From a virus, in IMG/VR virus record IMGVR_UViG_3300050821_010560, positions 1 through 64,000 of that record: a stretch of DNA of 64,000 bases, one strand, 5' to 3'. The position numbers were made by a program, and so were the translations under genes. Below are positions 1 to 64,000 of this stretch, piece by piece (within the stretch, counting starts at the first letter, position 1; each line of letters begins with the position of its first letter). The notes below the pieces were generated by a model that saw only the letters and a program-made list of their open reading frames with translations, ran no database searches and was not told the origin of the DNA.

Positions 1-11
1 CCTTCCCGTCA

Positions 12-350
12 ATGCAAGCGGCACCTCAACAGACCCAAACCGCGCCCCCTGCTCAGGCTGCATCCCCTTCTAGCCTGCCGGCAGGCGGGCAAGCCCCAAG
101 GCGGCAGCGGCGCACCAAGGCGGAGATGGAGGCCGCTCGAGCCGGTCAGCCCGCCGTTGGCGGGCAACCCCCGGCTCCACAGCTAACGACCGCGCCCGTC
201 ACAGGTGGATTTACACCCGCCCCTTTCCGGCCAGCCGAACCACCCGCAGCTTCAGCTACTGGTGCGAATGGCCCCGCTTTCGGCATGTCGACCGGCGTTG
301 CCCCTAATCCCGAGCTGCAAGCCACTCTCGCGAGTGTGCTCGGCAAATAG
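12..350 (+). CDS. Pro/Ala-rich protein with basic RRQRRTKAEMEAAR motif (possibly 5'-partial)
   Basis: 112 residues from the first ATG; the frame is open to the left edge, so the true start may lie outside the window. The protein is low-complexity Pro/Ala/Gly with one conserved-looking basic segment, RRQRRTKAEMEAAR (about residues 30-45). The gene at 61225 carries almost the same segment (KRRTRAEMEAAR), so the two are probably paralogues or share a module. Two copies of the dispersed palindrome lie in frame on either side of the segment (73-86 and 150-164). Function unknown; the basic helix could bind nucleic acid. Confidence 0.55.
   Translation: MQAAPQQTQTAPPAQAASPSSLPAGGQAPRRQRRTKAEMEAARAGQPAVGGQPPAPQLTTAPVTGGFTPAPFRPAEPPAASATGANGPAFGMSTGVAPNPELQATLASVLGK
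73..86. repeat. Dispersed palindrome copy, variant
   Basis: Perfect 14-nt palindrome GCCTGCCGGCAGGC followed by GGGCAAGCC, related to the GCCCGCC/GGCGGGC family. It is read in frame as LPAGGQAP just before the basic motif of the first gene. Confidence 0.5.
150..164. repeat. Dispersed palindrome copy, short form
   Basis: CCCGCC, loop GTT, GGCGGG, with a further G:C pair outside. Read in frame as QPAVGGQP directly after EMEAAR of the first gene. Confidence 0.7.
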
Positions 351-442
351 CCCAGCCGGCTAGTGGCGTCGTAACCCCGGCAGGGTGCCGATAGGTGGGA
401 TTTCCTCAAACATCTAGGCGGCGCCCACTCAAAGGAAACCAG

Positions 443-655
443 ATGCTGCAAGAACTTGAAATATGGTCGCTTCAGCAAGCCCAAGAGATCATCGACATGG
501 TGCAGTTCCCATTGGCTAACGGGACTGCCCTTCTCGACCTGGTGCAAGCCAGGGTGAAGGTGATCGAGGCGCGCGGGGCGTTGCGGCAGGCTAACGAGGC
601 TCGGATGCCAGCCGCAAAGCGGACTACGGATTCAATGCCGCTGCCAGGTCGGTGA
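443..655 (+). CDS. Small helical phage protein
   Basis: 70 residues beginning MLQELEIWSLQQAQ. This ATG is preferred over the upstream one at 395 because AAAGGAAA sits just upstream. Predicted helical, acidic N-terminal half, basic C-terminus. No family recognised. It is the last rightward gene before the leftward late genes; its 3' end overlaps the convergent gene at 624-941 by 32 nt. Confidence 0.55.
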   Translation: MLQELEIWSLQQAQEIIDMVQFPLANGTALLDLVQARVKVIEARGALRQANEARMPAAKRTTDSMPLPGR

Positions 656-941
656 CCGCGGACGGATTGGCGAGGGTGGGAGCAACCGTGACGCTGGCAA
701 CGTTCGAAGAAGCCGAGGCGTGGCCGGTCGTATCCGTAACGACAACCGTGAAATTGTGCGGGCCGACCGAGAGCACTCCGGTCACGAAGGAGTTGGCTGC
801 ACCTTGCACGGTGCCGATCGGGATCAGCGGCGTCAATCCGGTGGAATCGAAAATATCGGTCTTGGCGATATCGGTCGCGGCAAGCGGTGAGCCATCGGTG
901 CGGGTGGTCGGTTCGGTCCAGGAGAGCGATGCAGTGGCCAC
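624..941 (-). CDS. Fibronectin III/Ig-like domain protein
   Basis: 105 residues from a GTG start at 941, chosen because AGGAGG lies about 6 nt upstream; the longer open frame to 1046 has no such signal. The sequence fits one beta-sandwich domain: ASLSWTEPTTRTDG near the start, then VGPHNFTVVVTDTTGHAS, as in Fn3/Big domains of phage tail and surface proteins. Last gene of the leftward late operon. Probably a small virion decoration or adhesion protein. Confidence 0.6.
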   Translation of the reverse strand: MATASLSWTEPTTRTDGSPLAATDIAKTDIFDSTGLTPLIPIGTVQGAANSFVTGVLSVGPHNFTVVVTDTTGHASASSNVASVTVAPTLANPSAVTDLAAALNP

Positions 942-1042
942 GGTTGGCCTCCTATGATGGTATTGTATATGCAGATTCAGGCGGCGGATGAACACCGCCT
1001 GCGGGGGCTCACGGGAACGATGCCCATGATGCAGCCAGGACA

Positions 1043-1387
1043 TCAAGGGGTCGGCCTAGCGGGCGTGGCCGGAATGATGGGCGGTACAATCGGTTTGGCA
1101 GGTGTTGCCGCAACGGCGGGCTTGGCCGCCGGAGGCGGCGCAATCCCGAACGCAGCCTTGATGTCGGTCTGATTGTCCTCAAGCGTGGTATGCGCCGCAT
1201 CCAGCTCTTTCTGGAACAATGCGAGCGCCTTGTTCGTGCCACCCGTATTCATGGCGGCGGCATGACCGGCCATGCCCTTGAGGGCTTCGCCGATGCCCAC
1301 CGTAAAAGCGTGCAGCTTATCACCAAGTTCGCTTTTTTGTTTGGTGTCGGCGAGGATCTTGTCGAGGTCTTCCTTCGCGAGAGGCAT
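1043..1387 (-). CDS. Phage protein with Pro/Ala-rich C-terminus
   Basis: 114 residues. The first 80 are helical (MPLAKEDLDKILADTKQK start, then amphipathic helices); the last 35 are a Pro/Ala linker-like tail. No catalytic motif seen. The 101-nt gap to the Fn3 gene contains an inverted GGCGG/CCGCC stretch near 980-1005. Function unknown. Confidence 0.55.
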   Translation of the reverse strand: MPLAKEDLDKILADTKQKSELGDKLHAFTVGIGEALKGMAGHAAAMNTGGTNKALALFQKELDAAHTTLEDNQTDIKAAFGIAPPPAAKPAVAATPAKPIVPPIIPATPARPTP

Positions 1388-1397
1388 GAAATACTCC

Positions 1398-1649
1398 CTA
1401 GTGGTGCGGCAAGAGGGGCAGCCCTCCGCCCATGGACAGCAAGCAGGATATTAGCGCGAACACGATGTAGATGACAATGATGCAGATGAAAGCCCAAATG
1501 ATGATGTTGATGATCTGGCCGATCATCACGCCGCCGCTACCGAGCTGAGCCAGTATCCACGGAACGAAAAGACGGAGAATTGCGATCAGCGCGACGATGA
1601 TCACGGCCCAAATACAGAGCTGCATGATCCAGGCGAGACTAAAGCACAT
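1398..1649 (-). CDS. Small membrane protein, holin-like
   Basis: 83 residues from the ATG at 1649, which has GGAG about 8 nt upstream; an in-frame ATG at 1685 lacks one. Almost entirely hydrophobic with about two long membrane segments (IWAVIIVALIAILRLFVPW and IINIIIWAFICIIVIYIVF). Size and position near an endolysin and another holin-like gene fit a holin or antiholin, but no family motif proves this. Confidence 0.6.
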   Translation of the reverse strand: MCFSLAWIMQLCIWAVIIVALIAILRLFVPWILAQLGSGGVMIGQIINIIIWAFICIIVIYIVFALISCLLSMGGGLPLLPHH

Positions 1650-1750
1650 AGTGGAATCTCCGAAAGTCAATATCGATCTTGCCATAATAGCTTGTCCGAG
1701 TAATGTACAAAAGGGAACAAACTATAAGTTGTTTTATATATAGAATACAC

Positions 1751-2578
1751 TTATTTTGCTTTCCGCATCATGGCAAAAATGACAGTGCTGATTAGACCGC
1801 CGAGAGCGATCAGCATCATGATCCCGGCAAGCACCCACGCGGCAACTTCTCCCCGCCCTGTCTCGGTCGCAGTTGCGCCAACCCGAGACTGGCTTAAATT
1901 TCTAACCTCTCGCAGCAAATCCTGAATGACAGGGTCCTGGTAGGCCGTTTTACCCTTTCCTTCGGCCCCGACTTGCTCCAGCGTGGTAATGCGCGACGAT
2001 AGCGCAGCAAACTGTTGTTGCTGTGCGGCTGCCGCCGTCGCTGCTGTTGTCGCCACTAGTTGGCGCAGTGCCTCGGCGTTCGTGGTAGCTTGGTTTCTCA
2101 ACACTTCGGCACTTTGGTTGACCTGATTGGCCAGTGCCGTTGCCTGGACATCTGATCGCTGGCTTGCGGTCGTCACTGCATTCACATCAACAGCACGAAT
2201 GGCATCGATACGCTTGGCTTCCGCGATCGAGAGTTTCTCATTGTATTCAGCGCGTATCCTAGCCTCACCATCCAATCGCGCTGCTTGAGCTGCCGCCAAG
2301 ACTTGCGCATGATCGTAACGTAATTGGCTGATTTTTTCTTGTGCACTGATTTCTGTTTGCAGCAGCTTGTCGAGGGCATTGCGTAGGTCGTCCTGACGGC
2401 GGATTGCCGCTTCGACCAGATCGAGCACGTTTTTCGTCGGGTCGATGACAGGCTGCCCGCGCGCATCGACGACAATACCTGGACGCGATTCTTTTGTATC
2501 TTGTCCTACTGCCGTCTGGGCAGTTAAGGTAATAAGCAGAACTAAAAATACGCTTGCCTTACGCAACATGTAACTCAC
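1751..2578 (-). CDS. Exported coiled-coil protein with C-terminal membrane anchor
   Basis: 275 residues (GTG at 2578, or ATG at 2569). N-terminal Sec signal peptide (LRKASVFLVLLITLTAQTAVGQ), then a long Ala/Gln-rich coiled coil (about residues 50-220), then one membrane segment close to the C-terminus (VAAWVLAGIMMLIALGGLI) and a basic end. Topology is a periplasmic rod with the C-terminus in the inner membrane. It overlaps the preceding holin-like gene by GTGA. A spanin-like or envelope-bridging lysis role is possible but unproven. Confidence 0.6.
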   Translation of the reverse strand: MSYMLRKASVFLVLLITLTAQTAVGQDTKESRPGIVVDARGQPVIDPTKNVLDLVEAAIRRQDDLRNALDKLLQTEISAQEKISQLRYDHAQVLAAAQAARLDGEARIRAEYNEKLSIAEAKRIDAIRAVDVNAVTTASQRSDVQATALANQVNQSAEVLRNQATTNAEALRQLVATTAATAAAAQQQQFAALSSRITTLEQVGAEGKGKTAYQDPVIQDLLREVRNLSQSRVGATATETGRGEVAAWVLAGIMMLIALGGLISTVIFAMMRKAK

Positions 2579-2952
2579 TTTTTAGGTGCTACAAATCCGT
2601 TCGTCACTTTGACATTGGGAACGGCCGCAGCCAGTTCCTTCGTCGTCGTGATGTTTTTCACTTCCGGCAAGGCCGCGGCAATCGCGAGCTTGTCCTGTGC
2701 CGGCAATGCTGCCGTTGCGGTGTTTATGTCATGCGCAGGCATGGCCGCGACACTGGCGACTTTGCCCTGGTTGGAATGCACCACGAAGGACCAGATGCCG
2801 CCGCCGATCGTGACGATGACGGTCATGATCTCGGGAAGGTTCGCCAGCAGGCCCGCGGCTTGTGCGGATGTCATCCACCCTCTCCCCGCCATATAGGCGA
2901 GGAGCGGGGGCAGCACGATCCGCAAGATGCCGAATATCTGATCCTGGTTCAT
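2575..2952 (-). CDS. Holin-like protein
   Basis: 125 residues. N-terminal hydrophobic segment (ILRIVLPPLLAYMAGRGWM), then a second one (EIMTVIVTIGGGIWSFVV), then an Ala-rich soluble tail. The GRGWMTSAQA segment and layout resemble a family of short phage holins annotated as Pam3 gp28-like; this is from memory, not a search. It lies in the lysis region with the endolysin at 3950-4558. Confidence 0.6.
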   Translation of the reverse strand: MNQDQIFGILRIVLPPLLAYMAGRGWMTSAQAAGLLANLPEIMTVIVTIGGGIWSFVVHSNQGKVASVAAMPAHDINTATAALPAQDKLAIAAALPEVKNITTTKELAAAVPNVKVTNGFVAPKK

Positions 2953-2957
2953 GGATA

Positions 2958-3236
2958 TCAGGGCGTCGGCAGACCTGTGGTTGGAGGAGGTGTGATGCCG
3001 GTGACCTGGTCCAGGATTGCGGCAAGCCCGTTCACCACTGCCAGGATCTTGGGCATGTAGGGAGCAAGACCCGGAAAAAACATGGCAATGATCCCTGCAA
3101 TCAGGCTTTCGGCATTCACTGCCTGGTGGATGATAGTGTCCAGGTTGGTCAGCACGCCGGTTGACGGAACAGGCGTGCTGGCGGCGTTAGGAACGACGGG
3201 GGTCTGTACGTTGGGTGGGGTCAAGGTAACCTCCAT
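2958..3236 (-). CDS. Small Pro-rich protein with hydrophobic helix
   Basis: 92 residues: Pro/Thr/Val-rich first 30, a hydrophobic amphipathic region (SLIAGIIAMFFPGLAPYMPK, then ILAVVNGLAAIL), Pro-rich end. Overlaps the upstream outer-membrane barrel gene by 16 nt. Could be a membrane-active lysis accessory; no family recognised. Confidence 0.5.
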   Translation of the reverse strand: MEVTLTPPNVQTPVVPNAASTPVPSTGVLTNLDTIIHQAVNAESLIAGIIAMFFPGLAPYMPKILAVVNGLAAILDQVTGITPPPTTGLPTP

Positions 3237-3889
3237 TTCAGGTTCACCTTGAATACCTCACTTGCGGTAGTGTTGGCAACTACTACCCCCATCGGGCCGG
3301 CCGTCGTTCCGAAGTTGAGCGTTTTGGCGGGCCAGACGTGGTCCCAACGGGCACCTAAGCTGAACGGTCCCATCGGCACGTCCAGGCCGGCACCCGCCAG
3401 GATCGCGTTCTCCCAGCTCGCCGCTGAGCCCACATTATCGACCGTGGCGGATATCTGCGACTGCGACATGCCGACAGAGACGAACGGGGTAGCTCCGCCG
3501 AGCCATGCCTGCGGCAAGCCGAAATCGACACGTTCGGTGATAACGCCTCCGTGCGAGAAGTGGCAAGCAACCCCCATTCCCAGGCAGGATGCACCACCTT
3601 TGCCGAAGTCGTACTCCGCCTCACCCAGAAGGCGGAACATCACGATATTTTTCCACTCATAACCGAAAAGTCCGCCCGCACGCGCGCCGGCTACTTCGAG
3701 TGTGCCGGTTCCGGTGTTAAAAAAGTCGAAAGAGTGGTTGACAACCGCGCCGCCTACTTCGACGCCCATGACCCAGAAACCGGTCGGCGCCGCGATGTAG
3801 GAGGGAGCCTTAGTGGGAATAGCCATGTCGGCAGCGAACGCGGACACAGCGGACAGAGCGAGGATGGTACCGGCGAGAAGTGATTTCAT
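3221..3889 (-). CDS. Outer-membrane beta-barrel protein, porin-like
   Basis: 222 residues. Clear signal peptide cleaved after SAVSAFA, giving a mature start ADMAIPTKAPS. The rest alternates hydrophobic and polar residues in Gly/aromatic-rich strands (VGGAVVNHSFDFF, MFRLLGEAEYDFG) and ends in KVNLKWRLP. This fits an 8-stranded OmpA/Omp25-type barrel of the kind abundant in Hyphomicrobiales, though the last residue is Pro rather than the usual Phe/Trp. A Cys pair (SCLGMGVAC) may form a disulfide. Likely host-derived; may alter the surface of the infected cell, for example receptor masking. Confidence 0.75.
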   Translation of the reverse strand: MKSLLAGTILALSAVSAFAADMAIPTKAPSYIAAPTGFWVMGVEVGGAVVNHSFDFFNTGTGTLEVAGARAGGLFGYEWKNIVMFRLLGEAEYDFGKGGASCLGMGVACHFSHGGVITERVDFGLPQAWLGGATPFVSVGMSQSQISATVDNVGSAASWENAILAGAGLDVPMGPFSLGARWDHVWPAKTLNFGTTAGPMGVVVANTTASEVFKVNLKWRLP

Positions 3890-3949
3890 GGGACATCTCC
3901 GTTTAATGGAGTCGCCACGATATACGGAAAACGTGTTACATATTTACCA

Positions 3950-4558
3950 CTAATTGAATTTAATTGTGTCGTCCAGTTCCAGCATCTTCTTGAGCAGTGC
4001 AGCGCACCCTAATTGCGTGTCCCATACGGATCGATTGAACTGTCCGTCACCAGTGTACTTGCCGATCTCCTCGATGCTGGTCGCTCCCCAATCATAGGGG
4101 CTCGGCTCATTATGGTATTTCTCATAGCCGATGCCGTTGTAAAGAATCAAGATTGTCAGCACGCCGCCGATCGACCAATCCGTCCAGCGCGCGGTGTACG
4201 GAGGTGTGTTTTGTAAGGTGTCGACGGCGCAACGGTGCCAAGCGTCGTGCCCTGGACCGTCCGTAGAATGATGCAGGTAGGGGCCACGTCCCTTTGGGAT
4301 ATGCCGCGACACATGGTCGAGCGGATCTCCTTGGCCAAGTTGCTTGGTGAAGTCTGCGTCGCTCTCGCGGTAGGCAATAACACCGACAACCGGCCACGGC
4401 ACATTCGTTGCCGCTTCGACCGCCTGGTAGCGGAACTTAGCGTTTTCTTCTACCAAGCGTTCGACCGCCTTGATGACCTCTGCTTCGCGGCTCGGTAAGA
4501 TGTGGCATTCATCCCATCGCTGCCGGTTAGCTTTGATCAGCCAGGAATAGTCGGTCAT
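3950..4558 (-). CDS. Endolysin, lysozyme-like
   Basis: 202 residues. The core VIAYRESDADF, with a probable catalytic Glu in YRES, is followed by QGDPLDHVSRHIPKGRGPY and later ILYNGIGYEKY and DTQLGCAALL. This arrangement is typical of a lysozyme/muramidase family in phages and prophages of alphaproteobacteria. No signal peptide, so release would depend on the nearby holin-like proteins. It follows the small exported gene at 4566 with a 7-nt gap. Confidence 0.75.
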   Translation of the reverse strand: MTDYSWLIKANRQRWDECHILPSREAEVIKAVERLVEENAKFRYQAVEAATNVPWPVVGVIAYRESDADFTKQLGQGDPLDHVSRHIPKGRGPYLHHSTDGPGHDAWHRCAVDTLQNTPPYTARWTDWSIGGVLTILILYNGIGYEKYHNEPSPYDWGATSIEEIGKYTGDGQFNRSVWDTQLGCAALLKKMLELDDTIKFN

Positions 4559-4565
4559 AGAGCCC

Positions 4566-4787
4566 TCATTTTGGAAGTTCTTTCTGCTGCTCGGTTACCT
4601 GCTGGTTCAGCTTACCCAGCAAGGCGGCTACTTCCTCGTACGGCCGCTTGACGAGCGCCGTGCCGATCATCTGGATCTCCGCCATGGTGAGCTTGAGATC
4701 GTATTCCTTGACAGGGGGAGCCGGCGGCTGCTGAGCGAAAGTGGTTGAGGATAAGATTAGAAACATTCCAACGAGCAGTTTTTTCAA
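4566..4787 (-). CDS. Small exported protein
   Basis: 73 residues with a strong Sec signal peptide (MKKLLVGMFLILSSTTFAQ). The mature part is about 53 residues, with a Pro-rich start and then an amphipathic helix. Cleavage looks like signal peptidase I (no lipobox Cys). Directly upstream of the endolysin, so a periplasmic lysis accessory is possible. Confidence 0.6.
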   Translation of the reverse strand: MKKLLVGMFLILSSTTFAQQPPAPPVKEYDLKLTMAEIQMIGTALVKRPYEEVAALLGKLNQQVTEQQKELPK

Positions 4788-4806
4788 GGCGTGCTCCTTT
4801 CGCGTG

Positions 4807-6552
4807 TCAGCACACAGTTAGCACACCTGAATTATTCCACAAGCGTCCCGTACCGGTACATCCACCCGGTGCAGAGGTGGGTAAGTTGGGCATTAATACT
4901 TGAGAAACTGATCCCGCCGCCTGCTGCCCACCAGATAGAACAGTAGTCGCATTCGGATTAGTGCCGATCTGGTCGTTGAATGACATGAATCCGTAGAAGA
5001 ACAAACCGTAACCCGATAGGACCAACGAAATCCCGAACTGGTTGTTCATGCTCATCATGGTAACCGGCGATCCGGTGGCGCCGGTCGTGGCGTTGCCTTG
5101 CTCGCCGACGAGAATGGCATGGGTGTTACCCGTCGCATAAGTGGTGCCCTGTCCTAACCCCGTGCTGACGGAAGACACCGAGCCGGAACCAATGAGCGTG
5201 ACGGAAGACCCGAGCTTGTAGAACCCATCGGCAAGCTGGTTGATGTTTGCCACTCTCGATCCGATGACCGTGAACGGGGCAACGCCGCCTTTGAGATCAA
5301 GCTCGCGAAGATTCCCTTCGTTCTCGATCTGCTCGATGATGATCGAGTCTGTCAAGTTTCCTTGGGCCAAAACTCCCGTGCCGCCAAACCCGCCGCCAAG
5401 GTGGCGGATGTCCGCGCTGCCGCCGAGAATGGCGACCTGTATGTCGCATCCGGTAATCTGATTATAGTATATCCGCGTATGTTTGGCATTCTGGCTGGCG
5501 CCTTGTCGAAGGCCGACACCGAAATTCGTTCCGGTCGTGATCTGAACATTTGATAGAGGGCTTGCGCCGATGTAGCCGACTATCCATGACGGCGCGGCGG
5601 CAAGAACGACGGTAGTCGAGTTCGTAAAGCTGGCGATCGTCGTATCCCAGAACAGGCCGCCTTGGCTACCGGGAAAACTCAGCCGTATTCTCTTGCCTGC
5701 ATCCCCGGAAACGAAAGCCGCCGTGGCGCTCGTCAGGGTCGTGCTGCCGCTCGTCACGACTCCATCGATCGCCCGGTTGGTGCTGAGCTGCCCGCTGTCA
5801 CAGGTGATCGTGTTGTCGTGGATATAGTAGTTTTCGTGGTTTGTTGTCGCGGTCCTGCTCCAATCGACGGCGACGAAGCTGGCATTACTTAGGCTGCTGT
5901 GAATGAAATCATTCCACCCAACTTCGGCCTGCGTACCGACGTGCGATCCTCCCGTCGTTCCATCGAACTTGAGAAAGGCATTGACCGAATGCACTCCATC
6001 GGTGACGAAGCGAAAACCGCGTATGGTCGGATGATCGCAATGCTCGAAATCGAACATCACCCCATTGTTGGCGCCGACCCATACGAACTGCGGAGCACCG
6101 CCGCTATCCTGCTGCCGTATGCCGGAAGTCAGGACAAGACCAACGCGATCGGTTACTGTGACAGTAGAACCAATATGCAGAGTGCAATCGGTGGGAAAAA
6201 ACAGCGTCGAACTGTCAGGAATGGCAGCAATTGCCGTTTGCAAGGCACCTGCCGAATCCGTCGCTCCCGTACAGTCCACCCCGGTAAACCCAGTTGCGGT
6301 GTAGACATTCGGCGTCGAGACCAGCATGTCGAGCATGGTCTGCCGCAGCTTGGTCGCCGTGCCCGCCGCACCCTGACCGGACGCCTGATTGGTGTTGATG
6401 TCTGTCGTTATTCCACTCGTCGTCTTCGACCCGCCGGTCTGAGCAGAAGCGGCGAGCGAGAACACAAGGATGAGCGCGGCGGCTCTAAACGTTGAAGTCA
6501 GCACTGGCGAAGTCCGCAGGGTTGAAGTCGTGAGAGGAACTGGCCGATCCAT
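4807..6552 (-). CDS. Exported beta-helix (pectate-lyase-like) tail-spike-type protein
   Basis: About 581 residues from ATG 6552. A GTG at 6504 would give a better signal peptide (MLTSTFRAAALILVFSLAAS) and may be the true start. After the signal come a Ser/Thr linker and DCTGATDSAGALQTAIAAIP, typical of the start of phage pectate-lyase-3 beta-helix spikes, then Gly/Asn-rich coils to about residue 500. The final segment CTGTGRLWNNSGVLTVC carries a Cys pair. By fold it should bind or cut a surface polysaccharide; export is unexpected for a virion spike. Confidence 0.7.
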   Translation of the reverse strand: MDRPVPLTTSTLRTSPVLTSTFRAAALILVFSLAASAQTGGSKTTSGITTDINTNQASGQGAAGTATKLRQTMLDMLVSTPNVYTATGFTGVDCTGATDSAGALQTAIAAIPDSSTLFFPTDCTLHIGSTVTVTDRVGLVLTSGIRQQDSGGAPQFVWVGANNGVMFDFEHCDHPTIRGFRFVTDGVHSVNAFLKFDGTTGGSHVGTQAEVGWNDFIHSSLSNASFVAVDWSRTATTNHENYYIHDNTITCDSGQLSTNRAIDGVVTSGSTTLTSATAAFVSGDAGKRIRLSFPGSQGGLFWDTTIASFTNSTTVVLAAAPSWIVGYIGASPLSNVQITTGTNFGVGLRQGASQNAKHTRIYYNQITGCDIQVAILGGSADIRHLGGGFGGTGVLAQGNLTDSIIIEQIENEGNLRELDLKGGVAPFTVIGSRVANINQLADGFYKLGSSVTLIGSGSVSSVSTGLGQGTTYATGNTHAILVGEQGNATTGATGSPVTMMSMNNQFGISLVLSGYGLFFYGFMSFNDQIGTNPNATTVLSGGQQAAGSVSQVLMPNLPTSAPGGCTGTGRLWNNSGVLTVC

Positions 6553-6592
6553 GCCAGAATAACAGGACCAACGATAGAACAAAAAGGTTCAT
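6485..6592 (-). CDS. 35-residue signal-peptide ORF
   Basis: The ATG at 6592 overlaps the stop of the upstream gene as ATGA, the junction used throughout this operon. The product starts MNLFVLSLVLLFWHGSAS and ends DFNPADFASADFNV. It is read in a different frame from the start of the spike gene at 4807-6552 and overlaps it. It may be a real exported peptide, a leader for coupling, or a remnant. Confidence 0.4.
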   Translation of the reverse strand: MNLFVLSLVLLFWHGSASSSHDFNPADFASADFNV

Positions 6593-7506
6593 GGTGGCCC
6601 CCAGACCTGTACGGATTGGACCGCGATGAACGGCCCGCCGAGGATTAGGATGTACGACATGGTGTCCGCGACGCTATAGACACCGGTAGGGCTCCCAGTC
6701 GAACAGGGTGCCGACGCGGAGGAGGTGTATGTCACATCCGCCGCAGTCTTGTGCACTCCATCAACCCAGCTCTCACGCCTACCTGTACCGGAGTTGAGAC
6801 TCATCGGCACGATAGCTTTGGCGTAGGTATGCAGAGCAGTGTCGATCGCGCCGCTTATCACCTGGCACCCGGCGTTGAGTTGCGTGTTCGAAGCACCGGT
6901 CCATTGATGTAGGTTACTCAATGCCCCGGAGCTATCAACCACCTCCATGATGTCATCCTCAACCCAGGTAGTTATTCCTTGGTTGAGGTGCGGTAGCGGC
7001 ATCATCCAGAATGAGGAGTGGGGATTGCCCTCGACAGCGGAGTTCAGCGACGCGACCATCTGAACGAAGAAGCCCTTGCTCGCATCGAACAGATATCCAC
7101 AGTACGAGCCGTTGTAGGCAGCGCCACTCGTACTCACGGCCGTTAGCAGGCTCAGGTTATCCGTATTCGTCGAGGCGAGGAGACCCATGCCGTTGGCATT
7201 GATCGACATATTGCCGGATGGTGTCGGCGAGTCTCCGCCCCCTCCGCCGAACCAAGTGAGGTTGGTAAACCAGGCATAGCCGGAACTACAGTTCTTTGTA
7301 TTGTTCAGATCAACCTTGGTGAGATCAGTGAACTTGACATAGAAAAGGCACTTGCTGAAGCCCCAGTTCGTCGCACCGGTTGGCGCACTCGGAGCACCAC
7401 TGGTGCAAAACTCGCTCCCATGCGTGAAGGGCTTGCTCGGCAGTACGCTTGCGCCGAGATATAGCAGGGCAAGGGATGCGAGAATGGCGAGCATTCTAAA
7501 GCTCAT
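6589..7506 (-). CDS. Exported concanavalin-like protein with GH16-type motif
   Basis: 305 residues. N-terminal signal sequence (MLAILASLALLYLGASVLPS), then a beta-rich domain. Residues near 178 read WVEDDIMEVVD, matching the GH16 catalytic pattern E-x-D-x-x-E, within a Trp/Gly-rich jelly-roll context. Five or more Cys suggest disulfides outside the cytoplasm. May bind or hydrolyse a beta-glucan-like exopolysaccharide. The start ATG directly follows the TAG of the preceding gene. GH16 assignment is from the motif only. Confidence 0.6.
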   Translation of the reverse strand: MSFRMLAILASLALLYLGASVLPSKPFTHGSEFCTSGAPSAPTGATNWGFSKCLFYVKFTDLTKVDLNNTKNCSSGYAWFTNLTWFGGGGGDSPTPSGNMSINANGMGLLASTNTDNLSLLTAVSTSGAAYNGSYCGYLFDASKGFFVQMVASLNSAVEGNPHSSFWMMPLPHLNQGITTWVEDDIMEVVDSSGALSNLHQWTGASNTQLNAGCQVISGAIDTALHTYAKAIVPMSLNSGTGRRESWVDGVHKTAADVTYTSSASAPCSTGSPTGVYSVADTMSYILILGGPFIAVQSVQVWGPP

Positions 7507-8388
7507 CTAGCACGTACCCGACGAAATGCCAGCAATCGTCGTCAGATATAGGTTCGTTTCGTGACAAAGGTTCGTCACATCGCCAGCGGTCAGATTTCCT
7601 CCGATCGTCGCGGACATGATCTGATAAGCACCGCCGTTGTCCGCAGTCGTACCGGTCGAATGCTGAAGCCCAAGTATGTAGACATTTCTACTCACTAGAG
7701 CTGAGGAAGTTGTATTCGGATTTTGGATATTCGAGGCGTTCTTATAAAGTTGGTTGGTACTGCCCCCATTCCGATTGACAACGAAGTGACCAAGGCTATC
7801 AGCAACGGCTACTCCAGAAGCGTAGGCATTATTGACGTTACCTTGAGCATTGCCAGCTTGCCTGATAATAAGGGCGGTTGTAGAAGTAAAGGCGGGTTCA
7901 TTATAGCCAATTACTGATCCCTGACTAGCTGCGGCATTTAAGTTTGTGTTGCTCCATACTGAAACATGCCCCGCATTCTGAGCAAAATTTCCCCCGGCCG
8001 TTGACGGGTTAAACCCGGTATCAAGAAAATCGGTTGTCGGGTTAGCCGCAGTTCCTAGATATCCCGCGTCTACGGTAAAACCCGGCGCACCATTCACAAT
8101 TGCCGTGAAGCTACTCGAAACGATATTGAGCAAAGCATTGCTGGAGCTGTTCGTCGCAAACAGGTAGGCAGCGTCCAGCTTGGCGAATACTCCCTGCACG
8201 TCAAGGTTACAAATCCACTGCCGGTAAGCTCCTCGATGCTTGACATCAACCGAGGTAGTGCGGTTCAAAAAGGTAGTGTATTTGGCGCAGTTCGAGCTGC
8301 CAACCATGAGAACCGGCAACTGCGCGTAGGCGCCATACCCCGCAACCAGGGAAAACCAAAGAACGCAAAAGGCAAATAACCGCTTCAC
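7507..8388 (-). CDS. Exported lectin/fibre-like protein
   Basis: 293 residues from the GTG at 8388, chosen because it begins a signal peptide (VKRLFAFCVLWFSLVAGYGAYAQ) and GGGGA lies just upstream; the frame upstream of it does not look coding. The mature part is Asn/Thr/Ser/Gly-rich and beta-predicted (CNLDVQGVFAKLDAAYLFAT, FLDTGFNPSTAGGNF), similar to concanavalin/laminin-G-like ends of phage fibres. Cys pairs at both ends. The GTG shares one base with the TAG of the small ORF upstream. Confidence 0.65.
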   Translation of the reverse strand: MKRLFAFCVLWFSLVAGYGAYAQLPVLMVGSSNCAKYTTFLNRTTSVDVKHRGAYRQWICNLDVQGVFAKLDAAYLFATNSSSNALLNIVSSSFTAIVNGAPGFTVDAGYLGTAANPTTDFLDTGFNPSTAGGNFAQNAGHVSVWSNTNLNAAASQGSVIGYNEPAFTSTTALIIRQAGNAQGNVNNAYASGVAVADSLGHFVVNRNGGSTNQLYKNASNIQNPNTTSSALVSRNVYILGLQHSTGTTADNGGAYQIMSATIGGNLTAGDVTNLCHETNLYLTTIAGISSGTC

Positions 8389-8552
8389 TAGAATCCCCAA
8401 AACGTATGCTGATTCGAGTTCATCGAACTCTGCTGGCCCGTGCTGAAGCCTACACCCCAGATCCCCGCCTCGAACAGGTTGCCATTGAAACGGTTCGTGT
8501 TGTTCGCATTCGTGCACATGCGGATCGTACTCCCGATCGCATCGACTTCCAA
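8388..8552 (-). CDS. Small ORF resembling a fibre C-terminus (possible fragment)
   Basis: 54 residues from a TTG at 8552 with GGGGG 7 nt upstream. Contains STIRMCTNANNTNRFNGN and LFEAGIWGVGFSTGQQ, which look like the last strands of a lectin-type fibre domain. The ATG at 8589 starts a signal-like peptide (MIYKLLVIWGLLIGS) in another frame, so one exported 66-residue protein may be split by a +1 shift near 8545. Either a decayed gene, a sequence error or a true small protein. Confidence 0.4.
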   Translation of the reverse strand: MEVDAIGSTIRMCTNANNTNRFNGNLFEAGIWGVGFSTGQQSSMNSNQHTFWGF

Positions 8553-8585
8553 TTAACAGCCCCCAAATGACAAGGAGCTTATAGA

Positions 8586-10274
8586 TCATTGCACCACCGT
8601 AACCGCGACACCACTTAGCTGTGCTGCTGTGCTGGTGATGAGGCAGAAGTCGTTGGCATTGACCGTTGAGGCTGCAATGGCCTTAGCTCCCGTGCCGCTC
8701 TCAAACCCTTGGTTAGCAGCAAGGTTGATCCCAGTCGCTGCCGTCGTGCCGCCGATCAGGCCAAGCGTTGAAGTCGCGCAGTTCGTCCCGGAGCCCTCGA
8801 CGATGCCAACGTTATCCGCAGCGGCGGCGAACAGGAACAGGTGGCAGATATAAGTCTTCTTAGCTGATGTGCCTGTGACAATCTTGGTGTTCGCTGCAGA
8901 GGATATATTGATCGGCGTCCACACATGCGCGTTCACGTCGCATGGATCGCCGACAAGGCCCGTTGTGTTGCCGCCGATGTTGACACCCTGATAGATCGCA
9001 TTCGCGGGTACGGCGCTCGCCGTGGCACCGGCACCTAAGCCGGCTACAGCTGAGTTGTCCGAAGCGATATTCATCCGCTGCGAACCGGTGCCGCTGACGC
9101 CGTTGTTCATCAGCGGCGTGACGCCATTGAACTGAGACACGTTTACGGACTGGTTTGCCGGCAAGGCGACCGAGTCGGGCGTGACGAGCAGTTTAGTCAT
9201 GCTCGCGATGCCCTGCACGGTCACGACGTTAGTGCTGGCGGTTCCGGCCGTACCTGGGGCTGAGCCGGCGATAGTCGCGGTGTCCGTGCCGACCGCAACT
9301 CGTTGGGTGCCGGTACCGACCGCGCCGGTCCCGGTCAGGACCGTCACACCATTGACTTGCGCAACGTTGACCGATTGGTTGGTCGCCGTGTTGGCGACGA
9401 TATTGGCGTTGATCGTCTTGGGATCATAAGCGACCGGAACAGTGTGCCCGGTAACCGTGATGGTGCCGGCCGAGTAGGCGCTGATCCGCGCACGGATATT
9501 CTGGAAACCGGCTACCGGCATCTGCCAGATCGTAATACCGGAAGTCGTTGTGGTCGTTGCAAGGGTCGTTGTGCCTACCTGGACGGCAGTGACTGCCGTA
9601 AAATTAGTGTTATCCTCTGTGGCCTCAAAATTTACCGTCGTGCCGCCAGAGCAGGATGCGCAATTCACCGTCAAGATAGCCGACGACATCCCGTTGACGA
9701 GAAGAAGTGTGCCGTTACCGTTGGCTACCGCGGCCGATTGCAACGTTCCGCTCACCGGAATCGATGCGACCTGACCAACATTGCCGATCGTCGCCGATCC
9801 AGCAGGGATAGACGAGCTGACCGCGTTGGCGACGAACTTGGTCAACGCCTCGAGCGAGCAAGTGCCGGTCGCGCTTCCGCAGACCGCATCGGCCTTAGCA
9901 CCAAGCGTTACATTCGCGCCATCGGCTTCCGTCGCAGCGGCTTGCACGGCAAATGTGCCTGTGCCGACAACAGTGGCATTCAAGCTCGCTGCCGTCGCCT
10001 GGCTCACTGTCACCGTGCCGCTGATAGGCACAGCTTGCCCGCCTGAAATACCCTGGATGGTCAAAGCGCTCGTGCTCGGCGATCCCGCCGCGCCTGTCAG
10101 CGTCGTTCCCGTGGTATCCGTAGGAACACTTAGCGGGCAGATCGTCGAGGAGCAGTTGAATGTCTTGAACGTCTGCGTGGCCCCCGCAGCATCCTTGGCC
10201 GTGATGGAAGTCTGACCAAGCGCAGGAGCGCAAGCAATGAATAGAAGGAGAGCGGCTAGAAGCTTTTTCATCAT
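8586..10274 (-). CDS. Exported repeat-rich fibre-like protein A
   Basis: 562 residues. Signal peptide KKLLAALLLFIACAPALGQ, then Ala/Thr/Val/Gly-rich beta repeats. Units such as ATAASLNATVVGTGTF and VTVQGIASMTKLLVTPD recur and are shared with the 608-residue protein encoded at 10709-12535. Cys pairs (FNCSSTICPLS, VNCASCSGG, DAVCGSATGTC) fit an oxidising location. Such repeats are typical of phage side fibres; no enzymatic motif. Stop overlaps the ATG at 8589. Confidence 0.65.
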   Translation of the reverse strand: MMKKLLAALLLFIACAPALGQTSITAKDAAGATQTFKTFNCSSTICPLSVPTDTTGTTLTGAAGSPSTSALTIQGISGGQAVPISGTVTVSQATAASLNATVVGTGTFAVQAAATEADGANVTLGAKADAVCGSATGTCSLEALTKFVANAVSSSIPAGSATIGNVGQVASIPVSGTLQSAAVANGNGTLLLVNGMSSAILTVNCASCSGGTTVNFEATEDNTNFTAVTAVQVGTTTLATTTTTSGITIWQMPVAGFQNIRARISAYSAGTITVTGHTVPVAYDPKTINANIVANTATNQSVNVAQVNGVTVLTGTGAVGTGTQRVAVGTDTATIAGSAPGTAGTASTNVVTVQGIASMTKLLVTPDSVALPANQSVNVSQFNGVTPLMNNGVSGTGSQRMNIASDNSAVAGLGAGATASAVPANAIYQGVNIGGNTTGLVGDPCDVNAHVWTPINISSAANTKIVTGTSAKKTYICHLFLFAAAADNVGIVEGSGTNCATSTLGLIGGTTAATGINLAANQGFESGTGAKAIAASTVNANDFCLITSTAAQLSGVAVTVVQ

Positions 10275-10278
10275 GCCC

Positions 10279-10446
10279 TCAGTGCAGCAGTTCCATCATG
10301 ACGGGGATGTTGCAACCGGTCGCGACCGAGAAGTCGGTTGAGATGTTTCCACATGGTGTTAGGACTACAGTCGTTCCCCCCAATAGAGAACTCTGGGCAC
10401 TTGCCTGGCTGGCGCAAAGAAGAAGGATTATGATCCAGCGTGTCAT
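10279..10446 (-). CDS. Small exported Cys protein
   Basis: 55 residues: MTRWIIILLLCASQASAQ signal peptide, then SSLLGGTTVVLTPCGN and a second Cys (ATGCNIPVM). Starts with ATGA over the stop of the preceding gene. No long open frame competes on this strand. The product resembles a fragment of the fibre-like proteins around it (two Cys, short beta strands). Confidence 0.55.
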   Translation of the reverse strand: MTRWIIILLLCASQASAQSSLLGGTTVVLTPCGNISTDFSVATGCNIPVMMELLH

Positions 10447-10712
10447 CCGACTATCCATGAGGTTCCATTGCAGTAAACGAGCGTATGGATTGCACCGCCA
10501 CCGGTTACAGCGGAAAGAGCGACCGGCGTAAGTGCATCAGTCACGCCGTAGATCATGCCTTCAGCAGCGGCGTTACACGTGGGTAGAGAGCCAACGACCG
10601 AGGTAGGGACTTTACCCGACGTAGACGTTGTTACCAATTCCGCATGCAGGAATAGAGGCGAAAGCCCAATAACTGTAGCTAGAAATATTCCAAGAGGCAT
10701 TACCCATCTCAT
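10443..10712 (-). CDS. Small exported fibre-tip-like protein
   Basis: 89 residues from ATG 10712, which overlaps the upstream stop as ATGA and has GGGAGAGG upstream. Signal peptide RWVMPLGIFLATVIGLSPLFLHA. The end reads AIHTLVYCNGTSWIVG, a motif often found at the end of phage tail-fibre modules (CNAAAEG... CNGTSW). The two Cys probably pair. May be a receptor-binding tip exported separately. Confidence 0.6.
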   Translation of the reverse strand: MRWVMPLGIFLATVIGLSPLFLHAELVTTSTSGKVPTSVVGSLPTCNAAAEGMIYGVTDALTPVALSAVTGGGAIHTLVYCNGTSWIVG

Positions 10713-12535
10713 TGCACCTCTCCCGATATAAATGCTGTTGCACTCGCGGTCTTCGTAAAGCACCCAGTCGTGGAGAAACTAACCGTTATGCCTGTAGCAA
10801 AATTCAGCGGCGGACCTGGTATCCAACTCGCGCCTAGCGTACCGTTAGCAGCAAGCTGGTAGCATTTCTTCGGTGTCACGGCGCCGTCAGCAGGCGCCGA
10901 CGTGGCATCAAATACCAGGACAAAACCGGCAGATGCGCCCGAAGTCACCTGGAAAGAATAGAGGTTCCCCGCACCAGCTTTAAGCACCAGGTTCGCTGCG
11001 GCCGATCCAGTTACGACCGGCGCAATGCCCATGCTGGCGGTAGCGGTTGGGCCTACACCAACACGAAGGTCACCAGCGAGATCGAGGGAGAGGAGGTTAG
11101 TCTGGGCAGTTGTGTAGGCAGGTGCGGCGCTCGTGACAGCGCCCATAATCGGAGAACCGATCTGGCCCGAGGTCGTCGAACCTTGCGCAACACCACCAGT
11201 GATCTTCAAATTCTTGTTCGTGTCAACCTGAAGCTGATCCCAGGTCGTACCGTTGAAGCCGTAAGTATAAGCGACCGTTGGCGTATTGGTGCTCGACGTA
11301 GCCACGCCGGATGAGGCATTGCTCGTTGCGCCTGTTGAACCACCGGCCTTGATGTTGACCAGGAGGTTGCCGGCACTGTCGAGCTGGAACGGGCTGACGT
11401 TGCCCGACGTGATCGTCGTTGGGCTGGTGTTGAACTGCCCACCGATGAGTATCGAGTTGGCCGGACTCGCGGCATTCTGACCAGCAAAATCTAAAACCGC
11501 ACCAACATTACCAACGATGCGCGCAGTCCAGTTACCGGACTGGCTGGCGGGCACCGCCGATTGGTTGGAAGCGATCACGACCGGCAGGCTGGCCGCCATC
11601 GCGGCCTGCCCGATGGCAATCGCCGAGCCACCGACTTGCGTAAGATTCTGCGTCCATGGACCCGACGCCTGCGTGACGGCGCCAATAGTATTGGCTCCGG
11701 TCGGCAGGGCGGTATTGACCGTCACGTTCCAAGTGCCGCTTTGCGCGGCCTGCACTACGAATGTGCCGGTACCCACCACGGTAGCATTCAAGCTCGCAGC
11801 GGTCGCCTGCGACACTTGCACGGGCGTCATCGACGCAATGCCCTGCACGGTCAGCACCCCGGTCGCGGCTGAACCGGCGGTGCCCGAGCCGGTCACGAGC
11901 CAGGGCGTCGTGTTGGCGGTATTGCCCGGCTGCACCGTCCAGATACCCGACTGTGTGACCGCTTGTGGGGAAGCGAAAGTAATGGCTGGAAGGGTGGTGA
12001 CGGTACCGATATTCCAGGTGCCCGACTGCGTTGCCGCGACGGTGCCCGTGACCGTCACGGTGCCGAACGAGTTAGCGGCTATATTGACGTTGAGATTCTT
12101 GGAGGCGTCTACCCGCAGCCGGTCGAACGTCGTACCGTTGAAGCCGTAGAGCCAGGCTATCGTCTGCCCGTTGGTCGCACTCGTCGCCACCGCATCGGAC
12201 GCATTGCTGGAAGTGCCTCCGGCGCATCCGACCGCGCAATTTATCAGCAGATTGGAAGAATTGTCCGCTGCCAAATTAACCATATTGGCGCCGTTCTTGA
12301 CGCCGATAGCCGTACCGGTACCGGGAAACGCTGCGCCGAAGGTTGACGACGTGCCGCCAGATCCGCCGCCTGCTACCACATTAACCGGCAGCGGCGTAGT
12401 GGAGGAACAAGGCGCCCACGGATTGATGCCGGAACCGGTATTGCACCAGAGCGCAACCGCGGTCTGCGCATCAGCCGGTGAATAGCCTAAAAAGCAAACC
12501 AGGAGCAGCAATAGTGCAGCGAGTCTGTAGCGCAT
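10709..12535 (-). CDS. Exported repeat-rich fibre-like protein B
   Basis: 608 residues. Signal peptide RYRLAALLLLLVCFLGYSPADAQ. The mature part starts AVALWCNTGSGINPWAPC (Cys pair), followed by Gly/Ser linkers and long beta repeats (ASLNATVVGTGTF, AAQSGTWNVTVNTALPTG, GPWTQNLTQVGGSAIA). Two blocks with DRLRVDASKNLNVNI and WDQLQVDTNKNLKI look duplicated. Related to protein A (8586-10274). Predicted fibrous trimer or stalk; no enzyme motif. Confidence 0.65.
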   Translation of the reverse strand: MRYRLAALLLLLVCFLGYSPADAQTAVALWCNTGSGINPWAPCSSTTPLPVNVVAGGGSGGTSSTFGAAFPGTGTAIGVKNGANMVNLAADNSSNLLINCAVGCAGGTSSNASDAVATSATNGQTIAWLYGFNGTTFDRLRVDASKNLNVNIAANSFGTVTVTGTVAATQSGTWNIGTVTTLPAITFASPQAVTQSGIWTVQPGNTANTTPWLVTGSGTAGSAATGVLTVQGIASMTPVQVSQATAASLNATVVGTGTFVVQAAQSGTWNVTVNTALPTGANTIGAVTQASGPWTQNLTQVGGSAIAIGQAAMAASLPVVIASNQSAVPASQSGNWTARIVGNVGAVLDFAGQNAASPANSILIGGQFNTSPTTITSGNVSPFQLDSAGNLLVNIKAGGSTGATSNASSGVATSSTNTPTVAYTYGFNGTTWDQLQVDTNKNLKITGGVAQGSTTSGQIGSPIMGAVTSAAPAYTTAQTNLLSLDLAGDLRVGVGPTATASMGIAPVVTGSAAANLVLKAGAGNLYSFQVTSGASAGFVLVFDATSAPADGAVTPKKCYQLAANGTLGASWIPGPPLNFATGITVSFSTTGCFTKTASATAFISGEVQ

Positions 12536-12544
12536 TGGTGCATC

Positions 12545-14920
12545 CTAGTTGTTAGCTATCAGCTCAACGGACATGCTGCCCCGCGTCGTGTTGGCGGTTG
12601 CCGACGACACGAAACGGAAGGCGATCAGCGCTCCCGCGGGGATGTTCGTCGGCCCGCCCTGGAAGCTGCATGTCGTAGCCGAGCCCGTGATCGTGCAGGC
12701 GGCTCCGGAAGCCGAGCCGTTCACCAGCAAAGTGGTAATGAAGGTCTGCACCCCTCCCGGCGAAGCCGTAGTGCTCACCTGAAGGTCGGCAGCCGTCATG
12801 CTGGTAGGGATGTAGGTGGCACAATTGGCTGCAGCACTTGTGTCGACGCAGCCGGTACCGACGAACGTCGTCGTATTCTGTGCCAGCGTCGCCGTGGAAA
12901 CTCCTTGGTAGATAACGCCGTTCTTAATAGACTGTAGCGACCCGCTTCCCGCCGAGTTCCAGGTGTTGGACCCTAAGATATAGCTCGACTGCGTGGTCGA
13001 CACGCCATTGAGTGTCGAGGCGTTGGCCAGCAGAAAAGCATTGGTCGGTGTGACCGGCTGGCTCTCGGTCTCGAATGTCGTATTGAGCCAGGAGACGTTG
13101 GTGCTGGCCCCCAAAAACTGCACATACTCAACACAACCGCCGGAAATTACCCCGCCATACCAGCCGATATTGTTAACCGTGTCGAGCATCACGCAATCGT
13201 TGTTCGCGCTTGCTCCCGCGAACTTGTGCATCTCGGTATTGAAAAAATGGATGTCGGATGTCGACTTGGTGCCGCTAGTCACCGTAGCAAAGGAGGAAGA
13301 CAGCGTAGCCTGGTTGGTGCCGGTAAGCCGGATTACGTCCTGGGTACCGGCGCCAGGGAAGTAGTTGTAGAAATCACTACCGACGACACGCCAAGACGGC
13401 ACACCGTAATCGTAAAGCGCCGCCACGCTGTACTGTCCGGTGACATAGACCTCATCAATCATGAACCGGGTCGATACGCCAGACGCCACCTGAGCAATGA
13501 ATATACCGGTGGTCGGTTGCGCCAGTGTCTGGAACGATCCTATCTGGAAACGGCTCAGCGTAACAAAAGACGAACCCGTTAAATCAAAGACATGCCAGGT
13601 CGCTGTATTAAGCGCGGCAGTGCCAGCCCACTCGTAGAGCACCGATTCGTTAATTCCATCGCCGTAATACGTAAGATGATTGGCACCGGTCGCATTGATC
13701 TTCTGGACCATGCAGGAACCGGTAGGATGGTAGACCGGCCGACCGGACGATACGCCGGCCGCAATGGCGTTATTGATCGCGGTGGTATCGTCGGTACCGT
13801 ACTCGACTATCTTGCCGGAAACCGATCCTCCGGAGCTATTAGCAGCCCCTAAGACGACGTGCGTCGTGTCGGTAAAGCTCGTAATCGTGGTTGCCAGCAC
13901 TACACCGGCCGCACCGGCTCCGGCAACTTGAATCTCTTTTCCAACATCAGCTGCTGAAAAGTTCGCACTCGCGCTTGACAGCGTGAAGGAACCAGAACTC
14001 ATGGCTCCATCAGATAGGATTGTGTAGTTGCACAAAGCCCCGTACTGCGGATCACGGATGTTCACAACCGGAGCAACTGTCGTGAACGTACAGTCTTCGC
14101 GCAAAAACCGCGTCGTCGAAGCGGTCGCCCCAGGATCGGGTACGAGGCCCTTGGCGTGACTTGCACCGGAAGCAACGCACGGATTTAAAAATGCCGTTAC
14201 TGCAGCAGCCGTGGCAGCTATTCCACCGTCGATGACATTTCCGCTTGCATCAAACTTGGACAGATTCCCGCTGGGCAGCGATCCGCTCGTGGTGGCAAAA
14301 ACCGTTGTGTTCCCCGATCGGGTGCCGGATGACGGCGTGACGCCGGCTCCCCCGCCGATCACCGGGTTGTTGGCGGTGAGCACGCCGGAGGAAGTGAGGG
14401 CACCGGTCGCGGTATAGCCGGGGATACCCCCCGATGTGCCGGCGCCGAGCGATACACCCGCATCACTCATCCCGCCCGATCCGTTAGTCTTCACGAGGTC
14501 GTTGTTCGTGAACGGGCCGGTGATGGTAGCGAATGTGGTGCCAGGTGAGCTGGGGAAAGATATCACCGTTCCGTTGATGACAATGTTGAGCCCTTGCGGT
14601 GCGGCACCACCGAAATTCTGCAAGCTGATCTGCGCATTGGCAGCCGTTGAGGCGGCAAGACAGAGCTGATTGTAGGCACCCGTAATTGCAGCGCTGTTCA
14701 CGCAGATGCCGGGACCGCCGTTGTTAGTCACACCGAAACTGGTAGCTACGCCAGATGCCGCCGACCCACCGTCACCGATCACACCGGGAGCGAGCCAGAC
14801 AGGGACGTGGCCGATCGTGACGAAACCTGACTGCTGAACTGATTGACCATAGACAACCGTTATGGACGCCAAAAAAATTAGAAGGGGGGCAACGAGGTTT
14901 TTCAGCAGACGGTTTTTCAT
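12545..14920 (-). CDS. Exported beta-helix tail-spike-type protein
   Basis: 791 residues from ATG 14920, which overlaps the upstream stop as ATGA and starts a signal peptide (KNRLLKNLVAPLLIFLASITVVYG). Residues about 40-270 are Gly/Ser-rich repeats (stalk). Then VNIRDPQYGALCNYT and YGTDDTTAINNAIAAG mark the start of a pectate-lyase-3-like beta-helix, followed by repeated GDG/NTTF strands to the end. Fold suggests polysaccharide binding or depolymerisation. Largest member of the exported cassette. Confidence 0.7.
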   Translation of the reverse strand: MKNRLLKNLVAPLLIFLASITVVYGQSVQQSGFVTIGHVPVWLAPGVIGDGGSAASGVATSFGVTNNGGPGICVNSAAITGAYNQLCLAASTAANAQISLQNFGGAAPQGLNIVINGTVISFPSSPGTTFATITGPFTNNDLVKTNGSGGMSDAGVSLGAGTSGGIPGYTATGALTSSGVLTANNPVIGGGAGVTPSSGTRSGNTTVFATTSGSLPSGNLSKFDASGNVIDGGIAATAAAVTAFLNPCVASGASHAKGLVPDPGATASTTRFLREDCTFTTVAPVVNIRDPQYGALCNYTILSDGAMSSGSFTLSSASANFSAADVGKEIQVAGAGAAGVVLATTITSFTDTTHVVLGAANSSGGSVSGKIVEYGTDDTTAINNAIAAGVSSGRPVYHPTGSCMVQKINATGANHLTYYGDGINESVLYEWAGTAALNTATWHVFDLTGSSFVTLSRFQIGSFQTLAQPTTGIFIAQVASGVSTRFMIDEVYVTGQYSVAALYDYGVPSWRVVGSDFYNYFPGAGTQDVIRLTGTNQATLSSSFATVTSGTKSTSDIHFFNTEMHKFAGASANNDCVMLDTVNNIGWYGGVISGGCVEYVQFLGASTNVSWLNTTFETESQPVTPTNAFLLANASTLNGVSTTQSSYILGSNTWNSAGSGSLQSIKNGVIYQGVSTATLAQNTTTFVGTGCVDTSAAANCATYIPTSMTAADLQVSTTASPGGVQTFITTLLVNGSASGAACTITGSATTCSFQGGPTNIPAGALIAFRFVSSATANTTRGSMSVELIANN

Positions 14921-15222
14921 GTCCGCCGCACAATCACGTTCACGCCCGCCACGAAGATCGCGTACATGCCAAGCCCGATGAGCTGCAGCACGTTCGGATC
15001 GGGCGTGGAGTGCCAGAGCCAAAAGACCGAGGCGACGGTGGCAAGGCCGAACAGGTCGGCAAGCGCGATCAAAGCGCGCTTAGACAGCGCGGCTAAGCTG
15101 AGAAGAAGAATCTTGGTGGCGTGGCTATGATCCGTAGGAGGAGCGGACTGGTCCGCCGGAGCCTCTTGCGAAGGCGGATCGGCGACCAGGGTGAATCTTG
15201 CCTGCGTCGGGCTCTCTGCCAT
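14917..15222 (-). CDS. Small membrane protein with two TM helices
   Basis: 101 residues from ATG 15222. Pro/Ala/Ser-rich first 35 residues (containing PPSQEAPADQSAPP, encoded by a palindrome copy), then two hydrophobic segments (ALIALADLFGLATVASVFWLW and LIGLGMYAIFVAGVNVIV) and a basic RRT end. Hairpin topology as in holin or phage DUF membrane proteins. Function unknown. Confidence 0.55.
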   Translation of the reverse strand: MAESPTQARFTLVADPPSQEAPADQSAPPTDHSHATKILLLSLAALSKRALIALADLFGLATVASVFWLWHSTPDPNVLQLIGLGMYAIFVAGVNVIVRRT

Positions 15223-15445
15223 CCTGCGCTTCCGGTTGCTGCAGGGTCTTGCGGAACGCGGCGAACGTATCGCCCTCGTCCGCCGGAGGCGCATCACCCT
15301 TGGTCTTAGCCAGGATCGCATAGTAGGCGGCGACCGCCTTGAAGGCGTCGAGCCTTTCGTGGAAAGGAAGGGGTTTTTCAGGAGTTTCGAGGCATTCCGT
15401 TATAAGTTTTTCCGCGAACCGGTCGATATCGGCCTTGAGACTCAT
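15125..15445 (-). CDS. Small helical phage protein
   Basis: 106 residues from ATG 15445, overlapping the upstream stop. The first 65 residues look like a compact helical protein (MSLKADIDRFAEKLITEC, LDAFKAVAAYYAIL). The last 35 are basic, low-complexity and overlap the next gene by 98 nt; they include the palindrome copy at 15152-15178 in another frame, so the C-terminus may have been lengthened by that insertion. Confidence 0.55.
   Translation of the reverse strand: MSLKADIDRFAEKLITECLETPEKPLPFHERLDAFKAVAAYYAILAKTKGDAPPADEGDTFAAFRKTLQQPEAQDGREPDAGKIHPGRRSAFARGSGGPVRSSYGS
15152..15178. repeat. Dispersed palindrome copy, long form
   Basis: Arms TCCGCC and GGCGGA with a 15-nt middle containing CGGAGCCTCTTGCGAA. 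Outer base pair is T:A instead of C:G, changed on both arms. Lies inside two overlapping genes. Confidence 0.65.
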
Positions 15446-18400
15446 TGCACCGGCTCCAGTTCCTGCCCTTGATTCTGCTGCTGGTGCACGGCTTGTGACA
15501 TTCCCGACCCACGTGCTCCGCCGCGACGCATGGCTTCTCGAATCATTTCGCGCGCAGCTTCTTTCGCCTCCGGATCGCGGCTTTCCAACGCACGTTCGAG
15601 GAAGCGTAACGTTACAGGGCTCGTTACCAGCTTGCGCATGGTCGCAAAATACTCTCCCAGCATCGACCGCGCCAGGAAATTGGCGCCAGGCAGCATCTTG
15701 ACTGGTCCCGCGATTTTGCCGAGCCCGGTGATCACGCCCCACGGATGCTCGACCGTGGTTCTTGCCAACATGCCCGACGCGGTTCCCTCCTGCAACGATT
15801 TAGATGCTGTCCCTTGCAGCAAGGCCATCTCTTTAGCGAGGCGCTGTGCAGTTTCCAGTTTTACACCGGGAAACATCAACTGCTGCACTTCCGGCGACAC
15901 CTTGGCAAGGCGCTCACCGGGCGTGAGCGTGCCCTGAAGGATACGCTGTGCCCATATCTGACGCATCAAATTAAATTCTGCCGACTGCTCCCCTCCTTCG
16001 AATGCCTTGGACGCGGCAATGATCAAATCCTCGTTGCCGAGAATGCGATCTACGGCTTCGGTCGCGAGCGTCGTCGGATCATAGAGGAAATGCAGCGGAT
16101 CGGCCTTCTTCTCAGCCGTAAGCCGTTTCATCTCGATCTTGAGCGCTCCCAAAGGTTCACGTTTAGCCGCGGCCTTAAGTGCTTCCGCCGTCTGGTGTGC
16201 CTTGCCGATGATATCGCGCACCGTATCGCCTTCCTTCGGCGTGATTTCCAGCCGTCCGCCCAACATCTCGATGCGGCGGGCCTGCTCGCGCAGCTCGCCC
16301 GCACCTTTGCTACCGTGCACGACCTCGAGCATGTTGTGCTGATCACGCTTGAGCACTTCCTTGGCAAATTTCTGTCCGTCTACCACGCCGGGCGTGAGCG
16401 TCTTGCTCAGGTCCAGCATTTCCTGCACGTCGGATGCACGAATACCGGCCCACACGTTGGGACCAACGATGCTCTCGATCTTGCGCGCTACTTCCGTGCG
16501 ACCATCCTTGAGAATTAGGTTGTTCAGCACCTTGGGATCGGCCGGCATGCCGGCGCGCAGCCCGTTTACCACGCCCTGTATCTGCGTATCGTTCAACGGA
16601 CCCATGTTCTCGGCGTAGAATTTATCCGCTTCGCGCAAGGCGCGTGACGCTTCCTTGAGTTCCGGCACCGCGTGGGCATCGTGCAGGATCTGGTCTACTT
16701 TGCCGGCGAAAAACTTGTAAGTGCCGTTCCACTGGTCGGAAGTGAGATCGGACCAGTTGACGTTGCCGCGAAACTGGGAGCGCAGATTATGCAATTGCCC
16801 CCAGGTGGGCTCTACGGGCGGTTTTTCCCACTCGCCGGGAACAGGATTACCTTCCAGGTCGGTCTTCGGCTTACCCGCGAGATCGCGCAGCTTGCGCACG
16901 ATATCGGGGTGCTTGGTTTGAAAGTCGCCCGGCAGATCCTCGATAAATTTTTCCGCTATCTGCGACAGCCCGGCGGCATCAGGCTTGATGTCGCCCGCCA
17001 GATGCTGCGCATTGTCGTACATGATGCGGGCACGCCCCTGGATACCCTCCCTAAAAGCCTTGATCTCCTCCCCGACCGTCCACCACAGGTCACCGCTGTT
17101 GTGTCCAGCTTTAGTCGCCTTCATGGCGGCATCGATATTGCCGCGGATATGGTCGAAACCCTGGTCGATCAAGCCTTGAGCAGCCTTGCGGGCGTCATCC
17201 GCATCCTTTCGCAACTGCTCGACGCGGATAGACTTCTCCGCTTGAGTCGAGGTTTTCATTCCCTCAAGCGTAGCGTTGAGCCTGGCATCCGCCTCAACCG
17301 ATTTTTGCTGTGCCTTGGCAAGAATGGTTCGCCCGGCTTCCTCGGTACTGACCGCCGCGGTCGGTTTCTGGATCGACCCCTCGGTTTTTACCCCCATATC
17401 CTCGAGCAACTGCCCGGCTTCCCGCTCGTAGTGGCGTTGCGCCGACTGGTAGAGCGGTTTTTGGGTGTGCAAGGCAGGTTCCCGCACTTCCGTACTGATA
17501 TGGATGTGCGGGGCTTCCTTGAAGATGGCAGATGGAGGCGTTGCCGTACCAGGCTCGGTAATGCCAAGCTGTCCGAGGAAGCCATGCCCCGGCGTTTCGC
17601 CCTCTGTTGCCATCCGGGAAGCCATCTTGAGTGCTTCCGGGTCGGTACCGAGCACGTAATTTATCGCCTTGCCCGACCCGCGCGCCATCTGGCGGCCGGC
17701 TTCCTTGGCGACCGGCACGGCTGCCGAGATCATGCGGCCGGCACCCTCGCCGACCGCGCCGACCGCGCCGGATACGGCTAAATTCTTCGCCTCCTCAAGC
17801 GCCGTGCGATCATAGATGCCAGCCAGCTGTAGAACGATATCATTGATCGCCTGCCCCCCTGCTCCACCTATTCCTGCCCCGACAACGCCTCCGGCTACGG
17901 CGCCCGTGATATTGCCGGGGCCGGGTACGGCGGTTCCTGCCGCGAAGCCTGCACCTCCACCGACCATCCCGCCAAGAACGGAACCGGTGATGGGGGCGGC
18001 CATGCCGGTAATCGCGCCGGGGATCGCAGTTGCCCCACGGCCGGGCTTGCGGCGCACACCGCCTTCCTCCTCGACGTAGAACTCACCCGATCCCTCCTCC
18101 TGCTTCACCTTGCCGGGGTAGGACCGCTCGAGCGCCTTGCGCCGCTCGGCATCGGTGAGCGACATGTCGTATAAAGTCTGCGCGGTGTAATCGATCCCTT
18201 CGAATTTCGGCTTCATCCGCCGCTCGCCGTTGGGATCGATGAAATGCTCCCCCTCCGGCACGACGGCGTAGTCAGCATCGGTGCTGACATACCAGGGTTT
18301 TTTGCGCGACTTGCCTTCCGGGTCCAGGAAATGCGATCCCGGCCGCAGCGCCTGATAACCGGCATCATCGGTGACCGTTGCCGGATGAAGCTCGGTACCG

Positions 18401-18537
18401 GGAGGACCGTAGTAACCATGTTTGCGCTGCGGCGTAATTCCGCGGGCCTGTAATGTCTCCTGCTCTTGCGGCGTGGGATTTGCAGGCGGAGAAACAGGGG
18501 TATCCTGCATCAGACCGACGACCTCGTCACTGGACAA
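15442..18537 (-). CDS. Large putative internal virion/DNA-ejection protein
   Basis: 1031 residues. N-terminal soluble part with repeated GSHFLDPEGK/GEHFIDPNGE units (residues about 65-110), then a Gly/Ala-rich glycine-zipper segment (about 170-260: AGGVVGAGIGGAGGQ) able to insert in membranes, then about 750 residues of mostly alpha-helix/coiled coil. Placement with two other such genes between tail-adaptor and spike genes matches podovirus ejection proteins that form a trans-envelope channel. No lytic transglycosylase motif seen. Assignment by architecture and context only. Confidence 0.6.
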   Translation of the reverse strand: MSSDEVVGLMQDTPVSPPANPTPQEQETLQARGITPQRKHGYYGPPGTELHPATVTDDAGYQALRPGSHFLDPEGKSRKKPWYVSTDADYAVVPEGEHFIDPNGERRMKPKFEGIDYTAQTLYDMSLTDAERRKALERSYPGKVKQEEGSGEFYVEEEGGVRRKPGRGATAIPGAITGMAAPITGSVLGGMVGGGAGFAAGTAVPGPGNITGAVAGGVVGAGIGGAGGQAINDIVLQLAGIYDRTALEEAKNLAVSGAVGAVGEGAGRMISAAVPVAKEAGRQMARGSGKAINYVLGTDPEALKMASRMATEGETPGHGFLGQLGITEPGTATPPSAIFKEAPHIHISTEVREPALHTQKPLYQSAQRHYEREAGQLLEDMGVKTEGSIQKPTAAVSTEEAGRTILAKAQQKSVEADARLNATLEGMKTSTQAEKSIRVEQLRKDADDARKAAQGLIDQGFDHIRGNIDAAMKATKAGHNSGDLWWTVGEEIKAFREGIQGRARIMYDNAQHLAGDIKPDAAGLSQIAEKFIEDLPGDFQTKHPDIVRKLRDLAGKPKTDLEGNPVPGEWEKPPVEPTWGQLHNLRSQFRGNVNWSDLTSDQWNGTYKFFAGKVDQILHDAHAVPELKEASRALREADKFYAENMGPLNDTQIQGVVNGLRAGMPADPKVLNNLILKDGRTEVARKIESIVGPNVWAGIRASDVQEMLDLSKTLTPGVVDGQKFAKEVLKRDQHNMLEVVHGSKGAGELREQARRIEMLGGRLEITPKEGDTVRDIIGKAHQTAEALKAAAKREPLGALKIEMKRLTAEKKADPLHFLYDPTTLATEAVDRILGNEDLIIAASKAFEGGEQSAEFNLMRQIWAQRILQGTLTPGERLAKVSPEVQQLMFPGVKLETAQRLAKEMALLQGTASKSLQEGTASGMLARTTVEHPWGVITGLGKIAGPVKMLPGANFLARSMLGEYFATMRKLVTSPVTLRFLERALESRDPEAKEAAREMIREAMRRGGARGSGMSQAVHQQQNQGQELEPVQ

Positions 18538-20152
18538 CGGGGGCCTCCTGCCACTTCGGCCTGCCTATCGGCTTTTCAGGAGGCGCTTGCCCGCCTTCGG
18601 CGGGTGAACCCGTCCACTTGCCTTCGAGGCGTGACTCCACGTCTCCCCGCATCTTGGTGTACAGCCGCTTCACTTCCTCCAACGAACGCTTGGTGTTGGC
18701 GGTCGTGTCGCCAAGGCTCAAGCCACCTATAATATCCGTGATCTTCTTGGCTTCCGCCGACAGCGGCCGGCCTTGCGAGTCGGTCAAAAGGCGAGGCGCT
18801 ACGGCCTGCAGATACTCGATGTCGCGAGAGAACTGAACCCGGTCGGTATTCTTACTGCCAAAGATATTGCTGACCCGCTCTCCCGTACGCGTCGCCTTGC
18901 CGGCAATGCCCGCCGCGCCGATATAATGGTCGAGCACGCCGATCGTCTGATCGATCTTACCCAGCGAGTTGCTGTACATATCGATGCGCGAGCGCAGCTC
19001 ATCTTGCTTGTTACCGGTAATCGACGCAGCAGCACGCTTGACCTTGGCGATCGCCTCGACACGCGGCATGCCGGGATTTTTCTTCAGCTCCTCCTCAACT
19101 GCCATAGCTTCTTCCTTACCCATGCCGGGCACACCCCCGCCGCTAGTACCTCCAGTCTTACGGTGCTGGATCTCCTCGAGCTTGCGCGCAGTCGTCCAAT
19201 CCGGATGCTCTAACGACACCTCCTCATAAAGCCTCGCATCCATCTCTGCGCTTGTCTGGTAACGCGAAGGAGCAAATCCCTCCTGCACATCCCGCTGCCG
19301 CTGCTGCGCACGTATGAGCTTTTGCGTGGCTTCGAGAATCTTTGGCTGCTCACCGGTCTTCTGTGCCTCGGCCAGTTCATCCCGTGCGGTACGCACCTCT
19401 AAATAGGCAACCACCTTCTCGTGGTTCTCCGTCATACCGGTTTGCGCCTTGGTCAAACCAAGTGCCGCGTTGTTGCGCGCATCCAGCGTCTGATAAAGTT
19501 CGGGAATCATCCCATGCTGAATCATCAACATCGACTGCTGATCACCGAAACGGGAAGCAGCGTTCTGCAGCGCCACCTGTCCGGCATGTTGATCAGTTTC
19601 CATCAACTTGATCGCATCCTGGTAGACCTGGTGCTGCATCTCGTGACGCTTGACCGCCAGATCGGTATTGTCCTTCCACGCCTGGTACGCGCGCTTATAT
19701 TCATCCTCCTTGCCCGCTTTAACAGCGTTCATGGCGCTTGCCGCGGCATTGAGAGCGGAGTCCATCGGCATGTGGGTGAAAGCGGACGCCAAGATACCGA
19801 ACACACTGCCGAAGGATCCGAAGGCTTCCACCGGGTCGTAGGCGTGCTTCTTGCTTTCCAGCTCAGCATCCCACTTCTTGGGCAAGGTGTCCGGACCGAC
19901 ACCCTCCGCCTCGAACGCCTTGTGCACACGCGCTTGGTCAGCGCTCGTCTGCCCTTCCTGCTGGTGACGCAGACGCTCCTTCTCGCCGATCTCCGTGCGC
20001 TTGGCACTCACCAGATCGTCAAGCAGATCCTTCGGCGGTGTGGCGGTTAAAGTATCGAAAACCGTCGTACTGCCGGCTTGCCCGCCGAAGCCCTCTTGGG
20101 CGGAGGCGGGTGAAGAAGGAGCTTCCGCAGTCTCAGGCACCGCTTGTCCCAC
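18527..20152 (-). CDS. Putative internal virion protein, coiled coil
   Basis: 541 residues (GTG start over the end of the preceding gene). Strongly helical and charged, with one hydrophobic patch (AFGSFGSVFGILASAF, about residues 110-125). Long coiled-coil stretches (residues 150-420). Both termini carry palindrome copies in frame (SAQEGFGGQAG near residue 20 and GSPAEGGQAPPEK near the end). Context suggests a second ejection protein. Confidence 0.55.
   Translation of the reverse strand: MGQAVPETAEAPSSPASAQEGFGGQAGSTTVFDTLTATPPKDLLDDLVSAKRTEIGEKERLRHQQEGQTSADQARVHKAFEAEGVGPDTLPKKWDAELESKKHAYDPVEAFGSFGSVFGILASAFTHMPMDSALNAAASAMNAVKAGKEDEYKRAYQAWKDNTDLAVKRHEMQHQVYQDAIKLMETDQHAGQVALQNAASRFGDQQSMLMIQHGMIPELYQTLDARNNAALGLTKAQTGMTENHEKVVAYLEVRTARDELAEAQKTGEQPKILEATQKLIRAQQRQRDVQEGFAPSRYQTSAEMDARLYEEVSLEHPDWTTARKLEEIQHRKTGGTSGGGVPGMGKEEAMAVEEELKKNPGMPRVEAIAKVKRAAASITGNKQDELRSRIDMYSNSLGKIDQTIGVLDHYIGAAGIAGKATRTGERVSNIFGSKNTDRVQFSRDIEYLQAVAPRLLTDSQGRPLSAEAKKITDIIGGLSLGDTTANTKRSLEEVKRLYTKMRGDVESRLEGKWTGSPAEGGQAPPEKPIGRPKWQEAPVVQ
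18590..18604. repeat. Dispersed palindrome copy, short form
   Basis: CTTG then CCCGCC, loop TTC, GGCGGG. In frame near the 3' end of the 541-residue internal virion protein gene, read as SPAEGGQAP. Confidence 0.7.
20081..20110. repeat. Dispersed palindrome copy, long form
   Basis: CTTG, CCCGCC, GAAGCCCTCTTGGGCGGA, GGCGGG. In frame near the 5' end of the 541-residue gene, read on the minus strand as SAQEGFGGQAG. Confidence 0.7.
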
Positions 20153-21206
20153 CTATCTGGATCTTCGGCCCACCGCCGAACGCGGAAGCGAAGTTAGCGA
20201 TCGACTTTGCAAAGTTAGCAGTCTGCGTCTGGTTGATACCAAGAAGCATGTTATAAATATTGGACGATAACCCCGTCTCGCTGATACCGGTCGTCAGCAA
20301 ATCCTGCCCGATCTTGGCAGTTGCCGCGATGGCGTTGGTATCCACCTGTGCCAACTCTTGCGCCAAGGTGGAGTTCTTCGACGGATCGGTAGGCAGCCCC
20401 TGCTGTGCGTAGCGCGAGATGATCGTGGCTTTAGCTGCCTGCGTGGCTTGCGTAAGCTGCGTCTGCAGAGCCGGAGGCAGGGTGCCGGTCGTCAGGTAGG
20501 ACTGCAGCATCTTTCCCTGATCGTTAAGTTGATAAGCCTGATGCTCCAATGCTACGCCTTCGCGTGTATTCAGCGGGTTCTTGTTACCCGCCATAGCGAC
20601 ACCCAAGCCACCTGCACCAAGGGCAATACCAAGTGGGTTTTTAATCAGCGACTGTGCGGCACCTTCGCCAAGCGTGCCCATCGGGTTCTGTATCAGCTGC
20701 TGCAATACGTTCGTCGACCCTCCTCCACTTCCAGGGCCACCGCCGATAAGCGCGGATATGTCCGTACCCGCCTGCCCTCCTACGTTAGAACCGACTTGTC
20801 CGGGAATCGACGCCGTGTCGGGAGCAATCGCACTGATTCCCGAGGCATCAACCGGGGAAGCCCCCGACAAATTCAATGCTCCGCTGATTGCGTCAGGCGC
20901 TGCTGTTCCATATCCGGGAGCACCGGTAGCACCGAAAGCACCGAAATCGAACGGCTGGAAGCCGAGCGCGCTGGAAGCAAGATCAGGGGCAGCCCCGGCA
21001 GCAGCCGGCAAGGCAGAGGGGGCAGCAGCGGCTATGCCTCCGGCACCCGCGGCACCCTCGCCGAGCCCGAACAGACCCGCCAGATCGCTTCCAAGACCGC
21101 CCAGCGCGCCCTCGATACCACCTAAAGCACCGGCACCCCCTGCAGCAGCCCCGCCACCGAACAAACCGACACCAAGGTCAATGGCACCACCGATGATACC
21201 GGGCAT
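20133..21206 (-). CDS. Gly/Ala-rich putative ejection protein
   Basis: 357 residues. Residues 1-110 are almost pure Gly/Ala/Leu with GxxxG repeats, typical of membrane-inserting ejection proteins. The middle (about 190-215) has another Gly-rich hydrophobic stretch, and residues 225-330 are helical with a Gln/Thr-rich pattern (YLTTGTLPPALQTQLTQATQ). First of the three internal-virion-type genes in transcription order, right after two acetyltransferase-like genes. Function inferred from composition and position. Confidence 0.55.
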   Translation of the reverse strand: MPGIIGGAIDLGVGLFGGGAAAGGAGALGGIEGALGGLGSDLAGLFGLGEGAAGAGGIAAAAPSALPAAAGAAPDLASSALGFQPFDFGAFGATGAPGYGTAAPDAISGALNLSGASPVDASGISAIAPDTASIPGQVGSNVGGQAGTDISALIGGGPGSGGGSTNVLQQLIQNPMGTLGEGAAQSLIKNPLGIALGAGGLGVAMAGNKNPLNTREGVALEHQAYQLNDQGKMLQSYLTTGTLPPALQTQLTQATQAAKATIISRYAQQGLPTDPSKNSTLAQELAQVDTNAIAATAKIGQDLLTTGISETGLSSNIYNMLLGINQTQTANFAKSIANFASAFGGGPKIQIGGTSGA

Positions 21207-21209
21207 GGC

Positions 21210-21773
21210 CTATCCCTTCAAAATGTACAGCATCTCATCCGGCTCGAAGCCGACATTGCGCAGGATGGAGTCGTTGCTGTGGCTGAGCTTGCAGCGGAAC
21301 CGTTGGTAAGTGATGCCCTTAGCCAGCAGATGGTCGCGCATGAAACGGATAAGGTTGCGCTGGATCAGGCCCCGCATCGGGCGCGGCTCCACGTAGTAGA
21401 CCGCTGATTCGGCGGCGATCGTACCCTTGGAATTGAGATCCGGACGCTGCATCATCATGAGATACCCAATCAATCGTTCATCCGGTCCATGGCGGGCGGT
21501 TCCCAAAGTAATCCGGCCTATTCGATCGGCCTGCAGGTACGTTTCCCAGTCCACGTCGAGCTGGCGGATATCCTTGCGCGATGCCACCTCCTCCCAGTGG
21601 CGCGAGACGTGCTTGACGATCTCGAACACGCAGGCGGAGAACGCTTCGACTTGATAGGTAATCGTCCCATGGTAAGTAGTTTTTAGATTCGCTTCCGTTT
21701 TGGTAAACGAATCCAGTGCAGCCGCAGCACACTGCCGTTCCACCAAGTCCGCACGCTCCTTCAACGACATCAC
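21210..21773 (-). CDS. GNAT-like acetyltransferase-fold phage protein
   Basis: 187 residues. C-terminal half fits the GNAT fold: beta strand LIGYLMMMQRP, then YYVEPRPMRGLIQRNLIRFM in the place of the acetyl-CoA-binding strand/helix, then LSHSNDSILRNVGFEPDEM, the usual crowded-loop and final strand. Comparable GNAT-like genes precede internal virion proteins in T7-group phages (gp13). Overlaps the next GNAT-like gene's stop. Substrate unknown; could be structural only. Confidence 0.6.
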   Translation of the reverse strand: MMSLKERADLVERQCAAAALDSFTKTEANLKTTYHGTITYQVEAFSACVFEIVKHVSRHWEEVASRKDIRQLDVDWETYLQADRIGRITLGTARHGPDERLIGYLMMMQRPDLNSKGTIAAESAVYYVEPRPMRGLIQRNLIRFMRDHLLAKGITYQRFRCKLSHSNDSILRNVGFEPDEMLYILKG

Positions 21774-22231
21774 CCCACCTTCGCGTATTTCTGTGGCCGC
21801 TCGAACACCCGCTTGAGCCGCTTTCTGATCTCAGCCGGCGGCACGTCGGAAATCACCTCGACGAGCATCGTATCGGCGCCAAGCGCTAACGCCCACCGCT
21901 CGGCCTCCTCATAGAAAATGCCGGCCTCCTCCTGGTATCCTTCCTGTGCCAGGACGAACTGCTCGCGCACGATCGGGCGCGGGCTCAGCGTATGCGCCCG
22001 GTCGAGCTGGAACAGCGCGATGCCGTGATCGGACTGCAAAAACAGGAACTCGTTGGTATAGATCAGGCCCCGCAGCCAGCCGAACGCCACCTGATCGGTG
22101 AGATGCGGGTAGACCTTCTTGAGACGGGCCAAGATCCAGCCGCCATGCTGGTTGAGATCCGCCAGCTGGAAACGCCGGATCGGTCCAAAATCAACTTTTT
22201 CCTCGAGTTTTGCTGCGGCTTCCGCCATCAT
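21770..22231 (-). CDS. GNAT-like acetyltransferase-fold phage protein
   Basis: 153 residues. Pattern of a small phage GNAT protein: FQLADLNQHGGWILARLKKV, strands FLFLQSDHGIALFQL, helix EAGIFYEEAERWALALGAD and a terminal strand TMLVEVISDVPP. Overlaps neighbours by 4 nt on both sides. Two adjacent GNAT-like genes before ejection proteins is unusual. May assist capsid/tail assembly or modify virion proteins. Confidence 0.55.
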   Translation of the reverse strand: MMAEAAAKLEEKVDFGPIRRFQLADLNQHGGWILARLKKVYPHLTDQVAFGWLRGLIYTNEFLFLQSDHGIALFQLDRAHTLSPRPIVREQFVLAQEGYQEEAGIFYEEAERWALALGADTMLVEVISDVPPAEIRKRLKRVFERPQKYAKVG

Positions 22232-22569
22232 CCTATCTCCAGTAGGTTCGCTGCCTGAAAGTGCTCGTTGGCGTTACCTTGTATCCAACCGCCAAGCTGC
22301 GTGGGGTCTTTCCAGTCAACCGTGGTCAAATCATACCCCTTTATCCCCAGAATTGCATCTATAGTGTTGTGCATGGTCTGATGCTGGTATAGCCACAACT
22401 CCATGTCGGCTGGACTGAACGGGTCGAGGACATAGGACGGCACTGTGATACCCGTTGCCTTGAGGATAGCAGCATTGATCTCGACGTGGTGCACCGCATG
22501 GTTGAAGCTCCATTGCGCCAACTGGTCCGGATTGGCCGGAACATTGAAGATTCCGGCGATCCCGCTCAC
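22228..22569 (-). CDS. Tail-region protein of unknown function
   Basis: 113 residues, His/Trp/Asp-rich (WSFNHAVHHVEINAAIL, LYQHQTMHNTIDAILGI). The regularly spaced His and Trp suggest a compact helical fold, possibly metal-binding. ATGA/TGA overlaps with both neighbours place it in the tail operon. No family name recalled. Confidence 0.55.
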   Translation of the reverse strand: MSGIAGIFNVPANPDQLAQWSFNHAVHHVEINAAILKATGITVPSYVLDPFSPADMELWLYQHQTMHNTIDAILGIKGYDLTTVDWKDPTQLGGWIQGNANEHFQAANLLEIG

Positions 22570-23246
22570 GGCAGTATCCGGATGGCCGCCACCCGGTAGA
22601 GCCCGCTCGGCGGAGTGACGCTCACCGATCCGGAATTAACCGCCACGACGGAAACCGACCCATTCGCCGCCACGAAACTTGTAAACGTCAGCTGCGCTAC
22701 GGTACCAACCGCGGCAGGCAGGCCCAAGACCACGATATCGCCTGGTGCACACCCGGTCAGGCTGAAATTCTGCGTCTGGTTTGCCTGTGCCGCCACGACC
22801 GAGAAGGTGATCGAGCCAGAACGCGAGAAAATAGAATTGATCGCGGAACTGCCGAAGACAAAAGTGTTCGTATAGACGTGAAAACCGCCCGCCCCGCTGT
22901 TCAAAGCCGGATCGTACATGGCAGTGAAGGCATTGCCGGCGATCATCTCGCCTCCGGCGAGCGCTACCGGACCGCCGGGAGTGTCCTTATAAGCGTTGAG
23001 CGCTCCCAAACCTCCCGCGTTGATGGTCGTCGCGCCCGTATTGCTGACGCTCACAATTCCGCTGAACTGCGTGTACGGCGCTAGAGCCGTGATCGTCGGC
23101 GTATTGGCTGCCGGCGTCATGGTGATCGCATTCGTGCCCGACACAGTGCATGGAATTGGCGTCAATGCACCCAGCGCACCGAAATTCTGGTCGAGCTGCG
23201 GCAAGGTCGGATTGGTCAGATTAGAGAACGCGACGGGAAGCGGCAT
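22566..23246 (-). CDS. Tail fibre/collar-type beta-rich protein
   Basis: 226 residues. N-terminus MPLPVAFSNLTNPTLPQLDQNFGALGAL is a common start of short phage tail proteins; then repeated Thr/Ala/Gly strands (TPAANTPTITALAPYTQFSG, INAGGLGALNAY, DPALNSGAGGFHVY). The end, VSVTPPSGLYRVAAIRILP, is beta-rich. No signal peptide, unlike the exported cassette, so this is probably a genuine virion fibre or collar protein. Confidence 0.6.
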   Translation of the reverse strand: MPLPVAFSNLTNPTLPQLDQNFGALGALTPIPCTVSGTNAITMTPAANTPTITALAPYTQFSGIVSVSNTGATTINAGGLGALNAYKDTPGGPVALAGGEMIAGNAFTAMYDPALNSGAGGFHVYTNTFVFGSSAINSIFSRSGSITFSVVAAQANQTQNFSLTGCAPGDIVVLGLPAAVGTVAQLTFTSFVAANGSVSVVAVNSGSVSVTPPSGLYRVAAIRILP

Positions 23247-23250
23247 GAAC

Positions 23251-25386
23251 CTATCCTCGATACCCGACTACTTCATCACCCAGCATGAGACTGGTCAATG
23301 ACATGTCGGCGGCCTGTGTCTGCACCGTGAGCCCGGTCAGAGCCCCTTGCTGTCCAACCGACGTTGGCGGAAACACAACAATCCCGGAACCGGAAATAAA
23401 CCAGGTGACTGTCGTACCCGACCCATTTACCCACGGTACGACGGCACCGCTCGCATTTGTCCACGTCGCAGTCAGCGGTCCCAGCGAGAGAGTCTTCGCA
23501 TTGCTGTTGGTCGACAACTCGTTGTCGATGCTGATCATCAAATTTGGCTTGCTGAAATTATAGTACTGCGCAAGGCCCCACAGGCGGCCGGCAGCCTTCT
23601 GGAACTGGTACCCTCCCGGAGCGGACCAGAGTTTGGATTGCGCGGTCTTAGTCAAATTGATCGAAGGCTGCGCGAACAGCGGGTAGATCGACTTGCCGTC
23701 CGTTCCATAGGCGGTCAGAACCGAGTTGATCTCCTGATGACGGATAAAATTTAGCGGTACGTCCTGCTGGCTGGTCCACCAGCGCTTTCCGTTCCACATG
23801 AGAAGCTTGTTCACCTGCTGCGCGGTGATCGGATCAATGATCGGCACCAGGAACATCACCACCTTCTTGCCGAACAGGATGGCCTTGGCGGATGACGGCT
23901 GGAAGTTGGCGAAGTTGGGTACTGTGTTGTACACGCCATCCAAGTCATCGCTGATCTTGGTCACCCGCGAACCATAAGCTATCTGAATGCCGAACGGATT
24001 TGCCGCAATGACATTGCCCCCCCAGATGTTGACCGAATTGGCCCACGGAGAACCTACCTCCGGGTCGGCATTCTGCAGCGTGAACGTGGTCGTCAGCGGC
24101 ACACCGCTTGTCGAGACCCCGGAAATGTAATCAATCGAGGAATCATTGACGAGATAGAGGAAGCCGTTCGACGATATCGGCTGGATGCGACCAACACGCA
24201 GGTAACTGGCAGTCGATGTATTGCTGCCTCCACCGGCCGACGTAGAAAAATTAACCGCACTGCCAGGCGCCGACCAGGTAAGCGAAGCCCCCGATACAAT
24301 CCACACCTGCCCGTTGTAGGTCTCAACCGCCTGCCCACCAATGCCGGTCGGCATGGTACCGCCAAACGTAGCAGGCGCGGTATTACCAGGTGCGAAAAGA
24401 GTCGTGCCATCCCAGAGCCAATATCCGTTCGTCTGATTAGCTACGATAATGACGAACTGGCTTCCCCATTGCGTGATCGCCATCTGGCCAAGCGCGGGAT
24501 TGGCAATGATCGCTTGACCAGCAACGGTTGCTACGCCCGTGTTGAGGTTGACACTCCACAGCGAACCGTCCTGCGTGATAACCATCAGGAGAGGCGTCGA
24601 GCCTATATTGGCAAAATTGAAATATACGATGCCTCCCGCAGTCGATGCCGCCTGAACAACCACAGTCGGAATGCCGGTGTAACCTGAACCGGGACTGTCC
24701 AAAATCAGGGCATTGACCGCACCTCCGGATATGGTGGCGTGCGCCAGTGCCCCGCTGCCGCCTCCGCCGACGATAAGGATATTTGGAGGCGATACATACC
24801 CGCTACCGCCCATGTCGAGCACGATAGTGGCAACCTGCTCGGTACCTAAGCTGGCTGTAAAAGTCGGCGAAGTAGTCCAATTATTGGTCAGTGAAACAGT
24901 CGGCGGAGAGGTGTAGCCGGAGCCGGGAGATGTCAGGGTAACACTCGTTACACGGAAAAAACCAGCTACCTGCGTGACTGTAGCGGTACCGGCTGCACCT
25001 GAACCTCCCCCACCGGAAAAACTTAAAGCGTAAGTTCCAGGTCCGGGAGGATTTGGCGTCGGTGCTCCAATATTCTCATTTCCTTGATTAGTTATGGAAA
25101 TGCTGCCGATATTAAACCCGGTCATTGTCACATGACCGGTAGCACCAGAGCCCACGAAACCTACCGGCGTGTAGATAGACGGTCCAATGCCGTAAAGCGT
25201 GCGGAGATTCTGCTTATCCAGCGGGAAGAACCCGTCACACCAGTACATCTGTTCGTCCGGCACACCGGGCCGGGACGTACTGGTATTAATGCCTTGAAAC
25301 TCCTCGAATACGAGAGGCGCCGGCAGCGAGGGCTGGTAAGGATTCGCTTGCGGCTGCTCACGGGCGGGAGGCGGTGCAGGCATCAA
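23251..25386 (-). CDS. Tail nozzle-like (tubular protein B-type) protein with GSGY repeats
   Basis: 711 residues. Begins with Pro-rich 25 residues, then VFEEFQGINTSTSRPGV..YWCDGFFPLDKQNLR, a pattern of phage tail tubular B/nozzle proteins. Residues about 100-240 hold three units of the type SPGSGYTSPPTVSL alternating with Gly-rich strands, probably an inserted beta decoration domain. The rest has beta-propeller-like WDGTTLF/WNGKRWW repeats. Directly after the adaptor-type genes at 25383 and 26315. Confidence 0.6.
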   Translation of the reverse strand: MMPAPPPAREQPQANPYQPSLPAPLVFEEFQGINTSTSRPGVPDEQMYWCDGFFPLDKQNLRTLYGIGPSIYTPVGFVGSGATGHVTMTGFNIGSISITNQGNENIGAPTPNPPGPGTYALSFSGGGGSGAAGTATVTQVAGFFRVTSVTLTSPGSGYTSPPTVSLTNNWTTSPTFTASLGTEQVATIVLDMGGSGYVSPPNILIVGGGGSGALAHATISGGAVNALILDSPGSGYTGIPTVVVQAASTAGGIVYFNFANIGSTPLLMVITQDGSLWSVNLNTGVATVAGQAIIANPALGQMAITQWGSQFVIIVANQTNGYWLWDGTTLFAPGNTAPATFGGTMPTGIGGQAVETYNGQVWIVSGASLTWSAPGSAVNFSTSAGGGSNTSTASYLRVGRIQPISSNGFLYLVNDSSIDYISGVSTSGVPLTTTFTLQNADPEVGSPWANSVNIWGGNVIAANPFGIQIAYGSRVTKISDDLDGVYNTVPNFANFQPSSAKAILFGKKVVMFLVPIIDPITAQQVNKLLMWNGKRWWTSQQDVPLNFIRHQEINSVLTAYGTDGKSIYPLFAQPSINLTKTAQSKLWSAPGGYQFQKAAGRLWGLAQYYNFSKPNLMISIDNELSTNSNAKTLSLGPLTATWTNASGAVVPWVNGSGTTVTWFISGSGIVVFPPTSVGQQGALTGLTVQTQAADMSLTSLMLGDEVVGYRG

Positions 25387-26318
25387 TACCGTCCGTACGG
25401 ATTGATCGTCCTGCCAATACGCGCGTAGTTGGAGTATCGCTGCGCAAACTGATCATAGAGCGCCAGATACCCAGTAGCCGCGTTGAAATTCTGCAACTCT
25501 AGCATCGCCAGATGCGCAACCATGTACGGCACGGCATCCGTCCAGGGATCAGGTATCGCCTCCACGCTAAGATCATCCTCTAAATCCTGAGGCATGCCAA
25601 GACAGTCCCAGTCCATCTGATAAGTCTGGCTCGGCAGCGGGTACATGTATATCGACCCACCGGCGCCCTGCCCGAACTGGGAGCAAAAAGTCGGCACATA
25701 CTGGTACTGGAACGGATACTGGCGGACATACGCCTGATAGACACTGAACGGGTACATCGGCAGCGTGTAGCGGTAATTCGCGTAAATAACCGACACGCTG
25801 CGAACAAAATAAATCTCCGATACCCCAGGAAACTGGCTCAAATCAACTTTAGAAAAATCGTACTTCTCCTGTCCGATCTTGAGTAGATTCATCGGCGACA
25901 GAACGGGCACGACAGATGCCCCCGTACCTCCACCATCCGTGATCGTCATCTGAGGCTGGAAGTAGCCGGACCCACCCTGCTGTATGTCGACAGCCGAAAC
26001 CGTACCGTTCTGAATGATCGCAAGTGCCGTCGACTGGAGCCCACTTGGAAAAGGCAAGAGACCACTAGGAAAATCAGGTGGTGTGATGCTTACAGTTGGA
26101 ATGCTCGCGTAACCAGTCCCAGGTGCCGTAACGCTCGCACTGACGATCTGCCCTGAAATCGGCGGCAGGACGCGGATACATTGCGAGCGCATCGCCACTT
26201 CCCGCCGCGCCCGGTTGATGTAGGAAATGAGATCCGCAGGGTCGAGCTTCGACTGGTTCTGGTCGCGCATGAAGCGCTGCGATTGCTCCAGGTATCGGTT
26301 GAGGGTAACAGGCATCAA
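25383..26318 (-). CDS. Tail tube/adaptor-type protein, paralogue 1
   Basis: 311 residues. N-terminal LSYLEQSQRFMRD-like helix then DLISYINRARREVAMRSQCIRVLP. An inserted GxGY segment (APGTGYASIPTVSI, QQGGSGYFQPQMTI, residues about 65-130) is followed by YQMDWDCLGMPQDL and VEAIPDPWTDAVPYMVAHLAMLEL. The last motif also occurs in the neighbouring gene at 26315. Layout fits T7 gp11-like tail tubular A/adaptor proteins. Confidence 0.6.
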   Translation of the reverse strand: MMPVTLNRYLEQSQRFMRDQNQSKLDPADLISYINRARREVAMRSQCIRVLPPISGQIVSASVTAPGTGYASIPTVSITPPDFPSGLLPFPSGLQSTALAIIQNGTVSAVDIQQGGSGYFQPQMTITDGGGTGASVVPVLSPMNLLKIGQEKYDFSKVDLSQFPGVSEIYFVRSVSVIYANYRYTLPMYPFSVYQAYVRQYPFQYQYVPTFCSQFGQGAGGSIYMYPLPSQTYQMDWDCLGMPQDLEDDLSVEAIPDPWTDAVPYMVAHLAMLELQNFNAATGYLALYDQFAQRYSNYARIGRTINPYGRY

Positions 26319-27049
26319 GCCGCTCCCTTGCCCGCCTGCAAGCCATAGGCATTCGCCTGTGCAGGATCACCTGCCTGCTCATAGAGGAAGCGATTGACGG
26401 ACGGATTGGCGAACTGCCGAGCCCTACCCACAAACGTCTGGTAGTGCCCGAACAACCGCTCCGCGTCCGCCTGCCGGGCCGAGGTCTGCGACGACAGCAA
26501 CGCGTAGTAAGCCGCAAAGAACGGCACCGCATCGGTCCACAAATAAGGTATAGCCTCAACCGTCGTGTCACTCGCCAAGTTGATCGGATAGCACACACAG
26601 TCACAATTCAACTGATAAATGTTATCCGGAGGCGGGTCCAGGTAAAAACTGCCGTTCACACCTTGCGCATACTGTGCCCAATTTTTAGGTAACCCATTCT
26701 GCGGCACCGGGTTATTCATATAGTAGAGATCAAACCATGGCCATGCCCGCGGCGCTATCCATCGCTGCCCCGACGCAACGCTTAGCGTGATCCGCCGGAC
26801 GTGAATCACTCCCTGAATGCCGGTCGTCGCCGCCACGCCCGTATTGAGCGCCGAAAAATTATAGTTCCGCTGCCCCACCACGGTTGGAATCGTCGCGATT
26901 ACGCGAATACACTCGCCTTCACCCGCTAACTGCCCGCGGGCGATGTTGATCCAAGTGTCGATATTGGCGATCGGATAGAGCGTCTGCGGCGACGCTCCAG
27001 GCAGCTGCAGGAGGGCTTGGGTCTGGGTCTCGTATGCCGTCAGTGCCAT
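26315..27049 (-). CDS. Tail tube/adaptor-type protein, paralogue 2
   Basis: 244 residues. Shares with the next gene the order: N-terminal helix, INIARGQLAGEGECIRVIATI, YQLNCDCVCYPINL and TVEAIPYLWTDAVPFFAAYYALL. Lacks the GxGY insertion of the 311-residue paralogue. The two overlap by 4 nt and probably arose by tandem duplication; they may form two stacked rings at the head-tail junction. Confidence 0.6.
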   Translation of the reverse strand: MALTAYETQTQALLQLPGASPQTLYPIANIDTWINIARGQLAGEGECIRVIATIPTVVGQRNYNFSALNTGVAATTGIQGVIHVRRITLSVASGQRWIAPRAWPWFDLYYMNNPVPQNGLPKNWAQYAQGVNGSFYLDPPPDNIYQLNCDCVCYPINLASDTTVEAIPYLWTDAVPFFAAYYALLSSQTSARQADAERLFGHYQTFVGRARQFANPSVNRFLYEQAGDPAQANAYGLQAGKGAA

Positions 27050-27074
27050 CGGCAGATCCTCCTGCCGGGTCGCT

Positions 27075-27311
27075 CTACGGCGCGACTGGCCTCAAAACCG
27101 GCTTGCCGGGACGGCTGAGATCGGTGTCGTACACATACCACGACTGCGAGCCGTCCGGATTCTTGCACAACATCTGCGTACCGGTTTGCGCCGCATTAGC
27201 CAGCCCGCCAGCTGTAGCAGAAGTATCAGGGATGATCACTTCCGGCACATTAAACGGACCATAGTCTTCCGAGCTGACGCCCGTTACCGCAAGGCTGTAA
27301 GTCGCAGCCAT
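27075..27311 (-). CDS. Small virion-region protein
   Basis: 78 residues, no Cys pattern except one Cys, with PFNVPEVIIPDTSATAGG and SQSWYVYDTDLSRPGKP. Beta-predicted. Lies between the adaptor genes and a GxGY-repeat protein, so likely a minor capsid or connector component. No family recognised. Confidence 0.5.
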   Translation of the reverse strand: MAATYSLAVTGVSSEDYGPFNVPEVIIPDTSATAGGLANAAQTGTQMLCKNPDGSQSWYVYDTDLSRPGKPVLRPVAP

Positions 27312-27312
27312 G

Positions 27313-28497
27313 CTACGGCGCCGGCTGCAACATGATGTGATCCTGGGTGCTGCCCATGGTGAACGAAATCGTCGGCGACACCACGGTTGCCAGAGCGACC
27401 GAACCGGTTGCCGGAGGCGCGATCACCAGACCCGGAGCGCTCAGGAACAGCCCGCCATCATAGATCGTGCCCAGCTGCGTCGTCAGCGTCCCACCGCTAT
27501 TGCTGGTAATCCCGATATCCGCCGGCCGCGGACGAAACGCCAAGTTGAGGAAGTCCGGGTTGTTCGTGATCGTGCCCGCCTGCTGCGCACCGCCAACGGT
27601 CGTCAGCAACGCCGTGCCGGATACCGGGTACCCTGTACCAACGCCCGACACGCTCGCCGAGACGATAGTCTGCAGGATGTTGGCGACGACCGAGCCGGCC
27701 GAGCCCGCACCTGCGAGTACCAAGGAGAAGTTGGCAACGGTTGCCAACGGACCCGCGGAGTTCGTACAGAGCGCACCTGTAATGCTGCCCGCACCAGTCA
27801 CGCTGAATGCGAGAGACGCCTGCGTGATGCCGCTAGCGATGTTCGGATCGAACGGGGAGGGCAGCACGACAACCGCAGGAGCCGATGGATAACCGGCACC
27901 GGGATTGGTGAAGCTGAACCCGGAAACCGTGCCGCCCGCGATCGTGACAAACCCGGCCGCCGGAATGCCACCCACACCGTTCGGATTGTTCCCGGCCGGC
28001 GGAGGTGGAGCGATGAGAACGATCGGCGCGATACCGTAACCGCCACCGACGTTCGTGATGTTGAGCGAGAAGGTCGCAACCGTGCCTAACTGCCCGCCAA
28101 TGATCGGCAGCCAGGTCGAAAGTCCAGGCGTAGCCGTGAGGGTGGTCGAAGACTGGACGTACCCACTTCCATACGCCTTGATGGAAGCCGACACCGGACA
28201 GGCAAGCAGGTTCGCAATCCGGTAATTGAAACCGTCGCTCTTAACGTAGATCGGGGAGCCCAGCCAACCCGGCGTCGACGCCATCGTCCAGGTGCCGGTG
28301 ATGGGATTGAGAAACTGCAGCACAGAATACATGCCGGTAGACACGTACCAGTTGCCGGCAGGAATCGGCAGCACGTCACCAGGGCTCAAGGCAACGGAAT
28401 TGGTCGGCGTATCGTACGGAGCATTGAACAGCTCGGACGGATACAGGTTCTGGGGAAGCTGGAGCCCTAAACCGGGACCGCTAAGAGGCGCGGGCAT
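27313..28497 (-). CDS. Virion protein with GxGY repeats (capsid decoration/fibre-like)
   Basis: 394 residues. N-terminus GLGLQLPQNLYPSELFNAPYD, then GNWYVSTGMYSVLQFLNPITG, where a position-one beta domain ends in residues ~105. Then several units of the type ITNVGGGYGIAPIVLI/TNPGAGYPSAPAVVV/VSGVGTGYPVSGTA, the same module as in the nozzle-like and adaptor proteins. First gene downstream of the capsid gene apart from the HNH insertion. Likely an abundant surface or decoration protein. Confidence 0.55.
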   Translation of the reverse strand: MPAPLSGPGLGLQLPQNLYPSELFNAPYDTPTNSVALSPGDVLPIPAGNWYVSTGMYSVLQFLNPITGTWTMASTPGWLGSPIYVKSDGFNYRIANLLACPVSASIKAYGSGYVQSSTTLTATPGLSTWLPIIGGQLGTVATFSLNITNVGGGYGIAPIVLIAPPPPAGNNPNGVGGIPAAGFVTIAGGTVSGFSFTNPGAGYPSAPAVVVLPSPFDPNIASGITQASLAFSVTGAGSITGALCTNSAGPLATVANFSLVLAGAGSAGSVVANILQTIVSASVSGVGTGYPVSGTALLTTVGGAQQAGTITNNPDFLNLAFRPRPADIGITSNSGGTLTTQLGTIYDGGLFLSAPGLVIAPPATGSVALATVVSPTISFTMGSTQDHIMLQPAP

Positions 28498-28517
28498 ACT
28501 ACATGCTCCTTAAGCCG

Positions 28518-28546
28518 TTGACAGGCTCAGTGTTTGGGGTTACAAG
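28518..28546 (+). promoter_or_regulatory. Candidate promoter of the HNH gene
   Basis: TTGACA (28518-28523), 17-nt spacer, TACAAG (28541-28546), followed by GAGG and the ATG at 28564. A free-standing promoter would let the endonuclease be expressed against the direction of the late operon. Confidence 0.35.
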
Positions 28547-28563
28547 CAGCATGAGGTTACAAA

Positions 28564-29277
28564 ATGCCTGCATGCCCGAACTGCAACGCCACTTTCGACA
28601 ACCCTCGTCGAATCTTTTGTTCACGAGAGTGCAAAAACAAATGGCATAACGACCGACAAATCTGGTCAGAACGAGCTGACCGCGAACAGCACAACGCGCG
28701 CAAAAAAGCCCGCTACCAAGCTGACCCTGAAACAGCTCGACAACGTATGCGCGACTGGCGCGCGGCCAATCCAGGACTGCAGAAAGAAATCGAGCGCCGA
28801 AATCGAATAAAGAACGCAGAAAATATAAAACAGCAAAGCGCTGAATGGCGAGCGCGCAACCGCGAGCATCTTCAAGATCGCTCCAAGCTTTTTCACTACG
28901 AAACACGAAAGAACACCCCTTGGAAGCACATCATGCGCAGTCGATTTCGTGACGCCATCAAACGCGGCATCCCTTTCACACTGACCGACGAATGGGCAGC
29001 AAAGAAATGGACTGGGCGCTGCGAACTAACCGACATTCCTTTCGCTCTAAACAACACATCTCCAGGTTTCTATTCACCTAGCATTGATAAGATAAAACCA
29101 GAGCTAGGCTACACTCCTGAAAACTGCCGTTTTATTCTCCTTGCCGTAAACTCCTTCAAAAACACCGGCACAGACGCTGATGTTTTTGCTGCCGCTAAAG
29201 CCATTCTTCGTTACCGCGATAAGGTTGTAACCTCAGAAAGCAGCACCCTGAAGGTTATATCCCCAGGCACCCGATGA
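28564..29277 (+). CDS. HNH-type homing endonuclease
   Basis: 237 residues. N-terminal zinc finger CPNCNATF...CSRECKNKWHN (residues 4-28), a long basic helical linker, then the nuclease core: C-terminal SIDKIKPELGYTPENCRFIL and LAVNSFKN, the usual last metal-site helix of HNH proteins in phages. It lies on the opposite strand between the capsid gene and the GxGY gene and overlaps the capsid 3' end by 45 nt, so it is an inserted mobile gene. RBS ATGAGG upstream. It is AT-richer than neighbours. Confidence 0.8.
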   Translation: MPACPNCNATFDNPRRIFCSRECKNKWHNDRQIWSERADREQHNARKKARYQADPETARQRMRDWRAANPGLQKEIERRNRIKNAENIKQQSAEWRARNREHLQDRSKLFHYETRKNTPWKHIMRSRFRDAIKRGIPFTLTDEWAAKKWTGRCELTDIPFALNNTSPGFYSPSIDKIKPELGYTPENCRFILLAVNSFKNTGTDADVFAAAKAILRYRDKVVTSESSTLKVISPGTR

Positions 29278-30273
29278 CGATTTCGCCGAGATGACATCAT
29301 AGCCGACGACCACCACACCCTGTTGTCCGATCTGTCCGAGCGGCACGAGCGAATAGAAGCCGGAGAAGTCGAATGCCGCATCCTCGGACAGGTACATCGA
29401 GGTGTACTTGACGTTCGGAAAGAAAACGTTGCCCTTCGGACAGAAGAAGTCCGCAAAGATAGGCACGCCCGCTATGTTGATGTTCGGGAAGGACGACCGA
29501 ACATTCGTATCCATCGTGTAGCCACCGCCCGGATTGACGAACTGCGTCTCCGTTCCGATGATGTCGTTGTTGAGTGTCGAGTAGTCACCGGGATTCATCA
29601 CCCCGAAAGTCGGTGCCTCGCCGCCCGCCTGAACGGTCAAAAACGTGATGAACGATGACATCGACTTGCGGGTAAATCCGACTGTGCCGAGCGAGAATGT
29701 ACCGCTGTTCAGGTTGATATAGTTTCCTTGGAACGCGGCATTGCCGGCAGCAAGGCGGTTGACACCGCCATAAGTCGGGAAGTTCGCCCCGGCATCGAAC
29801 GCGCTCTGAAGACTGTCAGGCAGCAGCGGATTAGCCGAGTTGTTGGTGAACAGCAGGCGCGCCATGTTCTGCTTGGTCACGGCGTACACGTCATTCATGC
29901 GCGCCTTGAGCAGGCTTATCTCGCGATCGGTCGCCTGGATGATCGTCTCGCCAAAGGGCAGCGGAACGGGCACGACCCAGTAAGCAAGGTTCCACTGGCC
30001 GTTCTGAATAGCGGGTGTGATAACAGGGCTGTTAAATCCACCGCCGTAACCGGTGAACTGCCCCTGCACCATGGAATTTCCTTGCAACGGAATCGTAACC
30101 TGATTCAAACCGCCGGCCGCGCGCTGGGCATTCCCCACAAGGTAGAACAAGGTCGGCGATGCGAAGTAGATTTGCACGAAAAGACGCGGGACGAAGGCTC
30201 GTCGTGTGACCGCGGACAATTCAGTGAAAAGCGAGCCGGCAGCCGGCGCAACGCCAAGACCTGGTAACGGCAA
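29233..30273 (-). CDS. Major capsid protein
   Basis: 346 residues. Near the N-terminus FVPRLFVQIYFASPTLFYLVGNAQR (helix of the capsid E-loop region), then GGLNQVTIPLQGNSMVQGQFTGYGGG, METIIQATDREISLLKARMNDVY-like spine helix and a C-terminal beta domain (IAGVPIFADFFCPKGNVFF). Order and size fit HK97-fold capsid proteins of podoviruses. The scaffold-like gene is immediately upstream. Its last 15 codons overlap the HNH ORF on the other strand. Confidence 0.75.
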   Translation of the reverse strand: MPLPGLGVAPAAGSLFTELSAVTRRAFVPRLFVQIYFASPTLFYLVGNAQRAAGGLNQVTIPLQGNSMVQGQFTGYGGGFNSPVITPAIQNGQWNLAYWVVPVPLPFGETIIQATDREISLLKARMNDVYAVTKQNMARLLFTNNSANPLLPDSLQSAFDAGANFPTYGGVNRLAAGNAAFQGNYINLNSGTFSLGTVGFTRKSMSSFITFLTVQAGGEAPTFGVMNPGDYSTLNNDIIGTETQFVNPGGGYTMDTNVRSSFPNINIAGVPIFADFFCPKGNVFFPNVKYTSMYLSEDAAFDFSGFYSLVPLGQIGQQGVVVVGYDVISAKSSSGAWGYNLQGAAF

Positions 30274-30282
30274 AATAGCCTC

Positions 30283-30873
30283 CTAGCGTGCGTTGCGCAC
30301 TTCCATCAAAGCTTCGCCCGTCATCTTCCGCAACAACGGCTCGTTCTCGCCCTTGGAATCGATGAGCTTCTTGATGTCATCGGAGCCCTCGGTCGGAACC
30401 TCGAGAAAGTTCCACGCACCGGACCCGTTCGGCGTGACCGGCACCTGTGGCGGATGCAGCCGCTCGAAGTAGGCAACACCGACATCATGGTCAACGATGC
30501 CGTGCTTCTCCATCAAGTCTTCGACGGCCTTGATGCCCTCATCGGTCCACTTCTGCTTCTTGAGCGCAGCGCGTCCGGCGGCAAAACGCGTATTGAGATC
30601 CCCGATCTTGCGATCCTGTTCGGCCTTCGCCTCTTTATCGGCTTGTTCCTTCTTAAAATCTTCCAACTGCTTGGTGACACTCGCCACCGCATCCTCGACC
30701 GGCTTAGCCTGGTCAAGCTCGGGAATCACCGCTGTCGGATCGAACTCTTTACGCGCCTCGAGAATCTTGCGCCGCGACTTGGGATTCGCAAGCATCTTCT
30801 CGACCGTCTCGCGCAGAGCCTTGCTCTGCAAAAATTCAGCCTCGTCGACCTCGATGGTCTTCGCCGTCATCAC
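30283..30873 (-). CDS. Scaffold-like protein
   Basis: About 196 residues; GTG at 30873 overlaps the upstream stop, with an ATG directly after it. Highly charged, almost all helical, with a coiled coil (VASVTKQLEDFKKEQADKE, residues 65-100) and a basic/helical end. Placed just before the capsid gene, as phage scaffolds are. No protease domain seen. Confidence 0.6.
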   Translation of the reverse strand: MMTAKTIEVDEAEFLQSKALRETVEKMLANPKSRRKILEARKEFDPTAVIPELDQAKPVEDAVASVTKQLEDFKKEQADKEAKAEQDRKIGDLNTRFAAGRAALKKQKWTDEGIKAVEDLMEKHGIVDHDVGVAYFERLHPPQVPVTPNGSGAWNFLEVPTEGSDDIKKLIDSKGENEPLLRKMTGEALMEVRNAR

Positions 30874-31043
30874 TTGCTACCGGCGTTCGGAACGTGGCTG
30901 ACGGACATGGCAGGCGACTTCATCTGGTTCGGCAGATGAGATTTCCGGCCACCGATCTCCTGCTGTTCCATATCGACCCGCACGATCTGCGAATCCGATT
31001 TCGGAACCGTCTTGGTTGAATCCTGAAAAATATTCACTGCCAT
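30870..31043 (-). CDS. Small virion-operon protein
   Basis: 57 residues (MAVNIFQDSTKTVPKSDSQI start). Strong RBS AGGAGG 5 nt before the ATG at 31043; stop overlaps the scaffold start as GTGA. Polar, no Cys, with VDMEQQEIGGRKSHLPNQMK in the middle. Position between scaffold and portal genes suggests a minor head component. Confidence 0.6.
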   Translation of the reverse strand: MAVNIFQDSTKTVPKSDSQIVRVDMEQQEIGGRKSHLPNQMKSPAMSVSHVPNAGSK

Positions 31044-31052
31044 GATGACCTC

Positions 31053-31448
31053 CTAAGCGCCCATTCCTGGCTGCCCGCCAGCACCGGGAGCACCGGGAGC
31101 ACCAGCTTTGCGCATCTGCTGCATCTGCTGGCCCTGCTGCGCGTTTTGCATGGCCATCTTCTCGATGCTGTTCTTCTCGGCTGCCGGCGTGACCGCCCCC
31201 GGAGGAACATGCTTCGCTAGCATATTGAGCGCCTTCATCACATCCTTGCCGGGATCGCTGGCAATGCCGAGCATGGGCACCAACTGCTCGAGCTGGCGGA
31301 TGACAACCCCAAGCCGCTGGAGCCCCGCCGCCTCATAGCCCTTGTTCGGCGTCGGCCCCGTTGCCGGAGACGTGCCGAACGGCGGAGGTTGTCCACCCTG
31401 AGCAGGAGGTTGAGGAGCGCCACCAGCGGCTGGGGCCATTTCCGGCAT
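31053..31448 (-). CDS. Pro/Gln-rich head-operon protein
   Basis: 131 residues. N-terminal Pro/Gly/Gln-rich 35, a helical core (GLQRLGVVIRQLEQLVPMLG, PGKDVMKALNMLAKHVPPG) and a Gln/Met/Gly-rich tail. Typical of a conserved protein next to portal in podoviruses of alphaproteobacteria; function unknown. Confidence 0.55.
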   Translation of the reverse strand: MPEMAPAAGGAPQPPAQGGQPPPFGTSPATGPTPNKGYEAAGLQRLGVVIRQLEQLVPMLGIASDPGKDVMKALNMLAKHVPPGAVTPAAEKNSIEKMAMQNAQQGQQMQQMRKAGAPGAPGAGGQPGMGA

Positions 31449-31527
31449 CAGGCGATGCCTTACTTCCGGCCGTGACGCCGGCCGCGCCGATTGCGAACGA
31501 TCATGACGATCTCCATCGATGGGTGAT

Positions 31528-31542
31528 CCCGCCGCAGGCGGG
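31528..31542. repeat. Dispersed palindrome copy, short form, intergenic
   Basis: GAT, CCCGCC, loop GCA, GGCGGG, GTC. Lies in the 200-nt divergent region between the leftward head gene ending its start at 31448 and the rightward regulator at 31649. Confidence 0.7.
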
Positions 31543-31611
31543 GTCGATGCAGCATCCGGGCTTTACCCAGCCGAGACAAAGGCTATCTTCAAGCAACTAG
31601 CGGTTTTTCGC

Positions 31612-31640
31612 TTGATCTACCCCCTTTCAACGGGTTAAAT
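31612..31640 (+). promoter_or_regulatory. Sigma70-like promoter, leaderless type
   Basis: TTGATC (31612-31617), 17-nt spacer, TTAAAT (31635-31640), then 8 nt to the ATG at 31649. No Shine-Dalgarno fits in between, so the mRNA probably starts at or next to the ATG. Same design as at 48672, 55227 and 56353. Confidence 0.5.
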
Positions 31641-31648
31641 TGGCCTGC

Positions 31649-31870
31649 ATGGCAAAAACTGACGCTCTCAACGGCAAAGAGCCTTATTTTTTCACCGCCA
31701 AAGAAGCCGCCCACTTCCTGCGGATCGAAGTCGGCACACTGTACGACTGGATGCATCAAAAAGGTGGCCCACCCTATAAACGCACCAACCGCGGACGCGG
31801 CGGACGTTACCGGCTTCCGCGCCAGCAACTGATCGACTGGGCTAACAAGACACAAAATAGAGAAACTTAG
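31649..31870 (+). CDS. Excisionase/MerR-type HTH regulator
   Basis: 73 residues from ATG 31649. Classic HTH_17 layout: YFFTAKEAAHFLRIEVGTLYDWMHQKGGPPYKRTNR followed by the wing GGRYRLPRQQLIDWANK. Small DNA-binding proteins of this type act as excisionases or regulators. Transcribed against the late operon from its own leaderless-type promoter, so it may control late or lysogeny-related expression. The next rightward gene follows with no gap. Confidence 0.75.
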   Translation: MAKTDALNGKEPYFFTAKEAAHFLRIEVGTLYDWMHQKGGPPYKRTNRGRGGRYRLPRQQLIDWANKTQNRET

Positions 31871-32227
31871 ATGTTTCAAATCACGCTAACGTTCGGTCCA
31901 ACCGGAACGCAGTGGGCACTTCTATTTCAGACGGAAGAAAAAGCAGTAGCCTCCTGGCAGCATGCTTCGCTCGGCAGCTCGGAATTTCTAACCCTCGAAG
32001 ATGATTTTGGACAGACGGTAAATATCGTCAGGAAATCGCTCTACGGCTCCATGTTCGAAAGCCTGGAAAAATCCCAATTGGCGCATATCGAAATCGCACT
32101 CCACCGCGCCAGGCTTCAAGCCAAAGCTCAGCAGATGGCTTCCGCCGATCCCGGCTTGCGCACACTTGCCCGCGGTCCTGCGGTGATGACACCTTTCGAA
32201 GCTGGAAACCGCTTTAATGGACGCTAA
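31871..32227 (+). CDS. Protein of unknown function co-transcribed with HTH regulator
   Basis: 118 residues starting at the base after the HTH stop (TAG ATG). N-terminal beta part (FQITLTFGPTGTQWALLFQT), a helix, then Ala/Gln-rich helix (ALHRARLQAKAQQMA). Ends by overlapping the portal gene stop tail-to-tail by 4 nt. May be the partner or effector of the regulator. Confidence 0.5.
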   Translation: MFQITLTFGPTGTQWALLFQTEEKAVASWQHASLGSSEFLTLEDDFGQTVNIVRKSLYGSMFESLEKSQLAHIEIALHRARLQAKAQQMASADPGLRTLARGPAVMTPFEAGNRFNGR

Positions 32228-33945
32228 CGCCCGCCCGCGGCTTTCTTCTTCATGATAGCCGGCAGCAGTTCGGGATGCTCGGCCGAAATCTTCGCCATGA
32301 ACTCGGCTTCCTGCTTCTGCTTCTTGTGAAGCTCGGACTTCGCCTGCTCTTTGTTCGGCAAATTCACGTTGTCAATCACATATTCCGGCCCGACCACACC
32401 GGTCTTCAGGCTGGCGAACACGAGTTGCGAGGTCTCATCGGCAAATATAGGCGAGGAGCGGTGGCTTTCGACCGTGACCCGCCAGTCTTCCGGCAAATCG
32501 GTAAGATGGAAACCGGTTTCCTCCATATCCTTTACTGAATCCGCCTTCGTCCAATATTTGTGCGGGTCTTTCGCTTCCTTGATGCTCAAAGTTAGATCCG
32601 CGGCCATCGCACACTGGCGTTCCACCAATAGCGCCCGGTCGCGCAGCGTCGGCGAGGCGGTTTTTAACAAAGTTTCCGCATGTACACCTGCACGCACGCC
32701 TTGCTCCCCCTGTCCCTGAAGGATCGGCGGGAATCCACCTAACTGGTTGATGATCTCGATCATGAATCGGATGAGAGGCAAGGTTTCAGGGGGAATTTTA
32801 GGCGTCAGATCTTCAACCGACGCCCCCTGCTGCATGTTGTGGTAGCCGGTAGCGCGGAATTGGGCGTATAGTTCATCCGTCATCCCACCTTCACTGATGA
32901 ACGCCAGCAGTTTATCAACCTGCATGCCAAAAAGCCGCTTGGCATCGTCGCACCACATCGCCAGAAGCGCCTGCGGCTCTATCAAGTCGACCAGTTCGCT
33001 GCGACCCCAGAAATAGTTGCTGACCTCGTTCGGCTGGATAAGCCGATAGGGCTGCATCCGGCTATCCTTGATCAACAAATTGGTGTGCTGGTAGCGCGGT
33101 GCGATCAAAACATCGGGCTCGACCATGAGAATGGTCGTGTAATCCGTCTCATCCTGCACCCACAGCTCATGCACCTGTACCACATCGACCGCCACCTCCG
33201 GTCCCATGATCGCATAGTTAGGGTCATTATTAAGCTGAACAATGCCGCCAGGTACCGGGCGAGTCATCGACTGCACGCCGGTATTCAACTGGCTGGTCGA
33301 CAGCACTTGGTGGAAGAAACTCTGCGGCTCGGCCGTGGCCTGCCCTTTGGTAGCATGCTGCTTGATGCGACTGAACAGCTTTTCCGAGTTCGGCAAATGG
33401 TAAATGCGCCGCCATATCTCCGGCAGCGTCATCAATGTCGTCTCGCACAAAGCCGACTGCTTGTTGATGTCATTCTCGGCTTCCCGGTAGACACCGAACT
33501 GCCACGGCATCACCAGCTTCTTGTGATAAACCGGCGTCTGGTCCGGCCCCTCCACCTGCGGCCATTGCTTGAGAATGCACGCTCCGTACAAGAGTGAGTC
33601 GTACACGCCACGACCGAAAAGCATGTCGGTATTGTTGCGCTCCCAATCCCGCGTGAGGGAGGAAGCCACGACCGCGGCGCGGTCGTAATAATTAGGCGGA
33701 TACTTGTTCTCGAAGTCGATGGAGAATTTAAGCTCTACCGGGGAAAACAGATGTGCCGCCATCCGGTCGAGATGGACGTGCAGCATGTTGATGAGCGCCT
33801 TGGTGCCGTCATAGCGGCCGGTCTCGGCAATCGCATGCATCAGCCGGCAATATGCAGCACGCACCCCGACACTAACCCGACACTGCTCGATGATCTCGTT
33901 CGCCCATGGGATGAGCGCGCGTTCAGTGTCGGGGATCGGGAGCAT
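32224..33945 (-). CDS. Portal protein
   Basis: 573 residues. Early helices (IEQCRVSVGVRAAYCRLMHAI), RDWERNNTDMLFGRGVYDSLL in the wing region, a stem/crown region with WCDDAKRLFGMQVDKLLAFI and QGQGEQGVRAGVHAETLLKTA, and C-terminal KKQKQEAEF coiled coil. Size, helical pattern and position between terminase and scaffold/capsid fit a podovirus portal (head-tail connector). Confidence 0.7.
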   Translation of the reverse strand: MLPIPDTERALIPWANEIIEQCRVSVGVRAAYCRLMHAIAETGRYDGTKALINMLHVHLDRMAAHLFSPVELKFSIDFENKYPPNYYDRAAVVASSLTRDWERNNTDMLFGRGVYDSLLYGACILKQWPQVEGPDQTPVYHKKLVMPWQFGVYREAENDINKQSALCETTLMTLPEIWRRIYHLPNSEKLFSRIKQHATKGQATAEPQSFFHQVLSTSQLNTGVQSMTRPVPGGIVQLNNDPNYAIMGPEVAVDVVQVHELWVQDETDYTTILMVEPDVLIAPRYQHTNLLIKDSRMQPYRLIQPNEVSNYFWGRSELVDLIEPQALLAMWCDDAKRLFGMQVDKLLAFISEGGMTDELYAQFRATGYHNMQQGASVEDLTPKIPPETLPLIRFMIEIINQLGGFPPILQGQGEQGVRAGVHAETLLKTASPTLRDRALLVERQCAMAADLTLSIKEAKDPHKYWTKADSVKDMEETGFHLTDLPEDWRVTVESHRSSPIFADETSQLVFASLKTGVVGPEYVIDNVNLPNKEQAKSELHKKQKQEAEFMAKISAEHPELLPAIMKKKAAGGR

Positions 33946-33948
33946 GCA

Positions 33949-34503
33949 TTACCCTCGCCTGCGGTACCCCGGCTGCAGGGTCTCCTTGGCGGGATTGTCC
34001 GACGATGCAGTGCCCATGGTCAACTGACTATGATAGTCGTGCAATGCAGTGCGCATACGTGCCCCGGCGTTCGGGAAGGGGCCGGCCTGCACATCAGGGG
34101 ACAGTTCCACGCCCTGTCCGCCCATTCCTGCATTGAACCCGAACGGCGAGCCCTTCGGCATGGCATCCATCATACGGGTTACGTCGTTGACCACCGGCAT
34201 GGCCGCGATCTCGGCATCGCGCCGGTCGTTCATATTGGTGATCTTGAGATCCGCCATCTCGGACGCCGGCACACCCGCCATTTCAGCCGCGGCATGCATG
34301 CGGAACTCCGATCCCTTCTCTGCATCGCGGTAGACCTTATCCGTCGCCTTGGTCTTGGCGCTGAGAAATGCCGGGCAGGCGATCACGCCGTCATCAACCG
34401 GAGGGGCAGTATCGGCCCCGCAATGACAGCAAAAACGGGGATAAGAACCATTGAAAGGAGTACGCCCACGACAAGCGGAACAAACTAGGCTAAAACCCAT
34501 CAC
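33949..34503 (-). CDS. Zinc-ribbon head-operon protein
   Basis: 184 residues. N-terminal CSACRGRTPFNGSYPRFCCHCG gives a CxxC...CxxC zinc ribbon (residues 8-29). The remaining part is helical then disordered (RRDAEIAAMPVVNDVTRMMD). Overlaps the terminase start region by 4 nt and sits between terminase and portal genes, a position used for DNA-packaging accessory proteins. Function unproven. Confidence 0.55.
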   Translation of the reverse strand: MMGFSLVCSACRGRTPFNGSYPRFCCHCGADTAPPVDDGVIACPAFLSAKTKATDKVYRDAEKGSEFRMHAAAEMAGVPASEMADLKITNMNDRRDAEIAAMPVVNDVTRMMDAMPKGSPFGFNAGMGGQGVELSPDVQAGPFPNAGARMRTALHDYHSQLTMGTASSDNPAKETLQPGYRRRG

Positions 34504-36431
34504 CGCCGCCCATACCGCCAGCGGTCCCGGCTCATCGCCAACTGTGCTCTTGTCCGCATCTGCTGCTTTTCCTTGAAATAGTTACCCAGAGTGTTCTGGT
34601 TGAACAGCGTCACCTGGTCGATGATGCTCGCCCGCTTGCGTGCCGCCTCCGCCTCCCGCGTCTTCTTCTGCGTGATCAGCATCGGCCGCAAACGCGTTTC
34701 CCAATAGTAGACGGCAATAGCCGACGCCACAACCCGATCGTCCTTCATCGAAGCCGGCGCCCCGATGCTATCCCCATCCCGCGCTACCGTGGTCATCTCC
34801 TGTACCAGGTTGGTGGACCGAATGTGCACCATCTGGTTCGACACGAAATCGCGGAACCGCTCCATATAGGTCACCTTTAGCGGCGTCGTCGTCTTCGTAT
34901 GGTAATTGTGACCCCCTCCCATGGAGTCCGGACGGGTGTAGATGTAAGTGCGCACGTTGGAAAACACGTTGCGCAAACCCTGCTCCTCGATCTTCTCGCG
35001 CTGATAGCCCTGCTCTATCCGCCTCCGCAGCGACTTCAACTCGTCGAACACCGACATGCCGGGGCCGTTCAGCTCGAGCATGTAGCCAATATCGGCGCGG
35101 CCGGACCCGTTCCTGCCCCCTCCATACCAGCCGAGGAGCGCGGCGATGATCCAGGCCAGATGTCGCGTGGTCGTCAACGGCCACGCATATTCCGCCACCT
35201 GGTCGAGCCCGTCCGCGTAGCACTTAAAAATCTCGATCGACGAGCGGCAGTTGTGCTCGTTCTCGCCATAAGCCGGGTCGATGCCCATCACGTAGGAGGC
35301 ATGATCCTCCGGCTCCTCCCACACTTTCAACTCGACCTGACTATAATGCTCAGCACGGTTCACCCGCATATCGGTGAACTCGACACCGCCAAGAAACATG
35401 TACTTATCGCATTTGCTGGTGACGTAATTGTTGGACTGGTCGGTCAGCTTCTCCGCGGAGAAGAACACCGATCCAGTCTGCTGGAACGCCTCATCCTCGG
35501 TCCACGGCTGCTCCTGGACAAGCTCGGTATCTTCGGAGTCCGGGTCGATCTCATCGGACGGCACGATGGTCGGGTCCATCTTTCGCCTGATCCAAGCCAA
35601 CTGCTCCAAGCTAATGTCGAACTCGTAATACTCCTTAACCAGCTTGATCTTTGCCAATTCCTCCTGCGTCGGAGGTTCGGTCGCATACTTGGCGAAATCG
35701 GTATCCGACCGGTCGATCTTCTGATGGTCGTGCGACCACCAGCCGACGAAGATGAAGACACAGTGGTCCGGATCTTCCTTCGCCGCCATGCACATCTTGT
35801 ACCAGGAGTTGAACCCGCGGGCGGTCGACTCGTAAATGTACAAGCGATCGGGGTTGCGCTCGGACAGGGACTGCTCGAATGACTTGAGGCCGGCATCGTT
35901 GTCCCACGAGCAAAGCTCGGACGAATGGTGGAACGATAGACCAACCGAGCGACCGAGCGTGCCGGAGGTCTTGGTCTTCTTGATGCCGGCCGACTTGAAC
36001 AAAATGCGAGCGTCGTTGAGAAGGGTCAGCCCTTCCCGGTTGCCGGACCCGCCCTTGATGCCGGGGAATTTTATGGGCGGCGGGAGGTCGTTGATCATCT
36101 GCTCCAGTTCGGCCCGCGCGGAGTTCTTGTTCTCCGCGGAGTCGAAGACGAGAGCGCCCAGCATGCCGTTGTGCAGGCCGAGATAGAAAACGGAGAGGGC
36201 ACGGGCGATGGTGGAGATGCCGAGCTGGCGGGACTTGAGCACGTAAACCTTGTGCTTGTCCTGCTCGAGGCCATCGAAGACGGCGGTAATGAAGCGGATC
36301 TGGCCTAGGAGAAGGTTTTCCCCCAGGCAGATGGGCGTACTGGAATCCTTTGAGTTAATGTAACAATGATTGAGGAATACGTAAAAGGCGCGCTCAACCT
36401 GAACGCGCTTGTTATGGAACCATCCTGCCAT
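34500..36431 (-). CDS. terL: Large terminase subunit
   Basis: 643 residues. ATPase half: KVYVLKSRQLGISTIARAL is an adenine/Walker-A-like region, LGRSVGLSFHHSSELCSW lies where Walker B is expected. Nuclease half: YVMGIDPAYGENEHNC is the RuvC-like first Asp strand (GIDPA), and ELNGPGMSVFDEL and DRVVASAIAVYYWE carry later acidic residues. This is the DNA-packaging motor and headful/cos nuclease. No small terminase was recognised; candidates are the small genes just upstream. Confidence 0.8.
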   Translation of the reverse strand: MAGWFHNKRVQVERAFYVFLNHCYINSKDSSTPICLGENLLLGQIRFITAVFDGLEQDKHKVYVLKSRQLGISTIARALSVFYLGLHNGMLGALVFDSAENKNSARAELEQMINDLPPPIKFPGIKGGSGNREGLTLLNDARILFKSAGIKKTKTSGTLGRSVGLSFHHSSELCSWDNDAGLKSFEQSLSERNPDRLYIYESTARGFNSWYKMCMAAKEDPDHCVFIFVGWWSHDHQKIDRSDTDFAKYATEPPTQEELAKIKLVKEYYEFDISLEQLAWIRRKMDPTIVPSDEIDPDSEDTELVQEQPWTEDEAFQQTGSVFFSAEKLTDQSNNYVTSKCDKYMFLGGVEFTDMRVNRAEHYSQVELKVWEEPEDHASYVMGIDPAYGENEHNCRSSIEIFKCYADGLDQVAEYAWPLTTTRHLAWIIAALLGWYGGGRNGSGRADIGYMLELNGPGMSVFDELKSLRRRIEQGYQREKIEEQGLRNVFSNVRTYIYTRPDSMGGGHNYHTKTTTPLKVTYMERFRDFVSNQMVHIRSTNLVQEMTTVARDGDSIGAPASMKDDRVVASAIAVYYWETRLRPMLITQKKTREAEAARKRASIIDQVTLFNQNTLGNYFKEKQQMRTRAQLAMSRDRWRYGRR

Positions 36432-36447
36432 GTCGGCAGGCTACTTG

Positions 36448-36462
36448 CCCGCCACAGGCGGG
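36448..36462. repeat. Dispersed palindrome copy, short form, intergenic
   Basis: CTTG, CCCGCC, loop ACA, GGCGGG, TCA. Sits exactly between the stop of the 36463 gene and the terminase start, so its RNA hairpin would lie in the leader of the terminase. Confidence 0.75.
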
Positions 36463-36720
36463 TCAACGCCCCCCAAAATGGCTGCGCGCCTCCCGCTGCT
36501 TGATCTCCTCCAGCGCTTGGGAGATCTTGGTCTGCAGCAACATGAAAAAGTGGGCTACGTCCTGCTTGGGATCAAGCGTAAGCTGCACCATGGCATTCTC
36601 GCCCAACGGCGGGACGATGACGAAAGCCCCGCCAAAATCCTTCGCGTCGTTGTGTTCAATGAGTTCAGCCATTCGGCGGAAGTGCCCTTCCGGTGTCGGC
36701 TTCTCCTGCTCACCGTTCAT
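36463..36720 (-). CDS. Conserved small protein upstream of terminase
   Basis: 85 residues from ATG 36720, which overlaps the end of the DUF3310 gene. Contains GHFRRMAELIEHNDAKDFGGAFVIVPP and a C-terminal amphipathic helix (LLQTKISQALEEIKQREA). Helical-beta-helical; position before the large terminase makes it one candidate for the missing small terminase, but no HTH is evident. Confidence 0.55.
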   Translation of the reverse strand: MNGEQEKPTPEGHFRRMAELIEHNDAKDFGGAFVIVPPLGENAMVQLTLDPKQDVAHFFMLLQTKISQALEEIKQREARSHFGGR

Positions 36721-36964
36721 CAGCCTTAGCCTTCTCAATTAAACGCGTAAGATACCAGTGGGCCTTTTGCAAATCTTCCACGTAGTTACATTTATTTGGC
36801 GCACGCGCAACATACTTTACTACTTGACCTGCTAAAAACGCGTGCTGACAATTAGGAAAATACTGAACAATATCTTCGATTACATCAATTGTCTCAAATT
36901 TTCCTCGTGTGTAGTGGGAAGGATGATTAACCGGATCGTCATCGGTACCGGTGGGCATAGACAT
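36710..36964 (-). CDS. DUF3310 protein
   Basis: 84 residues from ATG 36964. Diagnostic DDPVNHPSHYTRGKFETIDVIEDI followed by AFLAGQVVKYVARAPNK and a helix KAHWYLTRLIEKAK. DUF3310 is common in phages, including T7 gp1.7, reported as a nucleotide kinase. Overlaps the KTSC gene by 26 nt. Early/metabolic gene placed beside packaging genes. Confidence 0.8.
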   Translation of the reverse strand: MSMPTGTDDDPVNHPSHYTRGKFETIDVIEDIVQYFPNCQHAFLAGQVVKYVARAPNKCNYVEDLQKAHWYLTRLIEKAKADER

Positions 36965-37151
36965 TCTTAATCTCACTATTGAGAAACTGCCCAACCGAAG
37001 GCGCGTTCGAGCACTGGACGGCCACATCCTCCGGCACGCCCTGATAGGCTGACACGCGCCCGTTCTTCCAAGTGACGAGAAGTTCGCCGGTCTCGTCATC
37101 GAAGCCGATGTCGGTTGCAACCGAGGAGAAGACGGATTTGGACCAGCTCAT
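36939..37151 (-). CDS. KTSC domain protein
   Basis: 70 residues that match the short KTSC fold: FSSVATDIGFDDETGELLV, TWKNGRVSAYQGVPEDVAVQ, and SVGQFLNSEIKNVYAHR. KTSC domains occur alone in phages and fused to Lys-tRNA synthetase or nucleases in bacteria; thought to bind nucleic acid. Starts over the stop of the upstream gene. Confidence 0.8.
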   Translation of the reverse strand: MSWSKSVFSSVATDIGFDDETGELLVTWKNGRVSAYQGVPEDVAVQCSNAPSVGQFLNSEIKNVYAHRYR

Positions 37152-37330
37152 TTCCCACCATTCTTCCGGCGATAGAGGTTACACCAGCCTTGACTCTCAA
37201 TTTTCCCTTCAACCGCCGTGCAACTATCCGGCTTAATGAACATCGTGCATCGTCCGCACCAGGCCCATCCTTTCGGCCAAGGGCGGTACTCGGCTTTCTG
37301 CTTGGATGTCTTACGGACTACCTCTGCCAT
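37148..37330 (-). CDS. Small Cys protein with HiPIP-like pattern
   Basis: 60 residues. CGRCTMF...CTAVEGKIESQGWCNLY gives C-x2-C-x8-C-x13-C and matches the high-potential iron-sulfur protein pattern C-x6-I-x3-G-W-C-x2-Y. No signal peptide, so it may instead bind zinc or a cluster in the cytoplasm. Such miniature proteins recur in phages of proteobacteria. Confidence 0.65.
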   Translation of the reverse strand: MAEVVRKTSKQKAEYRPWPKGWAWCGRCTMFIKPDSCTAVEGKIESQGWCNLYRRKNGGK

Positions 37331-37662
37331 TTCTTCAGCGCATCCTGCATGATCTCGTGCACGATCGGTAGGAGAATCTCATCAGTATCTTCTATAGTTT
37401 CATCCGCGAATGCAAGAAACGGGATCTTAAGGATCTGCGGCTTGTTGCGGTCGTAGAAGGGGTTATCCTTGGGGATACGCCAGGCAATGATCCGCCGCCG
37501 GTCCCTGGCGTGCTCGCCTAGGCTCCAAAACTCACCCTCGCATTCGTCGGCTACCCGCGTGCCCCGCTGGCGGTTGGTAACCATCTGCTTCTGCGGCAAG
37601 CGGATATGCGCCTGCCGGTCAGGGTGAGCGGTGAAAAACTGGGAATCAGGGTCGGACGACAT
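37318..37662 (-). CDS. Phage protein of unknown function
   Basis: 114 residues from ATG 37662. Contains HIRLPQKQMVTNRQRGTRV, EFWSLGEHARDRRRIIAWRI and an acidic helical end (ETIEDTDEILLPIVHEIMQDAL). Mixed alpha/beta. Overlaps both neighbours (13 and 17 nt). No family recognised. Confidence 0.55.
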   Translation of the reverse strand: MSSDPDSQFFTAHPDRQAHIRLPQKQMVTNRQRGTRVADECEGEFWSLGEHARDRRRIIAWRIPKDNPFYDRNKPQILKIPFLAFADETIEDTDEILLPIVHEIMQDALKKWQR

Positions 37663-37996
37663 GGCACTCGCACTCGCACGTCGCGTCACAAAACTTGCAC
37701 CGTTTCCGGCACCTCTCGTGCTGCCCGTGATAGCAAGCCGTTGACAGATAGCTGTGCTTCGCATCAACGATCTTCTGCTGTGCCTCCCGAATCTTCTTAA
37801 AATCCTCGTCGTCCCGCTGCTGGATAGCCTGCAACCCCTTATCGGTAATAAAATAGTTGACGGCATCGGCCCGTCGCAGCAGACCTTTGGCCGCAAGATC
37901 AAGCGTCGGCTTCTCCCATCGACCAATCGGGATCATCGACTGCCCTTCCTTGGCGATCAGGAGAACGGTCACCTCATCTTGCGACAATTCGCTCAT
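37646..37996 (-). CDS. Winged-HTH-like protein with C-terminal Cys cluster
   Basis: 116 residues. First 60 residues look like a winged helix (DLAAKGLLRRADAVNYFITDKGLQAI, the typical final helix and wing). The end has CYHGQHERCRKRCKFCDATCECECH, eight Cys plus His, probably binding zinc. A nucleic-acid-binding regulator or small-terminase-like role is possible. Confidence 0.6.
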   Translation of the reverse strand: MSELSQDEVTVLLIAKEGQSMIPIGRWEKPTLDLAAKGLLRRADAVNYFITDKGLQAIQQRDDEDFKKIREAQQKIVDAKHSYLSTACYHGQHERCRKRCKFCDATCECECHVVRP

Positions 37997-38807
37997 CCAT
38001 TATCTCCTCTGGCCAAGCATCGCTCACCGCATTGATAGAACTAAACAATATGTTAATAATGTGCTGAGGTACTATTTTCGTGCGCATCGGGACTAATTTT
38101 GGCATCTGACCATTACGATAAAGAAGATACGTTTCGTACCCTATTTCATCCATAAACTCACGTAACGATTCCTGAGATTCTCCCATCTGTTCAAGGGCAA
38201 AAGGATTCAACTCGCAGATAATGTACGGAGGCCGCCATAACATCCACGATCGCCCTTTAAGGGCTTGCAACTCCGAACCTTCAATGTCTAGTTTGAGCAC
38301 CTTGGTATCAGCATGGATACCCGCCGACTCATCCAAAGTCGTCGCATCCACAACCCTCTGGGTAGTTTCTAACTTCGACTTCACATTGCCCGGCCACTTG
38401 CCGGGGTTCCACAGCGCACTGCCGGCAGTATCGTCCGCACTCGAATAGAACGTAACCGGCTCCTCCTTCGACCACACCGGTTTTGAGCAGCAGATAATCC
38501 TGCTGCCGTCGAGGTGCGTGTTGAGCTGCGCACTCTTGAGCATCTTCGTGCCGTGCACGAAGTCCGGTTCGAACGCGGTTACCCGTCCGGTGTTGCCGAC
38601 GAGGGCCGCCATCATCAGCGTGAAGTATCCAACGTTCGCACCCACGTCGACCGCGTGATCTCCCGGCTTGAGCGTGCGCAGCAGGAGGTGCATGATCTCC
38701 GGCTCGTAATTGATACCCTGGTTGATCAGATGCTTGTCCGCCGGGAATGACGGATCAAGCTCCATCTGGAAATGGAAGCGGCCGGGTACGGTGAAAGTTT
38801 TGATCAC
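37974..38807 (-). CDS. FkbM-family methyltransferase
   Basis: 277 residues. SAM-binding motif I HAVDVGANVGYFTLMMAALVG (residues about 52-72), motif II acidic FEPD, and VLKLDIEGSELQALKG, the FkbM signature after it. FkbM enzymes O-methylate sugars or small molecules. First of a glycan-type gene group extending to 45.4 kb; overlaps the glycosyltransferase-like gene by 4 nt. Likely caps a glycan made by the neighbours. Confidence 0.85.
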   Translation of the reverse strand: MIKTFTVPGRFHFQMELDPSFPADKHLINQGINYEPEIMHLLLRTLKPGDHAVDVGANVGYFTLMMAALVGNTGRVTAFEPDFVHGTKMLKSAQLNTHLDGSRIICCSKPVWSKEEPVTFYSSADDTAGSALWNPGKWPGNVKSKLETTQRVVDATTLDESAGIHADTKVLKLDIEGSELQALKGRSWMLWRPPYIICELNPFALEQMGESQESLREFMDEIGYETYLLYRNGQMPKLVPMRTKIVPQHIINILFSSINAVSDAWPEEIMDERIVAR

Positions 38808-40183
38808 GGCACTTCCCTCAATCGTTTGCGCAACGCCTTGTTAATATCCTCGAATACCGGCTCCCAACTGGCAGTCTTGTCCTGCAGGAAAAACCGGTGC
38901 TTCTTGTACCAGGGGATGTTGTTGCCCTTGTGCCCGTAGACGAAAGCGTGGCCAAAATAACTGTATGGTATCCAACATTCTTTGTCCGCGGAACCGGCGA
39001 TGTGACCAAGTGCCGACTCGCAGCAGATCACCAGGTCCAGATCCTGCAGGATGGTGACGGTATCCACCACGTCTCGGATGTACGGATCAAGCCGGCGGAT
39101 CAGGCCGGCACATCCAGTATCGTCCAGCTCCTTCGCACGATCCCCGACCTGTAAGCCGTAAAGCTGAATACCGGAAGTGCGGTAAAGGTCGAGAAACCGG
39201 GTGACCGGGATGTTGCGATGAATGTCGATCTCATTAAGGGGGGAGCCTGCCCATGCAATCCCAATATGCAGCTTTCTATCAGGAACCTTCCAGGTCGGCA
39301 GCATCGAGAACACCGGGAGTTCAACCGAACGGGCATTGCGGATCTCCACGTCAGTTAATCCCAAGGCGAACGGCAGCGAGACAAAAGTAGTCCAGCAATC
39401 GGCCTGCGGAAAATTCATCGGCGCGGGCTGGAGGACAAGGTTGCGGATACCGGCAAAGGCGTGCGTGAAGGCGCGCATCAGCTCCGGCTGGATCATCGCA
39501 TGAACAAATTTCGCCCGTTTAGCCGCCTGCGGGAGGAAACGGGCGAACGCCAGCGTGTCGCCCAGGCCCTGGTCGGCAACAAGGAAAACCGTCTTGTCGG
39601 GCTCACCCGTCCATTTTGGATAAGGGTAGTGCAGGAAGTTGTGCAGCTTGTACTCGAACCGGCGCTCGAAATGCTTCAAGCCCTTCGCCAGCTGTCCGTC
39701 GAAAAGATAGGCGAACGTCAGCGCCATCTCGGTCATAGCATCCTGGCAAATATCGAACGCCTTCTGCGCATAGGTGACCGCGCGAAGGGTCTCGTTGCGC
39801 ACACCGTAGATGACCGAAAGGTTCAGGTAAGGGACGTGCACGATCGGATTGAGTGAAATTGACTCGTTGGAAAAGGACAGTGCCTCGTCGGTCTGTCCGG
39901 CTTTGTGCAAGCACCATCCAAGAGACGCGAGCGTCTTCGCCCGCTCCTCGGTAGTCATCTCGCACTCGAGCGTGCGGCGGTAGGCAGCAATCGAGGCTTC
40001 CAACTTTTGCAGATCGTAGTTGGCGGCACCCAACTGGTAGAAGGATTGCCAAAGGGTCGGGTCAGCATAGGCGGCGGCACAAAATAGCTGGTAGGCAGAC
40101 TGTAAGTTGGTTGGATTGCTCTTGTCGTTCGCGGCTGCGGCACCCGCGTTGAAGAACTCTACTGCGGTCTTGCGATCGCCCAT
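38804..40183 (-). CDS. TPR-glycosyltransferase-like protein
   Basis: About 459 residues from ATG 40183. Residues 1-170 are tetratricopeptide repeats (SFYQLGAANYDLQKLEASIAAY, ASLGWCLHKAGQTDEALS). Residues 190-459 resemble the GT-B/heptosyltransferase-like domain of TPR proteins: VFLVADQGLGDTLAFARFLP, HIGIAWAGSPLNEIDIHRNI and DLVICCESALGHIAGS. Proteins of this type are O-linked or protein glycosyltransferases in proteobacteria. Works with the adjacent FkbM and epimerase genes. Confidence 0.75.
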   Translation of the reverse strand: MGDRKTAVEFFNAGAAAANDKSNPTNLQSAYQLFCAAAYADPTLWQSFYQLGAANYDLQKLEASIAAYRRTLECEMTTEERAKTLASLGWCLHKAGQTDEALSFSNESISLNPIVHVPYLNLSVIYGVRNETLRAVTYAQKAFDICQDAMTEMALTFAYLFDGQLAKGLKHFERRFEYKLHNFLHYPYPKWTGEPDKTVFLVADQGLGDTLAFARFLPQAAKRAKFVHAMIQPELMRAFTHAFAGIRNLVLQPAPMNFPQADCWTTFVSLPFALGLTDVEIRNARSVELPVFSMLPTWKVPDRKLHIGIAWAGSPLNEIDIHRNIPVTRFLDLYRTSGIQLYGLQVGDRAKELDDTGCAGLIRRLDPYIRDVVDTVTILQDLDLVICCESALGHIAGSADKECWIPYSYFGHAFVYGHKGNNIPWYKKHRFFLQDKTASWEPVFEDINKALRKRLREVP

Positions 40184-40185
40184 AA

Positions 40186-40260
40186 CTACGTTTTCCACAT
40201 TATAGAACCTAGAATCGCTCCTAGAAGAATTATGATCACGTAAAACTGCCAATCTAGCAT
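40186..40260 (-). CDS. 24-residue transmembrane micropeptide
   Basis: Starts MLDWQFYVIIILLGAILGSI and ends MWKT; a single membrane helix with a basic end. Strong Shine-Dalgarno (GAGGAGGG, 4 nt before the ATG at 40260), the best in this area. The downstream TPR gene starts right after its stop. Confidence 0.55.
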   Translation of the reverse strand: MLDWQFYVIIILLGAILGSIMWKT

Positions 40261-40272
40261 ATGCCCTCCTCG

Positions 40273-40287
40273 CCAGCCGCAGGCTGG
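40273..40287. repeat. Dispersed palindrome copy, short form with paired base changes
   Basis: CTCG, CCAGCC, loop GCA, GGCTGG, TCA. Compared with the other copies the third arm base is changed on both strands (A:T instead of C:G), keeping the stem. Intergenic, at the end of the gene at 40288. Confidence 0.65.
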
Positions 40288-40503
40288 TCAGTAATATTTC
40301 TCCAGCCGCAACAGCGTAATGATCTCATCCCCGGTCGGCCCCTGCGCGGTCGAGTAAGCAAAACGGAAACCGGCCTTGCGCGCCTCATCACTAAGAGCGA
40401 GAAGCGCCAAAAGATGGGGTTTCGCCCGCTCCTTGAGGTCGGCGGCTACCTCGGCATCGGACTTGCCGGGGACGATGCGGGGCACATTATCATTCTCCGA
40501 CAT
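40288..40503 (-). CDS. Small phage protein
   Basis: 71 residues from ATG 40503. MSENDNVPRIVPGKSDAEVA, then LKERAKPHLLALLALSDEAR and a beta end FRFAYSTAQGPTGDEIITLL. Short helix-strand protein of a kind seen widely in phages; overlaps the upstream zinc-ribbon gene by 14 nt. Confidence 0.55.
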   Translation of the reverse strand: MSENDNVPRIVPGKSDAEVAADLKERAKPHLLALLALSDEARKAGFRFAYSTAQGPTGDEIITLLRLEKYY

Positions 40504-40657
40504 CAGGTACCCTTTTTGCCGTGCATATCGTATGGCTGACGGTCGTCCGTCCGATGTAGTCGTGCACCCATTCTCTGGTATCCGTGCGGAAGCGGGCAAC
40601 GTTGCCGGCATCGCAATGTGGGCAGTTACTTTTTATCCCATCTGAATTTGCGGACAT
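40490..40657 (-). CDS. Small zinc-ribbon-like protein
   Basis: 55 residues from ATG 40657, inside the end of the serine recombinase gene. CPHCDAGNVARFRTDTREWVHDY with a later Cys (HTICTAKR) gives a partial zinc ribbon (CxxC...HxxC). Probably an adaptor or nucleic-acid-binding peptide. Short and overlapping, so moderate confidence. Confidence 0.5.
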   Translation of the reverse strand: MSANSDGIKSNCPHCDAGNVARFRTDTREWVHDYIGRTTVSHTICTAKRVPDVGE

Positions 40658-41352
40658 GGCGGCACCTCCCGCTTCAGTATGCGCTCCACCTGCGGGATCA
40701 TGAACGGCTTGCCGTTGCGGGCACGCACGCCATGGCTCTCCAAGAGTCGAATGATCTGCATCGGACGCAGCTTCTGCCTGGCAAGCTCCTGAGCGAGGCG
40801 GATGGCGTGCTGCTCCTCCTCGACCGGCTCGAGGCGGGAGTCGCGGCCTTGGCCAACGACACGGAAACCGTAGGGCGCGGAATGACCGCCCATGAACCCG
40901 CCGCGGGCGCGCTTGCCTTTGCGTCCCTCCTCGGTCCGCTCGTTGATGCGCCCACGCTCGAAATCGGCGAAGGCGGCCAGCATGGCGAAGAACACCTTGC
41001 TCACCCCGTTGTCGGTGATCGGCGTCGTGCCAATATCAGCAAGGATGATACCAATATCACAAGCGCGCAAATCTTCCACGACATTAACGGCGTCCCTGGT
41101 CGAGCGGAACATGCGGTCGAGCTTGGAGGCGACGATCACATCCCCCTTGTCGGTGAGATCGAACAGCTGGCGTCCTGCCGGCCGCTTGAAGAACGGTATG
41201 GTGCCGCTGATGCCGGGATCGGAGAAGACGGCAATGTCGTTGGGCTGGCAGCCGCGCAGCGTGGCGATCGCCCGGCATTTGGATTCCTGATCCTCCAGGG
41301 AGGTTCCGGCTATCTGCTCGGCAGTGCTGACGCGCGTGTAGATGTACAGCAT
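40633..41352 (-). CDS. Serine recombinase/resolvase
   Basis: 239 residues. Catalytic start YTRVSTAEQ (nucleophile Ser about residue 9), GTSLEDQESKCRAIA, then SKLDRMFRSTRDAVNVVEDL (active-site Arg) and GVSKVFFAMLAAFADFERGRINERTEEG, the conserved E helix. C-terminal recombinase-type linker and HTH (RLAQELARQKLRPMQIIRLLESHGV). Short resolvase/invertase type rather than a large integrase. It sits inside the glycan gene block, so it may have inserted or may invert or resolve nearby DNA. Confidence 0.85.
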   Translation of the reverse strand: MLYIYTRVSTAEQIAGTSLEDQESKCRAIATLRGCQPNDIAVFSDPGISGTIPFFKRPAGRQLFDLTDKGDVIVASKLDRMFRSTRDAVNVVEDLRACDIGIILADIGTTPITDNGVSKVFFAMLAAFADFERGRINERTEEGRKGKRARGGFMGGHSAPYGFRVVGQGRDSRLEPVEEEQHAIRLAQELARQKLRPMQIIRLLESHGVRARNGKPFMIPQVERILKREVPPCPQIQMG

Positions 41353-41371
41353 GATTCCCTCTCCAAGTGTC

Positions 41372-41575
41372 CTACTTAAGTAACACCCTGGGATCTATGT
41401 CAAGCACATATACGGCGATCATCATGAAAATTTCAGCAGAAACAGACTCTCCGCGATCCGCCCGTAAAATAGTAGTTGGGCTAACCCCCAAATCACGCGC
41501 AATTTCGCGCAAACCAAGCTTTCGTTGTCCACGAGTCCGCCTTAGCATTCTACCAAACTCAATCCAGTCGATCAT
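41372..41575 (-). CDS. XRE-family HTH regulator
   Basis: 67 residues from ATG 41575. Helix-turn-helix KLGLREIARDLGVSPTTILRADRGESVSA, then a short end helix. Cro/CI-like. Directly before the recombinase gene and after the epimerase in transcription order; may control the recombinase. The gap to the recombinase start holds ACTTAAGT, a possible operator. Confidence 0.75.
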   Translation of the reverse strand: MIDWIEFGRMLRRTRGQRKLGLREIARDLGVSPTTILRADRGESVSAEIFMMIAVYVLDIDPRVLLK

Positions 41576-41586
41576 TCCGTCTTCGC

Positions 41587-42594
41587 CTACGGCTTCGGCG
41601 GGCGAGCCGCCGCCACTTGCTCGGAAATCCAATCGTAAATCTTGGTCAGTCCGACCTCCAATGGGAGGGAAGGAGCCCAGCCCAGCTTCTCCTTGATCAA
41701 GCTGTTGTCGGAGTTGCGTCCCTGGACACCGATCGGGCCGTGGATGTGCAGCGGGCGGACGGTTTTGCCGGCAATGCGAGCCGTCATCAGCAGCAATCCG
41801 TCGATCGTGATCGGCTGGTCGCTGCCGATATTCACCGGTCCCGAGAAATCAGAGTTCATCAGGCGCCGCACGCCCTCGATCGCCTCGTCGATGTAGAGAA
41901 AAGAGCGCGTTTGCGTGCCGTCGCCCCATATCTCAACTTGGCCGCCATCGGCAGCCTCGGCCACCTTGCGGCAGATGGCGGCCGGCGCCTTCTCGCGACC
42001 TCCGCGCCAGGTACCAAACGGTCCGAACACGTTATGAAAACGGGCGATCTTGATGTCCATGCCAGAATTGCGGGCGTACGCCTGGTACAAGCGCTCGGAA
42101 AATAGCTTTTCCCAGCCGTACTCCGAATCAGGATTAGCCGGAATGGCATCTATTTCCCGGCATCCAAGCGGATCTCCACGGTCCCAGTGAGGATTCATCT
42201 CACAATCACGGTAAACACACGCTGACGAGGCAAAAAACACTTTACCAGCACTTATCTGTCGACAATTTTCTACGACATTCAGATTGATCCTCGCCGAGTT
42301 GGACAGGATAGCCGCGTCATTAGCTCCGGTAAAAACGAAACCGGCACCACCCATGTCGGCAGCCAACTGATAAACCTCATCAACATGCTTTTCCACTCTC
42401 GCTATACTTTGAAACAGCATGAAAACAGATGCCGTATTGCGAAAGTCCACCATGGCGAACTGACTGCACGCCTCCTCGCTGAACTCCGGCACCTTTTTGT
42501 CGAAGCCATAGACGTAATACCCTTCGTCTTTAAGACGCTGGGCTAGATGCTGGCCGATGAAGCCGCTCGAACCGATAACGATCGCCCGCTTCAT
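41587..42594 (-). CDS. NAD-dependent sugar epimerase, GDP-mannose 3,5-epimerase-like
   Basis: 335 residues. Rossmann start KRAIVIGSSGFIGQHLAQRL (GxxGxxG), QLAADMGGAGFVFTGAND close to the GDP-mannose 3,5-epimerase pattern, catalytic SSACVY and YGWEKLFSERL (YxxxK). Extended SDR. Supplies an altered nucleotide sugar to the glycosyltransferases next to it. Its stop codon and last residues (ARPPKP) lie in a palindrome-like sequence (41583-41612). Confidence 0.8.
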   Translation of the reverse strand: MKRAIVIGSSGFIGQHLAQRLKDEGYYVYGFDKKVPEFSEEACSQFAMVDFRNTASVFMLFQSIARVEKHVDEVYQLAADMGGAGFVFTGANDAAILSNSARINLNVVENCRQISAGKVFFASSACVYRDCEMNPHWDRGDPLGCREIDAIPANPDSEYGWEKLFSERLYQAYARNSGMDIKIARFHNVFGPFGTWRGGREKAPAAICRKVAEAADGGQVEIWGDGTQTRSFLYIDEAIEGVRRLMNSDFSGPVNIGSDQPITIDGLLLMTARIAGKTVRPLHIHGPIGVQGRNSDNSLIKEKLGWAPSLPLEVGLTKIYDWISEQVAAARPPKP

Positions 42595-43874
42595 ACCGAT
42601 ACCTTCGGAAGACTCGAGTAGTCGAACTGAAAATCGGTCATGGTCGGCTGCGGCTCGCGTGTCTCGATGCCGTGAAAGACGATGCCGGGGGTGAGCGCAG
42701 TCAGGCGTATCGGACGATAGCCGCCAGTCGGTACGGTCACCCGCAGGATCTGACCGGATTTTTCCGGGGGGAGCGACGGACTTACGTCGTAGCCGCTCTG
42801 CAGGTCGGTAACCTGGACTGCGCCTGCGGCGGATGAACCCCCAACGAGGAATTGGCAGGGACCATAAACTGGTACCGTCAGGAAATTACTAAACTCTACC
42901 GCCCGGTAAGCAAACGGACCGAAGCCCTGTGACCACTTCAACTGCCAATCTTTAGCGGTATGTCCACCTCCAAGCAGAAGCAACTGATGAGGAAAAACCG
43001 TGTAGAGGCCGGACTCAACACTATGATGGATCTGTTTTCCCATGGGCAATACGCGCTCACCGGTACGCACCTGGCGCAAGTACGCAAAATAGTGCTGGTA
43101 AGCATGCTCATTCACGCGCGCACTGACCGGCTGGCGGGCAAGGGTGAGCCCTTGGGCGGCTATATCCTCCATCATGCTCGCCTTGGACGGGGTGAGCGCC
43201 AAGGAAGCGAGCCCATGCGTGGCGAGGATGGCGTTCCACGACCAGTCGGCCGTGATGTGATGGTTGGAACCGCGGAAGGCCCAATAGGAACCGATGTCGA
43301 TGCCGGACAGTTGCGCGAAGATCGTGCGGTTCTCAGCAGTCCAGCCGGTGCGGTAGTGGTTGAGAATGATGGTTGCCGCCTCACGGGTGAAGATGGTGTG
43401 GCCGGCGCCCAGATTGTGGCAGATGGCGTAGTCCGCCGAAGCGCCCTTGCGCGAAGGCGGATGGAGGAGGATGCGATCCTCGTAGCAGCGGGCGGAGACG
43501 GCACCGACCTCCATGCCATCGGCTTGTCCGCGATCGAACAGATCGATCGTCGGGTAGTACCAATCAGGGTCGAGGAGCACGTCGTTCTCGCACAGGCCGA
43601 CGTGCGTGTATGCCTTGCCACCGACGTACTGCCCGTCTGCAGCAAGCATTTCTGTCAGCGCATAGACGATTGCCGCATCAGCACCGCCGACAACTCCCTG
43701 ATGGATCTCCGTTACCGGATGCCCTTCTTCAAGGAGGAATGCTTTTCCTTCCTCCGTCTTGCTCCCATCGATCCAGTAAGTATCAAATTTGTCGGGCTGC
43801 AGCAGCGGCTCGATCGACCGCCTGGTCTTCTCCACACGGTCACGGGTCAGCAGTGCGATGGCTACCCGACTCAT
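42591..43874 (-). CDS. GT-A-fold glycosyltransferase
   Basis: 427 residues. N-terminus VAIALLTRDRVEKTRRSIEPLLQ is a GT-A start; YTHVGLCENDVLLDPDWYYP has the donor-site acidic pair; then GAGHTIFTREAATIIL and YWAFRGSNHHITADWSWNAIL. The last 110 residues form a second, beta-rich domain (VPVYGPCQFLVGG, SGQILRVTVPTGGYRPI), perhaps acceptor binding. Overlaps the epimerase by 4 nt. Contains palindrome copy 43432-43461 in frame. Confidence 0.7.
   Translation of the reverse strand: MSRVAIALLTRDRVEKTRRSIEPLLQPDKFDTYWIDGSKTEEGKAFLLEEGHPVTEIHQGVVGGADAAIVYALTEMLAADGQYVGGKAYTHVGLCENDVLLDPDWYYPTIDLFDRGQADGMEVGAVSARCYEDRILLHPPSRKGASADYAICHNLGAGHTIFTREAATIILNHYRTGWTAENRTIFAQLSGIDIGSYWAFRGSNHHITADWSWNAILATHGLASLALTPSKASMMEDIAAQGLTLARQPVSARVNEHAYQHYFAYLRQVRTGERVLPMGKQIHHSVESGLYTVFPHQLLLLGGGHTAKDWQLKWSQGFGPFAYRAVEFSNFLTVPVYGPCQFLVGGSSAAGAVQVTDLQSGYDVSPSLPPEKSGQILRVTVPTGGYRPIRLTALTPGIVFHGIETREPQPTMTDFQFDYSSLPKVSV
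43432..43461. repeat. Dispersed palindrome copy, long form
   Basis: TCCGCC, GAAGCGCCCTTGCGCGAA, GGCGGA. In frame in the GT-A gene, read on the minus strand as HPPSRKGASADY. Outer pair T:A. Confidence 0.65.
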
Positions 43875-44119
43875 TTCGCCCTCGCAGAAGCGTCGAGAGA
43901 GGTGATCACCAGGGCGATGCCCGCCACCTTCGCGCGGCGGGCGGAGATCTCGGCGAAAAAGCGGGCGGACATATCGATCACGTCCAGCTCTTTTATGAAT
44001 GCCCGCTCGATCTTGTGGGCGGTGAGCGCGGACTTGCCGCGCACCACGAGGGTAACCTCGGACGGGTCGATATCATGGTTCAGGAGCCAGCGGTGGAACT
44101 CGGTGCAGGTTCGGATCAT
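43871..44119 (-). CDS. Small protein of the glycan block
   Basis: 82 residues: FHRWLLNHDIDPSEVTLVVRGKSALTAHKI, then FIKELDVIDMSARFFAEISA and a beta end. Alternating helices and strands; no family recalled. ATGA overlaps at both ends. It contains a palindrome-like pair of 7-nt arms at 43919-43942. Confidence 0.5.
   Translation of the reverse strand: MIRTCTEFHRWLLNHDIDPSEVTLVVRGKSALTAHKIERAFIKELDVIDMSARFFAEISARRAKVAGIALVITSLDASARAK
43919..43942. repeat. Possible palindrome copy
   Basis: GCCCGCC, 10-nt middle ACCTTCGCGC, GGCGGGC; in frame in the 82-residue gene. Arms match the family but the middle fits less well. Confidence 0.4.
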
Positions 44120-44319
44120 TTCTGCTGCTCCTGCGGCTTTTCCTTTAAAGCCTGCTTCTCTTGCTCCTTACGCTTTTCCGCAAGACGCTTTCGTTCAGTC
44201 AGCAACCAGCGTCGGGCCGCCTGCAAAGTACGTATATGCTGGTCCAGTTTTGCTAGATTGCAAGCCTCGGTCCCCACACAAACGTCAGGGCTATCGTCCG
44301 ATCGAAGGGTCACGTGCAT
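44116..44319 (-). CDS. Small basic helical protein
   Basis: 67 residues from ATG 44319. TEACNLAKLDQHIRTLQAARRWLL then a Lys/Glu/Gln-rich helix (ERKRLAEKRKEQEKQ, LKEKPQEQQK). Highly charged coiled coil; may bind nucleic acid or a partner. Overlaps the upstream glycosyltransferase stop. Confidence 0.5.
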   Translation of the reverse strand: MHVTLRSDDSPDVCVGTEACNLAKLDQHIRTLQAARRWLLTERKRLAEKRKEQEKQALKEKPQEQQK

Positions 44320-45368
44320 CCCATCACCTTCTCGCAGTCTTCCAGCCAGGCTTGTCCGCACTCCTTGACGATCGACGGGACGAAGGACGGAAGGAAAGTG
44401 TAGAGGTTGTGCATCTGATCGAGGACCGTCGTGTCTTGCACCAGATACTGCCCATCCAGATATTCGGCGAGGTCTAGGATGTAGGTCATGCCCCACAGCT
44501 CGTCGTGCAGATCCTTCATCCAGTCGTGCGCGTTGCGCTGCTGGTAGACGAACGGCTGGCCGAAGTGGACGTGCAGGTTGCGCTCGCGCATCAGCCGTTG
44601 GCTGACGAGGGAGGCACAGATGTCGTCGTAGCGGCCAACACCGGACCACATCATCATCGCCGGGGTCAGCTCGCGGCGGAAAGCGGTGTTCTGGCTGTTG
44701 AAGACCGTACTGACGCGCGGATCGACGACAAGGCCGGCATGCAGAAGCTGCGAGCAGCGGTGCACCTGCGGATCTTGCGAGATTCGGTCGACCACATGGA
44801 TGTCGGGCGAGCCGAACCACAGGCCGGCAGCCACGCCGATCTGCACATCGACGACGTGCTCGATGCGCTGGACAGCCTCGTAGCAGCGGTCGATCGGAAA
44901 GCCGCGGTGGGTGATCGGCGGGTCGAAATAGATACCTACATCGAACCAATTGTCATTGGAGGTGCGGGTTACCGACAGACCAGAGAACGGTTTGTTCAGC
45001 AGGCCCCAGAAGCGGTATAAATAGGCCCGGTCCATGGGGATGTTGTCATCGTCGACCGTGACGATCACATCAGCACCCCATTTGAGGGCTTCGAGGAAGC
45101 CTATGTTTCTTCGCTGGATAGTGTTCCAACCAATCAGGTCGGAGCAGGCGTAGTCCAGTTCTTGCTGCAGCTCCGGAGAATAGTAGGTCGCCAGGCCAAG
45201 AGAGCGACAGAGGTCGTCCACCTCGGCATGCGGGGTCTTGCGGTCGCCGATGACGAAGAACTGCACCTCCGGGCCGTACTTGCGATAGAGTCTCAGAACG
45301 TGCGGAACGTTGATGGTGGTGGTGACGAGCGCGATCTTGTCGGCTTGGCTACCGGTAGGCCCAGTCAT
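44310..45368 (-). CDS. Glycosyltransferase, STELLO/GT-A-like
   Basis: 352 residues from ATG 45368 (ATGA with the upstream stop). DKIALVTTTINVPHVLRLYRKYG, then QFFVIGDRKTPHAEVDDLC, ADVIVTVDDDNIPMDRAYLYR with the DxD donor site (VDDDN), and SQNTAFRRELTPAMMMWSGVG. Pattern fits STELLO or reversibly glycosylated polypeptide-like GT-A enzymes. Third sugar-transfer gene in the block. Confidence 0.75.
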   Translation of the reverse strand: MTGPTGSQADKIALVTTTINVPHVLRLYRKYGPEVQFFVIGDRKTPHAEVDDLCRSLGLATYYSPELQQELDYACSDLIGWNTIQRRNIGFLEALKWGADVIVTVDDDNIPMDRAYLYRFWGLLNKPFSGLSVTRTSNDNWFDVGIYFDPPITHRGFPIDRCYEAVQRIEHVVDVQIGVAAGLWFGSPDIHVVDRISQDPQVHRCSQLLHAGLVVDPRVSTVFNSQNTAFRRELTPAMMMWSGVGRYDDICASLVSQRLMRERNLHVHFGQPFVYQQRNAHDWMKDLHDELWGMTYILDLAEYLDGQYLVQDTTVLDQMHNLYTFLPSFVPSIVKECGQAWLEDCEKVMGCT

Positions 45369-45901
45369 GGCTTGACCGCCGGGGAAATCGTGAGGCATTC
45401 GGTGACGATGCGGAACTGGCCGTGGCTACCGTCCGGCGGGTCGTGCGGCACGCCCTCGTAACGATCCCGGCAGATGGCCTTGGGAATGTTCGGGATGTGC
45501 TCGAGCACGCGCTGCTCGCGGTCCTTCTCCTCTCCCCGCTTGCGCATCATGTCGTCGATCCAAAAGAGGTAGGACTCAGAGGCTTTCTTGTCGTCGAGGG
45601 CGGCTGCCCACTCGCGGAACTTGGTCAACTGGACTTCGTGAAGGTCGGGGGTGAGCTGGATCTGGTTGGGGATGGAGCGCAGGACGGCGAGGTCGTAGTC
45701 GCTGCAGGCGGGGTAGCAATGGGCGGGAATAGATCCGTCGATCGTTGCCGGCACCGGCTTGACCGATCCGCCCGAACCCATGACTAGCTGATTTACCGGT
45801 ACGGATGTCCCGGTCTGTTTGACGATGATCACGGTCGTCACGGCGATCACGGCAATGCCGAGCACCACGAAGGACCATGGGCGAACGGGATCTGGCATCA
45901 C
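45365..45901 (-). CDS. Membrane-anchored protein of unknown function
   Basis: 178 residues. One N-terminal membrane helix (SFVVLGIAVIAVTTVIIV) followed by a soluble domain with CYPACSDYDLAVLRSIPNQI, TPDLHEVQLTKFREWAAAL and a mixed end with further Cys. No cleavage site, so it should stay as a type II anchor with the domain outside the cytoplasm. May take part in envelope glycan modification. Confidence 0.5.
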   Translation of the reverse strand: MMPDPVRPWSFVVLGIAVIAVTTVIIVKQTGTSVPVNQLVMGSGGSVKPVPATIDGSIPAHCYPACSDYDLAVLRSIPNQIQLTPDLHEVQLTKFREWAAALDDKKASESYLFWIDDMMRKRGEEKDREQRVLEHIPNIPKAICRDRYEGVPHDPPDGSHGQFRIVTECLTISPAVKP

Positions 45902-46075
45902 CTACACTCCGCATTTAGGACAACCATGCACCCACTCCTCCCCAATCTTCCGGGTCCGCCAGCCGTCACGCTTGGCCGCGCTCCAGGTGGTGTCGAAGTC
46001 GTCGGTGTCGAGTGTGAAAGTCTTCTCGCAACTGTCACACTCGATGATCACGTTGCCGTGCTGGCGGTCGATCAC
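45902..46075 (-). CDS. Zinc-ribbon phage protein
   Basis: 57 residues from a GTG at 46075 that overlaps the Tad2-like gene stop as GTGA. VIIECDSCEKTFTLDTDDF, then AAKRDGWRTRKIGEEWVHGCPKC: a CxxC...CxxC ribbon around a WxxxxxxGWR core, common in phages. Follows the anti-defence pair in transcription order. Confidence 0.7.
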   Translation of the reverse strand: MIDRQHGNVIIECDSCEKTFTLDTDDFDTTWSAAKRDGWRTRKIGEEWVHGCPKCGV

Positions 46076-46293
46076 TCAGCCAACTCCCAATCTTCCGCCA
46101 GGAGATCGGTTTGCGAGCAAAGCCAAGGGACGAGATCACCCTGTGCCGTGCTCAGGTAGACGTAAGGCAGCGTCATCTTCGAGTGCGCATCGGGCACCTG
46201 CAGATGCAACCACATGCCCTTACCGTTCCAACCGGAACGCCGCACCTTGTGACCTTCTTGCAGACGCTCTACCGCCCATCCGATCGTGCTCAT
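46072..46293 (-). CDS. Tad2-like (DUF2829) protein, putative anti-Thoeris sponge
   Basis: 73 residues. Signature of DUF2829: WAVERLQEGHKVRRSGWNGKGMWLHL, then VYLSTAQGDLVPWLCSQTDLLAEDW. Characterised Tad2 proteins bind cyclic ADP-ribose isomers made by Thoeris TIR enzymes, which stops immune signalling. Residues GWNGKGM and PWxxSQTDxLAEDW are retained, so activity is likely; ligand specificity cannot be read from sequence. The stop of the Acb2/Tad1-like gene overlaps its ATG. Confidence 0.8.
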   Translation of the reverse strand: MSTIGWAVERLQEGHKVRRSGWNGKGMWLHLQVPDAHSKMTLPYVYLSTAQGDLVPWLCSQTDLLAEDWELAE

Positions 46294-46535
46294 GACGCAT
46301 CCTCCGGCAACGTAGCACGTTTAGGCTGGAAGATGCTGCGGTTGATTGCCATCCACGCCTGCTCGATATGGGTGCGGCCGACAGCGAGCCATCGCTGGTC
46401 CACATCCTTGCGGAGCTTGAGGCTGTCGAGGATGCGCAGCGTCTGCTCCTCCATCATCTTGTTTTTGTTGACCAGCTCGACGGATTCGCCGGACTGGGGC
46501 TTGTAGCCGTGCACGGGGAGAGGGTTGTGGTCCAT
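46290..46535 (-). CDS. Acb2/Tad1-like protein, putative cyclic-nucleotide sponge
   Basis: 81 residues. Matches the small Acb2/Tad1-type hairpin family found in many phages: ESVELVNKNKMMEEQTLRILDSL, then DQRWLAVGRTHIEQAWMAINRSIFQP and LPED. Members bind CBASS cyclic oligonucleotides (Acb2) or Thoeris gcADPR (Tad1) in homo-oligomers. RBS AGGAGC upstream; overlaps the Tad2-like gene by 4 nt. Assignment from memory of the family pattern; ligand unknown. Confidence 0.75.
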   Translation of the reverse strand: MDHNPLPVHGYKPQSGESVELVNKNKMMEEQTLRILDSLKLRKDVDQRWLAVGRTHIEQAWMAINRSIFQPKRATLPEDAS

Positions 46536-46552
46536 CGGTCGCTCCTGGCTTG

Positions 46553-46580
46553 CCCGCCGAAGCCTCTTGGCGAAGGCGGG
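46553..46580. repeat. Dispersed palindrome copy, long form, intergenic
   Basis: CTTG, CCCGCC, GAAGCCTCTTGGCGAA, GGCGGG. Between the J-domain gene and the Acb2/Tad1-like gene, so in the leader of the anti-defence pair. Confidence 0.75.
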
Positions 46581-46581
46581 G

Positions 46582-47250
46582 TTACGGGGTGTCTACCTTG
46601 CCCCAATTAGCGAAGCCGGCCGTGAACAGATACGGGTTTTGTGCGGCCTGCTCCGGGTCGAACTCGTAGTCGTCGAGGATCTTGAGCGCATCCTCGTGCG
46701 CGGTCACGTTCCCTTGGTTGGTCTCCATTGCGCGCTCGATGGATGCAATCTGCCAGAGGATGGACTTTTTCAGGAAGTCCGCGTTCTTGGCCTTCGGTTT
46801 TTGTTTGAGGCGGACCTCGACACGGCGGAGGATCTTGACTATGCGCTCGGCTGCCTGCTTGGACTCCTTTGCCTGGCGGCGCATATCGGCGATCTTCTGG
46901 ACCAGATGCTTGCGCAGCGCATCGACGAGGTCGACGGTGCACGGATCGGCGCCTTGGCCGGCTGCATGCTGTGCCACCACATTTTGCAGAAGTCCCCAGA
47001 GGATGCCGACCGGCGCGGACATGGCGTTGTCCGGCTCGTCGTCGACCGTGCCGGTGCGGTCATAGCGGGAACGGGATTTCGGATCGGACAGTACCTGATT
47101 GGCGCGGTTCACGTCGGCGAACTCCTTGGAGGAGCCGCCGTGATCGGGGTGCGTTTGTTTGGCACGCTTGCGGTAGGCCAGCTTGATCTCCTCCGGCGTG
47201 GCGGTGCGGTCGATGCCGAGGATGACGTAGAGATTCGTCTGGAGGTTCAT
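46582..47250 (-). CDS. J-domain (DnaJ-like) protein
   Basis: 222 residues. N-terminal J domain: NLYVILGIDRTATPEEIKLAYRKRAKQTHPDHGG with the HPD tripeptide, then EFADVNRANQVLSDPKSRSRYD. The following ~150 residues are a helical/coiled domain (AKESKQAAERIVKILRRVEV), without the Gly/Phe and zinc regions of true DnaJ. A type III J protein that would recruit host DnaK to a phage task such as assembly or replication. Confidence 0.85.
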   Translation of the reverse strand: MNLQTNLYVILGIDRTATPEEIKLAYRKRAKQTHPDHGGSSKEFADVNRANQVLSDPKSRSRYDRTGTVDDEPDNAMSAPVGILWGLLQNVVAQHAAGQGADPCTVDLVDALRKHLVQKIADMRRQAKESKQAAERIVKILRRVEVRLKQKPKAKNADFLKKSILWQIASIERAMETNQGNVTAHEDALKILDDYEFDPEQAAQNPYLFTAGFANWGKVDTP

Positions 47251-47444
47251 CCCGGATCTCGCGCCTCGCCCTCGCTCATCGTGGCGTCCGCCGCCCGCAC
47301 AACATCAATGGCGGCTCGCGCCATTTTCAGGAAGAACTCCTTGTCGTCATAGGCTTCCCATTCCTCGTCGGACATGCCGTCAAAGTTTAAGTAGGATTGT
47401 AGGATGGCGCGGGCTGTTTTTAGTTCCAGATCCTGGGAGGTCAT
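47247..47444 (-). CDS. Small phage protein
   Basis: 65 residues: ELKTARAILQSYLNFDGMSD, then EFFLKMARAAIDVVRAADA. All helical and acidic. Overlaps the J-domain start by 4 nt, so probably translated together; may be its substrate or partner. No family recognised. Confidence 0.5.
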   Translation of the reverse strand: MTSQDLELKTARAILQSYLNFDGMSDEEWEAYDDKEFFLKMARAAIDVVRAADATMSEGEARDPG

Positions 47445-47462
47445 CTGTCTGCTCTAGGCTTG

Positions 47463-47487
47463 CCCGCCGTAGCGCAGCGAAGGCGGG
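47463..47487. repeat. Dispersed palindrome copy, long form, intergenic
   Basis: CTTG, CCCGCC, GTAGCGCAGCGAA, GGCGGG. In the 78-nt gap between the HNH endonuclease and the small gene at 47444, where it could act in the leader of the J-domain operon. Confidence 0.7.
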
Positions 47488-47522
47488 TGTTCGAGATGTG
47501 GTACACCGGGTGGGAGGGGGTG

Positions 47523-48323
47523 TCAAGCCGGCTCCAAAATATTTTCGCGATGAAATCGCTTTCGATGCGTATGTAGTGGGATGGTAAGCGCTTCCTGTAA
47601 CGTCCACCCGAGCTGAAGACGCGCGTAAACCACCGAGTACTTCAATCCATGCTGTTTACACAGCCCTACAAGAAATGCTGGTTCACCCTTATTAGTTACT
47701 CCTCTCGACACGTAATTACGTACAGGAACTGTAGATGCCCGTCTTAAAGACCATCCTTTGTTATATCGAGAAAGAACTGTTATATAATTCCATCCTTTTT
47801 TCTCACACAATTCAATGAGCAGCACACGCTTTTTTCGATACATCACATGCACCGAATCACGACGATTGCGCTGTTGCTCACCGTTCGTAGCCCACCGACA
47901 GTTGCCTGGTTCGTAGTTACCATTCACATCCTTGCGATCAATCGAATGCTTCGGGCTCGGCTTCTTACCCATATCCTCCAAAAAATTCGCGAACCGATCC
48001 CAGCGCTCACAAATCCTAATACCCCGACCTCCGTAGGTTTCATATTTCTTCCGTGCCGGATTCAAACACCTATCACGCATTTTAGCCCAACATCGGTACT
48101 CAGGCCAATTCAGCTTGCCCAGCCCAAAATCACCCCAGTAGTGTCCTGCAATACCACAAGTCTTTTTTCGGCCCTGATGAAGCACGTCGCTACGAACAAT
48201 AATCTCCTCACCACAATCACAGCGACATAACCAAGCCGCGGCTCGCTGCTTTCTACCAGCTCGGCGTACAACGGTAAGAGCATAAAAACGCCGCCCTTCT
48301 AAAGGTGCTGCTCGACTACGCAT
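47523..48323 (-). CDS. HNH/AP2-type homing endonuclease
   Basis: 266 residues. N-terminal CRCDCGEEIIVRSDVL zinc-type motif, then WAKMRDRCLNPARKKYETYGGRG, the AP2/HNH nuclease motif IDRKDVNGNYEPGNCRWAT (HNH His-Asn region) and two C-terminal repeats of about 50 residues (GWSLRRASTVPV and GWTLQEALTIPL), DNA-binding NUMOD-like units. It is clearly AT-richer than neighbours, so it is a recent mobile insertion. Confidence 0.85.
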   Translation of the reverse strand: MRSRAAPLEGRRFYALTVVRRAGRKQRAAAWLCRCDCGEEIIVRSDVLHQGRKKTCGIAGHYWGDFGLGKLNWPEYRCWAKMRDRCLNPARKKYETYGGRGIRICERWDRFANFLEDMGKKPSPKHSIDRKDVNGNYEPGNCRWATNGEQQRNRRDSVHVMYRKKRVLLIELCEKKGWNYITVLSRYNKGWSLRRASTVPVRNYVSRGVTNKGEPAFLVGLCKQHGLKYSVVYARLQLGWTLQEALTIPLHTHRKRFHRENILEPA

Positions 48324-48650
48324 AATTTTATTTTAAAAATATTTTTTACGTGAGTCAATCCAAAAACTATTTGGGGTACCAAAGGATGGGTAACTTGAAT
48401 CCTATTCCCGCGTAACCCAAGCGGTATGCAAATACCCTCAAGCACCAGGCCATAAGCTACACACGTCACACGAGATATAGCGACGTATTGTCGCAAGGAA
48501 GCCGAATCGGTTAGTCGATCGACACACCTCTAAACCCTAGAAACAGCGGAATAAGCCCTAATATCAGGCTTAAACATAGGCGCCTAGCATGCGCCGTGGG
48601 TCACATCGTTGTAACGACGTTACTGCTAGGTGGTATAAGGGTTTGCAATG

Positions 48651-48670
48651 GGTCTCCGGAGACCTTTTTT
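48651..48670 (+). terminator. Rho-independent terminator with no known upstream gene
   Basis: GGTCT-CCGG-AGACC hairpin followed by TTTTTT. It ends rightward transcription before 48670, but the nearest rightward gene starts only at 48711. A rightward RNA from within 48.35-48.65 kb is implied (see findings). The 387-nt gap 48324-48710 otherwise shows no plausible gene. Confidence 0.6.
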
Positions 48671-48671
48671 A

Positions 48672-48700
48672 TTGCCTGAATAGGTTCGAGTCTCGATATA
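48672..48700 (+). promoter_or_regulatory. Sigma70-like promoter, leaderless type
   Basis: TTGCCT (48672-48677), 17-nt spacer, GATATA (48695-48700), then 10 nt to ATG 48711. No Shine-Dalgarno. Immediately follows the terminator at 48651-48670. Confidence 0.45.
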
Positions 48701-48710
48701 GCGCCTAGCC

Positions 48711-49070
48711 ATGCCTGCAGTCCAATATTCCGACGACAACCTGCGCGCGCTCGCAAACCACCCGAAAAGGATTCGCAACTGGGTAGTCCCCCGCAACAAG
48801 CCCATAGCACCTGGCGCCGTGATCGAGGCAGTCACGCAAGCCCTATTTCCATGGGAGCAGCGTTTTGATTATCCCGGCCGAATACGCGGGCTAGTAACCC
48901 TATTCCGGGGTCGAGTAACTAAGTGGGCAATCCGCGAGTGGCGCCGTGGCCGCAACCCGACCCCACAATGGGCTCTCGATCTAGTCCTAACCGAGCTGCA
49001 CAAGCGCCGCGCCGCACTAGACCACGCCATCGCACTAATAGAAGCGCACAACAAAAAACCCGCCGATTAA
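48711..49070 (+). CDS. Putative DNA-binding regulator
   Basis: 119 residues, basic. Helical throughout; LRALANHPKRIRNWVVPRNK and RGRVTKWAIREWRRGRNPTPQWALD could be a degenerate HTH, with an end helix LDHAIALIEAHNKK. Isolated rightward gene with its own leaderless-type promoter and terminator, the typical form of a phage repressor or control gene. No family recognised. Confidence 0.55.
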   Translation: MPAVQYSDDNLRALANHPKRIRNWVVPRNKPIAPGAVIEAVTQALFPWEQRFDYPGRIRGLVTLFRGRVTKWAIREWRRGRNPTPQWALDLVLTELHKRRAALDHAIALIEAHNKKPAD

Positions 49071-49077
49071 GGCGGGT
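49058..49077. terminator. Terminator between convergent genes
   Basis: ACCCGCC-GATTAA-GGCGGGT hairpin overlapping the stop of the rightward gene. On the minus strand it is followed by TTTTTTG, which makes it a good terminator for the leftward gene block ending at 49106; on the plus strand only TCTCTTG follows. Confidence 0.65.
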
Positions 49078-49105
49078 CTCTTGTGATCTCAGCTGTTAGC
49101 GCGAA

Positions 49106-49300
49106 TCAGCGCCGCAAAATGTGTTGCACCGCTTCAAGTAGCTGCCGCGTCGCCTTTTCTGCATCCATATGTTCAGTCGCCGAATTGCCCCGCGTCACGA
49201 ATTGTTCGTACACGTCATAGCAAAACGATAGGCGCTCGATTGCTTCTTCCTGCTTAGTATAATGATCCGCGATTTGACGCATCCTTTGTCCATATAGCAT
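49106..49300 (-). CDS. Small helical phage protein
   Basis: 64 residues from ATG 49300 with GGAGGG about 8 nt upstream (the in-frame upstream start at 49333 is less likely). MLYGQRMRQIADHYTKQEEA, then MDAEKATRQLLEAVQHILRR. Helical. Start and upstream stop overlap as TAATG. Confidence 0.55.
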   Translation of the reverse strand: MLYGQRMRQIADHYTKQEEAIERLSFCYDVYEQFVTRGNSATEHMDAEKATRQLLEAVQHILRR

Positions 49301-49716
49301 TACCGTGACCCTCCGAATGTCTGAAGCGCCCATTCCCGCATTGCCGGCGCCTCTCGCCCTGCACTATTCCACCCCTCCCCATTGTTCCAAGCGTCGTATA
49401 ACTCGGCCGGCAATTGCACCGCGTCAGCCGGCAACTTGTCCACACTCATCGGCAGCCCATCGGACCCGTAAGCGCCCGAAACCGAGTACCATTTGCCGCC
49501 GAGATTGACTCGGCCCATCATAAAATGTCCAAGCTGGCGAAGCGCTACCTTGCGCACGACAGCGAACGTGTTCTCTCGCGAGCATGGCTTATCAGCAAGC
49601 TGCAGAAGCAACAGAAACCTAGCTCGCGAAGCACACTGCTCGCCCCCACGATAGTAGCCATGTGTCCGTTCCACATACATGATAACCCCCGTAAGCGCCG
49701 TCATTGGCGCACCCAT
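49300..49716 (-). CDS. Phage protein of unknown function
   Basis: 138 residues (ATG 49716 or 49704). Hydrophobic/beta N-terminal part (ALTGVIMYVERTHGYYRGG), then QLGHFMMGRVNLGGKWYSVSGAYGSDGLPM and an acidic helical end. Translationally coupled to the next gene. Confidence 0.5.
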   Translation of the reverse strand: MGAPMTALTGVIMYVERTHGYYRGGEQCASRARFLLLLQLADKPCSRENTFAVVRKVALRQLGHFMMGRVNLGGKWYSVSGAYGSDGLPMSVDKLPADAVQLPAELYDAWNNGEGWNSAGREAPAMREWALQTFGGSR

Positions 49717-49770
49717 TTAATCGCCCGAATCACTCATCCGATAAATAAGTAAGAACGCGTATACACAAAT

Positions 49771-49802
49771 AAAAGTGCGCCCGTCATCTCTACCGGGCGC
49801 AC
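49771..49802 (-). terminator. Rho-independent terminator
   Basis: On the minus strand GTGCGCCCG-10 nt-CGGGCGCAC followed by TTTTATTTG (49766-49774). It ends leftward transcription after the gene at 49818. Confidence 0.7.
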
Positions 49803-49817
49803 GGCGGTTAGCGCGAA

Positions 49818-50180
49818 TCACTTATATTTCCGCAACCTTACCAACTGCCCACTATCGTAACCGTAGGCTCCGTAATACCGGGCGCCGTTCGTTCCACGGA
49901 CCTCGATATGCTCGATACGAGAACCGTGAAACCCCGTGCGGTGAATTGCAGACGCTTTGATCATGCCAAGCTCTGTTCCAAGCCATGTCATCACTTTGCG
50001 CCCGTGTCCACTAGGCGCTGACACGTATGCAACGGCCGTATGTGGTTGGCTCGCCCAAATATCCAACTCAATTCGCTCTAATGCCTTGTTATGTTCCTCT
50101 ACCTCCTTACCACGCATAGACACGCGACCCTCGGGATCAAACGCCCCATGGTCCGCAAATTCCATTATGTACCCTGCCAT
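49818..50180 (-). CDS. Phage protein of unknown function
   Basis: 120 residues from ATG 50180, with AGGGGG upstream. AGYIMEFADHGAFDPEGRVSMRGKEVEEHN, VAYVSAPSGHGRKVMTWLGTE, GARYYGAYGYDSGQLVRLRK. Beta-rich, small. No family recognised. Confidence 0.55.
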   Translation of the reverse strand: MAGYIMEFADHGAFDPEGRVSMRGKEVEEHNKALERIELDIWASQPHTAVAYVSAPSGHGRKVMTWLGTELGMIKASAIHRTGFHGSRIEHIEVRGTNGARYYGAYGYDSGQLVRLRKYK

Positions 50181-50190
50181 TTTAAGCCCC

Positions 50191-50367
50191 CTAGTGCGAA
50201 TAAACGATAGACGTGACATTCCCTACCGTGCAAGTCACCAGCACTTTCGCGTATAATCGCAACTCCGCCATGCTCTCGGCTAGCGCTCGAGCGATCGCCG
50301 GCAGCTGATCCTCCCGGATTGCGCTGCAGAGGGCAAGGCGGTTATTGAGACGAATTGAGAGGGTCAT
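50191..50367 (-). CDS. Small phage protein
   Basis: 58 residues from ATG 50367 (GAGGGG upstream; ATGA overlap with the previous stop). MTLSIRLNNRLALCSAIRED, then AIARALAESMAELRLYAKVLVTC and a hydrophobic end. Possibly membrane-associated. Unknown. Confidence 0.5.
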   Translation of the reverse strand: MTLSIRLNNRLALCSAIREDQLPAIARALAESMAELRLYAKVLVTCTVGNVTSIVYSH

Positions 50368-50555
50368 GGTTTTCCCCTCACAATCTGCCATGAACCAACG
50401 GTGTTGCCATTACTATCCGACAACACCGCCTCTGAACCATCTTCACCATTCTGCAGCTGATTCGCAGCCTGCCGCAGTATGCGCGCAAGTTCGCTATGCG
50501 GATACGGTTGAAAAGCGTCGTTATCGATGCAGATATGTAACGCGAATGTATCCAC
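50364..50555 (-). CDS. Small phage protein
   Basis: 63 residues from a GTG at 50555 with GGGGG upstream, or 72 residues from ATG 50582. DTFALHICIDNDAFQPYPHSELARIL, then NQLQNGEDGSEAVLSD. Short mixed fold seen in several phages; function unknown. Confidence 0.5.
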   Translation of the reverse strand: MDTFALHICIDNDAFQPYPHSELARILRQAANQLQNGEDGSEAVLSDSNGNTVGSWQIVRGKP

Positions 50556-50632
50556 GTCCCCCACTCCTCTAAGCGCCACCATTGACGCAATCCCAACCTA
50601 CACCGAATCAGTTAGCCTCTAAATCAGTATCA

Positions 50633-50902
50633 CTACTTATCCGCTGTGCGGTTAGCGCTCGGTCCTCGCATCAACTCCGAATCATGCTGGCAAGCGCCGC
50701 TTAACCCGACCTGACGGTACCAGGCGTCTCGAGCCTGGCAAAACTCATCATGCGCCTTGCGCAATTCCGTTCCGAGCTCTCCCCGACCTTCCCGCGTGTA
50801 GCGCTTGTCACCAGCCTGCTTGCCGAAAGTGGTCAAAAGGATCGATGACCAGCGTTGGTCCGCCATAACGAATTGATGGTATGGTCCGTATTTGTCGCTC
50901 AT
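50633..50902 (-). CDS. Phage protein of unknown function
   Basis: 89 residues from ATG 50902, coupled by ATGA to the membrane micropeptide upstream. MSDKYGPYHQFVMADQRWSS, TELRKAHDEFCQARDAWYRQ. Helical. Unknown. Confidence 0.5.
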   Translation of the reverse strand: MSDKYGPYHQFVMADQRWSSILLTTFGKQAGDKRYTREGRGELGTELRKAHDEFCQARDAWYRQVGLSGACQHDSELMRGPSANRTADK

Positions 50903-50988
50903 CCGCCAACACTCCCTAAAATAGCCAGCCAAATAGCCAGCGTCACCGCGAAGCCGGCTATGGCCGCTAGATCCATGATCGTTCGCAT
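50899..50988 (-). CDS. 29-residue transmembrane micropeptide
   Basis: Starts MRTIMDLAAIAGFAVTLA and ends IWLAILGSVGG. Single hydrophobic helix. GGAGAG about 8 nt upstream of ATG 50988; a shorter version starts at 50976. Stop overlaps the next gene as ATGA. Confidence 0.5.
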   Translation of the reverse strand: MRTIMDLAAIAGFAVTLAIWLAILGSVGG

Positions 50989-51064
50989 TTGCGTTGCTCT
51001 CCAGGTTGCGCACATATCGGCGCAACCACATGATCAAACTAATCAGTTAATAAACCGTCAACAC

Positions 51065-51481
51065 CTAACTGCAGTACACCAACCCGTTATCCCCAACATA
51101 TAAATACGCCTCCCCGTACGGATGTGCGTCCTTGGTCAATTCGTCACCAACCTTACCCAGTCCGCGATCCCAGAACCCGGCGCCGTGATGGTTGCGCGTC
51201 AGCCAGAAATCGACTCCCGCACGGTGTGCGTCATAATCTCCCGCAATCTCTGCCACCCGCACCAGATTATCCGCGAACGCAACTTGAAACCCTTCACAAT
51301 CCTCAATCATCGCGGCAAGCGATTCGGGCGCCAGATCTTCGAACGTCTTATCGTCCAATTCCCCCTCCTCTGTTTCCCCGCACCAAAACGCCGCTTCGAT
51401 ATAACCGCGCGTAAACGCATCAAGTTCACTAAACCGCTTCGCACCCTCGCTCGATCCCATATCAAGTTGAAACTCAGCCAT
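51065..51481 (-). CDS. Conserved phage hypothetical
   Basis: 138 residues. LDAFTRGYIEAAFWCGETEE, IAGDYDAHRAGVDFWLTRNHHGAGFWDRG and AYLYVGDNGLVYC form a pattern seen in many phages of proteobacteria. Acidic. The strongly conserved RNxHGAGFWDRG suggests a defined but unknown function. Follows other small leftward genes. Confidence 0.7.
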   Translation of the reverse strand: MAEFQLDMGSSEGAKRFSELDAFTRGYIEAAFWCGETEEGELDDKTFEDLAPESLAAMIEDCEGFQVAFADNLVRVAEIAGDYDAHRAGVDFWLTRNHHGAGFWDRGLGKVGDELTKDAHPYGEAYLYVGDNGLVYCS

Positions 51482-51566
51482 TTCACCCTCCGTAGGTAAG
51501 TTAAGTTACTAGCATCGATCCAATAGGAAGCCCGCCCATGCGATTTGCACTCGGCGGGCTGTCCGA

Positions 51567-51851
51567 TCAGCCTATCATCTGCCATGGTGTCTCAGGGCGA
51601 GCCTTGAACCGGAATGGGTACGGCTTGCTGCCACCCTGACGCCACCATTCCGGGGCATGGTCTGCCGTGATGATAAGCCATCGGCCGCGTTTGTCTGCAG
51701 AAGCTTCCCGCACTTCAGTAACGGTCAGGTGCAAGGCGGTTTCCGCAAGGCCACGCTCTTGAATGTCGCGGCGCATCCATAATCGCACTTCGCGGTCCGG
51801 CGGCATGATCTTGTCGCCAGCCTTCAACGTCTCTGCGCTAACTTTCGTCAT
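51567..51851 (-). CDS. Phage protein of unknown function
   Basis: 94 residues. LKAGDKIMPPDREVRLWMRRD, ALHLTVTEVREASADKRGRWLI and APEWWRQGGSKPYPF. Beta-rich, with Trp pairs; fits a small OB- or SH3-like fold. Overlaps the next gene by ATGA. Confidence 0.5.
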   Translation of the reverse strand: MTKVSAETLKAGDKIMPPDREVRLWMRRDIQERGLAETALHLTVTEVREASADKRGRWLIITADHAPEWWRQGGSKPYPFRFKARPETPWQMIG

Positions 51852-52177
51852 GATTGCACCGTGAACAATTGTCGCAATGCCGGATATCGCGGGTCGCTCT
51901 CGAATACGCTTTCGTGGTTAAATTTCATATCCCCTTTAAAAATCGTGATGTGACCATAGCCGGATAGCGCGGCAATGTAAGTCCGGCCGTCGTCACCATC
52001 GACAATACGCATTTGTCTGGCGAAAGTCAGCTTTTTGGGCGCTCCCGTCGTGATACGCACGGCGCGCTGACCACGGCTGGGATGTGTCTCGATTGAGAAT
52101 GTGGCAGTCACTCGTTGGCTGCCGTGCGGCCAATTCTCAATAACCGCACTCATACGTGGATTTGTGTAATCGGTCAT
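51848..52177 (-). CDS. Phage protein of unknown function
   Basis: 109 residues. VIENWPHGSQRVTATFSIETHPSRGQ, RQMRIVDGDDGRTYIAALSGYGHITIF. Beta-rich with a possible nucleic-acid-binding look. ATGA overlaps with both neighbours. Confidence 0.5.
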   Translation of the reverse strand: MTDYTNPRMSAVIENWPHGSQRVTATFSIETHPSRGQRAVRITTGAPKKLTFARQMRIVDGDDGRTYIAALSGYGHITIFKGDMKFNHESVFESDPRYPALRQLFTVQS

Positions 52178-52395
52178 GACTGCCCCCAGTTCACGTTTTG
52201 ATCGCCATATAAGCTTATAATTTCAGCCTCAGGCATTCCACGACCGCGTACCCACGCAACGCATGAAACACAAACCCCATAGCCCGTATCGCGATTCCAA
52301 TGCTGCTGCCAACTACCAGCATACCCGCCGCAAACGCAACAATAAAGGCGCCTACACTGCTGCCCACTTTTTAACTTCCCACCTGCCGTTTGCAT
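52174..52395 (-). CDS. Small zinc-finger protein
   Basis: 73 residues. CCVCGGYAGSWQQHWNRDTGYGVCVSC gives a CxxC...CxxC finger (about residues 20-45). First gene of the leftward small-gene block after the iteron region, so may be early and regulatory. Confidence 0.6.
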   Translation of the reverse strand: MQTAGGKLKSGQQCRRLYCCVCGGYAGSWQQHWNRDTGYGVCVSCVAWVRGRGMPEAEIISLYGDQNVNWGQS

Positions 52396-52476
52396 CGCCG
52401 AACATCCTTCGTTTTATGTGCTAAGATGCAAAACATATAACCGCTAACTATTTTTACGTCAACTACGTAGAAACAC

Positions 52477-52737
52477 TGTTACCTGTTACGGATGCGATTA
52501 CACGTCTGTTACCCATATAACCCTTTGAAATAACACACTTGTTACTGTTGCGACCGAAAACCGGGGTTTTTCCCTTTACCCCCCCGCGTCTGCCCACCTT
52601 ATCTGGTAGCGTGGCTATTATATTTAACCTGTTGTGTGTTGCGTGTGTGGGCCGCTGGGTCCCCTTCCTTATATATATAGGTAACAACGGTAACAACCGT
52701 AACAACCGAACCATAACAGGCACTTACGTAGTTACCC
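52477..52737. repeat. Inverted GGTAAC-type iterons, candidate origin/operator
   Basis: Left group: TGTTACC-like boxes at 52477, 52484, 52507 and near 52540. Right group: three tandem 9-mers GGTAACAAC, GGTAACAAC, CGTAACAAC (52680-52706) and GTTACCC at 52731. The groups face each other across an AT-rich TTATATATATAG (52669-52680). No gene lies in the 347-nt gap 52396-52742. It lies next to the replication gene, consistent with an initiator-binding origin or autoregulatory operator. Confidence 0.55.
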
Positions 52738-52742
52738 ATGGT

Positions 52743-55040
52743 TCAATCAGACGGTAACTCCGGTAACGGCGGAATTTTCTTGGTATACCCCTTGAACGTC
52801 GAATCAGTCTCGCGAATGGTTTTTGGACCTTCCCATCCGAGCCTGCGCATCGCGTGCGCCAGCCGCTTGGCCATGACGATCGTTTGCCGGTCAGGTGCGA
52901 GCTTAAGCCGGATTTCGTAAAGGTCCCGCGTAGTGATTCGCCATTCCGTCCGATCCTTGTTGACAGCTTTCGGGTCCGCCTCGATTTCGCCGATGATCGC
53001 ATCCCACGGGTCTGCTTCGCGCCGTGTGTCCTGTATCGCTTGCATTTTGGTCCACAGCGTCTCGGGCATTGTCAGTCCGTTGACTTGCCCCTCGACGTGC
53101 ACCGCTTCCGCCCACAGCTGGTCGCGGTCGCGGGCGAGCGCATCAACCGCGATCCTGTCCGTAGCAATCGGCCAAAATCGCCTATTACCCGTTTGTGATT
53201 GCAGGTAGGTTGATTCGTTCGTCGTGGCAAAAAATATGCACCTGCGGGGCTTGTCGACCCGATGGCGCCCATATGCCGGCCGCGCGCGGTCGACCTTGCG
53301 GGAAGCAAACGCCTTGACGCTTTCGACCTCCGCGCGCGACAGCCCGACCAGATCCGCTATCTCATAAATCCAAATCCCTTGCACCGCTTCTTGCTGTGCA
53401 CGGTCATCCAGGGTCAATATTTTCTGGTCCGAAAAGTTTTCCCCTCCCGCCAGGATCTCGAGCGCGGTCGATTTCCAAGTCCCTTCCTTGCCCTCGAACA
53501 CGATTATTTGATCAAACTTTGCCCCCGGTTGGTACTGTCTTCGCACTGCAGCAATAAGCGAAAGCCAGCCGATCATCGAATTGATCTCGGAACGCGCGGC
53601 GCCAAGATAATCCGCAACCCACGTCTTCAACCGCGGCGTTCCATCCCATTTTATTATATTGAGGTAGTCACGTACCGGATCGTATTGGTGCAGCAGGCAT
53701 TCTTGTACCGCGGCATCGTGGGCGTTCTCCTGTCCAGGCTCGAAATTGAACTGCTCGCGGATCATTACACGAAGCATTTGCACAGCATGCTCGCTGAGTT
53801 CGCCCGCCCACTGATCGATTCGCTGTCCTCCGACCGTCATCCGTTCATGAAAAACATCATACCGGCACGCGATTCCCAAAAGACCAATGGCGATTCTCGT
53901 ATTGAAGCAGGTGGATTTTATTTTACCGAATCGGTCGAAATCCTTGAATTTCAATGGTTCAGGTGCGGTCAGCTGCGCTGGTAGCGTATTGACTTCTGTA
54001 GGCTTTTCTTCTGTACTGCTCGGACTCTCGGCTGAGAGTGGGAACCCTAGGGGCTGGCACAATCCCGATGGGGTCAGGGACGCCAGCCCCGCGTCACGCG
54101 CACGTAGAACCAGTGTGCCGATACCCACCGTCCACTTTGCTGTATCCTTGCCGAAGCTTGTCCATTTCTCCTCGATCGCATTTCGAGAATATTTTTCCGG
54201 GCAGGTGGCGGACCACTCATCCCACATTTCGAATCCGATATTGGTCCCGTCGCCACGCTCCCATGCCAGGCCGTGGCAGATCATCCCTGCTTCCACCCAC
54301 TGATCATAAAATTCCGCGCTGATCGCCCGCAGCAGCTCACGGACGCGCGTTTCCTCGGCAGCCGACCATTGCGGCCGCGTGCTGTCAATCGCGCGCTGGG
54401 TGAGGTCTGCCGCTGCCTGCGAGGCATCCAGGTAGGCAGGCTGTGGCGCATGAAGCAGAGGGGCGCCGGGCTGGACCATCGACCCGCCGAGCGATCGGCG
54501 CCACGCAGCTACCCATTCGGGCAATGGTGCAACCGCTGTGGCATCGACCCAGGCGTACCGCACGCCGCTTTTGTGCGGTGAGGGCGGGACAACCACGAAG
54601 CCGCCGTCCGCCTTGACGTGCAGGCTTTTGCCGACTGGTACTTTATTGCTGCCGTTCCAGCTTTTTACGCCGGTTCCTTGGAAGTAGAGATGAAACCCGC
54701 GTCCGGTCTGGCTGACCGCGGTAGGCGGTAGCCTGCTATGCATCTCGGTCAATTGTTGCAGCTCTGCCATGCCGTCCGCGTCATCGGGGTCGAGCACCAC
54801 GAGGCCGGATGGCCCGCACGCGACACCGATGCCGGCATCCGGCCACATCCCCCACCACTTCGTGATTGTGTACGGATCTGTCGTGGCCTTGACCGGCCAG
54901 CGGGTGATTCGCGGGTGTTTACCTGGGACTTTGCAGGTTTTCTTGCCGCATGAGCAGCTTGGCGGACTGCCTTGAACGATCGGATAAATCGGGAAGACGT
55001 GCCACCCGAGACCCGCATACCGCAGAGCCCACTCCAGCAT
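52743..55040 (-). CDS. Prim-pol/VapE-type replication protein
   Basis: 765 residues from ATG 55040 (AGAAGGA upstream; the frame extends to 55319 but that part covers a terminator and a palindrome and looks non-coding). Residues 1-180: bifunctional primase-polymerase fold (ALRYAGLGWHVFPIYP, DAGIGVACGPSGLVVLDPDD, with GRGFHLYFQG). C-terminal 400: VapE/DUF5906 helicase: IVFEGKEGTWKSTALEILAG (Walker A), ATTNESTYLQSQTGNRRFWPI. Initiates and unwinds phage DNA. Iterons flank its 3' end. Confidence 0.85.
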   Translation of the reverse strand: MLEWALRYAGLGWHVFPIYPIVQGSPPSCSCGKKTCKVPGKHPRITRWPVKATTDPYTITKWWGMWPDAGIGVACGPSGLVVLDPDDADGMAELQQLTEMHSRLPPTAVSQTGRGFHLYFQGTGVKSWNGSNKVPVGKSLHVKADGGFVVVPPSPHKSGVRYAWVDATAVAPLPEWVAAWRRSLGGSMVQPGAPLLHAPQPAYLDASQAAADLTQRAIDSTRPQWSAAEETRVRELLRAISAEFYDQWVEAGMICHGLAWERGDGTNIGFEMWDEWSATCPEKYSRNAIEEKWTSFGKDTAKWTVGIGTLVLRARDAGLASLTPSGLCQPLGFPLSAESPSSTEEKPTEVNTLPAQLTAPEPLKFKDFDRFGKIKSTCFNTRIAIGLLGIACRYDVFHERMTVGGQRIDQWAGELSEHAVQMLRVMIREQFNFEPGQENAHDAAVQECLLHQYDPVRDYLNIIKWDGTPRLKTWVADYLGAARSEINSMIGWLSLIAAVRRQYQPGAKFDQIIVFEGKEGTWKSTALEILAGGENFSDQKILTLDDRAQQEAVQGIWIYEIADLVGLSRAEVESVKAFASRKVDRARPAYGRHRVDKPRRCIFFATTNESTYLQSQTGNRRFWPIATDRIAVDALARDRDQLWAEAVHVEGQVNGLTMPETLWTKMQAIQDTRREADPWDAIIGEIEADPKAVNKDRTEWRITTRDLYEIRLKLAPDRQTIVMAKRLAHAMRRLGWEGPKTIRETDSTFKGYTKKIPPLPELPSD

Positions 55041-55104
55041 CCGCTTGCATCCTTCTGGCACTTGGACTACAAGGGATTGTTCTTGAACCAACCCCCCGCG
55101 AGAG

Positions 55105-55135
55105 GCCCGCTGCACACCACAGCGGGCTTTTCGTT
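55105..55135 (+). terminator. Rho-independent terminator, upstream of any rightward gene
   Basis: GCCCGCTG-CACACCA-CAGCGGGC then TTTTCGTTT on the plus strand. It lies in the divergent 222-nt region 55041-55262, antisense to the leader of the replication gene, so it would end an antisense or host-derived transcript. Confidence 0.5.
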
Positions 55136-55137
55136 TA

Positions 55138-55167
55138 CCCGCCGAAGCCCTCTTGGGCGAAGGCAGG
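55138..55167. repeat. Dispersed palindrome copy, long form, intergenic
   Basis: CCCGCC, GAAGCCCTCTTGGGCGAA, GGCAGG (one mismatch). In the divergent region between the replication gene and the rightward regulator. Confidence 0.65.
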
Positions 55168-55226
55168 CATGCTGCTCCCCCGGTCACGAAACCGTCAAGC
55201 AAATTGTAGGCGGTATCCGAATCCTG

Positions 55227-55255
55227 TTGACACGACTCACCCTTGTATTTAGTTG
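55227..55255 (+). promoter_or_regulatory. Sigma70-like promoter, leaderless type
   Basis: TTGACA (55227-55232), 17-nt spacer, TAGTTG (55250-55255, weak -10), then 7 nt to ATG 55263. No Shine-Dalgarno. Confidence 0.35.
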
Positions 55256-55262
55256 CTATACC

Positions 55263-55484
55263 ATGAACGAATCGCAACGGGCGCATGAGTGGCGCAAGCG
55301 CAACCGGCTGACCCGCCAACGGCTGGGCGAGTTGACCGGCTATTCCCCGCTCGCGATCTACTGGATGGAGCGGGGCTTGTCCGCCAGGGGCACGCCGATC
55401 TGGCCGGCCATCTGGCGCCGCTACAAGATGGCGTGCGCGGCCGCGCAGGCGTCTCTCAAAGGGCAGGAGTTCGACTGGTCATGA
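55263..55484 (+). CDS. XRE-like HTH regulator
   Basis: 73 residues. AHEWRKRNRLTRQRLGELTGYSPLAIYWMERGLS is a helix-turn-helix of the XRE type, followed by a basic stretch. Heads the rightward early operon and probably controls it and the divergent replication gene. ATGA overlap with the next gene. Confidence 0.7.
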   Translation: MNESQRAHEWRKRNRLTRQRLGELTGYSPLAIYWMERGLSARGTPIWPAIWRRYKMACAAAQASLKGQEFDWS

Positions 55485-55642
55485 GTAAGCAGGACCTGGC
55501 GCAATCCGTCGCGTTTCTCGTCTACGGCTCGGCACCGTCCTGGCGGGTAACGCGCCTGCTACGCCGCAGCTATCGTTCCCTTGCACGGCAGCATGCTTTC
55601 CTGCTCCGCCGCATCGGCCGCAATAGGCCGGTGCTCCAATGA
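55481..55642 (+). CDS. Small basic protein
   Basis: 53 residues. SKQDLAQSVAFLVYGSAPSW then RVTRLLRRSYRSLARQHAFL, strongly basic. Coupled by ATGA at both ends. May bind nucleic acid. Confidence 0.5.
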   Translation: MSKQDLAQSVAFLVYGSAPSWRVTRLLRRSYRSLARQHAFLLRRIGRNRPVLQ

Positions 55643-55719
55643 CCGTGCTTGGAGCGCTCGCAACCGGCTTGATCTTCGCACAAATCATTTTGTGGATAAC
55701 ATGGAGGCATCTCCCGTGA
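55639..55719 (+). CDS. 26-residue transmembrane micropeptide
   Basis: Starts MTVLGALATGLIFAQIIL and ends WITWRHLP; one membrane helix. ATGA overlap with the gene before and GTGA overlap with the gene after. Third of a set of such peptides. Confidence 0.5.
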   Translation: MTVLGALATGLIFAQIILWITWRHLP

Positions 55720-56114
55720 AATGCCCATGTTGCAGCCAACCGATGCCGCCTGCCCCCCTAGTCGTCGACCTCGACAGCAACATCATCACGGACGGCAAGC
55801 TGAAAGTGCGCCTGCGTCCATCGGTTGCCGAGGTGGCGTTCAAGCTGGTCGAGGCGATGCCCGCGGTCGTGTTTTACGAGAAGCTGTACACCGGCCGCTC
55901 GCGCGTAAAAGAGTCCAACGACCCGCAGAAGGTTGTTCAGGTCTATGTGCATCAGCTGCGCATCGTGCTCGCGCACATGGGCTTCCGCATCGACTACGCT
56001 TACGGCACCGGCTACCGGATCGTGCGCGATGCGGGCAACGAGGTGATCGACCAGGTGGACCTGATCAAGCAAAGACAGGTGCTGAAATCTGAGAAAGTAG
56101 TGCGAATTAAATAG
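55716..56114 (+). CDS. Zinc-ribbon plus OmpR-type winged-helix regulator
   Basis: 132 residues from a GTG at 55716 with GGAGG 8 nt upstream. N-terminal CPCCSQPM, then a winged-helix domain like the C-terminal half of response regulators: RLRPSVAEVAFKLVEAMPAVV, NDPQKVVQVYVHQLRIVLAHMGF (recognition helix), YGTGYRIV (wing). No receiver domain, so it acts without phosphorylation. A DNA-binding regulator, possibly of the early operon. Confidence 0.7.
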   Translation: MKCPCCSQPMPPAPLVVDLDSNIITDGKLKVRLRPSVAEVAFKLVEAMPAVVFYEKLYTGRSRVKESNDPQKVVQVYVHQLRIVLAHMGFRIDYAYGTGYRIVRDAGNEVIDQVDLIKQRQVLKSEKVVRIK

Positions 56115-56121
56115 TTCGGCC

Positions 56122-56319
56122 TCAGTCTTTGATCTTCACAAGCCGCACGTCGGAGAGCTTGGTGCGGGTGACGCGGGCAATGTGCTCGCGCATGGTCAGG
56201 AGCCGCGCGCCGCGACAGTAGACCTCGACGCCGCCGTTGTTCGGGCGTGCCCAAGCCCAACGGGAGCGGACCCGGAAGACCTCACCCTTGCGCTGGTCAC
56301 TGACTTGCACGGCGTACAT
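56122..56319 (-). CDS. Small basic protein
   Basis: 65 residues from ATG 56319 with GGGAGG upstream. MYAVQVSDQRKGEVFRVRSR, VEVYCRGARLLTMREHIARV. Beta-rich and basic. Opposite to its neighbours, between two rightward transcription units; function unknown. Confidence 0.5.
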   Translation of the reverse strand: MYAVQVSDQRKGEVFRVRSRWAWARPNNGGVEVYCRGARLLTMREHIARVTRTKLSDVRLVKIKD

Positions 56320-56352
56320 GGCGACCTCCCTTGGATGACCATAAATAGGCGC

Positions 56353-56381
56353 TTGACGGATTAGTGTCAATAGCCTAGATA
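56353..56381 (+). promoter_or_regulatory. Leaderless-type promoter with TTGAC/GTCAA operator
   Basis: TTGACG (56353-56358), 17-nt spacer, TAGATA (56376-56381), 8 nt to ATG 56390. The -35 overlaps an inverted repeat TTGAC-N8-GTCAA (56353-56370), a likely repressor site. Confidence 0.55.
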
Positions 56382-56389
56382 CAATTGGC

Positions 56390-56992
56390 ATGGGAAAACG
56401 GCGGGATGCCATAGACACAATTCATCGGGCTTACGTTCGTGGTTATGCGTTCTCGCCCGTGAAGAGTCAGGAGACATCGTTGCTCGCCTACGGTGTGACG
56501 CCACGAGCGATTTACGTCGAAGGTCGCGGGCCGGAAACTCTCGGGGCGTTGACCAAGGCGGTGCGCTCCGGTCAGTTCATAGGCGTGGTCGGCGGCTATC
56601 GGGTATTCGGCGAGAACCGCAAACAGATCATGGCAGCAGTGCGCGCCATCCGGGCTCGAGGCGGGATCATCATCGACATCGAGACCGGCGAAAGGTCCGA
56701 CCGCGAAGGGGACGAGATGCTTGACCGCGCCATCCGGCGCATCCACGGCGAGGCTACCTTCGGCTCTCCCGATCGCGCGGCCGAGCTGGGCGCGCAAGGC
56801 GGCACGGCGCGGTCACAGGCCATGAAGGCGGCGCGATTGTCGGTCAAGCTCGCGCGGCGTATCTGGTTCGACAAGTCGATCACGACCGCCGAGGCCGTCG
56901 AGCGGATGGGGCCTGGCTGGTCGAAACCGACCGCGATCCGCGAGTTTGGAAAGTCGGGGCGCCCGAGAGGCGCATTCCGGCCGAAGAAATGA
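56390..56992 (+). CDS. Resolvase-fold protein, possibly catalytically dead
   Basis: 200 residues. Order of strands and helices follows the serine recombinase N-terminal domain: AYVRGYAFSPVKSQETSLLAYG, IYVEGRGPETLGALTKAVRSG, VVGGYRVFGENRKQIMAAVRAI, GGIIIDIETGER; the usual nucleophile motif (YxRVS) is not intact. The end (SITTAEAVERMGPGWSKPTAIREFG) resembles a small HTH. May be a DNA-binding or regulatory derivative. First gene after the leaderless promoter. Confidence 0.55.
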   Translation: MGKRRDAIDTIHRAYVRGYAFSPVKSQETSLLAYGVTPRAIYVEGRGPETLGALTKAVRSGQFIGVVGGYRVFGENRKQIMAAVRAIRARGGIIIDIETGERSDREGDEMLDRAIRRIHGEATFGSPDRAAELGAQGGTARSQAMKAARLSVKLARRIWFDKSITTAEAVERMGPGWSKPTAIREFGKSGRPRGAFRPKK

Positions 56993-56998
56993 GGAACA

Positions 56999-57130
56999 AT
57001 GGACAACACCGTGAACTGCCCAGTGTGCGGCAAGCCGGCCACGTTCGTCGAAGATGACGAGGACGCAGCCTGGCGCTGCCTTGAATGCAAGGTTGCTATT
57101 GAAACGTCAGTCGATGACATCGGCGATTAG
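56999..57130 (+). CDS. Zinc-ribbon peptide
   Basis: 43 residues; MDNTVNCPVCGKPATFVEDD and WRCLECKVAIE give CxxC...CxxC. GAGGAACA ribosome site upstream. One of several tiny zinc-ribbon proteins in this operon. Confidence 0.6.
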   Translation: MDNTVNCPVCGKPATFVEDDEDAAWRCLECKVAIETSVDDIGD

Positions 57131-57143
57131 AATTGAGGAAATC

Positions 57144-57335
57144 ATGTACTGCCTGAAAGGTGGCGAGGAAATAAGAGACGGGAAACTCTATGGTTGGACC
57201 GGGAGAGAGTGCTCGACTTGTGACGGTCACGGCATGGACGACAACCATCATGCCTGCCGTAAATGCTCAGGAACCGGAGAGGAGTGGGGTTTGATGCCTA
57301 CTCAGCCGGCCGATTTGGTTCAATGCGACCGATAA
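57144..57335 (+). CDS. DnaJ-type zinc-finger peptide
   Basis: 63 residues. GRECSTCDGHGMDDNHHACRKCSGTG is a pair of CxxCxGxG motifs, as in the Cys-rich domain of DnaJ. TGAGGAAA before the ATG. Could act with the phage J-domain protein, or be an unrelated zinc protein. Confidence 0.6.
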   Translation: MYCLKGGEEIRDGKLYGWTGRECSTCDGHGMDDNHHACRKCSGTGEEWGLMPTQPADLVQCDR

Positions 57336-57346
57336 GTGGGGAAGCT

Positions 57347-57541
57347 ATGGCCGTTGTAGCGCTGCGCAGGAAGGACGGCACGAGGGAGTTCGATTGCCAG
57401 GATTGCGGCATTCATACTTTCCAGGCTGCATCCTATGATCCGGGCGAGAACTGTCTCTGTGCAACATGTGAGTGGATCGAAGCACAGCCTAACCTGACTG
57501 CCGCCGAGCGTGAGCAGATTAGGGCCATCGTCAATCGATAA
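57347..57541 (+). CDS. Zinc-binding small protein
   Basis: 64 residues. FDCQDCGIHTFQAAS and NCLCATCEWIEAQPNL form CxxC...CxxC, followed by a helix (TAAEREQIRAIV). Typical phage zinc-ribbon. Confidence 0.6.
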   Translation: MAVVALRRKDGTREFDCQDCGIHTFQAASYDPGENCLCATCEWIEAQPNLTAAEREQIRAIVNR

Positions 57542-57615
57542 TGGAAGAAACTCATGTCATCGGCGAGCCATCAGGGTATATGCTCCTCATCCGCTGTGGT
57601 GAGAGTGGGCCTTGA
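57541..57615 (+). CDS. 24-residue ORF
   Basis: MEETHVIGEPSGYMLLIRCGESGP. Starts by TAATG overlap with the previous stop and ends by TTGA overlap with the next ORF. Too short to be sure; a coupling link or small peptide. Confidence 0.35.
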   Translation: MEETHVIGEPSGYMLLIRCGESGP

Positions 57616-57824
57616 GCGATCATGGCCTTTCTGATGGCTCACCCATGACAAATCTTGGCAAATTACTATTGTCATATCAGCTTCAGTTCGAGGTTGACGC
57701 CAAAGTCATTGCTAAAGAGATTGGCATTATCGAATCGTTGCTGACGCGGATCAAACAGGGTCATATGCCGGACGCTAAGAACTTTGCTCGGATCATAGTC
57801 TGGCTCACCCAGGAAGAAAACTGA
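57612..57824 (+). CDS. XRE-like HTH protein
   Basis: 70 residues from TTG 57612 (or 59 from ATG 57645). LGKLLLSYQLQFEVDAKVIAKEIGIIESLLTRIKQGHMP fits a helix-turn-helix in the XRE fold. Early-operon regulator candidate. Confidence 0.55.
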   Translation: MSDHGLSDGSPMTNLGKLLLSYQLQFEVDAKVIAKEIGIIESLLTRIKQGHMPDAKNFARIIVWLTQEEN

Positions 57825-57833
57825 GGAACGTCC

Positions 57834-58103
57834 ATGAAGCTCGATGCAAAATTTTACGGCGTCATTGTCAAGGTCAAGGACAACACCATCGTTCCTGATG
57901 ACGAGTATGTCGTTTTTCTGGCAAAGGATACGGCGTTTTATCAGACACTACCGACCTATCGCGCTCAATGCATCAAGCTCGGCTGCGATGTCGAACAAAT
58001 CGAGGCCATAGATAGAATGATGGCGCGGTTGACCGATTGGCGTCAGGACAACGCAGATCGTCTGAAGGTACCAGATGCCAAAGGCGAAAAGCTGCTCGGC
58101 TGA
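57834..58103 (+). CDS. Conserved phage hypothetical
   Basis: 89 residues. MKLDAKFYGVIVKVKDNTIV, EYVVFLAKDTAFYQTLPTY, CIKLGCDVEQIEAIDRMMAR. The pattern FLAxDxAFxxTLPxY is common in phage proteins of unknown role. GAGGAACG RBS. Confidence 0.65.
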   Translation: MKLDAKFYGVIVKVKDNTIVPDDEYVVFLAKDTAFYQTLPTYRAQCIKLGCDVEQIEAIDRMMARLTDWRQDNADRLKVPDAKGEKLLG

Positions 58104-58131
58104 GTCTGGATCAAACGAACGAGGGAAAGTC

Positions 58132-58326
58132 ATGGCCACTGCCGAGGAGTGGATCATTGCGCGCCAGCACTGTTTGGCGCAATGCCGCGCTGGCCTTTGT
58201 CATAGGTTGCAGACGTGCTGCTCACCTGGCTGGTATGGCACCGCTGGGAAGAGTCTCATCGAAAAATCGAAAATCTGGATCAGACGACGCAACAGGATGA
58301 GGAACCATGGAAGACGAACAAACTAG
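58132..58326 (+). CDS. Small ORF (frame uncertain)
   Basis: 64 residues with good RBS GAGGGAAA; MATAEEWIIARQHCLAQCRA, then a Cys-rich and basic half. In another frame a GTG at 58215 gives a product starting LLTWLVWHRWEESHRK. Either or both may be real; the second half of this frame looks less coding. Confidence 0.45.
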   Translation: MATAEEWIIARQHCLAQCRAGLCHRLQTCCSPGWYGTAGKSLIEKSKIWIRRRNRMRNHGRRTN

Positions 58327-58468
58327 AGCGCGCCGCCAACGCGAGCAACAGGCAATTATCGAAGCAAAGAAGTCTGGTCGAGCGTTTACCTATGTGGATG
58401 ATGACGGGTGTGAGGTAACGGTCACGCCGCAAGGTCATGCATTCTACAACGCGGCCGACTGGTATTGA
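58307..58468 (+). CDS. Small phage protein
   Basis: 53 residues with GATGAGGAACC before ATG 58307. QREQQAIIEAKKSGRAFTYV, then CEVTVTPQGHAFYNAADWY. Helix plus beta hairpin. Function unknown. Confidence 0.55.
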   Translation: MEDEQTRARRQREQQAIIEAKKSGRAFTYVDDDGCEVTVTPQGHAFYNAADWY

Positions 58469-58482
58469 AAGTCTAGAACGAG

Positions 58483-58591
58483 GGAACGATGGCCCGGAGT
58501 GGGTGTACGGGTGACCCGATGCAAGACGCCGCCCCAATAGCTGCCGGGAGCTGGGAAGGCGCCGCTGGTTCGAATCCAGTTCGTTCCGCCA
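58483..58591 (+). tRNA. tRNA-like element with atypical anticodon domain
   Basis: Acceptor stem GGAACGA/TCGTTCC (7 perfect pairs), G73 and encoded CCA. T arm GCTGG-TTCGAAT-CCAGT is canonical. A D arm GCCCG-GAGTGGGTGTA-CGGGT with GG fits type II tRNAs (Ser/Leu-like). I cannot place a normal 5-bp anticodon stem in the ~50 nt between D and T arms; CGCC/GGCG (58527/58559) and AGCT/AGCT pairings compete. Length 109 nt is too long for a normal tRNA. Either a variable-arm tRNA, a disrupted tRNA or a tRNA mimic. Flanked by small early genes. Confidence 0.5.
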
Positions 58592-58610
58592 ATTGAGAAG
58601 GAGCAGAAAG

Positions 58611-58775
58611 ATGGAATGGCTGTTTAAGAAGATGCTACCATATATCGACGCTCAGATCACAATTCGCATTGTCACATTCCATCAAGCTCTTGTGGCGCGT
58701 GGTCAAATTACGGCACCTCCACCCCAGTATGGACTTCAGCAGATGGAGTCAGGCTCATCCAACGACGATAAGTGA
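58611..58775 (+). CDS. Small phage protein
   Basis: 54 residues, AAGGAG RBS before ATG 58611. MEWLFKKMLPYIDAQITIRI, then HQALVARGQITAPPPQYGLQ. Mixed helix; unknown. Confidence 0.5.
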   Translation: MEWLFKKMLPYIDAQITIRIVTFHQALVARGQITAPPPQYGLQQMESGSSNDDK

Positions 58776-58782
58776 GGAACCA

Positions 58783-59022
58783 ATGCGTCGCACGATGCGC
58801 AAACAGTACGTGTGTTCGCTGCGGGCCGATCGCCCGCCCTATCCAAGTCCGTTAGGCTTGCGGCATTGGCGCAAGGTGACTGCCGTGCTCATACCCACGA
58901 TGGTGATCGATTATTTGCAAGAGCAGAGGACGCGGCGGCCAACTCAAAAACGTCAGTTCAAACCATATCCGTTAGGCCAATTGCTTGAGTGGAATTATCC
59001 GCGGACCAAGGTGTCAAGGTAG
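58783..59022 (+). CDS. Small basic protein
   Basis: 79 residues, GTGAGGAACCA before ATG 58783. RRTMRKQYVCSLRADRPPYP, RHWRKVTAVLIPTMVIDYLQEQ, then a basic region. Just ahead of the DNA polymerase gene; could bind nucleic acid. Confidence 0.5.
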   Translation: MRRTMRKQYVCSLRADRPPYPSPLGLRHWRKVTAVLIPTMVIDYLQEQRTRRPTQKRQFKPYPLGQLLEWNYPRTKVSR

Positions 59023-59040
59023 GGAAGGAAGCGGGACACG

Positions 59041-61008
59041 ATGAATATTGTAATATTGGATTTTGAAACATTTTTTAGCTCCGAATACAACTTATCCAAT
59101 ATGACGACCGAGGCGTATTGCCGCGATTCTCGTTTCGAGGCGCATGGATGCGCGATCCGCCTTCGCCAGGGGGCTACGGCGGACGGGTCCGCGCAATTGA
59201 CGCCGCTGGAACAGAGCTGCGCTTCGCAAGCGGTATGGTTCGAGCAGCGGCAGCTGCCCTACGTGTTCACTCAGATCGATTGGAAAAACGCGTTCGTCAT
59301 TGCACACCACATGCAGTTCGATGGTCTGATCCTATCGCACACTTACAATGTTCATCCTAAGATGCTGGGATGCACGCTGTCGATGGCCCGCCTGCTCATC
59401 GGCAACCACCTCTCCGTCAGCCTCGAGTCCGTGCGCAAGCATTTCGGCATGCCGGGCAAATCAACACCCTACAATTTATTTCGCGGCAAGCACTGGCAGG
59501 AGCTTTCCCCCGCGGTGCAGCAGGAGATAGCTGTCGGGGCCTGCGATGAGGTCGAATCGATCTGGAAGATATTCCAACTGCTGATGCGGGATTTCCCCCT
59601 CGAGGAGCTTGAAGTCGTCGACACGACTCTCAAGATGTTTACCGAGCCGGTGCTGCGCGCCGACGTAAATCTTCTGGCACAGGTGTGGGAGGATGAGAAC
59701 AAGCGGAAAGTGCAGGCACTCGCGGATCTCAGTATCGATCCGTCCGAGCTGCAGTCCGCAGCTAAATTCCAGGCGCTCCTCGAGGCCGAAGGCGTGGAGA
59801 TCGTTTATAAGGATGGCAAAAACGGATTGATACCCGCATTTGCCAAGACCGACGAGTTCATGCGCGAATTGCAGGAGGATGACGACCCGCGCGTGCGGGC
59901 GTTGGTCGAGGCTCGGTTGGGAGCCAAGAGCACGCTGCTGCAGACACGGGCGGAAACGCTGGGATACATGTCACAGCGCGGTCCGCTGTGCGTCTATCTG
60001 CGCTATGCCGGCGCGCACACTACCCGCTGGTCGGGTGGTGACTCGACCAACTTCCAGAATTTCAAGCGCGGGTCGAAGCTGCGGTCCGCTATGCAGGCGC
60101 CGGACGGTTACATCCTGGTCAAGCCGGATGAAAGCCAGGTCGAGTGCCGGCTGTTGAATTTCCTTGCCGGGCAGCACGATGTAGTGGAGAATTTCCGCAA
60201 TGGACGAGATCCCTACATCGGCATCGCCAGCCAGTTCTATGGCCGAAGCATTACAAAAAATACGCCGGATGAGCGCGGAACTGGAAAGCAGGCTGAACTT
60301 TCTTGTGGCTACGGATGCGGTCCTCCTCGATTCAAGACAACGGCGTCGCTTGGTATTTACGGTCCTCCAGTTAAGCTATCGATTGAAGATGCAGAGCGAT
60401 TCGTTAAGCTCTATCGCCAAACGCATCAGTCCGTCGTCGCTTACTGGCGAGATGCCGAAATAGTCATCCGCCGCATTCACAACAACGAGGAGTTCGATTG
60501 GGGTCCGATGCACATCCGCCTGCGGCGGATTTACCTGCCCAACGGTGCCCCGATCGTGCTGGACACCCTGGATTGGCACCCGCCTGCGGCGGGTGAGATT
60601 GAGAAGGCGATCGCATCCGGCAAGGATGACTGGAGCGCCGCGCAGCCGTACTGGCGGATAAAGACCCGCAAGGGGTGGGAAAAATTATACGGCGCGAAGC
60701 TTGTCGAGCTGACGACACAGGGGCTCGCCCGTGTCATCATCAGCCAGGCCATGATTCGCGTGGTCCGCCGCGGCTACCGGGTGGTCAATTCCGAGCATGA
60801 CAGCATGTGGATATTGATCCCCAGGGACGGACGGGAGCACGCGCACTTGCAAATTATCATGGAGGAGATGCGGGTGTCGCCGGCATGGCTGCCCGGCATC
60901 CCGCTGGAGGTCGAGTGCAATGATCTGCCGCTACGTCCCGCATCACAGGGTGCTATCTTTCCTCCAGGTGGGCTGGCACATCCTCATCCCGGATCTAGCG
61001 CATCATAA
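59041..61008 (+). CDS. Family A DNA polymerase
   Basis: 655 residues. 3'-5' exonuclease domain starts IVILDFETFFSSEYNLS (Exo I DxE); motif A is ILVKPDESQVECRLLNFLAG (catalytic Asp; Tyr is replaced by Glu); motif B region RGTGKQAELSCGYG (R...K...GYG); motif C VVNSEHDSMWI (HD). Replicates the phage chromosome. Two or three palindrome copies are in frame (59156-59183, 60515-60529, 60579-60593), read as RLRQGATADGS, HIRLRRIY and HPPAAGEIE. Confidence 0.85.
   Translation: MNIVILDFETFFSSEYNLSNMTTEAYCRDSRFEAHGCAIRLRQGATADGSAQLTPLEQSCASQAVWFEQRQLPYVFTQIDWKNAFVIAHHMQFDGLILSHTYNVHPKMLGCTLSMARLLIGNHLSVSLESVRKHFGMPGKSTPYNLFRGKHWQELSPAVQQEIAVGACDEVESIWKIFQLLMRDFPLEELEVVDTTLKMFTEPVLRADVNLLAQVWEDENKRKVQALADLSIDPSELQSAAKFQALLEAEGVEIVYKDGKNGLIPAFAKTDEFMRELQEDDDPRVRALVEARLGAKSTLLQTRAETLGYMSQRGPLCVYLRYAGAHTTRWSGGDSTNFQNFKRGSKLRSAMQAPDGYILVKPDESQVECRLLNFLAGQHDVVENFRNGRDPYIGIASQFYGRSITKNTPDERGTGKQAELSCGYGCGPPRFKTTASLGIYGPPVKLSIEDAERFVKLYRQTHQSVVAYWRDAEIVIRRIHNNEEFDWGPMHIRLRRIYLPNGAPIVLDTLDWHPPAAGEIEKAIASGKDDWSAAQPYWRIKTRKGWEKLYGAKLVELTTQGLARVIISQAMIRVVRRGYRVVNSEHDSMWILIPRDGREHAHLQIIMEEMRVSPAWLPGIPLEVECNDLPLRPASQGAIFPPGGLAHPHPGSSAS
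59156..59183. repeat. Dispersed palindrome copy, long form, in DNA polymerase
   Basis: TCCGCC, TTCGCCAGGGGGCTAC, GGCGGA. In frame, read as RLRQGATADGS. The same peptide RLRQGATAGKS is encoded by the copy in the unrelated gene at 61225. Outer pair T:A. Confidence 0.75.
60515..60529. repeat. Possible palindrome copy, short form, in DNA polymerase
   Basis: TCCGCC, loop TGC, GGCGGA, with A:T outside. Could also be chance within an Arg-rich polymerase strand. Confidence 0.45.
60579..60593. repeat. Dispersed palindrome copy, short form, in DNA polymerase
   Basis: A, CCCGCC, loop TGC, GGCGGG, T. In frame, read as HPPAAGEIE near the polymerase palm. Confidence 0.65.
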
Positions 61009-61072
61009 ATGTTATGCCGTCATGATGGCGTGGCTGTGCGAATGCAAGTGCGTGGAACCATATGACGGATGA
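60920..61072 (+). CDS. Small conserved phage protein
   Basis: 50 residues overlapping the polymerase 3' end. ICRYVPHHRVLSFLQVGWHI then IPDLAHHKCYAVMMAWLCEC; the RY..HH.V..FL..GW...PDL.HH pattern recurs in phages. Cys/His may bind metal. Confidence 0.6.
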   Translation: MICRYVPHHRVLSFLQVGWHILIPDLAHHKCYAVMMAWLCECKCVEPYDG

Positions 61073-61232
61073 CGCCAAGATAGCTGCGATCGGACGAAAT
61101 TTAGCGCAAGCACTTGCGGACTTCTCTTATTCCCGTAAAGATGACGATAAGAAGCGTATAGCGCAATTGCAGACCGAGCTGTGCGCAGCCGTGCGCGCGG
61201 AGAGCGCCCCGCAGGAGCCGACCGATGGATGA
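61062..61232 (+). CDS. Small helical protein
   Basis: 56 residues: KIAAIGRNLAQALADFSYSR, KDDDKKRIAQLQTELCAAVR. Acidic/basic helix. Overlaps both neighbours by 11 and 8 nt. Confidence 0.45.
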   Translation: MTDDAKIAAIGRNLAQALADFSYSRKDDDKKRIAQLQTELCAAVRAESAPQEPTDG

Positions 61233-61602
61233 TACCGCAAGCCCTTTTCAGCCGTTCCCGCTACCGGCCCTACCTATGCCTGCTGCTTCGGCGGGCGAGC
61301 CCGCGGAACCAAAACAGCGGCGTAAGCGGCGCACGCGTGCGGAGATGGAAGCCGCCCGCCTTCGCCAAGGGGCTACGGCGGGCAAGTCCGCCAGGAAGGG
61401 GAAAAAGGGTGGGCGGAAACCTGCGGTGCGTGCACATGACAGACACGCTACTGAGCCGCAGCCACTGGTCGAACGCGCACCTGTTCAGCGAGGAAACCAG
61501 GTTAATTGGGAACTATTCGGAAAGATTGTTAAAGCGCTTCAGGAAGATCCGTACAGCAGCGCTCGTGCTATTGTGGTGGCTCTTGGAAAGCTGTTTCCAT
61601 GA
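61225..61602 (+). CDS. Protein with basic KRRTRAEMEAAR motif; contains two palindrome copies
   Basis: 125 residues. Pro/Ala start, conserved KRRTRAEMEAAR (about residues 34-45), Gly/Lys-rich stretch, then an independent helical end (NQVNWELFGKIVKALQEDPY). Shares the basic motif with the first gene of the window. Palindrome copies are inserted in frame before (61291-61304) and after (61355-61382) the motif, as in that gene. May bind DNA; sits between polymerase and nuclease genes. Confidence 0.55.
   Translation: MDDTASPFQPFPLPALPMPAASAGEPAEPKQRRKRRTRAEMEAARLRQGATAGKSARKGKKGGRKPAVRAHDRHATEPQPLVERAPVQRGNQVNWELFGKIVKALQEDPYSSARAIVVALGKLFP
61291..61304. repeat. Palindrome-related copy
   Basis: GCGGGC-GA-GCCCGC in frame (SAGEPAE), preceded by CTTCG; matches the right half of the family plus its flank. 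Confidence 0.5.
61355..61382. repeat. Dispersed palindrome copy, long form
   Basis: CCCGCC, TTCGCCAAGGGGCTAC, GGCGGG, CAAG. In frame, read as RLRQGATAGKS; nearly identical to the copy in the DNA polymerase gene at 59156. Confidence 0.75.
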
Positions 61603-62306
61603 ACCTCCAGGCTCTGCCCAACATGCCGGTCGAACTGCTTCGGTTGCCGGCGTTTACTTTCACCTGGGGTAACTGCTACCGCAACATCTGCCCTCACCAA
61701 GCGTACCGGCGGTTCATCCTAAAGGATATCCCCTTCGTCGAGACCGATGCGATGAAGGAGGGCACCGCAGTGCACACCGCGCTTGAAAAGCGTGTGGGGC
61801 AGGGCAAGGTGCTGCCGGATGAATACCGGCAGTGGGAATCGTTCGCCGCTTGCTTCGACCAATTGCCGGTCAAGGTCGAGTGCAAGCTCGGCGTGACCGC
61901 GGAAGGCCGCTCGTGCGACTGGTATGACAAGAAGATATTCGTCCGTACCAAGCTCGACATATCGTTCGTGAACGGGGAGACCGGCTATATTCTCGATTGG
62001 AAAATGGGAGCAGTACGGGAAAACCCGTTCGAATTGGAGGTGCAGGCGGTCGCGCTGCATGCGGCCAATCCGCAGCTTCGCAAGATCGTCGGGCAGTATG
62101 CATGGCTGCGGGAAAACCGGCTCGGCCAGATGCACGACCTGTCGCAGACCAACCGGACGTGGGCGACAATTTGCGAGACGGTTCTGGATGCGCAGCACGA
62201 CCTCGACCGGGGAATGTTCGATAAGCGGCCGGGAAAACTTTGCGATTGGTGCGATGTGAAGGATTGTGAAAATTATACGGGGAAAAATGCGAAAGCGCCG
62301 GAGTAA
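61599..62306 (+). CDS. RecB/Cas4-like PD-(D/E)XK nuclease
   Basis: 235 residues. N-terminal Cys (NCYRNICPHQAYRRF), MKEGTAVHTALEKRVGQG (GxxxH helix), TKLDISFVNGETGYILDWKMG (nuclease D...DWK core) and a C-terminal cluster KLCDWCDVKDCENY that completes a four-Cys iron-sulfur site. Cas4-type 5'-3' exonuclease or RecB-like nuclease that processes DNA ends in replication/recombination. Confidence 0.8.
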   Translation: MNLQALPNMPVELLRLPAFTFTWGNCYRNICPHQAYRRFILKDIPFVETDAMKEGTAVHTALEKRVGQGKVLPDEYRQWESFAACFDQLPVKVECKLGVTAEGRSCDWYDKKIFVRTKLDISFVNGETGYILDWKMGAVRENPFELEVQAVALHAANPQLRKIVGQYAWLRENRLGQMHDLSQTNRTWATICETVLDAQHDLDRGMFDKRPGKLCDWCDVKDCENYTGKNAKAPE

Positions 62307-62602
62307 TGAAGACGCCCGAAGGATATGAGAAAGCAGATGTGGACAAATATCTGAACTCACTCAACAACTGCTGCTATTTCTGCCCCTATACAGGTGGTTA
62401 CGGCAGATCAGGAGCACCTGACCGTATTGCTTTGATCGAAGGTACTTTTTGGGGAATCGAGGTTAAGCGAGAAGGCAAGGAATCTACGGTGAAACAGGCC
62501 AGCCGCATGCGGGAAATTCGTGCTGCCGGCGGGATGGCGGTTGCCGGCACGGCAGCGGTTATCATCGCTGCGATCGAGAAGTGGCGAGCAAGTCGTGGCT
62601 GA
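62306..62602 (+). CDS. VRR-NUC domain nuclease
   Basis: 98 residues. YTGGYGRSGAPDRIALIEG, TFWGIEVKREGKESTVKQASRM: the VRR-NUC pattern GxPD...EVKxxxGxxxxxQ, of PD-(D/E)XK type. Small phage Holliday-junction resolvase-like nuclease. Overlaps the helicase start. Confidence 0.8.
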   Translation: MKTPEGYEKADVDKYLNSLNNCCYFCPYTGGYGRSGAPDRIALIEGTFWGIEVKREGKESTVKQASRMREIRAAGGMAVAGTAAVIIAAIEKWRASRG

Positions 62603-64000
62603 GTTTTACCATGACCAGGGGCGGAATCTGCTTATATATCCGACCCGGCAGCCGGATCGCTTCGTCCATTATATTCCCGATGCCAAGCCGATAAATGGGG
62701 CCTACGTCGCCGTTCCGCGCAATCTGCGCAACCTGCAGACCCTTCGCCATTTCGGCATCCCCGTCACTCCGATCATGGACGGCTACGACTGGCCGGCAAG
62801 TCCTGGAATTCGACCGTGGGAAACCCAGAAACTGGCCGCCAACTTCCTGGTTCTGCACCCCCGCTGCTTCAATCTGTCGGACATGGGTGTCGGCAAGACG
62901 CTCTCCGCGCTGTGGGCCGCGGACTGGCTGATGCGGCATCATACACCCGGTACCTGCCGCGCGCTCATCGTTGCGCCTCTCTCCATCCTCCAGTCAGTAT
63001 GGGCAAACGCCATCTTCAGGAATTTTCTCGGGAGACGGTCCTATGACATCCTCTACGGTGACGCCGAGAAGCGGCTAAAGATCCTATCCAATAGCAAGGC
63101 GGACTTCCTCATTTGCAATTTTGATGGGGTCGGTGTCGGGGCGCACAGTCGCAAGAAGCTTACCCTTGATGGATTCTCGCGAGCGCTGGCGGACACTCGG
63201 ATTAGCGTGGTCATCGTTGACGAAGCATCCGGGTACCGTGACGCCACCACCAAGCGGCACCGGATCGCCAGGGAAGTGATTGGCGGCCGGGATTATCTGT
63301 GGCTTCTCACCGGCACCCCGACGCCAAACGCGCCGACCGATGCCTACGGCCTTGCCAAGATGGTGAACAATGCCGGAGGCAAGAGTTTTCGCACTTTCCA
63401 GCAGGAGACCATGGTAAAATGGTCCAATTTCGTCTGGAAGCCGCGCAAGGACGGCTATGAGCGCGCTCAAGCCCTGCTCACGCCTGCGATCCGCATCGAT
63501 ATCAAGGAGGTATGGGACGGTCCCGCAGTAACCGTGCAGCAGCGGGAGATCCCGCTCACGCCGGAGCAGAAGAAGCTCATGGCGGATCTCAAGCGCGATC
63601 TGCAACTGACGATAAAATCTGGTCAACCTATCACTGCTGCCAATGAGGCGGCAGCCCGGCAGAAATTCCTGCAGATCAGTCTTGGTGCCGTGTACGATCA
63701 GGACCACAAGGCGCACGCGGTCGACGCCATGCCGCGGCTGAAGGAAGCCGAGAGCGTCATCGAATCCACAGACCGTCCGATCGTCTGCTTTGTCCCGTTG
63801 ACAAGCGTGGTGAACCTGCTGCATGTTCACCTTTCGAAACGGTGGGAGTGCGCGATTCTTAACGGCGAGGTAGCGCCTAAAGATCGTGTAGAGGTCATAA
63901 AACGGTTTGCACAAGGGGGTTTGAAGGTGCTCATCGCCGATCCGCAGACTACCGCGCACGGGATCAACGAGTTCGTCGTGGCGGACACGGTTTTATGGCT
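62595..64000 (+). CDS. SNF2/DEAD-like helicase (3'-partial at window edge)
   Basis: 468+ residues from GTG 62595 (TGA of the previous gene overlaps). Motif I LSDMGVGKTLSALWAADWLM, Ia ALIVAPLSILQSVW, II VVIVDEASGYRD (DEAS), III WLLTGTPTPNAPTDAYG, later VCFVPLTSVVNLLHVHL and NGEVAPKDRVEVIKRFAQGG of the second RecA domain. Motif VI and the stop lie beyond 64000. DNA translocase/helicase of the phage replication group. Confidence 0.85.
   Translation, partial: MAEFYHDQGRNLLIYPTRQPDRFVHYIPDAKPINGAYVAVPRNLRNLQTLRHFGIPVTPIMDGYDWPASPGIRPWETQKLAANFLVLHPRCFNLSDMGVGKTLSALWAADWLMRHHTPGTCRALIVAPLSILQSVWANAIFRNFLGRRSYDILYGDAEKRLKILSNSKADFLICNFDGVGVGAHSRKKLTLDGFSRALADTRISVVIVDEASGYRDATTKRHRIAREVIGGRDYLWLLTGTPTPNAPTDAYGLAKMVNNAGGKSFRTFQQETMVKWSNFVWKPRKDGYERAQALLTPAIRIDIKEVWDGPAVTVQQREIPLTPEQKKLMADLKRDLQLTIKSGQPITAANEAAARQKFLQISLGAVYDQDHKAHAVDAMPRLKEAESVIESTDRPIVCFVPLTSVVNLLHVHLSKRWECAILNGEVAPKDRVEVIKRFAQGGLKVLIADPQTTAHGINEFVVADTVLW

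Follow-up and report, generated by a model that had tools for sequence, protein, structure and literature searches.

Tail fibres set the host range of phages and, in the well-studied ones, are assembled in the cytoplasm. The locus analysed here raises the question of whether the fibres of a tailed phage can be exported by the host before they reach the virion, as an earlier note on this DNA had proposed for a run of fibre-like genes. The window, as we call the whole stretch analysed, comprises 64,000 of the 65,926 bases of the metagenomic IMG/VR record IMGVR_UViG_3300050821_010560. Throughout, signal-bearing means bearing a predicted signal peptide, and L-numbers (L002, L093 and so on) denote related viral loci.

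A gene block between virion and lysis genes

The source genome reads as that of a podovirus-like phage from soil. Its terminase-like (34500-36431), portal-like (32224-33945), capsid-like (29233-30273) and tail genes (23251-27049) are named partly from their position and from their matches to relatives, and a large virion protein of the ejection type (15442..18537, minus strand) lies directly upstream of the signal-bearing block, an order found also in L093/L002 and in L092. The block runs leftward from the virion genes to the lysis genes, which lie at its end, and its genes are closely spaced (gaps of -16 to 84 bases, with a single exception of 197). Podoviral fibre and spike genes have this position, following a large internal virion protein and preceding the lysis genes; the fibre gene of isolates also follows a large virion protein. 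Another fibre-like protein, without a signal, is encoded inside the tail-gene block (22566..23246, minus strand) and has relatives in L002/L093, L092 and L094; our guess is that it could be a docking point on the virion or the primary fibre.

The first gene of the block (12545..14920, on the minus strand like those that follow) encodes a fibre or spike with the signal MKNRLLKNLVAPLLIFLASITVVYG and a pectin-lyase-like part. Its mature N-terminal domain is conserved, starts QSVQQSG and is common to this product and five relatives, with a Cys pair invariant in all six; in six of the six family members found, the signals differ in sequence but end at the same mature residue (QSVQQSG/VTVNQSG). The relatives match just the first 100-150 residues and the remainder varies, as is expected of receptor-binding proteins; a conserved N-terminal domain with a variable C-terminal part is a general trait of podoviral fibres and spikes. 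The predicted structure of the QSVQQSG domain had a pLDDT of 41, and the Cys pair was not visible in this model.

The second fibre (10709..12535) is rich in repeats (GAVTQxSGPWTQNLTQVGGSAI and DFAGQNAA..IGGQFNT). It is followed by a small signal-bearing protein (10443..10712) with the fibre-end motif PTCNAAAEG..YCNGTSW, matching the C-termini of L004_4125 and L011_7592, which both bear signals, then by a signal-bearing peptide of 55 aa (10279..10446) and by a third, repeat-rich fibre (8586..10274) with 59% identity over 254 aa to the signal-bearing fibre L028_8462. The next signal-bearing product (7507..8388) is assigned to phrog_18498, and both it and its relative L003_12498 have signals and two conserved Cys. 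The signal-bearing product of 6589..7506 is GH16-like no further than the motif EDDIME; no profile or PDB sequence matched it. The signal-bearing spike of 4807..6504 is pectin-lyase-like and its final residue is Cys; for it and for the 14920 product this character consists of profile matches (phrog_32881), which agree with the pectate-lyase pattern seen before. A signal-bearing protein of 73 aa (4566..4787) has a relative, L011_9750, that also bears a signal.

Beyond these nine, a protein without signal (3950..4558) is called endolysin-like from its sequence pattern and position, after the lysozyme-like proteins of alphaproteobacterial phages; it had no family match. Neither had the signal-bearing product of 3221..3889, which resembles an outer-membrane barrel (Omp25/31-like by eye). 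The holin (2575..2952) was recognised by a profile match (Phage_holin_10, PF23987), and the last gene (1751..2578) encodes a signal-bearing coiled-coil product that has a membrane segment at the C-terminus; the matching stretch in L028_5646 had no detected signal. The 3889 and 2578 products are encoded beside the lysis genes and may fall outside the fibre set. PDB sequence searches with the 14920, 7506, 3889 and 3950 products gave nothing useful, single-protein scans with the 8388 and 14920 products found no close relatives, and the isolated phages searched held no homologs of the 12535 and 14920 products or of several signal-bearing relatives.

Signals were evaluated with a home-built scorer of n-, h- and c-regions, on which ten known E. 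coli signals score 6.7-9.9. The Sec signals claimed at eleven starts were recovered in 11/11 cases, each having a positively charged n-region followed by a hydrophobic core and a cleavage site of AxA type. Their scores are 7.2 (14920), 10.2 (12535), 6.4 (10712), 8.7 (10446), 8.6 (10274), 9.3 (8388), 6.3 (7506, the weakest), 8.1 (6504; 7.2 from 6552), 8.1 (4787), 8.1 (3889) and 7.9 (2578). At a cut of 6.0, picked after the scores were seen, a Sec-type signal is present in 11/14 block genes vs 0/31 other phage genes (Fisher 4e-8); the three block genes without one are the endolysin-like gene (4558..3950), the gene at 3236..2958 and the holin gene (2952..2575). At 7.3 the scorer is positive in 1.6% of internal 75-codon windows vs 23% of N-termini of the same ORFs. 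When the window and its relatives are taken together, all of the 107 fibre-like signal-bearing proteins have K/R within residues 2-8, and Ala stands at -3 in 81/107 and at -1 in 106/107, the latter being partly built into the scorer; a permutation control gave 96/107 observed vs 64 expected. These N-termini have, in short, the charged n-region, hydrophobic core and AxA-type cleavage site of Sec signals. Twin-arginine motifs take the place of plain Sec signals in L014_14839 (SRRKFL) and L034_14157 (DRRQLI).

Two other readings of these N-termini were considered and rejected. Production without signal from an internal start found no basis, since an RBS-backed start near the cleavage point occurs in 0/107 proteins, and lipoprotein anchoring was dismissed because a lipobox-like sequence is present in just 4/107; none was seen in the window signals.

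Cysteine parity and the spread of the signals

The parity of Cys counts offers a test of export that is independent of signal prediction. Exported proteins of E. coli and B. pseudomallei are known to be biased towards even numbers of Cys (PMC7678975). Among the Cys-containing fibre-like signal-bearing proteins of the window and its relatives, a class in which "fibre-like" is defined by composition, the mature count is even in 92/100, vs 43/84 signal-less fibre-like proteins of the same loci and 144/318 other proteins. Homologous families are not fully independent, but the result survives clustering: with one member per homology cluster, the proportions of even counts become 30/37 vs 20/39. In the window, where paired Cys had been noted in many mature parts, the mature counts from the 14920 to the 4787 start are 12, 6, 2, 2, 10, 4, 6, 7 and 0, and in four of the proteins a lone Cys in the signal would turn the total odd. 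The same effect can be followed in the 35 proteins with an odd number of Cys inside the signal: 31/35 have an even count in the mature part, and 4/35 over the whole sequence (p=2e-6). Since parity is even in the mature part and not in the whole protein, these proteins look as though the signal had been cleaved off and the remainder oxidised. The even-Cys bias of the mature part is what an oxidising compartment would leave, and export and oxidation of the fibre-like proteins are strongly supported by these sequence patterns. Counting even Cys would also offer an inexpensive screen of metagenomes for exported phage proteins.

By searching with the window proteins and one repeat domain, we found forty-odd related viral contigs. 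At least one fibre-like signal protein is present in 38 of 58 distinct loci (window included), and runs of 3-5 signal-bearing genes in 15 of them. The signal-bearing proteins of the relatives include repeat fibres, glycine-rich tips, and pectate-lyase-like, arabinofuranosidase-like and apiosidase-like domains; degradation of polysaccharides is likely for some members, judging from these enzyme-like domains, and the earlier note had listed capsule degradation among the roles. The relatives with signal-bearing fibres number dozens and are known from metagenomes alone, and no signal-bearing homolog was found in the isolated phages searched. A bacterial origin of the proteins was considered and is unlikely, because the DFAGQNA domain occurs in 33 viral loci and one bacterial genome of the genome_contigs collection, being absent from the other genomes among 396 Acidobacteriota. 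A literature search limited to open-licence papers returned no report of signal-bearing tail fibres and no counterpart of the system, in line with the view that no comparable phage system has been described. As far as we found, fibre export in tailed phages is a route without a described counterpart.

Docking domains and the weighing of explanations

The fate of the exported proteins can be approached through the relatives. In the first signal-bearing protein of L062, a podoviral tail N-terminal domain lies directly behind the signal (phrog_13893 3-128, phrog_1640 3-118), and in an hmmsearch this domain's profile matched Dpo31, the tail spike of Carin-1 (E=2e-26). An AlphaFold2 model of the docking domain has a pLDDT of about 72-92 over a beta-sandwich, and its best Foldseek matches are the tail of Carin-1 (8ck1, E=1e-6) and the portal-tail complex of LME-1 (9efk). 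In L075, L077, L078, L096, L098 and L100 a signal of about 21-33 residues stands exactly before residue 2-3 of the docking domain, so that these spikes read signal, then (T)V/I; the domain starts MT-V/I without a signal in L076, L080, L081 and L101 and in the isolates HTVC010P, HTVC035P and Carin1 (Dpo31). Mature Cys counts are even in all six signal-bearing docking spikes (10, 16, 2, 12, 12 and 4). The dN/dS of docking domain D1 among signal-bearing pairs is 0.16-0.45, which indicates purifying selection, and each of three signal-bearing records tested has a single copy. A working docking domain kept behind an export signal most simply indicates a virion part that would be exported before docking. 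Attachment to outgoing virions, one of several roles put forward earlier, becomes the favoured one, because of the tail-fibre position and of the complete, purifying-selected docking domain in the six exported spikes.

Several explanations compete with this one. The N-terminal stretches might be hydrophobic tags for contact with membrane or virion, with assembly in the cytoplasm as usual; the well-studied phages assemble their tail fibres there, but tags would not account for an excess of even Cys counts confined to the mature part, even where the signal holds an odd Cys, nor for a sharp boundary at which the mature start is conserved and the signals differ. Moreover, the same domains have homologs without signal, one of them also without Cys, and we consider this reading very improbable. 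More serious, although still unlikely, is that the exported proteins never become part of the virion, and gather in the periplasm to be freed at lysis as adhesins or depolymerases loosening polysaccharide, or as decoys. The enzyme-like domains in several signal-bearing relatives (pectate lyase, arabinofuranosidase, apiosidase) would suit this, and so would L003_11751, which consists of a signal and a C-terminal fibre tip only (phrog_863 398-606), the window proteins, which have no recognised docking domain, and the lysis genes that end the block. It leaves aside, however, the tail-fibre position of the genes and the six spikes in which purifying selection acts on a retained docking domain, the sole copy in the three signal-bearing records tested.

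The earlier note had also listed receptor masking, for which, while its proposal of export fared well, we found no specific support. Here the exported receptor-binding parts would cover the host receptor from within the envelope and block superinfection or the re-adsorption of progeny to debris. Export itself, sequences of receptor-binding type, the outer-membrane-like protein encoded nearby (3889) and the analogy with T5 Llp agree with such a role. For masking, however, one protein would suffice, while this set comprises up to nine diverse ones, some enzyme-like; an outer-membrane anchor is lacking, given the scarcity of lipobox-like sequences, and the kept docking domains would go unexplained. 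We regard masking as improbable, less so than the tags.

We lean, by a modest degree, towards the block being a podovirus-like module of tail fibres and spikes that would be exported by Sec, acquire disulfides in the periplasm and dock on virions at or after lysis. The signals, the even Cys of the mature parts only, the lack of a cytoplasmic alternative start, the genome position and the docking domain of the relatives can be read in the sequences themselves. Some points weigh against export followed by docking. Virions and periplasmic fibres can meet solely after the inner membrane is breached, and fibres once released would be diluted. The six spikes with a docking domain come from phages other than this one, and the Dpo31/T7-gp17-type docking domain is absent from the window record, whose signal-bearing proteins have no recognisable docking domain. 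In addition, L076 and L080 have a docking spike without signal beside signal-bearing fibres.

Proposed assembly route and known systems

According to the route we propose, fibres would be translated late in infection with cleavable Sec signals, pass through Sec into the periplasm of a diderm host, lose the signal, and there fold and form disulfides, while capsid and tail particles would assemble in the cytoplasm without fibres. Holin and endolysin would then open the cell, and fibres and particles would meet and dock at or after lysis, the docked fibres adding receptor-binding and polysaccharide-degrading appendages. We infer the periplasm as the compartment, oxidation of the DsbA type, docking on the virion after export and the time of docking. 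The broader proposition is that uncultured, widespread tailed phages split their assembly, with capsid and tail made in the cytoplasm and Sec-exported fibres and spikes disulfide-bonded in the periplasm and joined at lysis, and we hold it to be evenly balanced. If many soil phages do export their fibres first, phage assembly would gain a second site, fibres stabilised by disulfides would be ordinary components of tailed phages, and neighbouring phages could share or exchange fibres after release. Pipelines that count a signal peptide against a virion role would then mislabel such fibres.

The closest structural comparison is with Dpo31 of Cobetia phage Carin-1 (8ck1, PQ119497) and T7-gp17-like fibres, which have a docking beta-sandwich and coiled-coil as in the six relatives and share with them a gene order in which a large internal virion protein comes first; in some of the relatives a pectate-lyase-like part follows the docking domain. 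Dpo31 starts MTVPTNDN without a signal, whereas in the spikes of the soil phages a signal of some 21-33 residues comes first and the mature Cys count is even, and the window proteins, unlike Dpo31, are without its docking domain. Fibre-like proteins starting MSDxNSSLPVRT (L018, L019, L022 and L027) contain GAVTQSGGPWTQNLTQVGGSAI repeats as in window 12535..10709, but an N-terminal domain replaces the signal, and the signal-less fibre-like class overall has no even-Cys bias. Similarly, gene 2343-3254 of Microcystis phage Mwe-JY13, located after the portal gene, encodes a homolog of 8388..7507 (33% identity over 80%) with neither signal nor Cys, while the copies in the window and in L003 each have both a signal and the conserved Cys pair.

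Other known systems are comparable in their working. T5 Llp, which masks FhuA, is like the present proteins a phage protein exported by the host, but it is a small lipoprotein expressed for exclusion and not an array of fibre-like genes in a structural module. The pIII protein (g3p) of M13 has a cleavable Sec signal, forms its disulfides outside the cytoplasm and is joined to the virion there; by analogy, the fibres described here would likewise acquire their disulfides, and be added to the particle, after export from the cytoplasm. M13 is an unrelated, extruded filamentous phage whose pIII stays membrane-anchored until assembly, whereas here we deal with tailed phages, holin/endolysin lysis and soluble fibres. 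If our reading is true, these fibres would be the tailed-phage counterpart of pIII.

Twin-arginine signals in related contigs

Because two signal-bearing proteins of related viral contigs (L014:14839-17700 and L034:14157-16937) have signals of the twin-arginine type, SRRKFLCG and DRRQLIAG respectively, and the same kind of gene position as the other proteins with predicted signal peptides, the Tat route may also serve for export, besides Sec.

Small proteins near the lysis genes

In the window, a small signal-bearing protein (4566-4787) adjoins the endolysin-like gene and belongs to a family with L011:9750, from another related contig; this family, of 73-83 amino acids with the pattern IGxALxxxPYxxVAxxxxxLxxQ, is possibly a helper of lysis. 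The small, highly hydrophobic product of 1398-1685, also adjoining the lysis cassette, could be a second holin or antiholin.

A possible exchanged cassette, possible cargo and barrel-like proteins

The sole large gap of the leftward gene block (8389-8585, minus strand) lies between neighbouring signal-bearing genes and encodes, in a different frame, a fragment (..STIRMCTNANNTNRFNGNLFEAGIWGVGFSTGQQSSMNSNQHTFWGF) whose sequence looks like the terminal part of a lectin-like fibre domain, possibly left over from an exchanged receptor-binding cassette. Between head genes on one side and replication genes on the other, region 37974-45398 holds genes for an FkbM methyltransferase, a TPR protein and a resolvase and, by eye, epimerase-like and glycosyltransferase-like genes, a possible cargo set for sugar modification.

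Genes for signal-bearing outer-membrane-barrel-like proteins (3221-3889 in the window and L074:13216 in a related contig) adjoin fibre genes. By eye their sequences appear similar to alphaproteobacterial Omp25/31, and these proteins may offer a clue to which group the host belongs to, or to replacement of the receptor.
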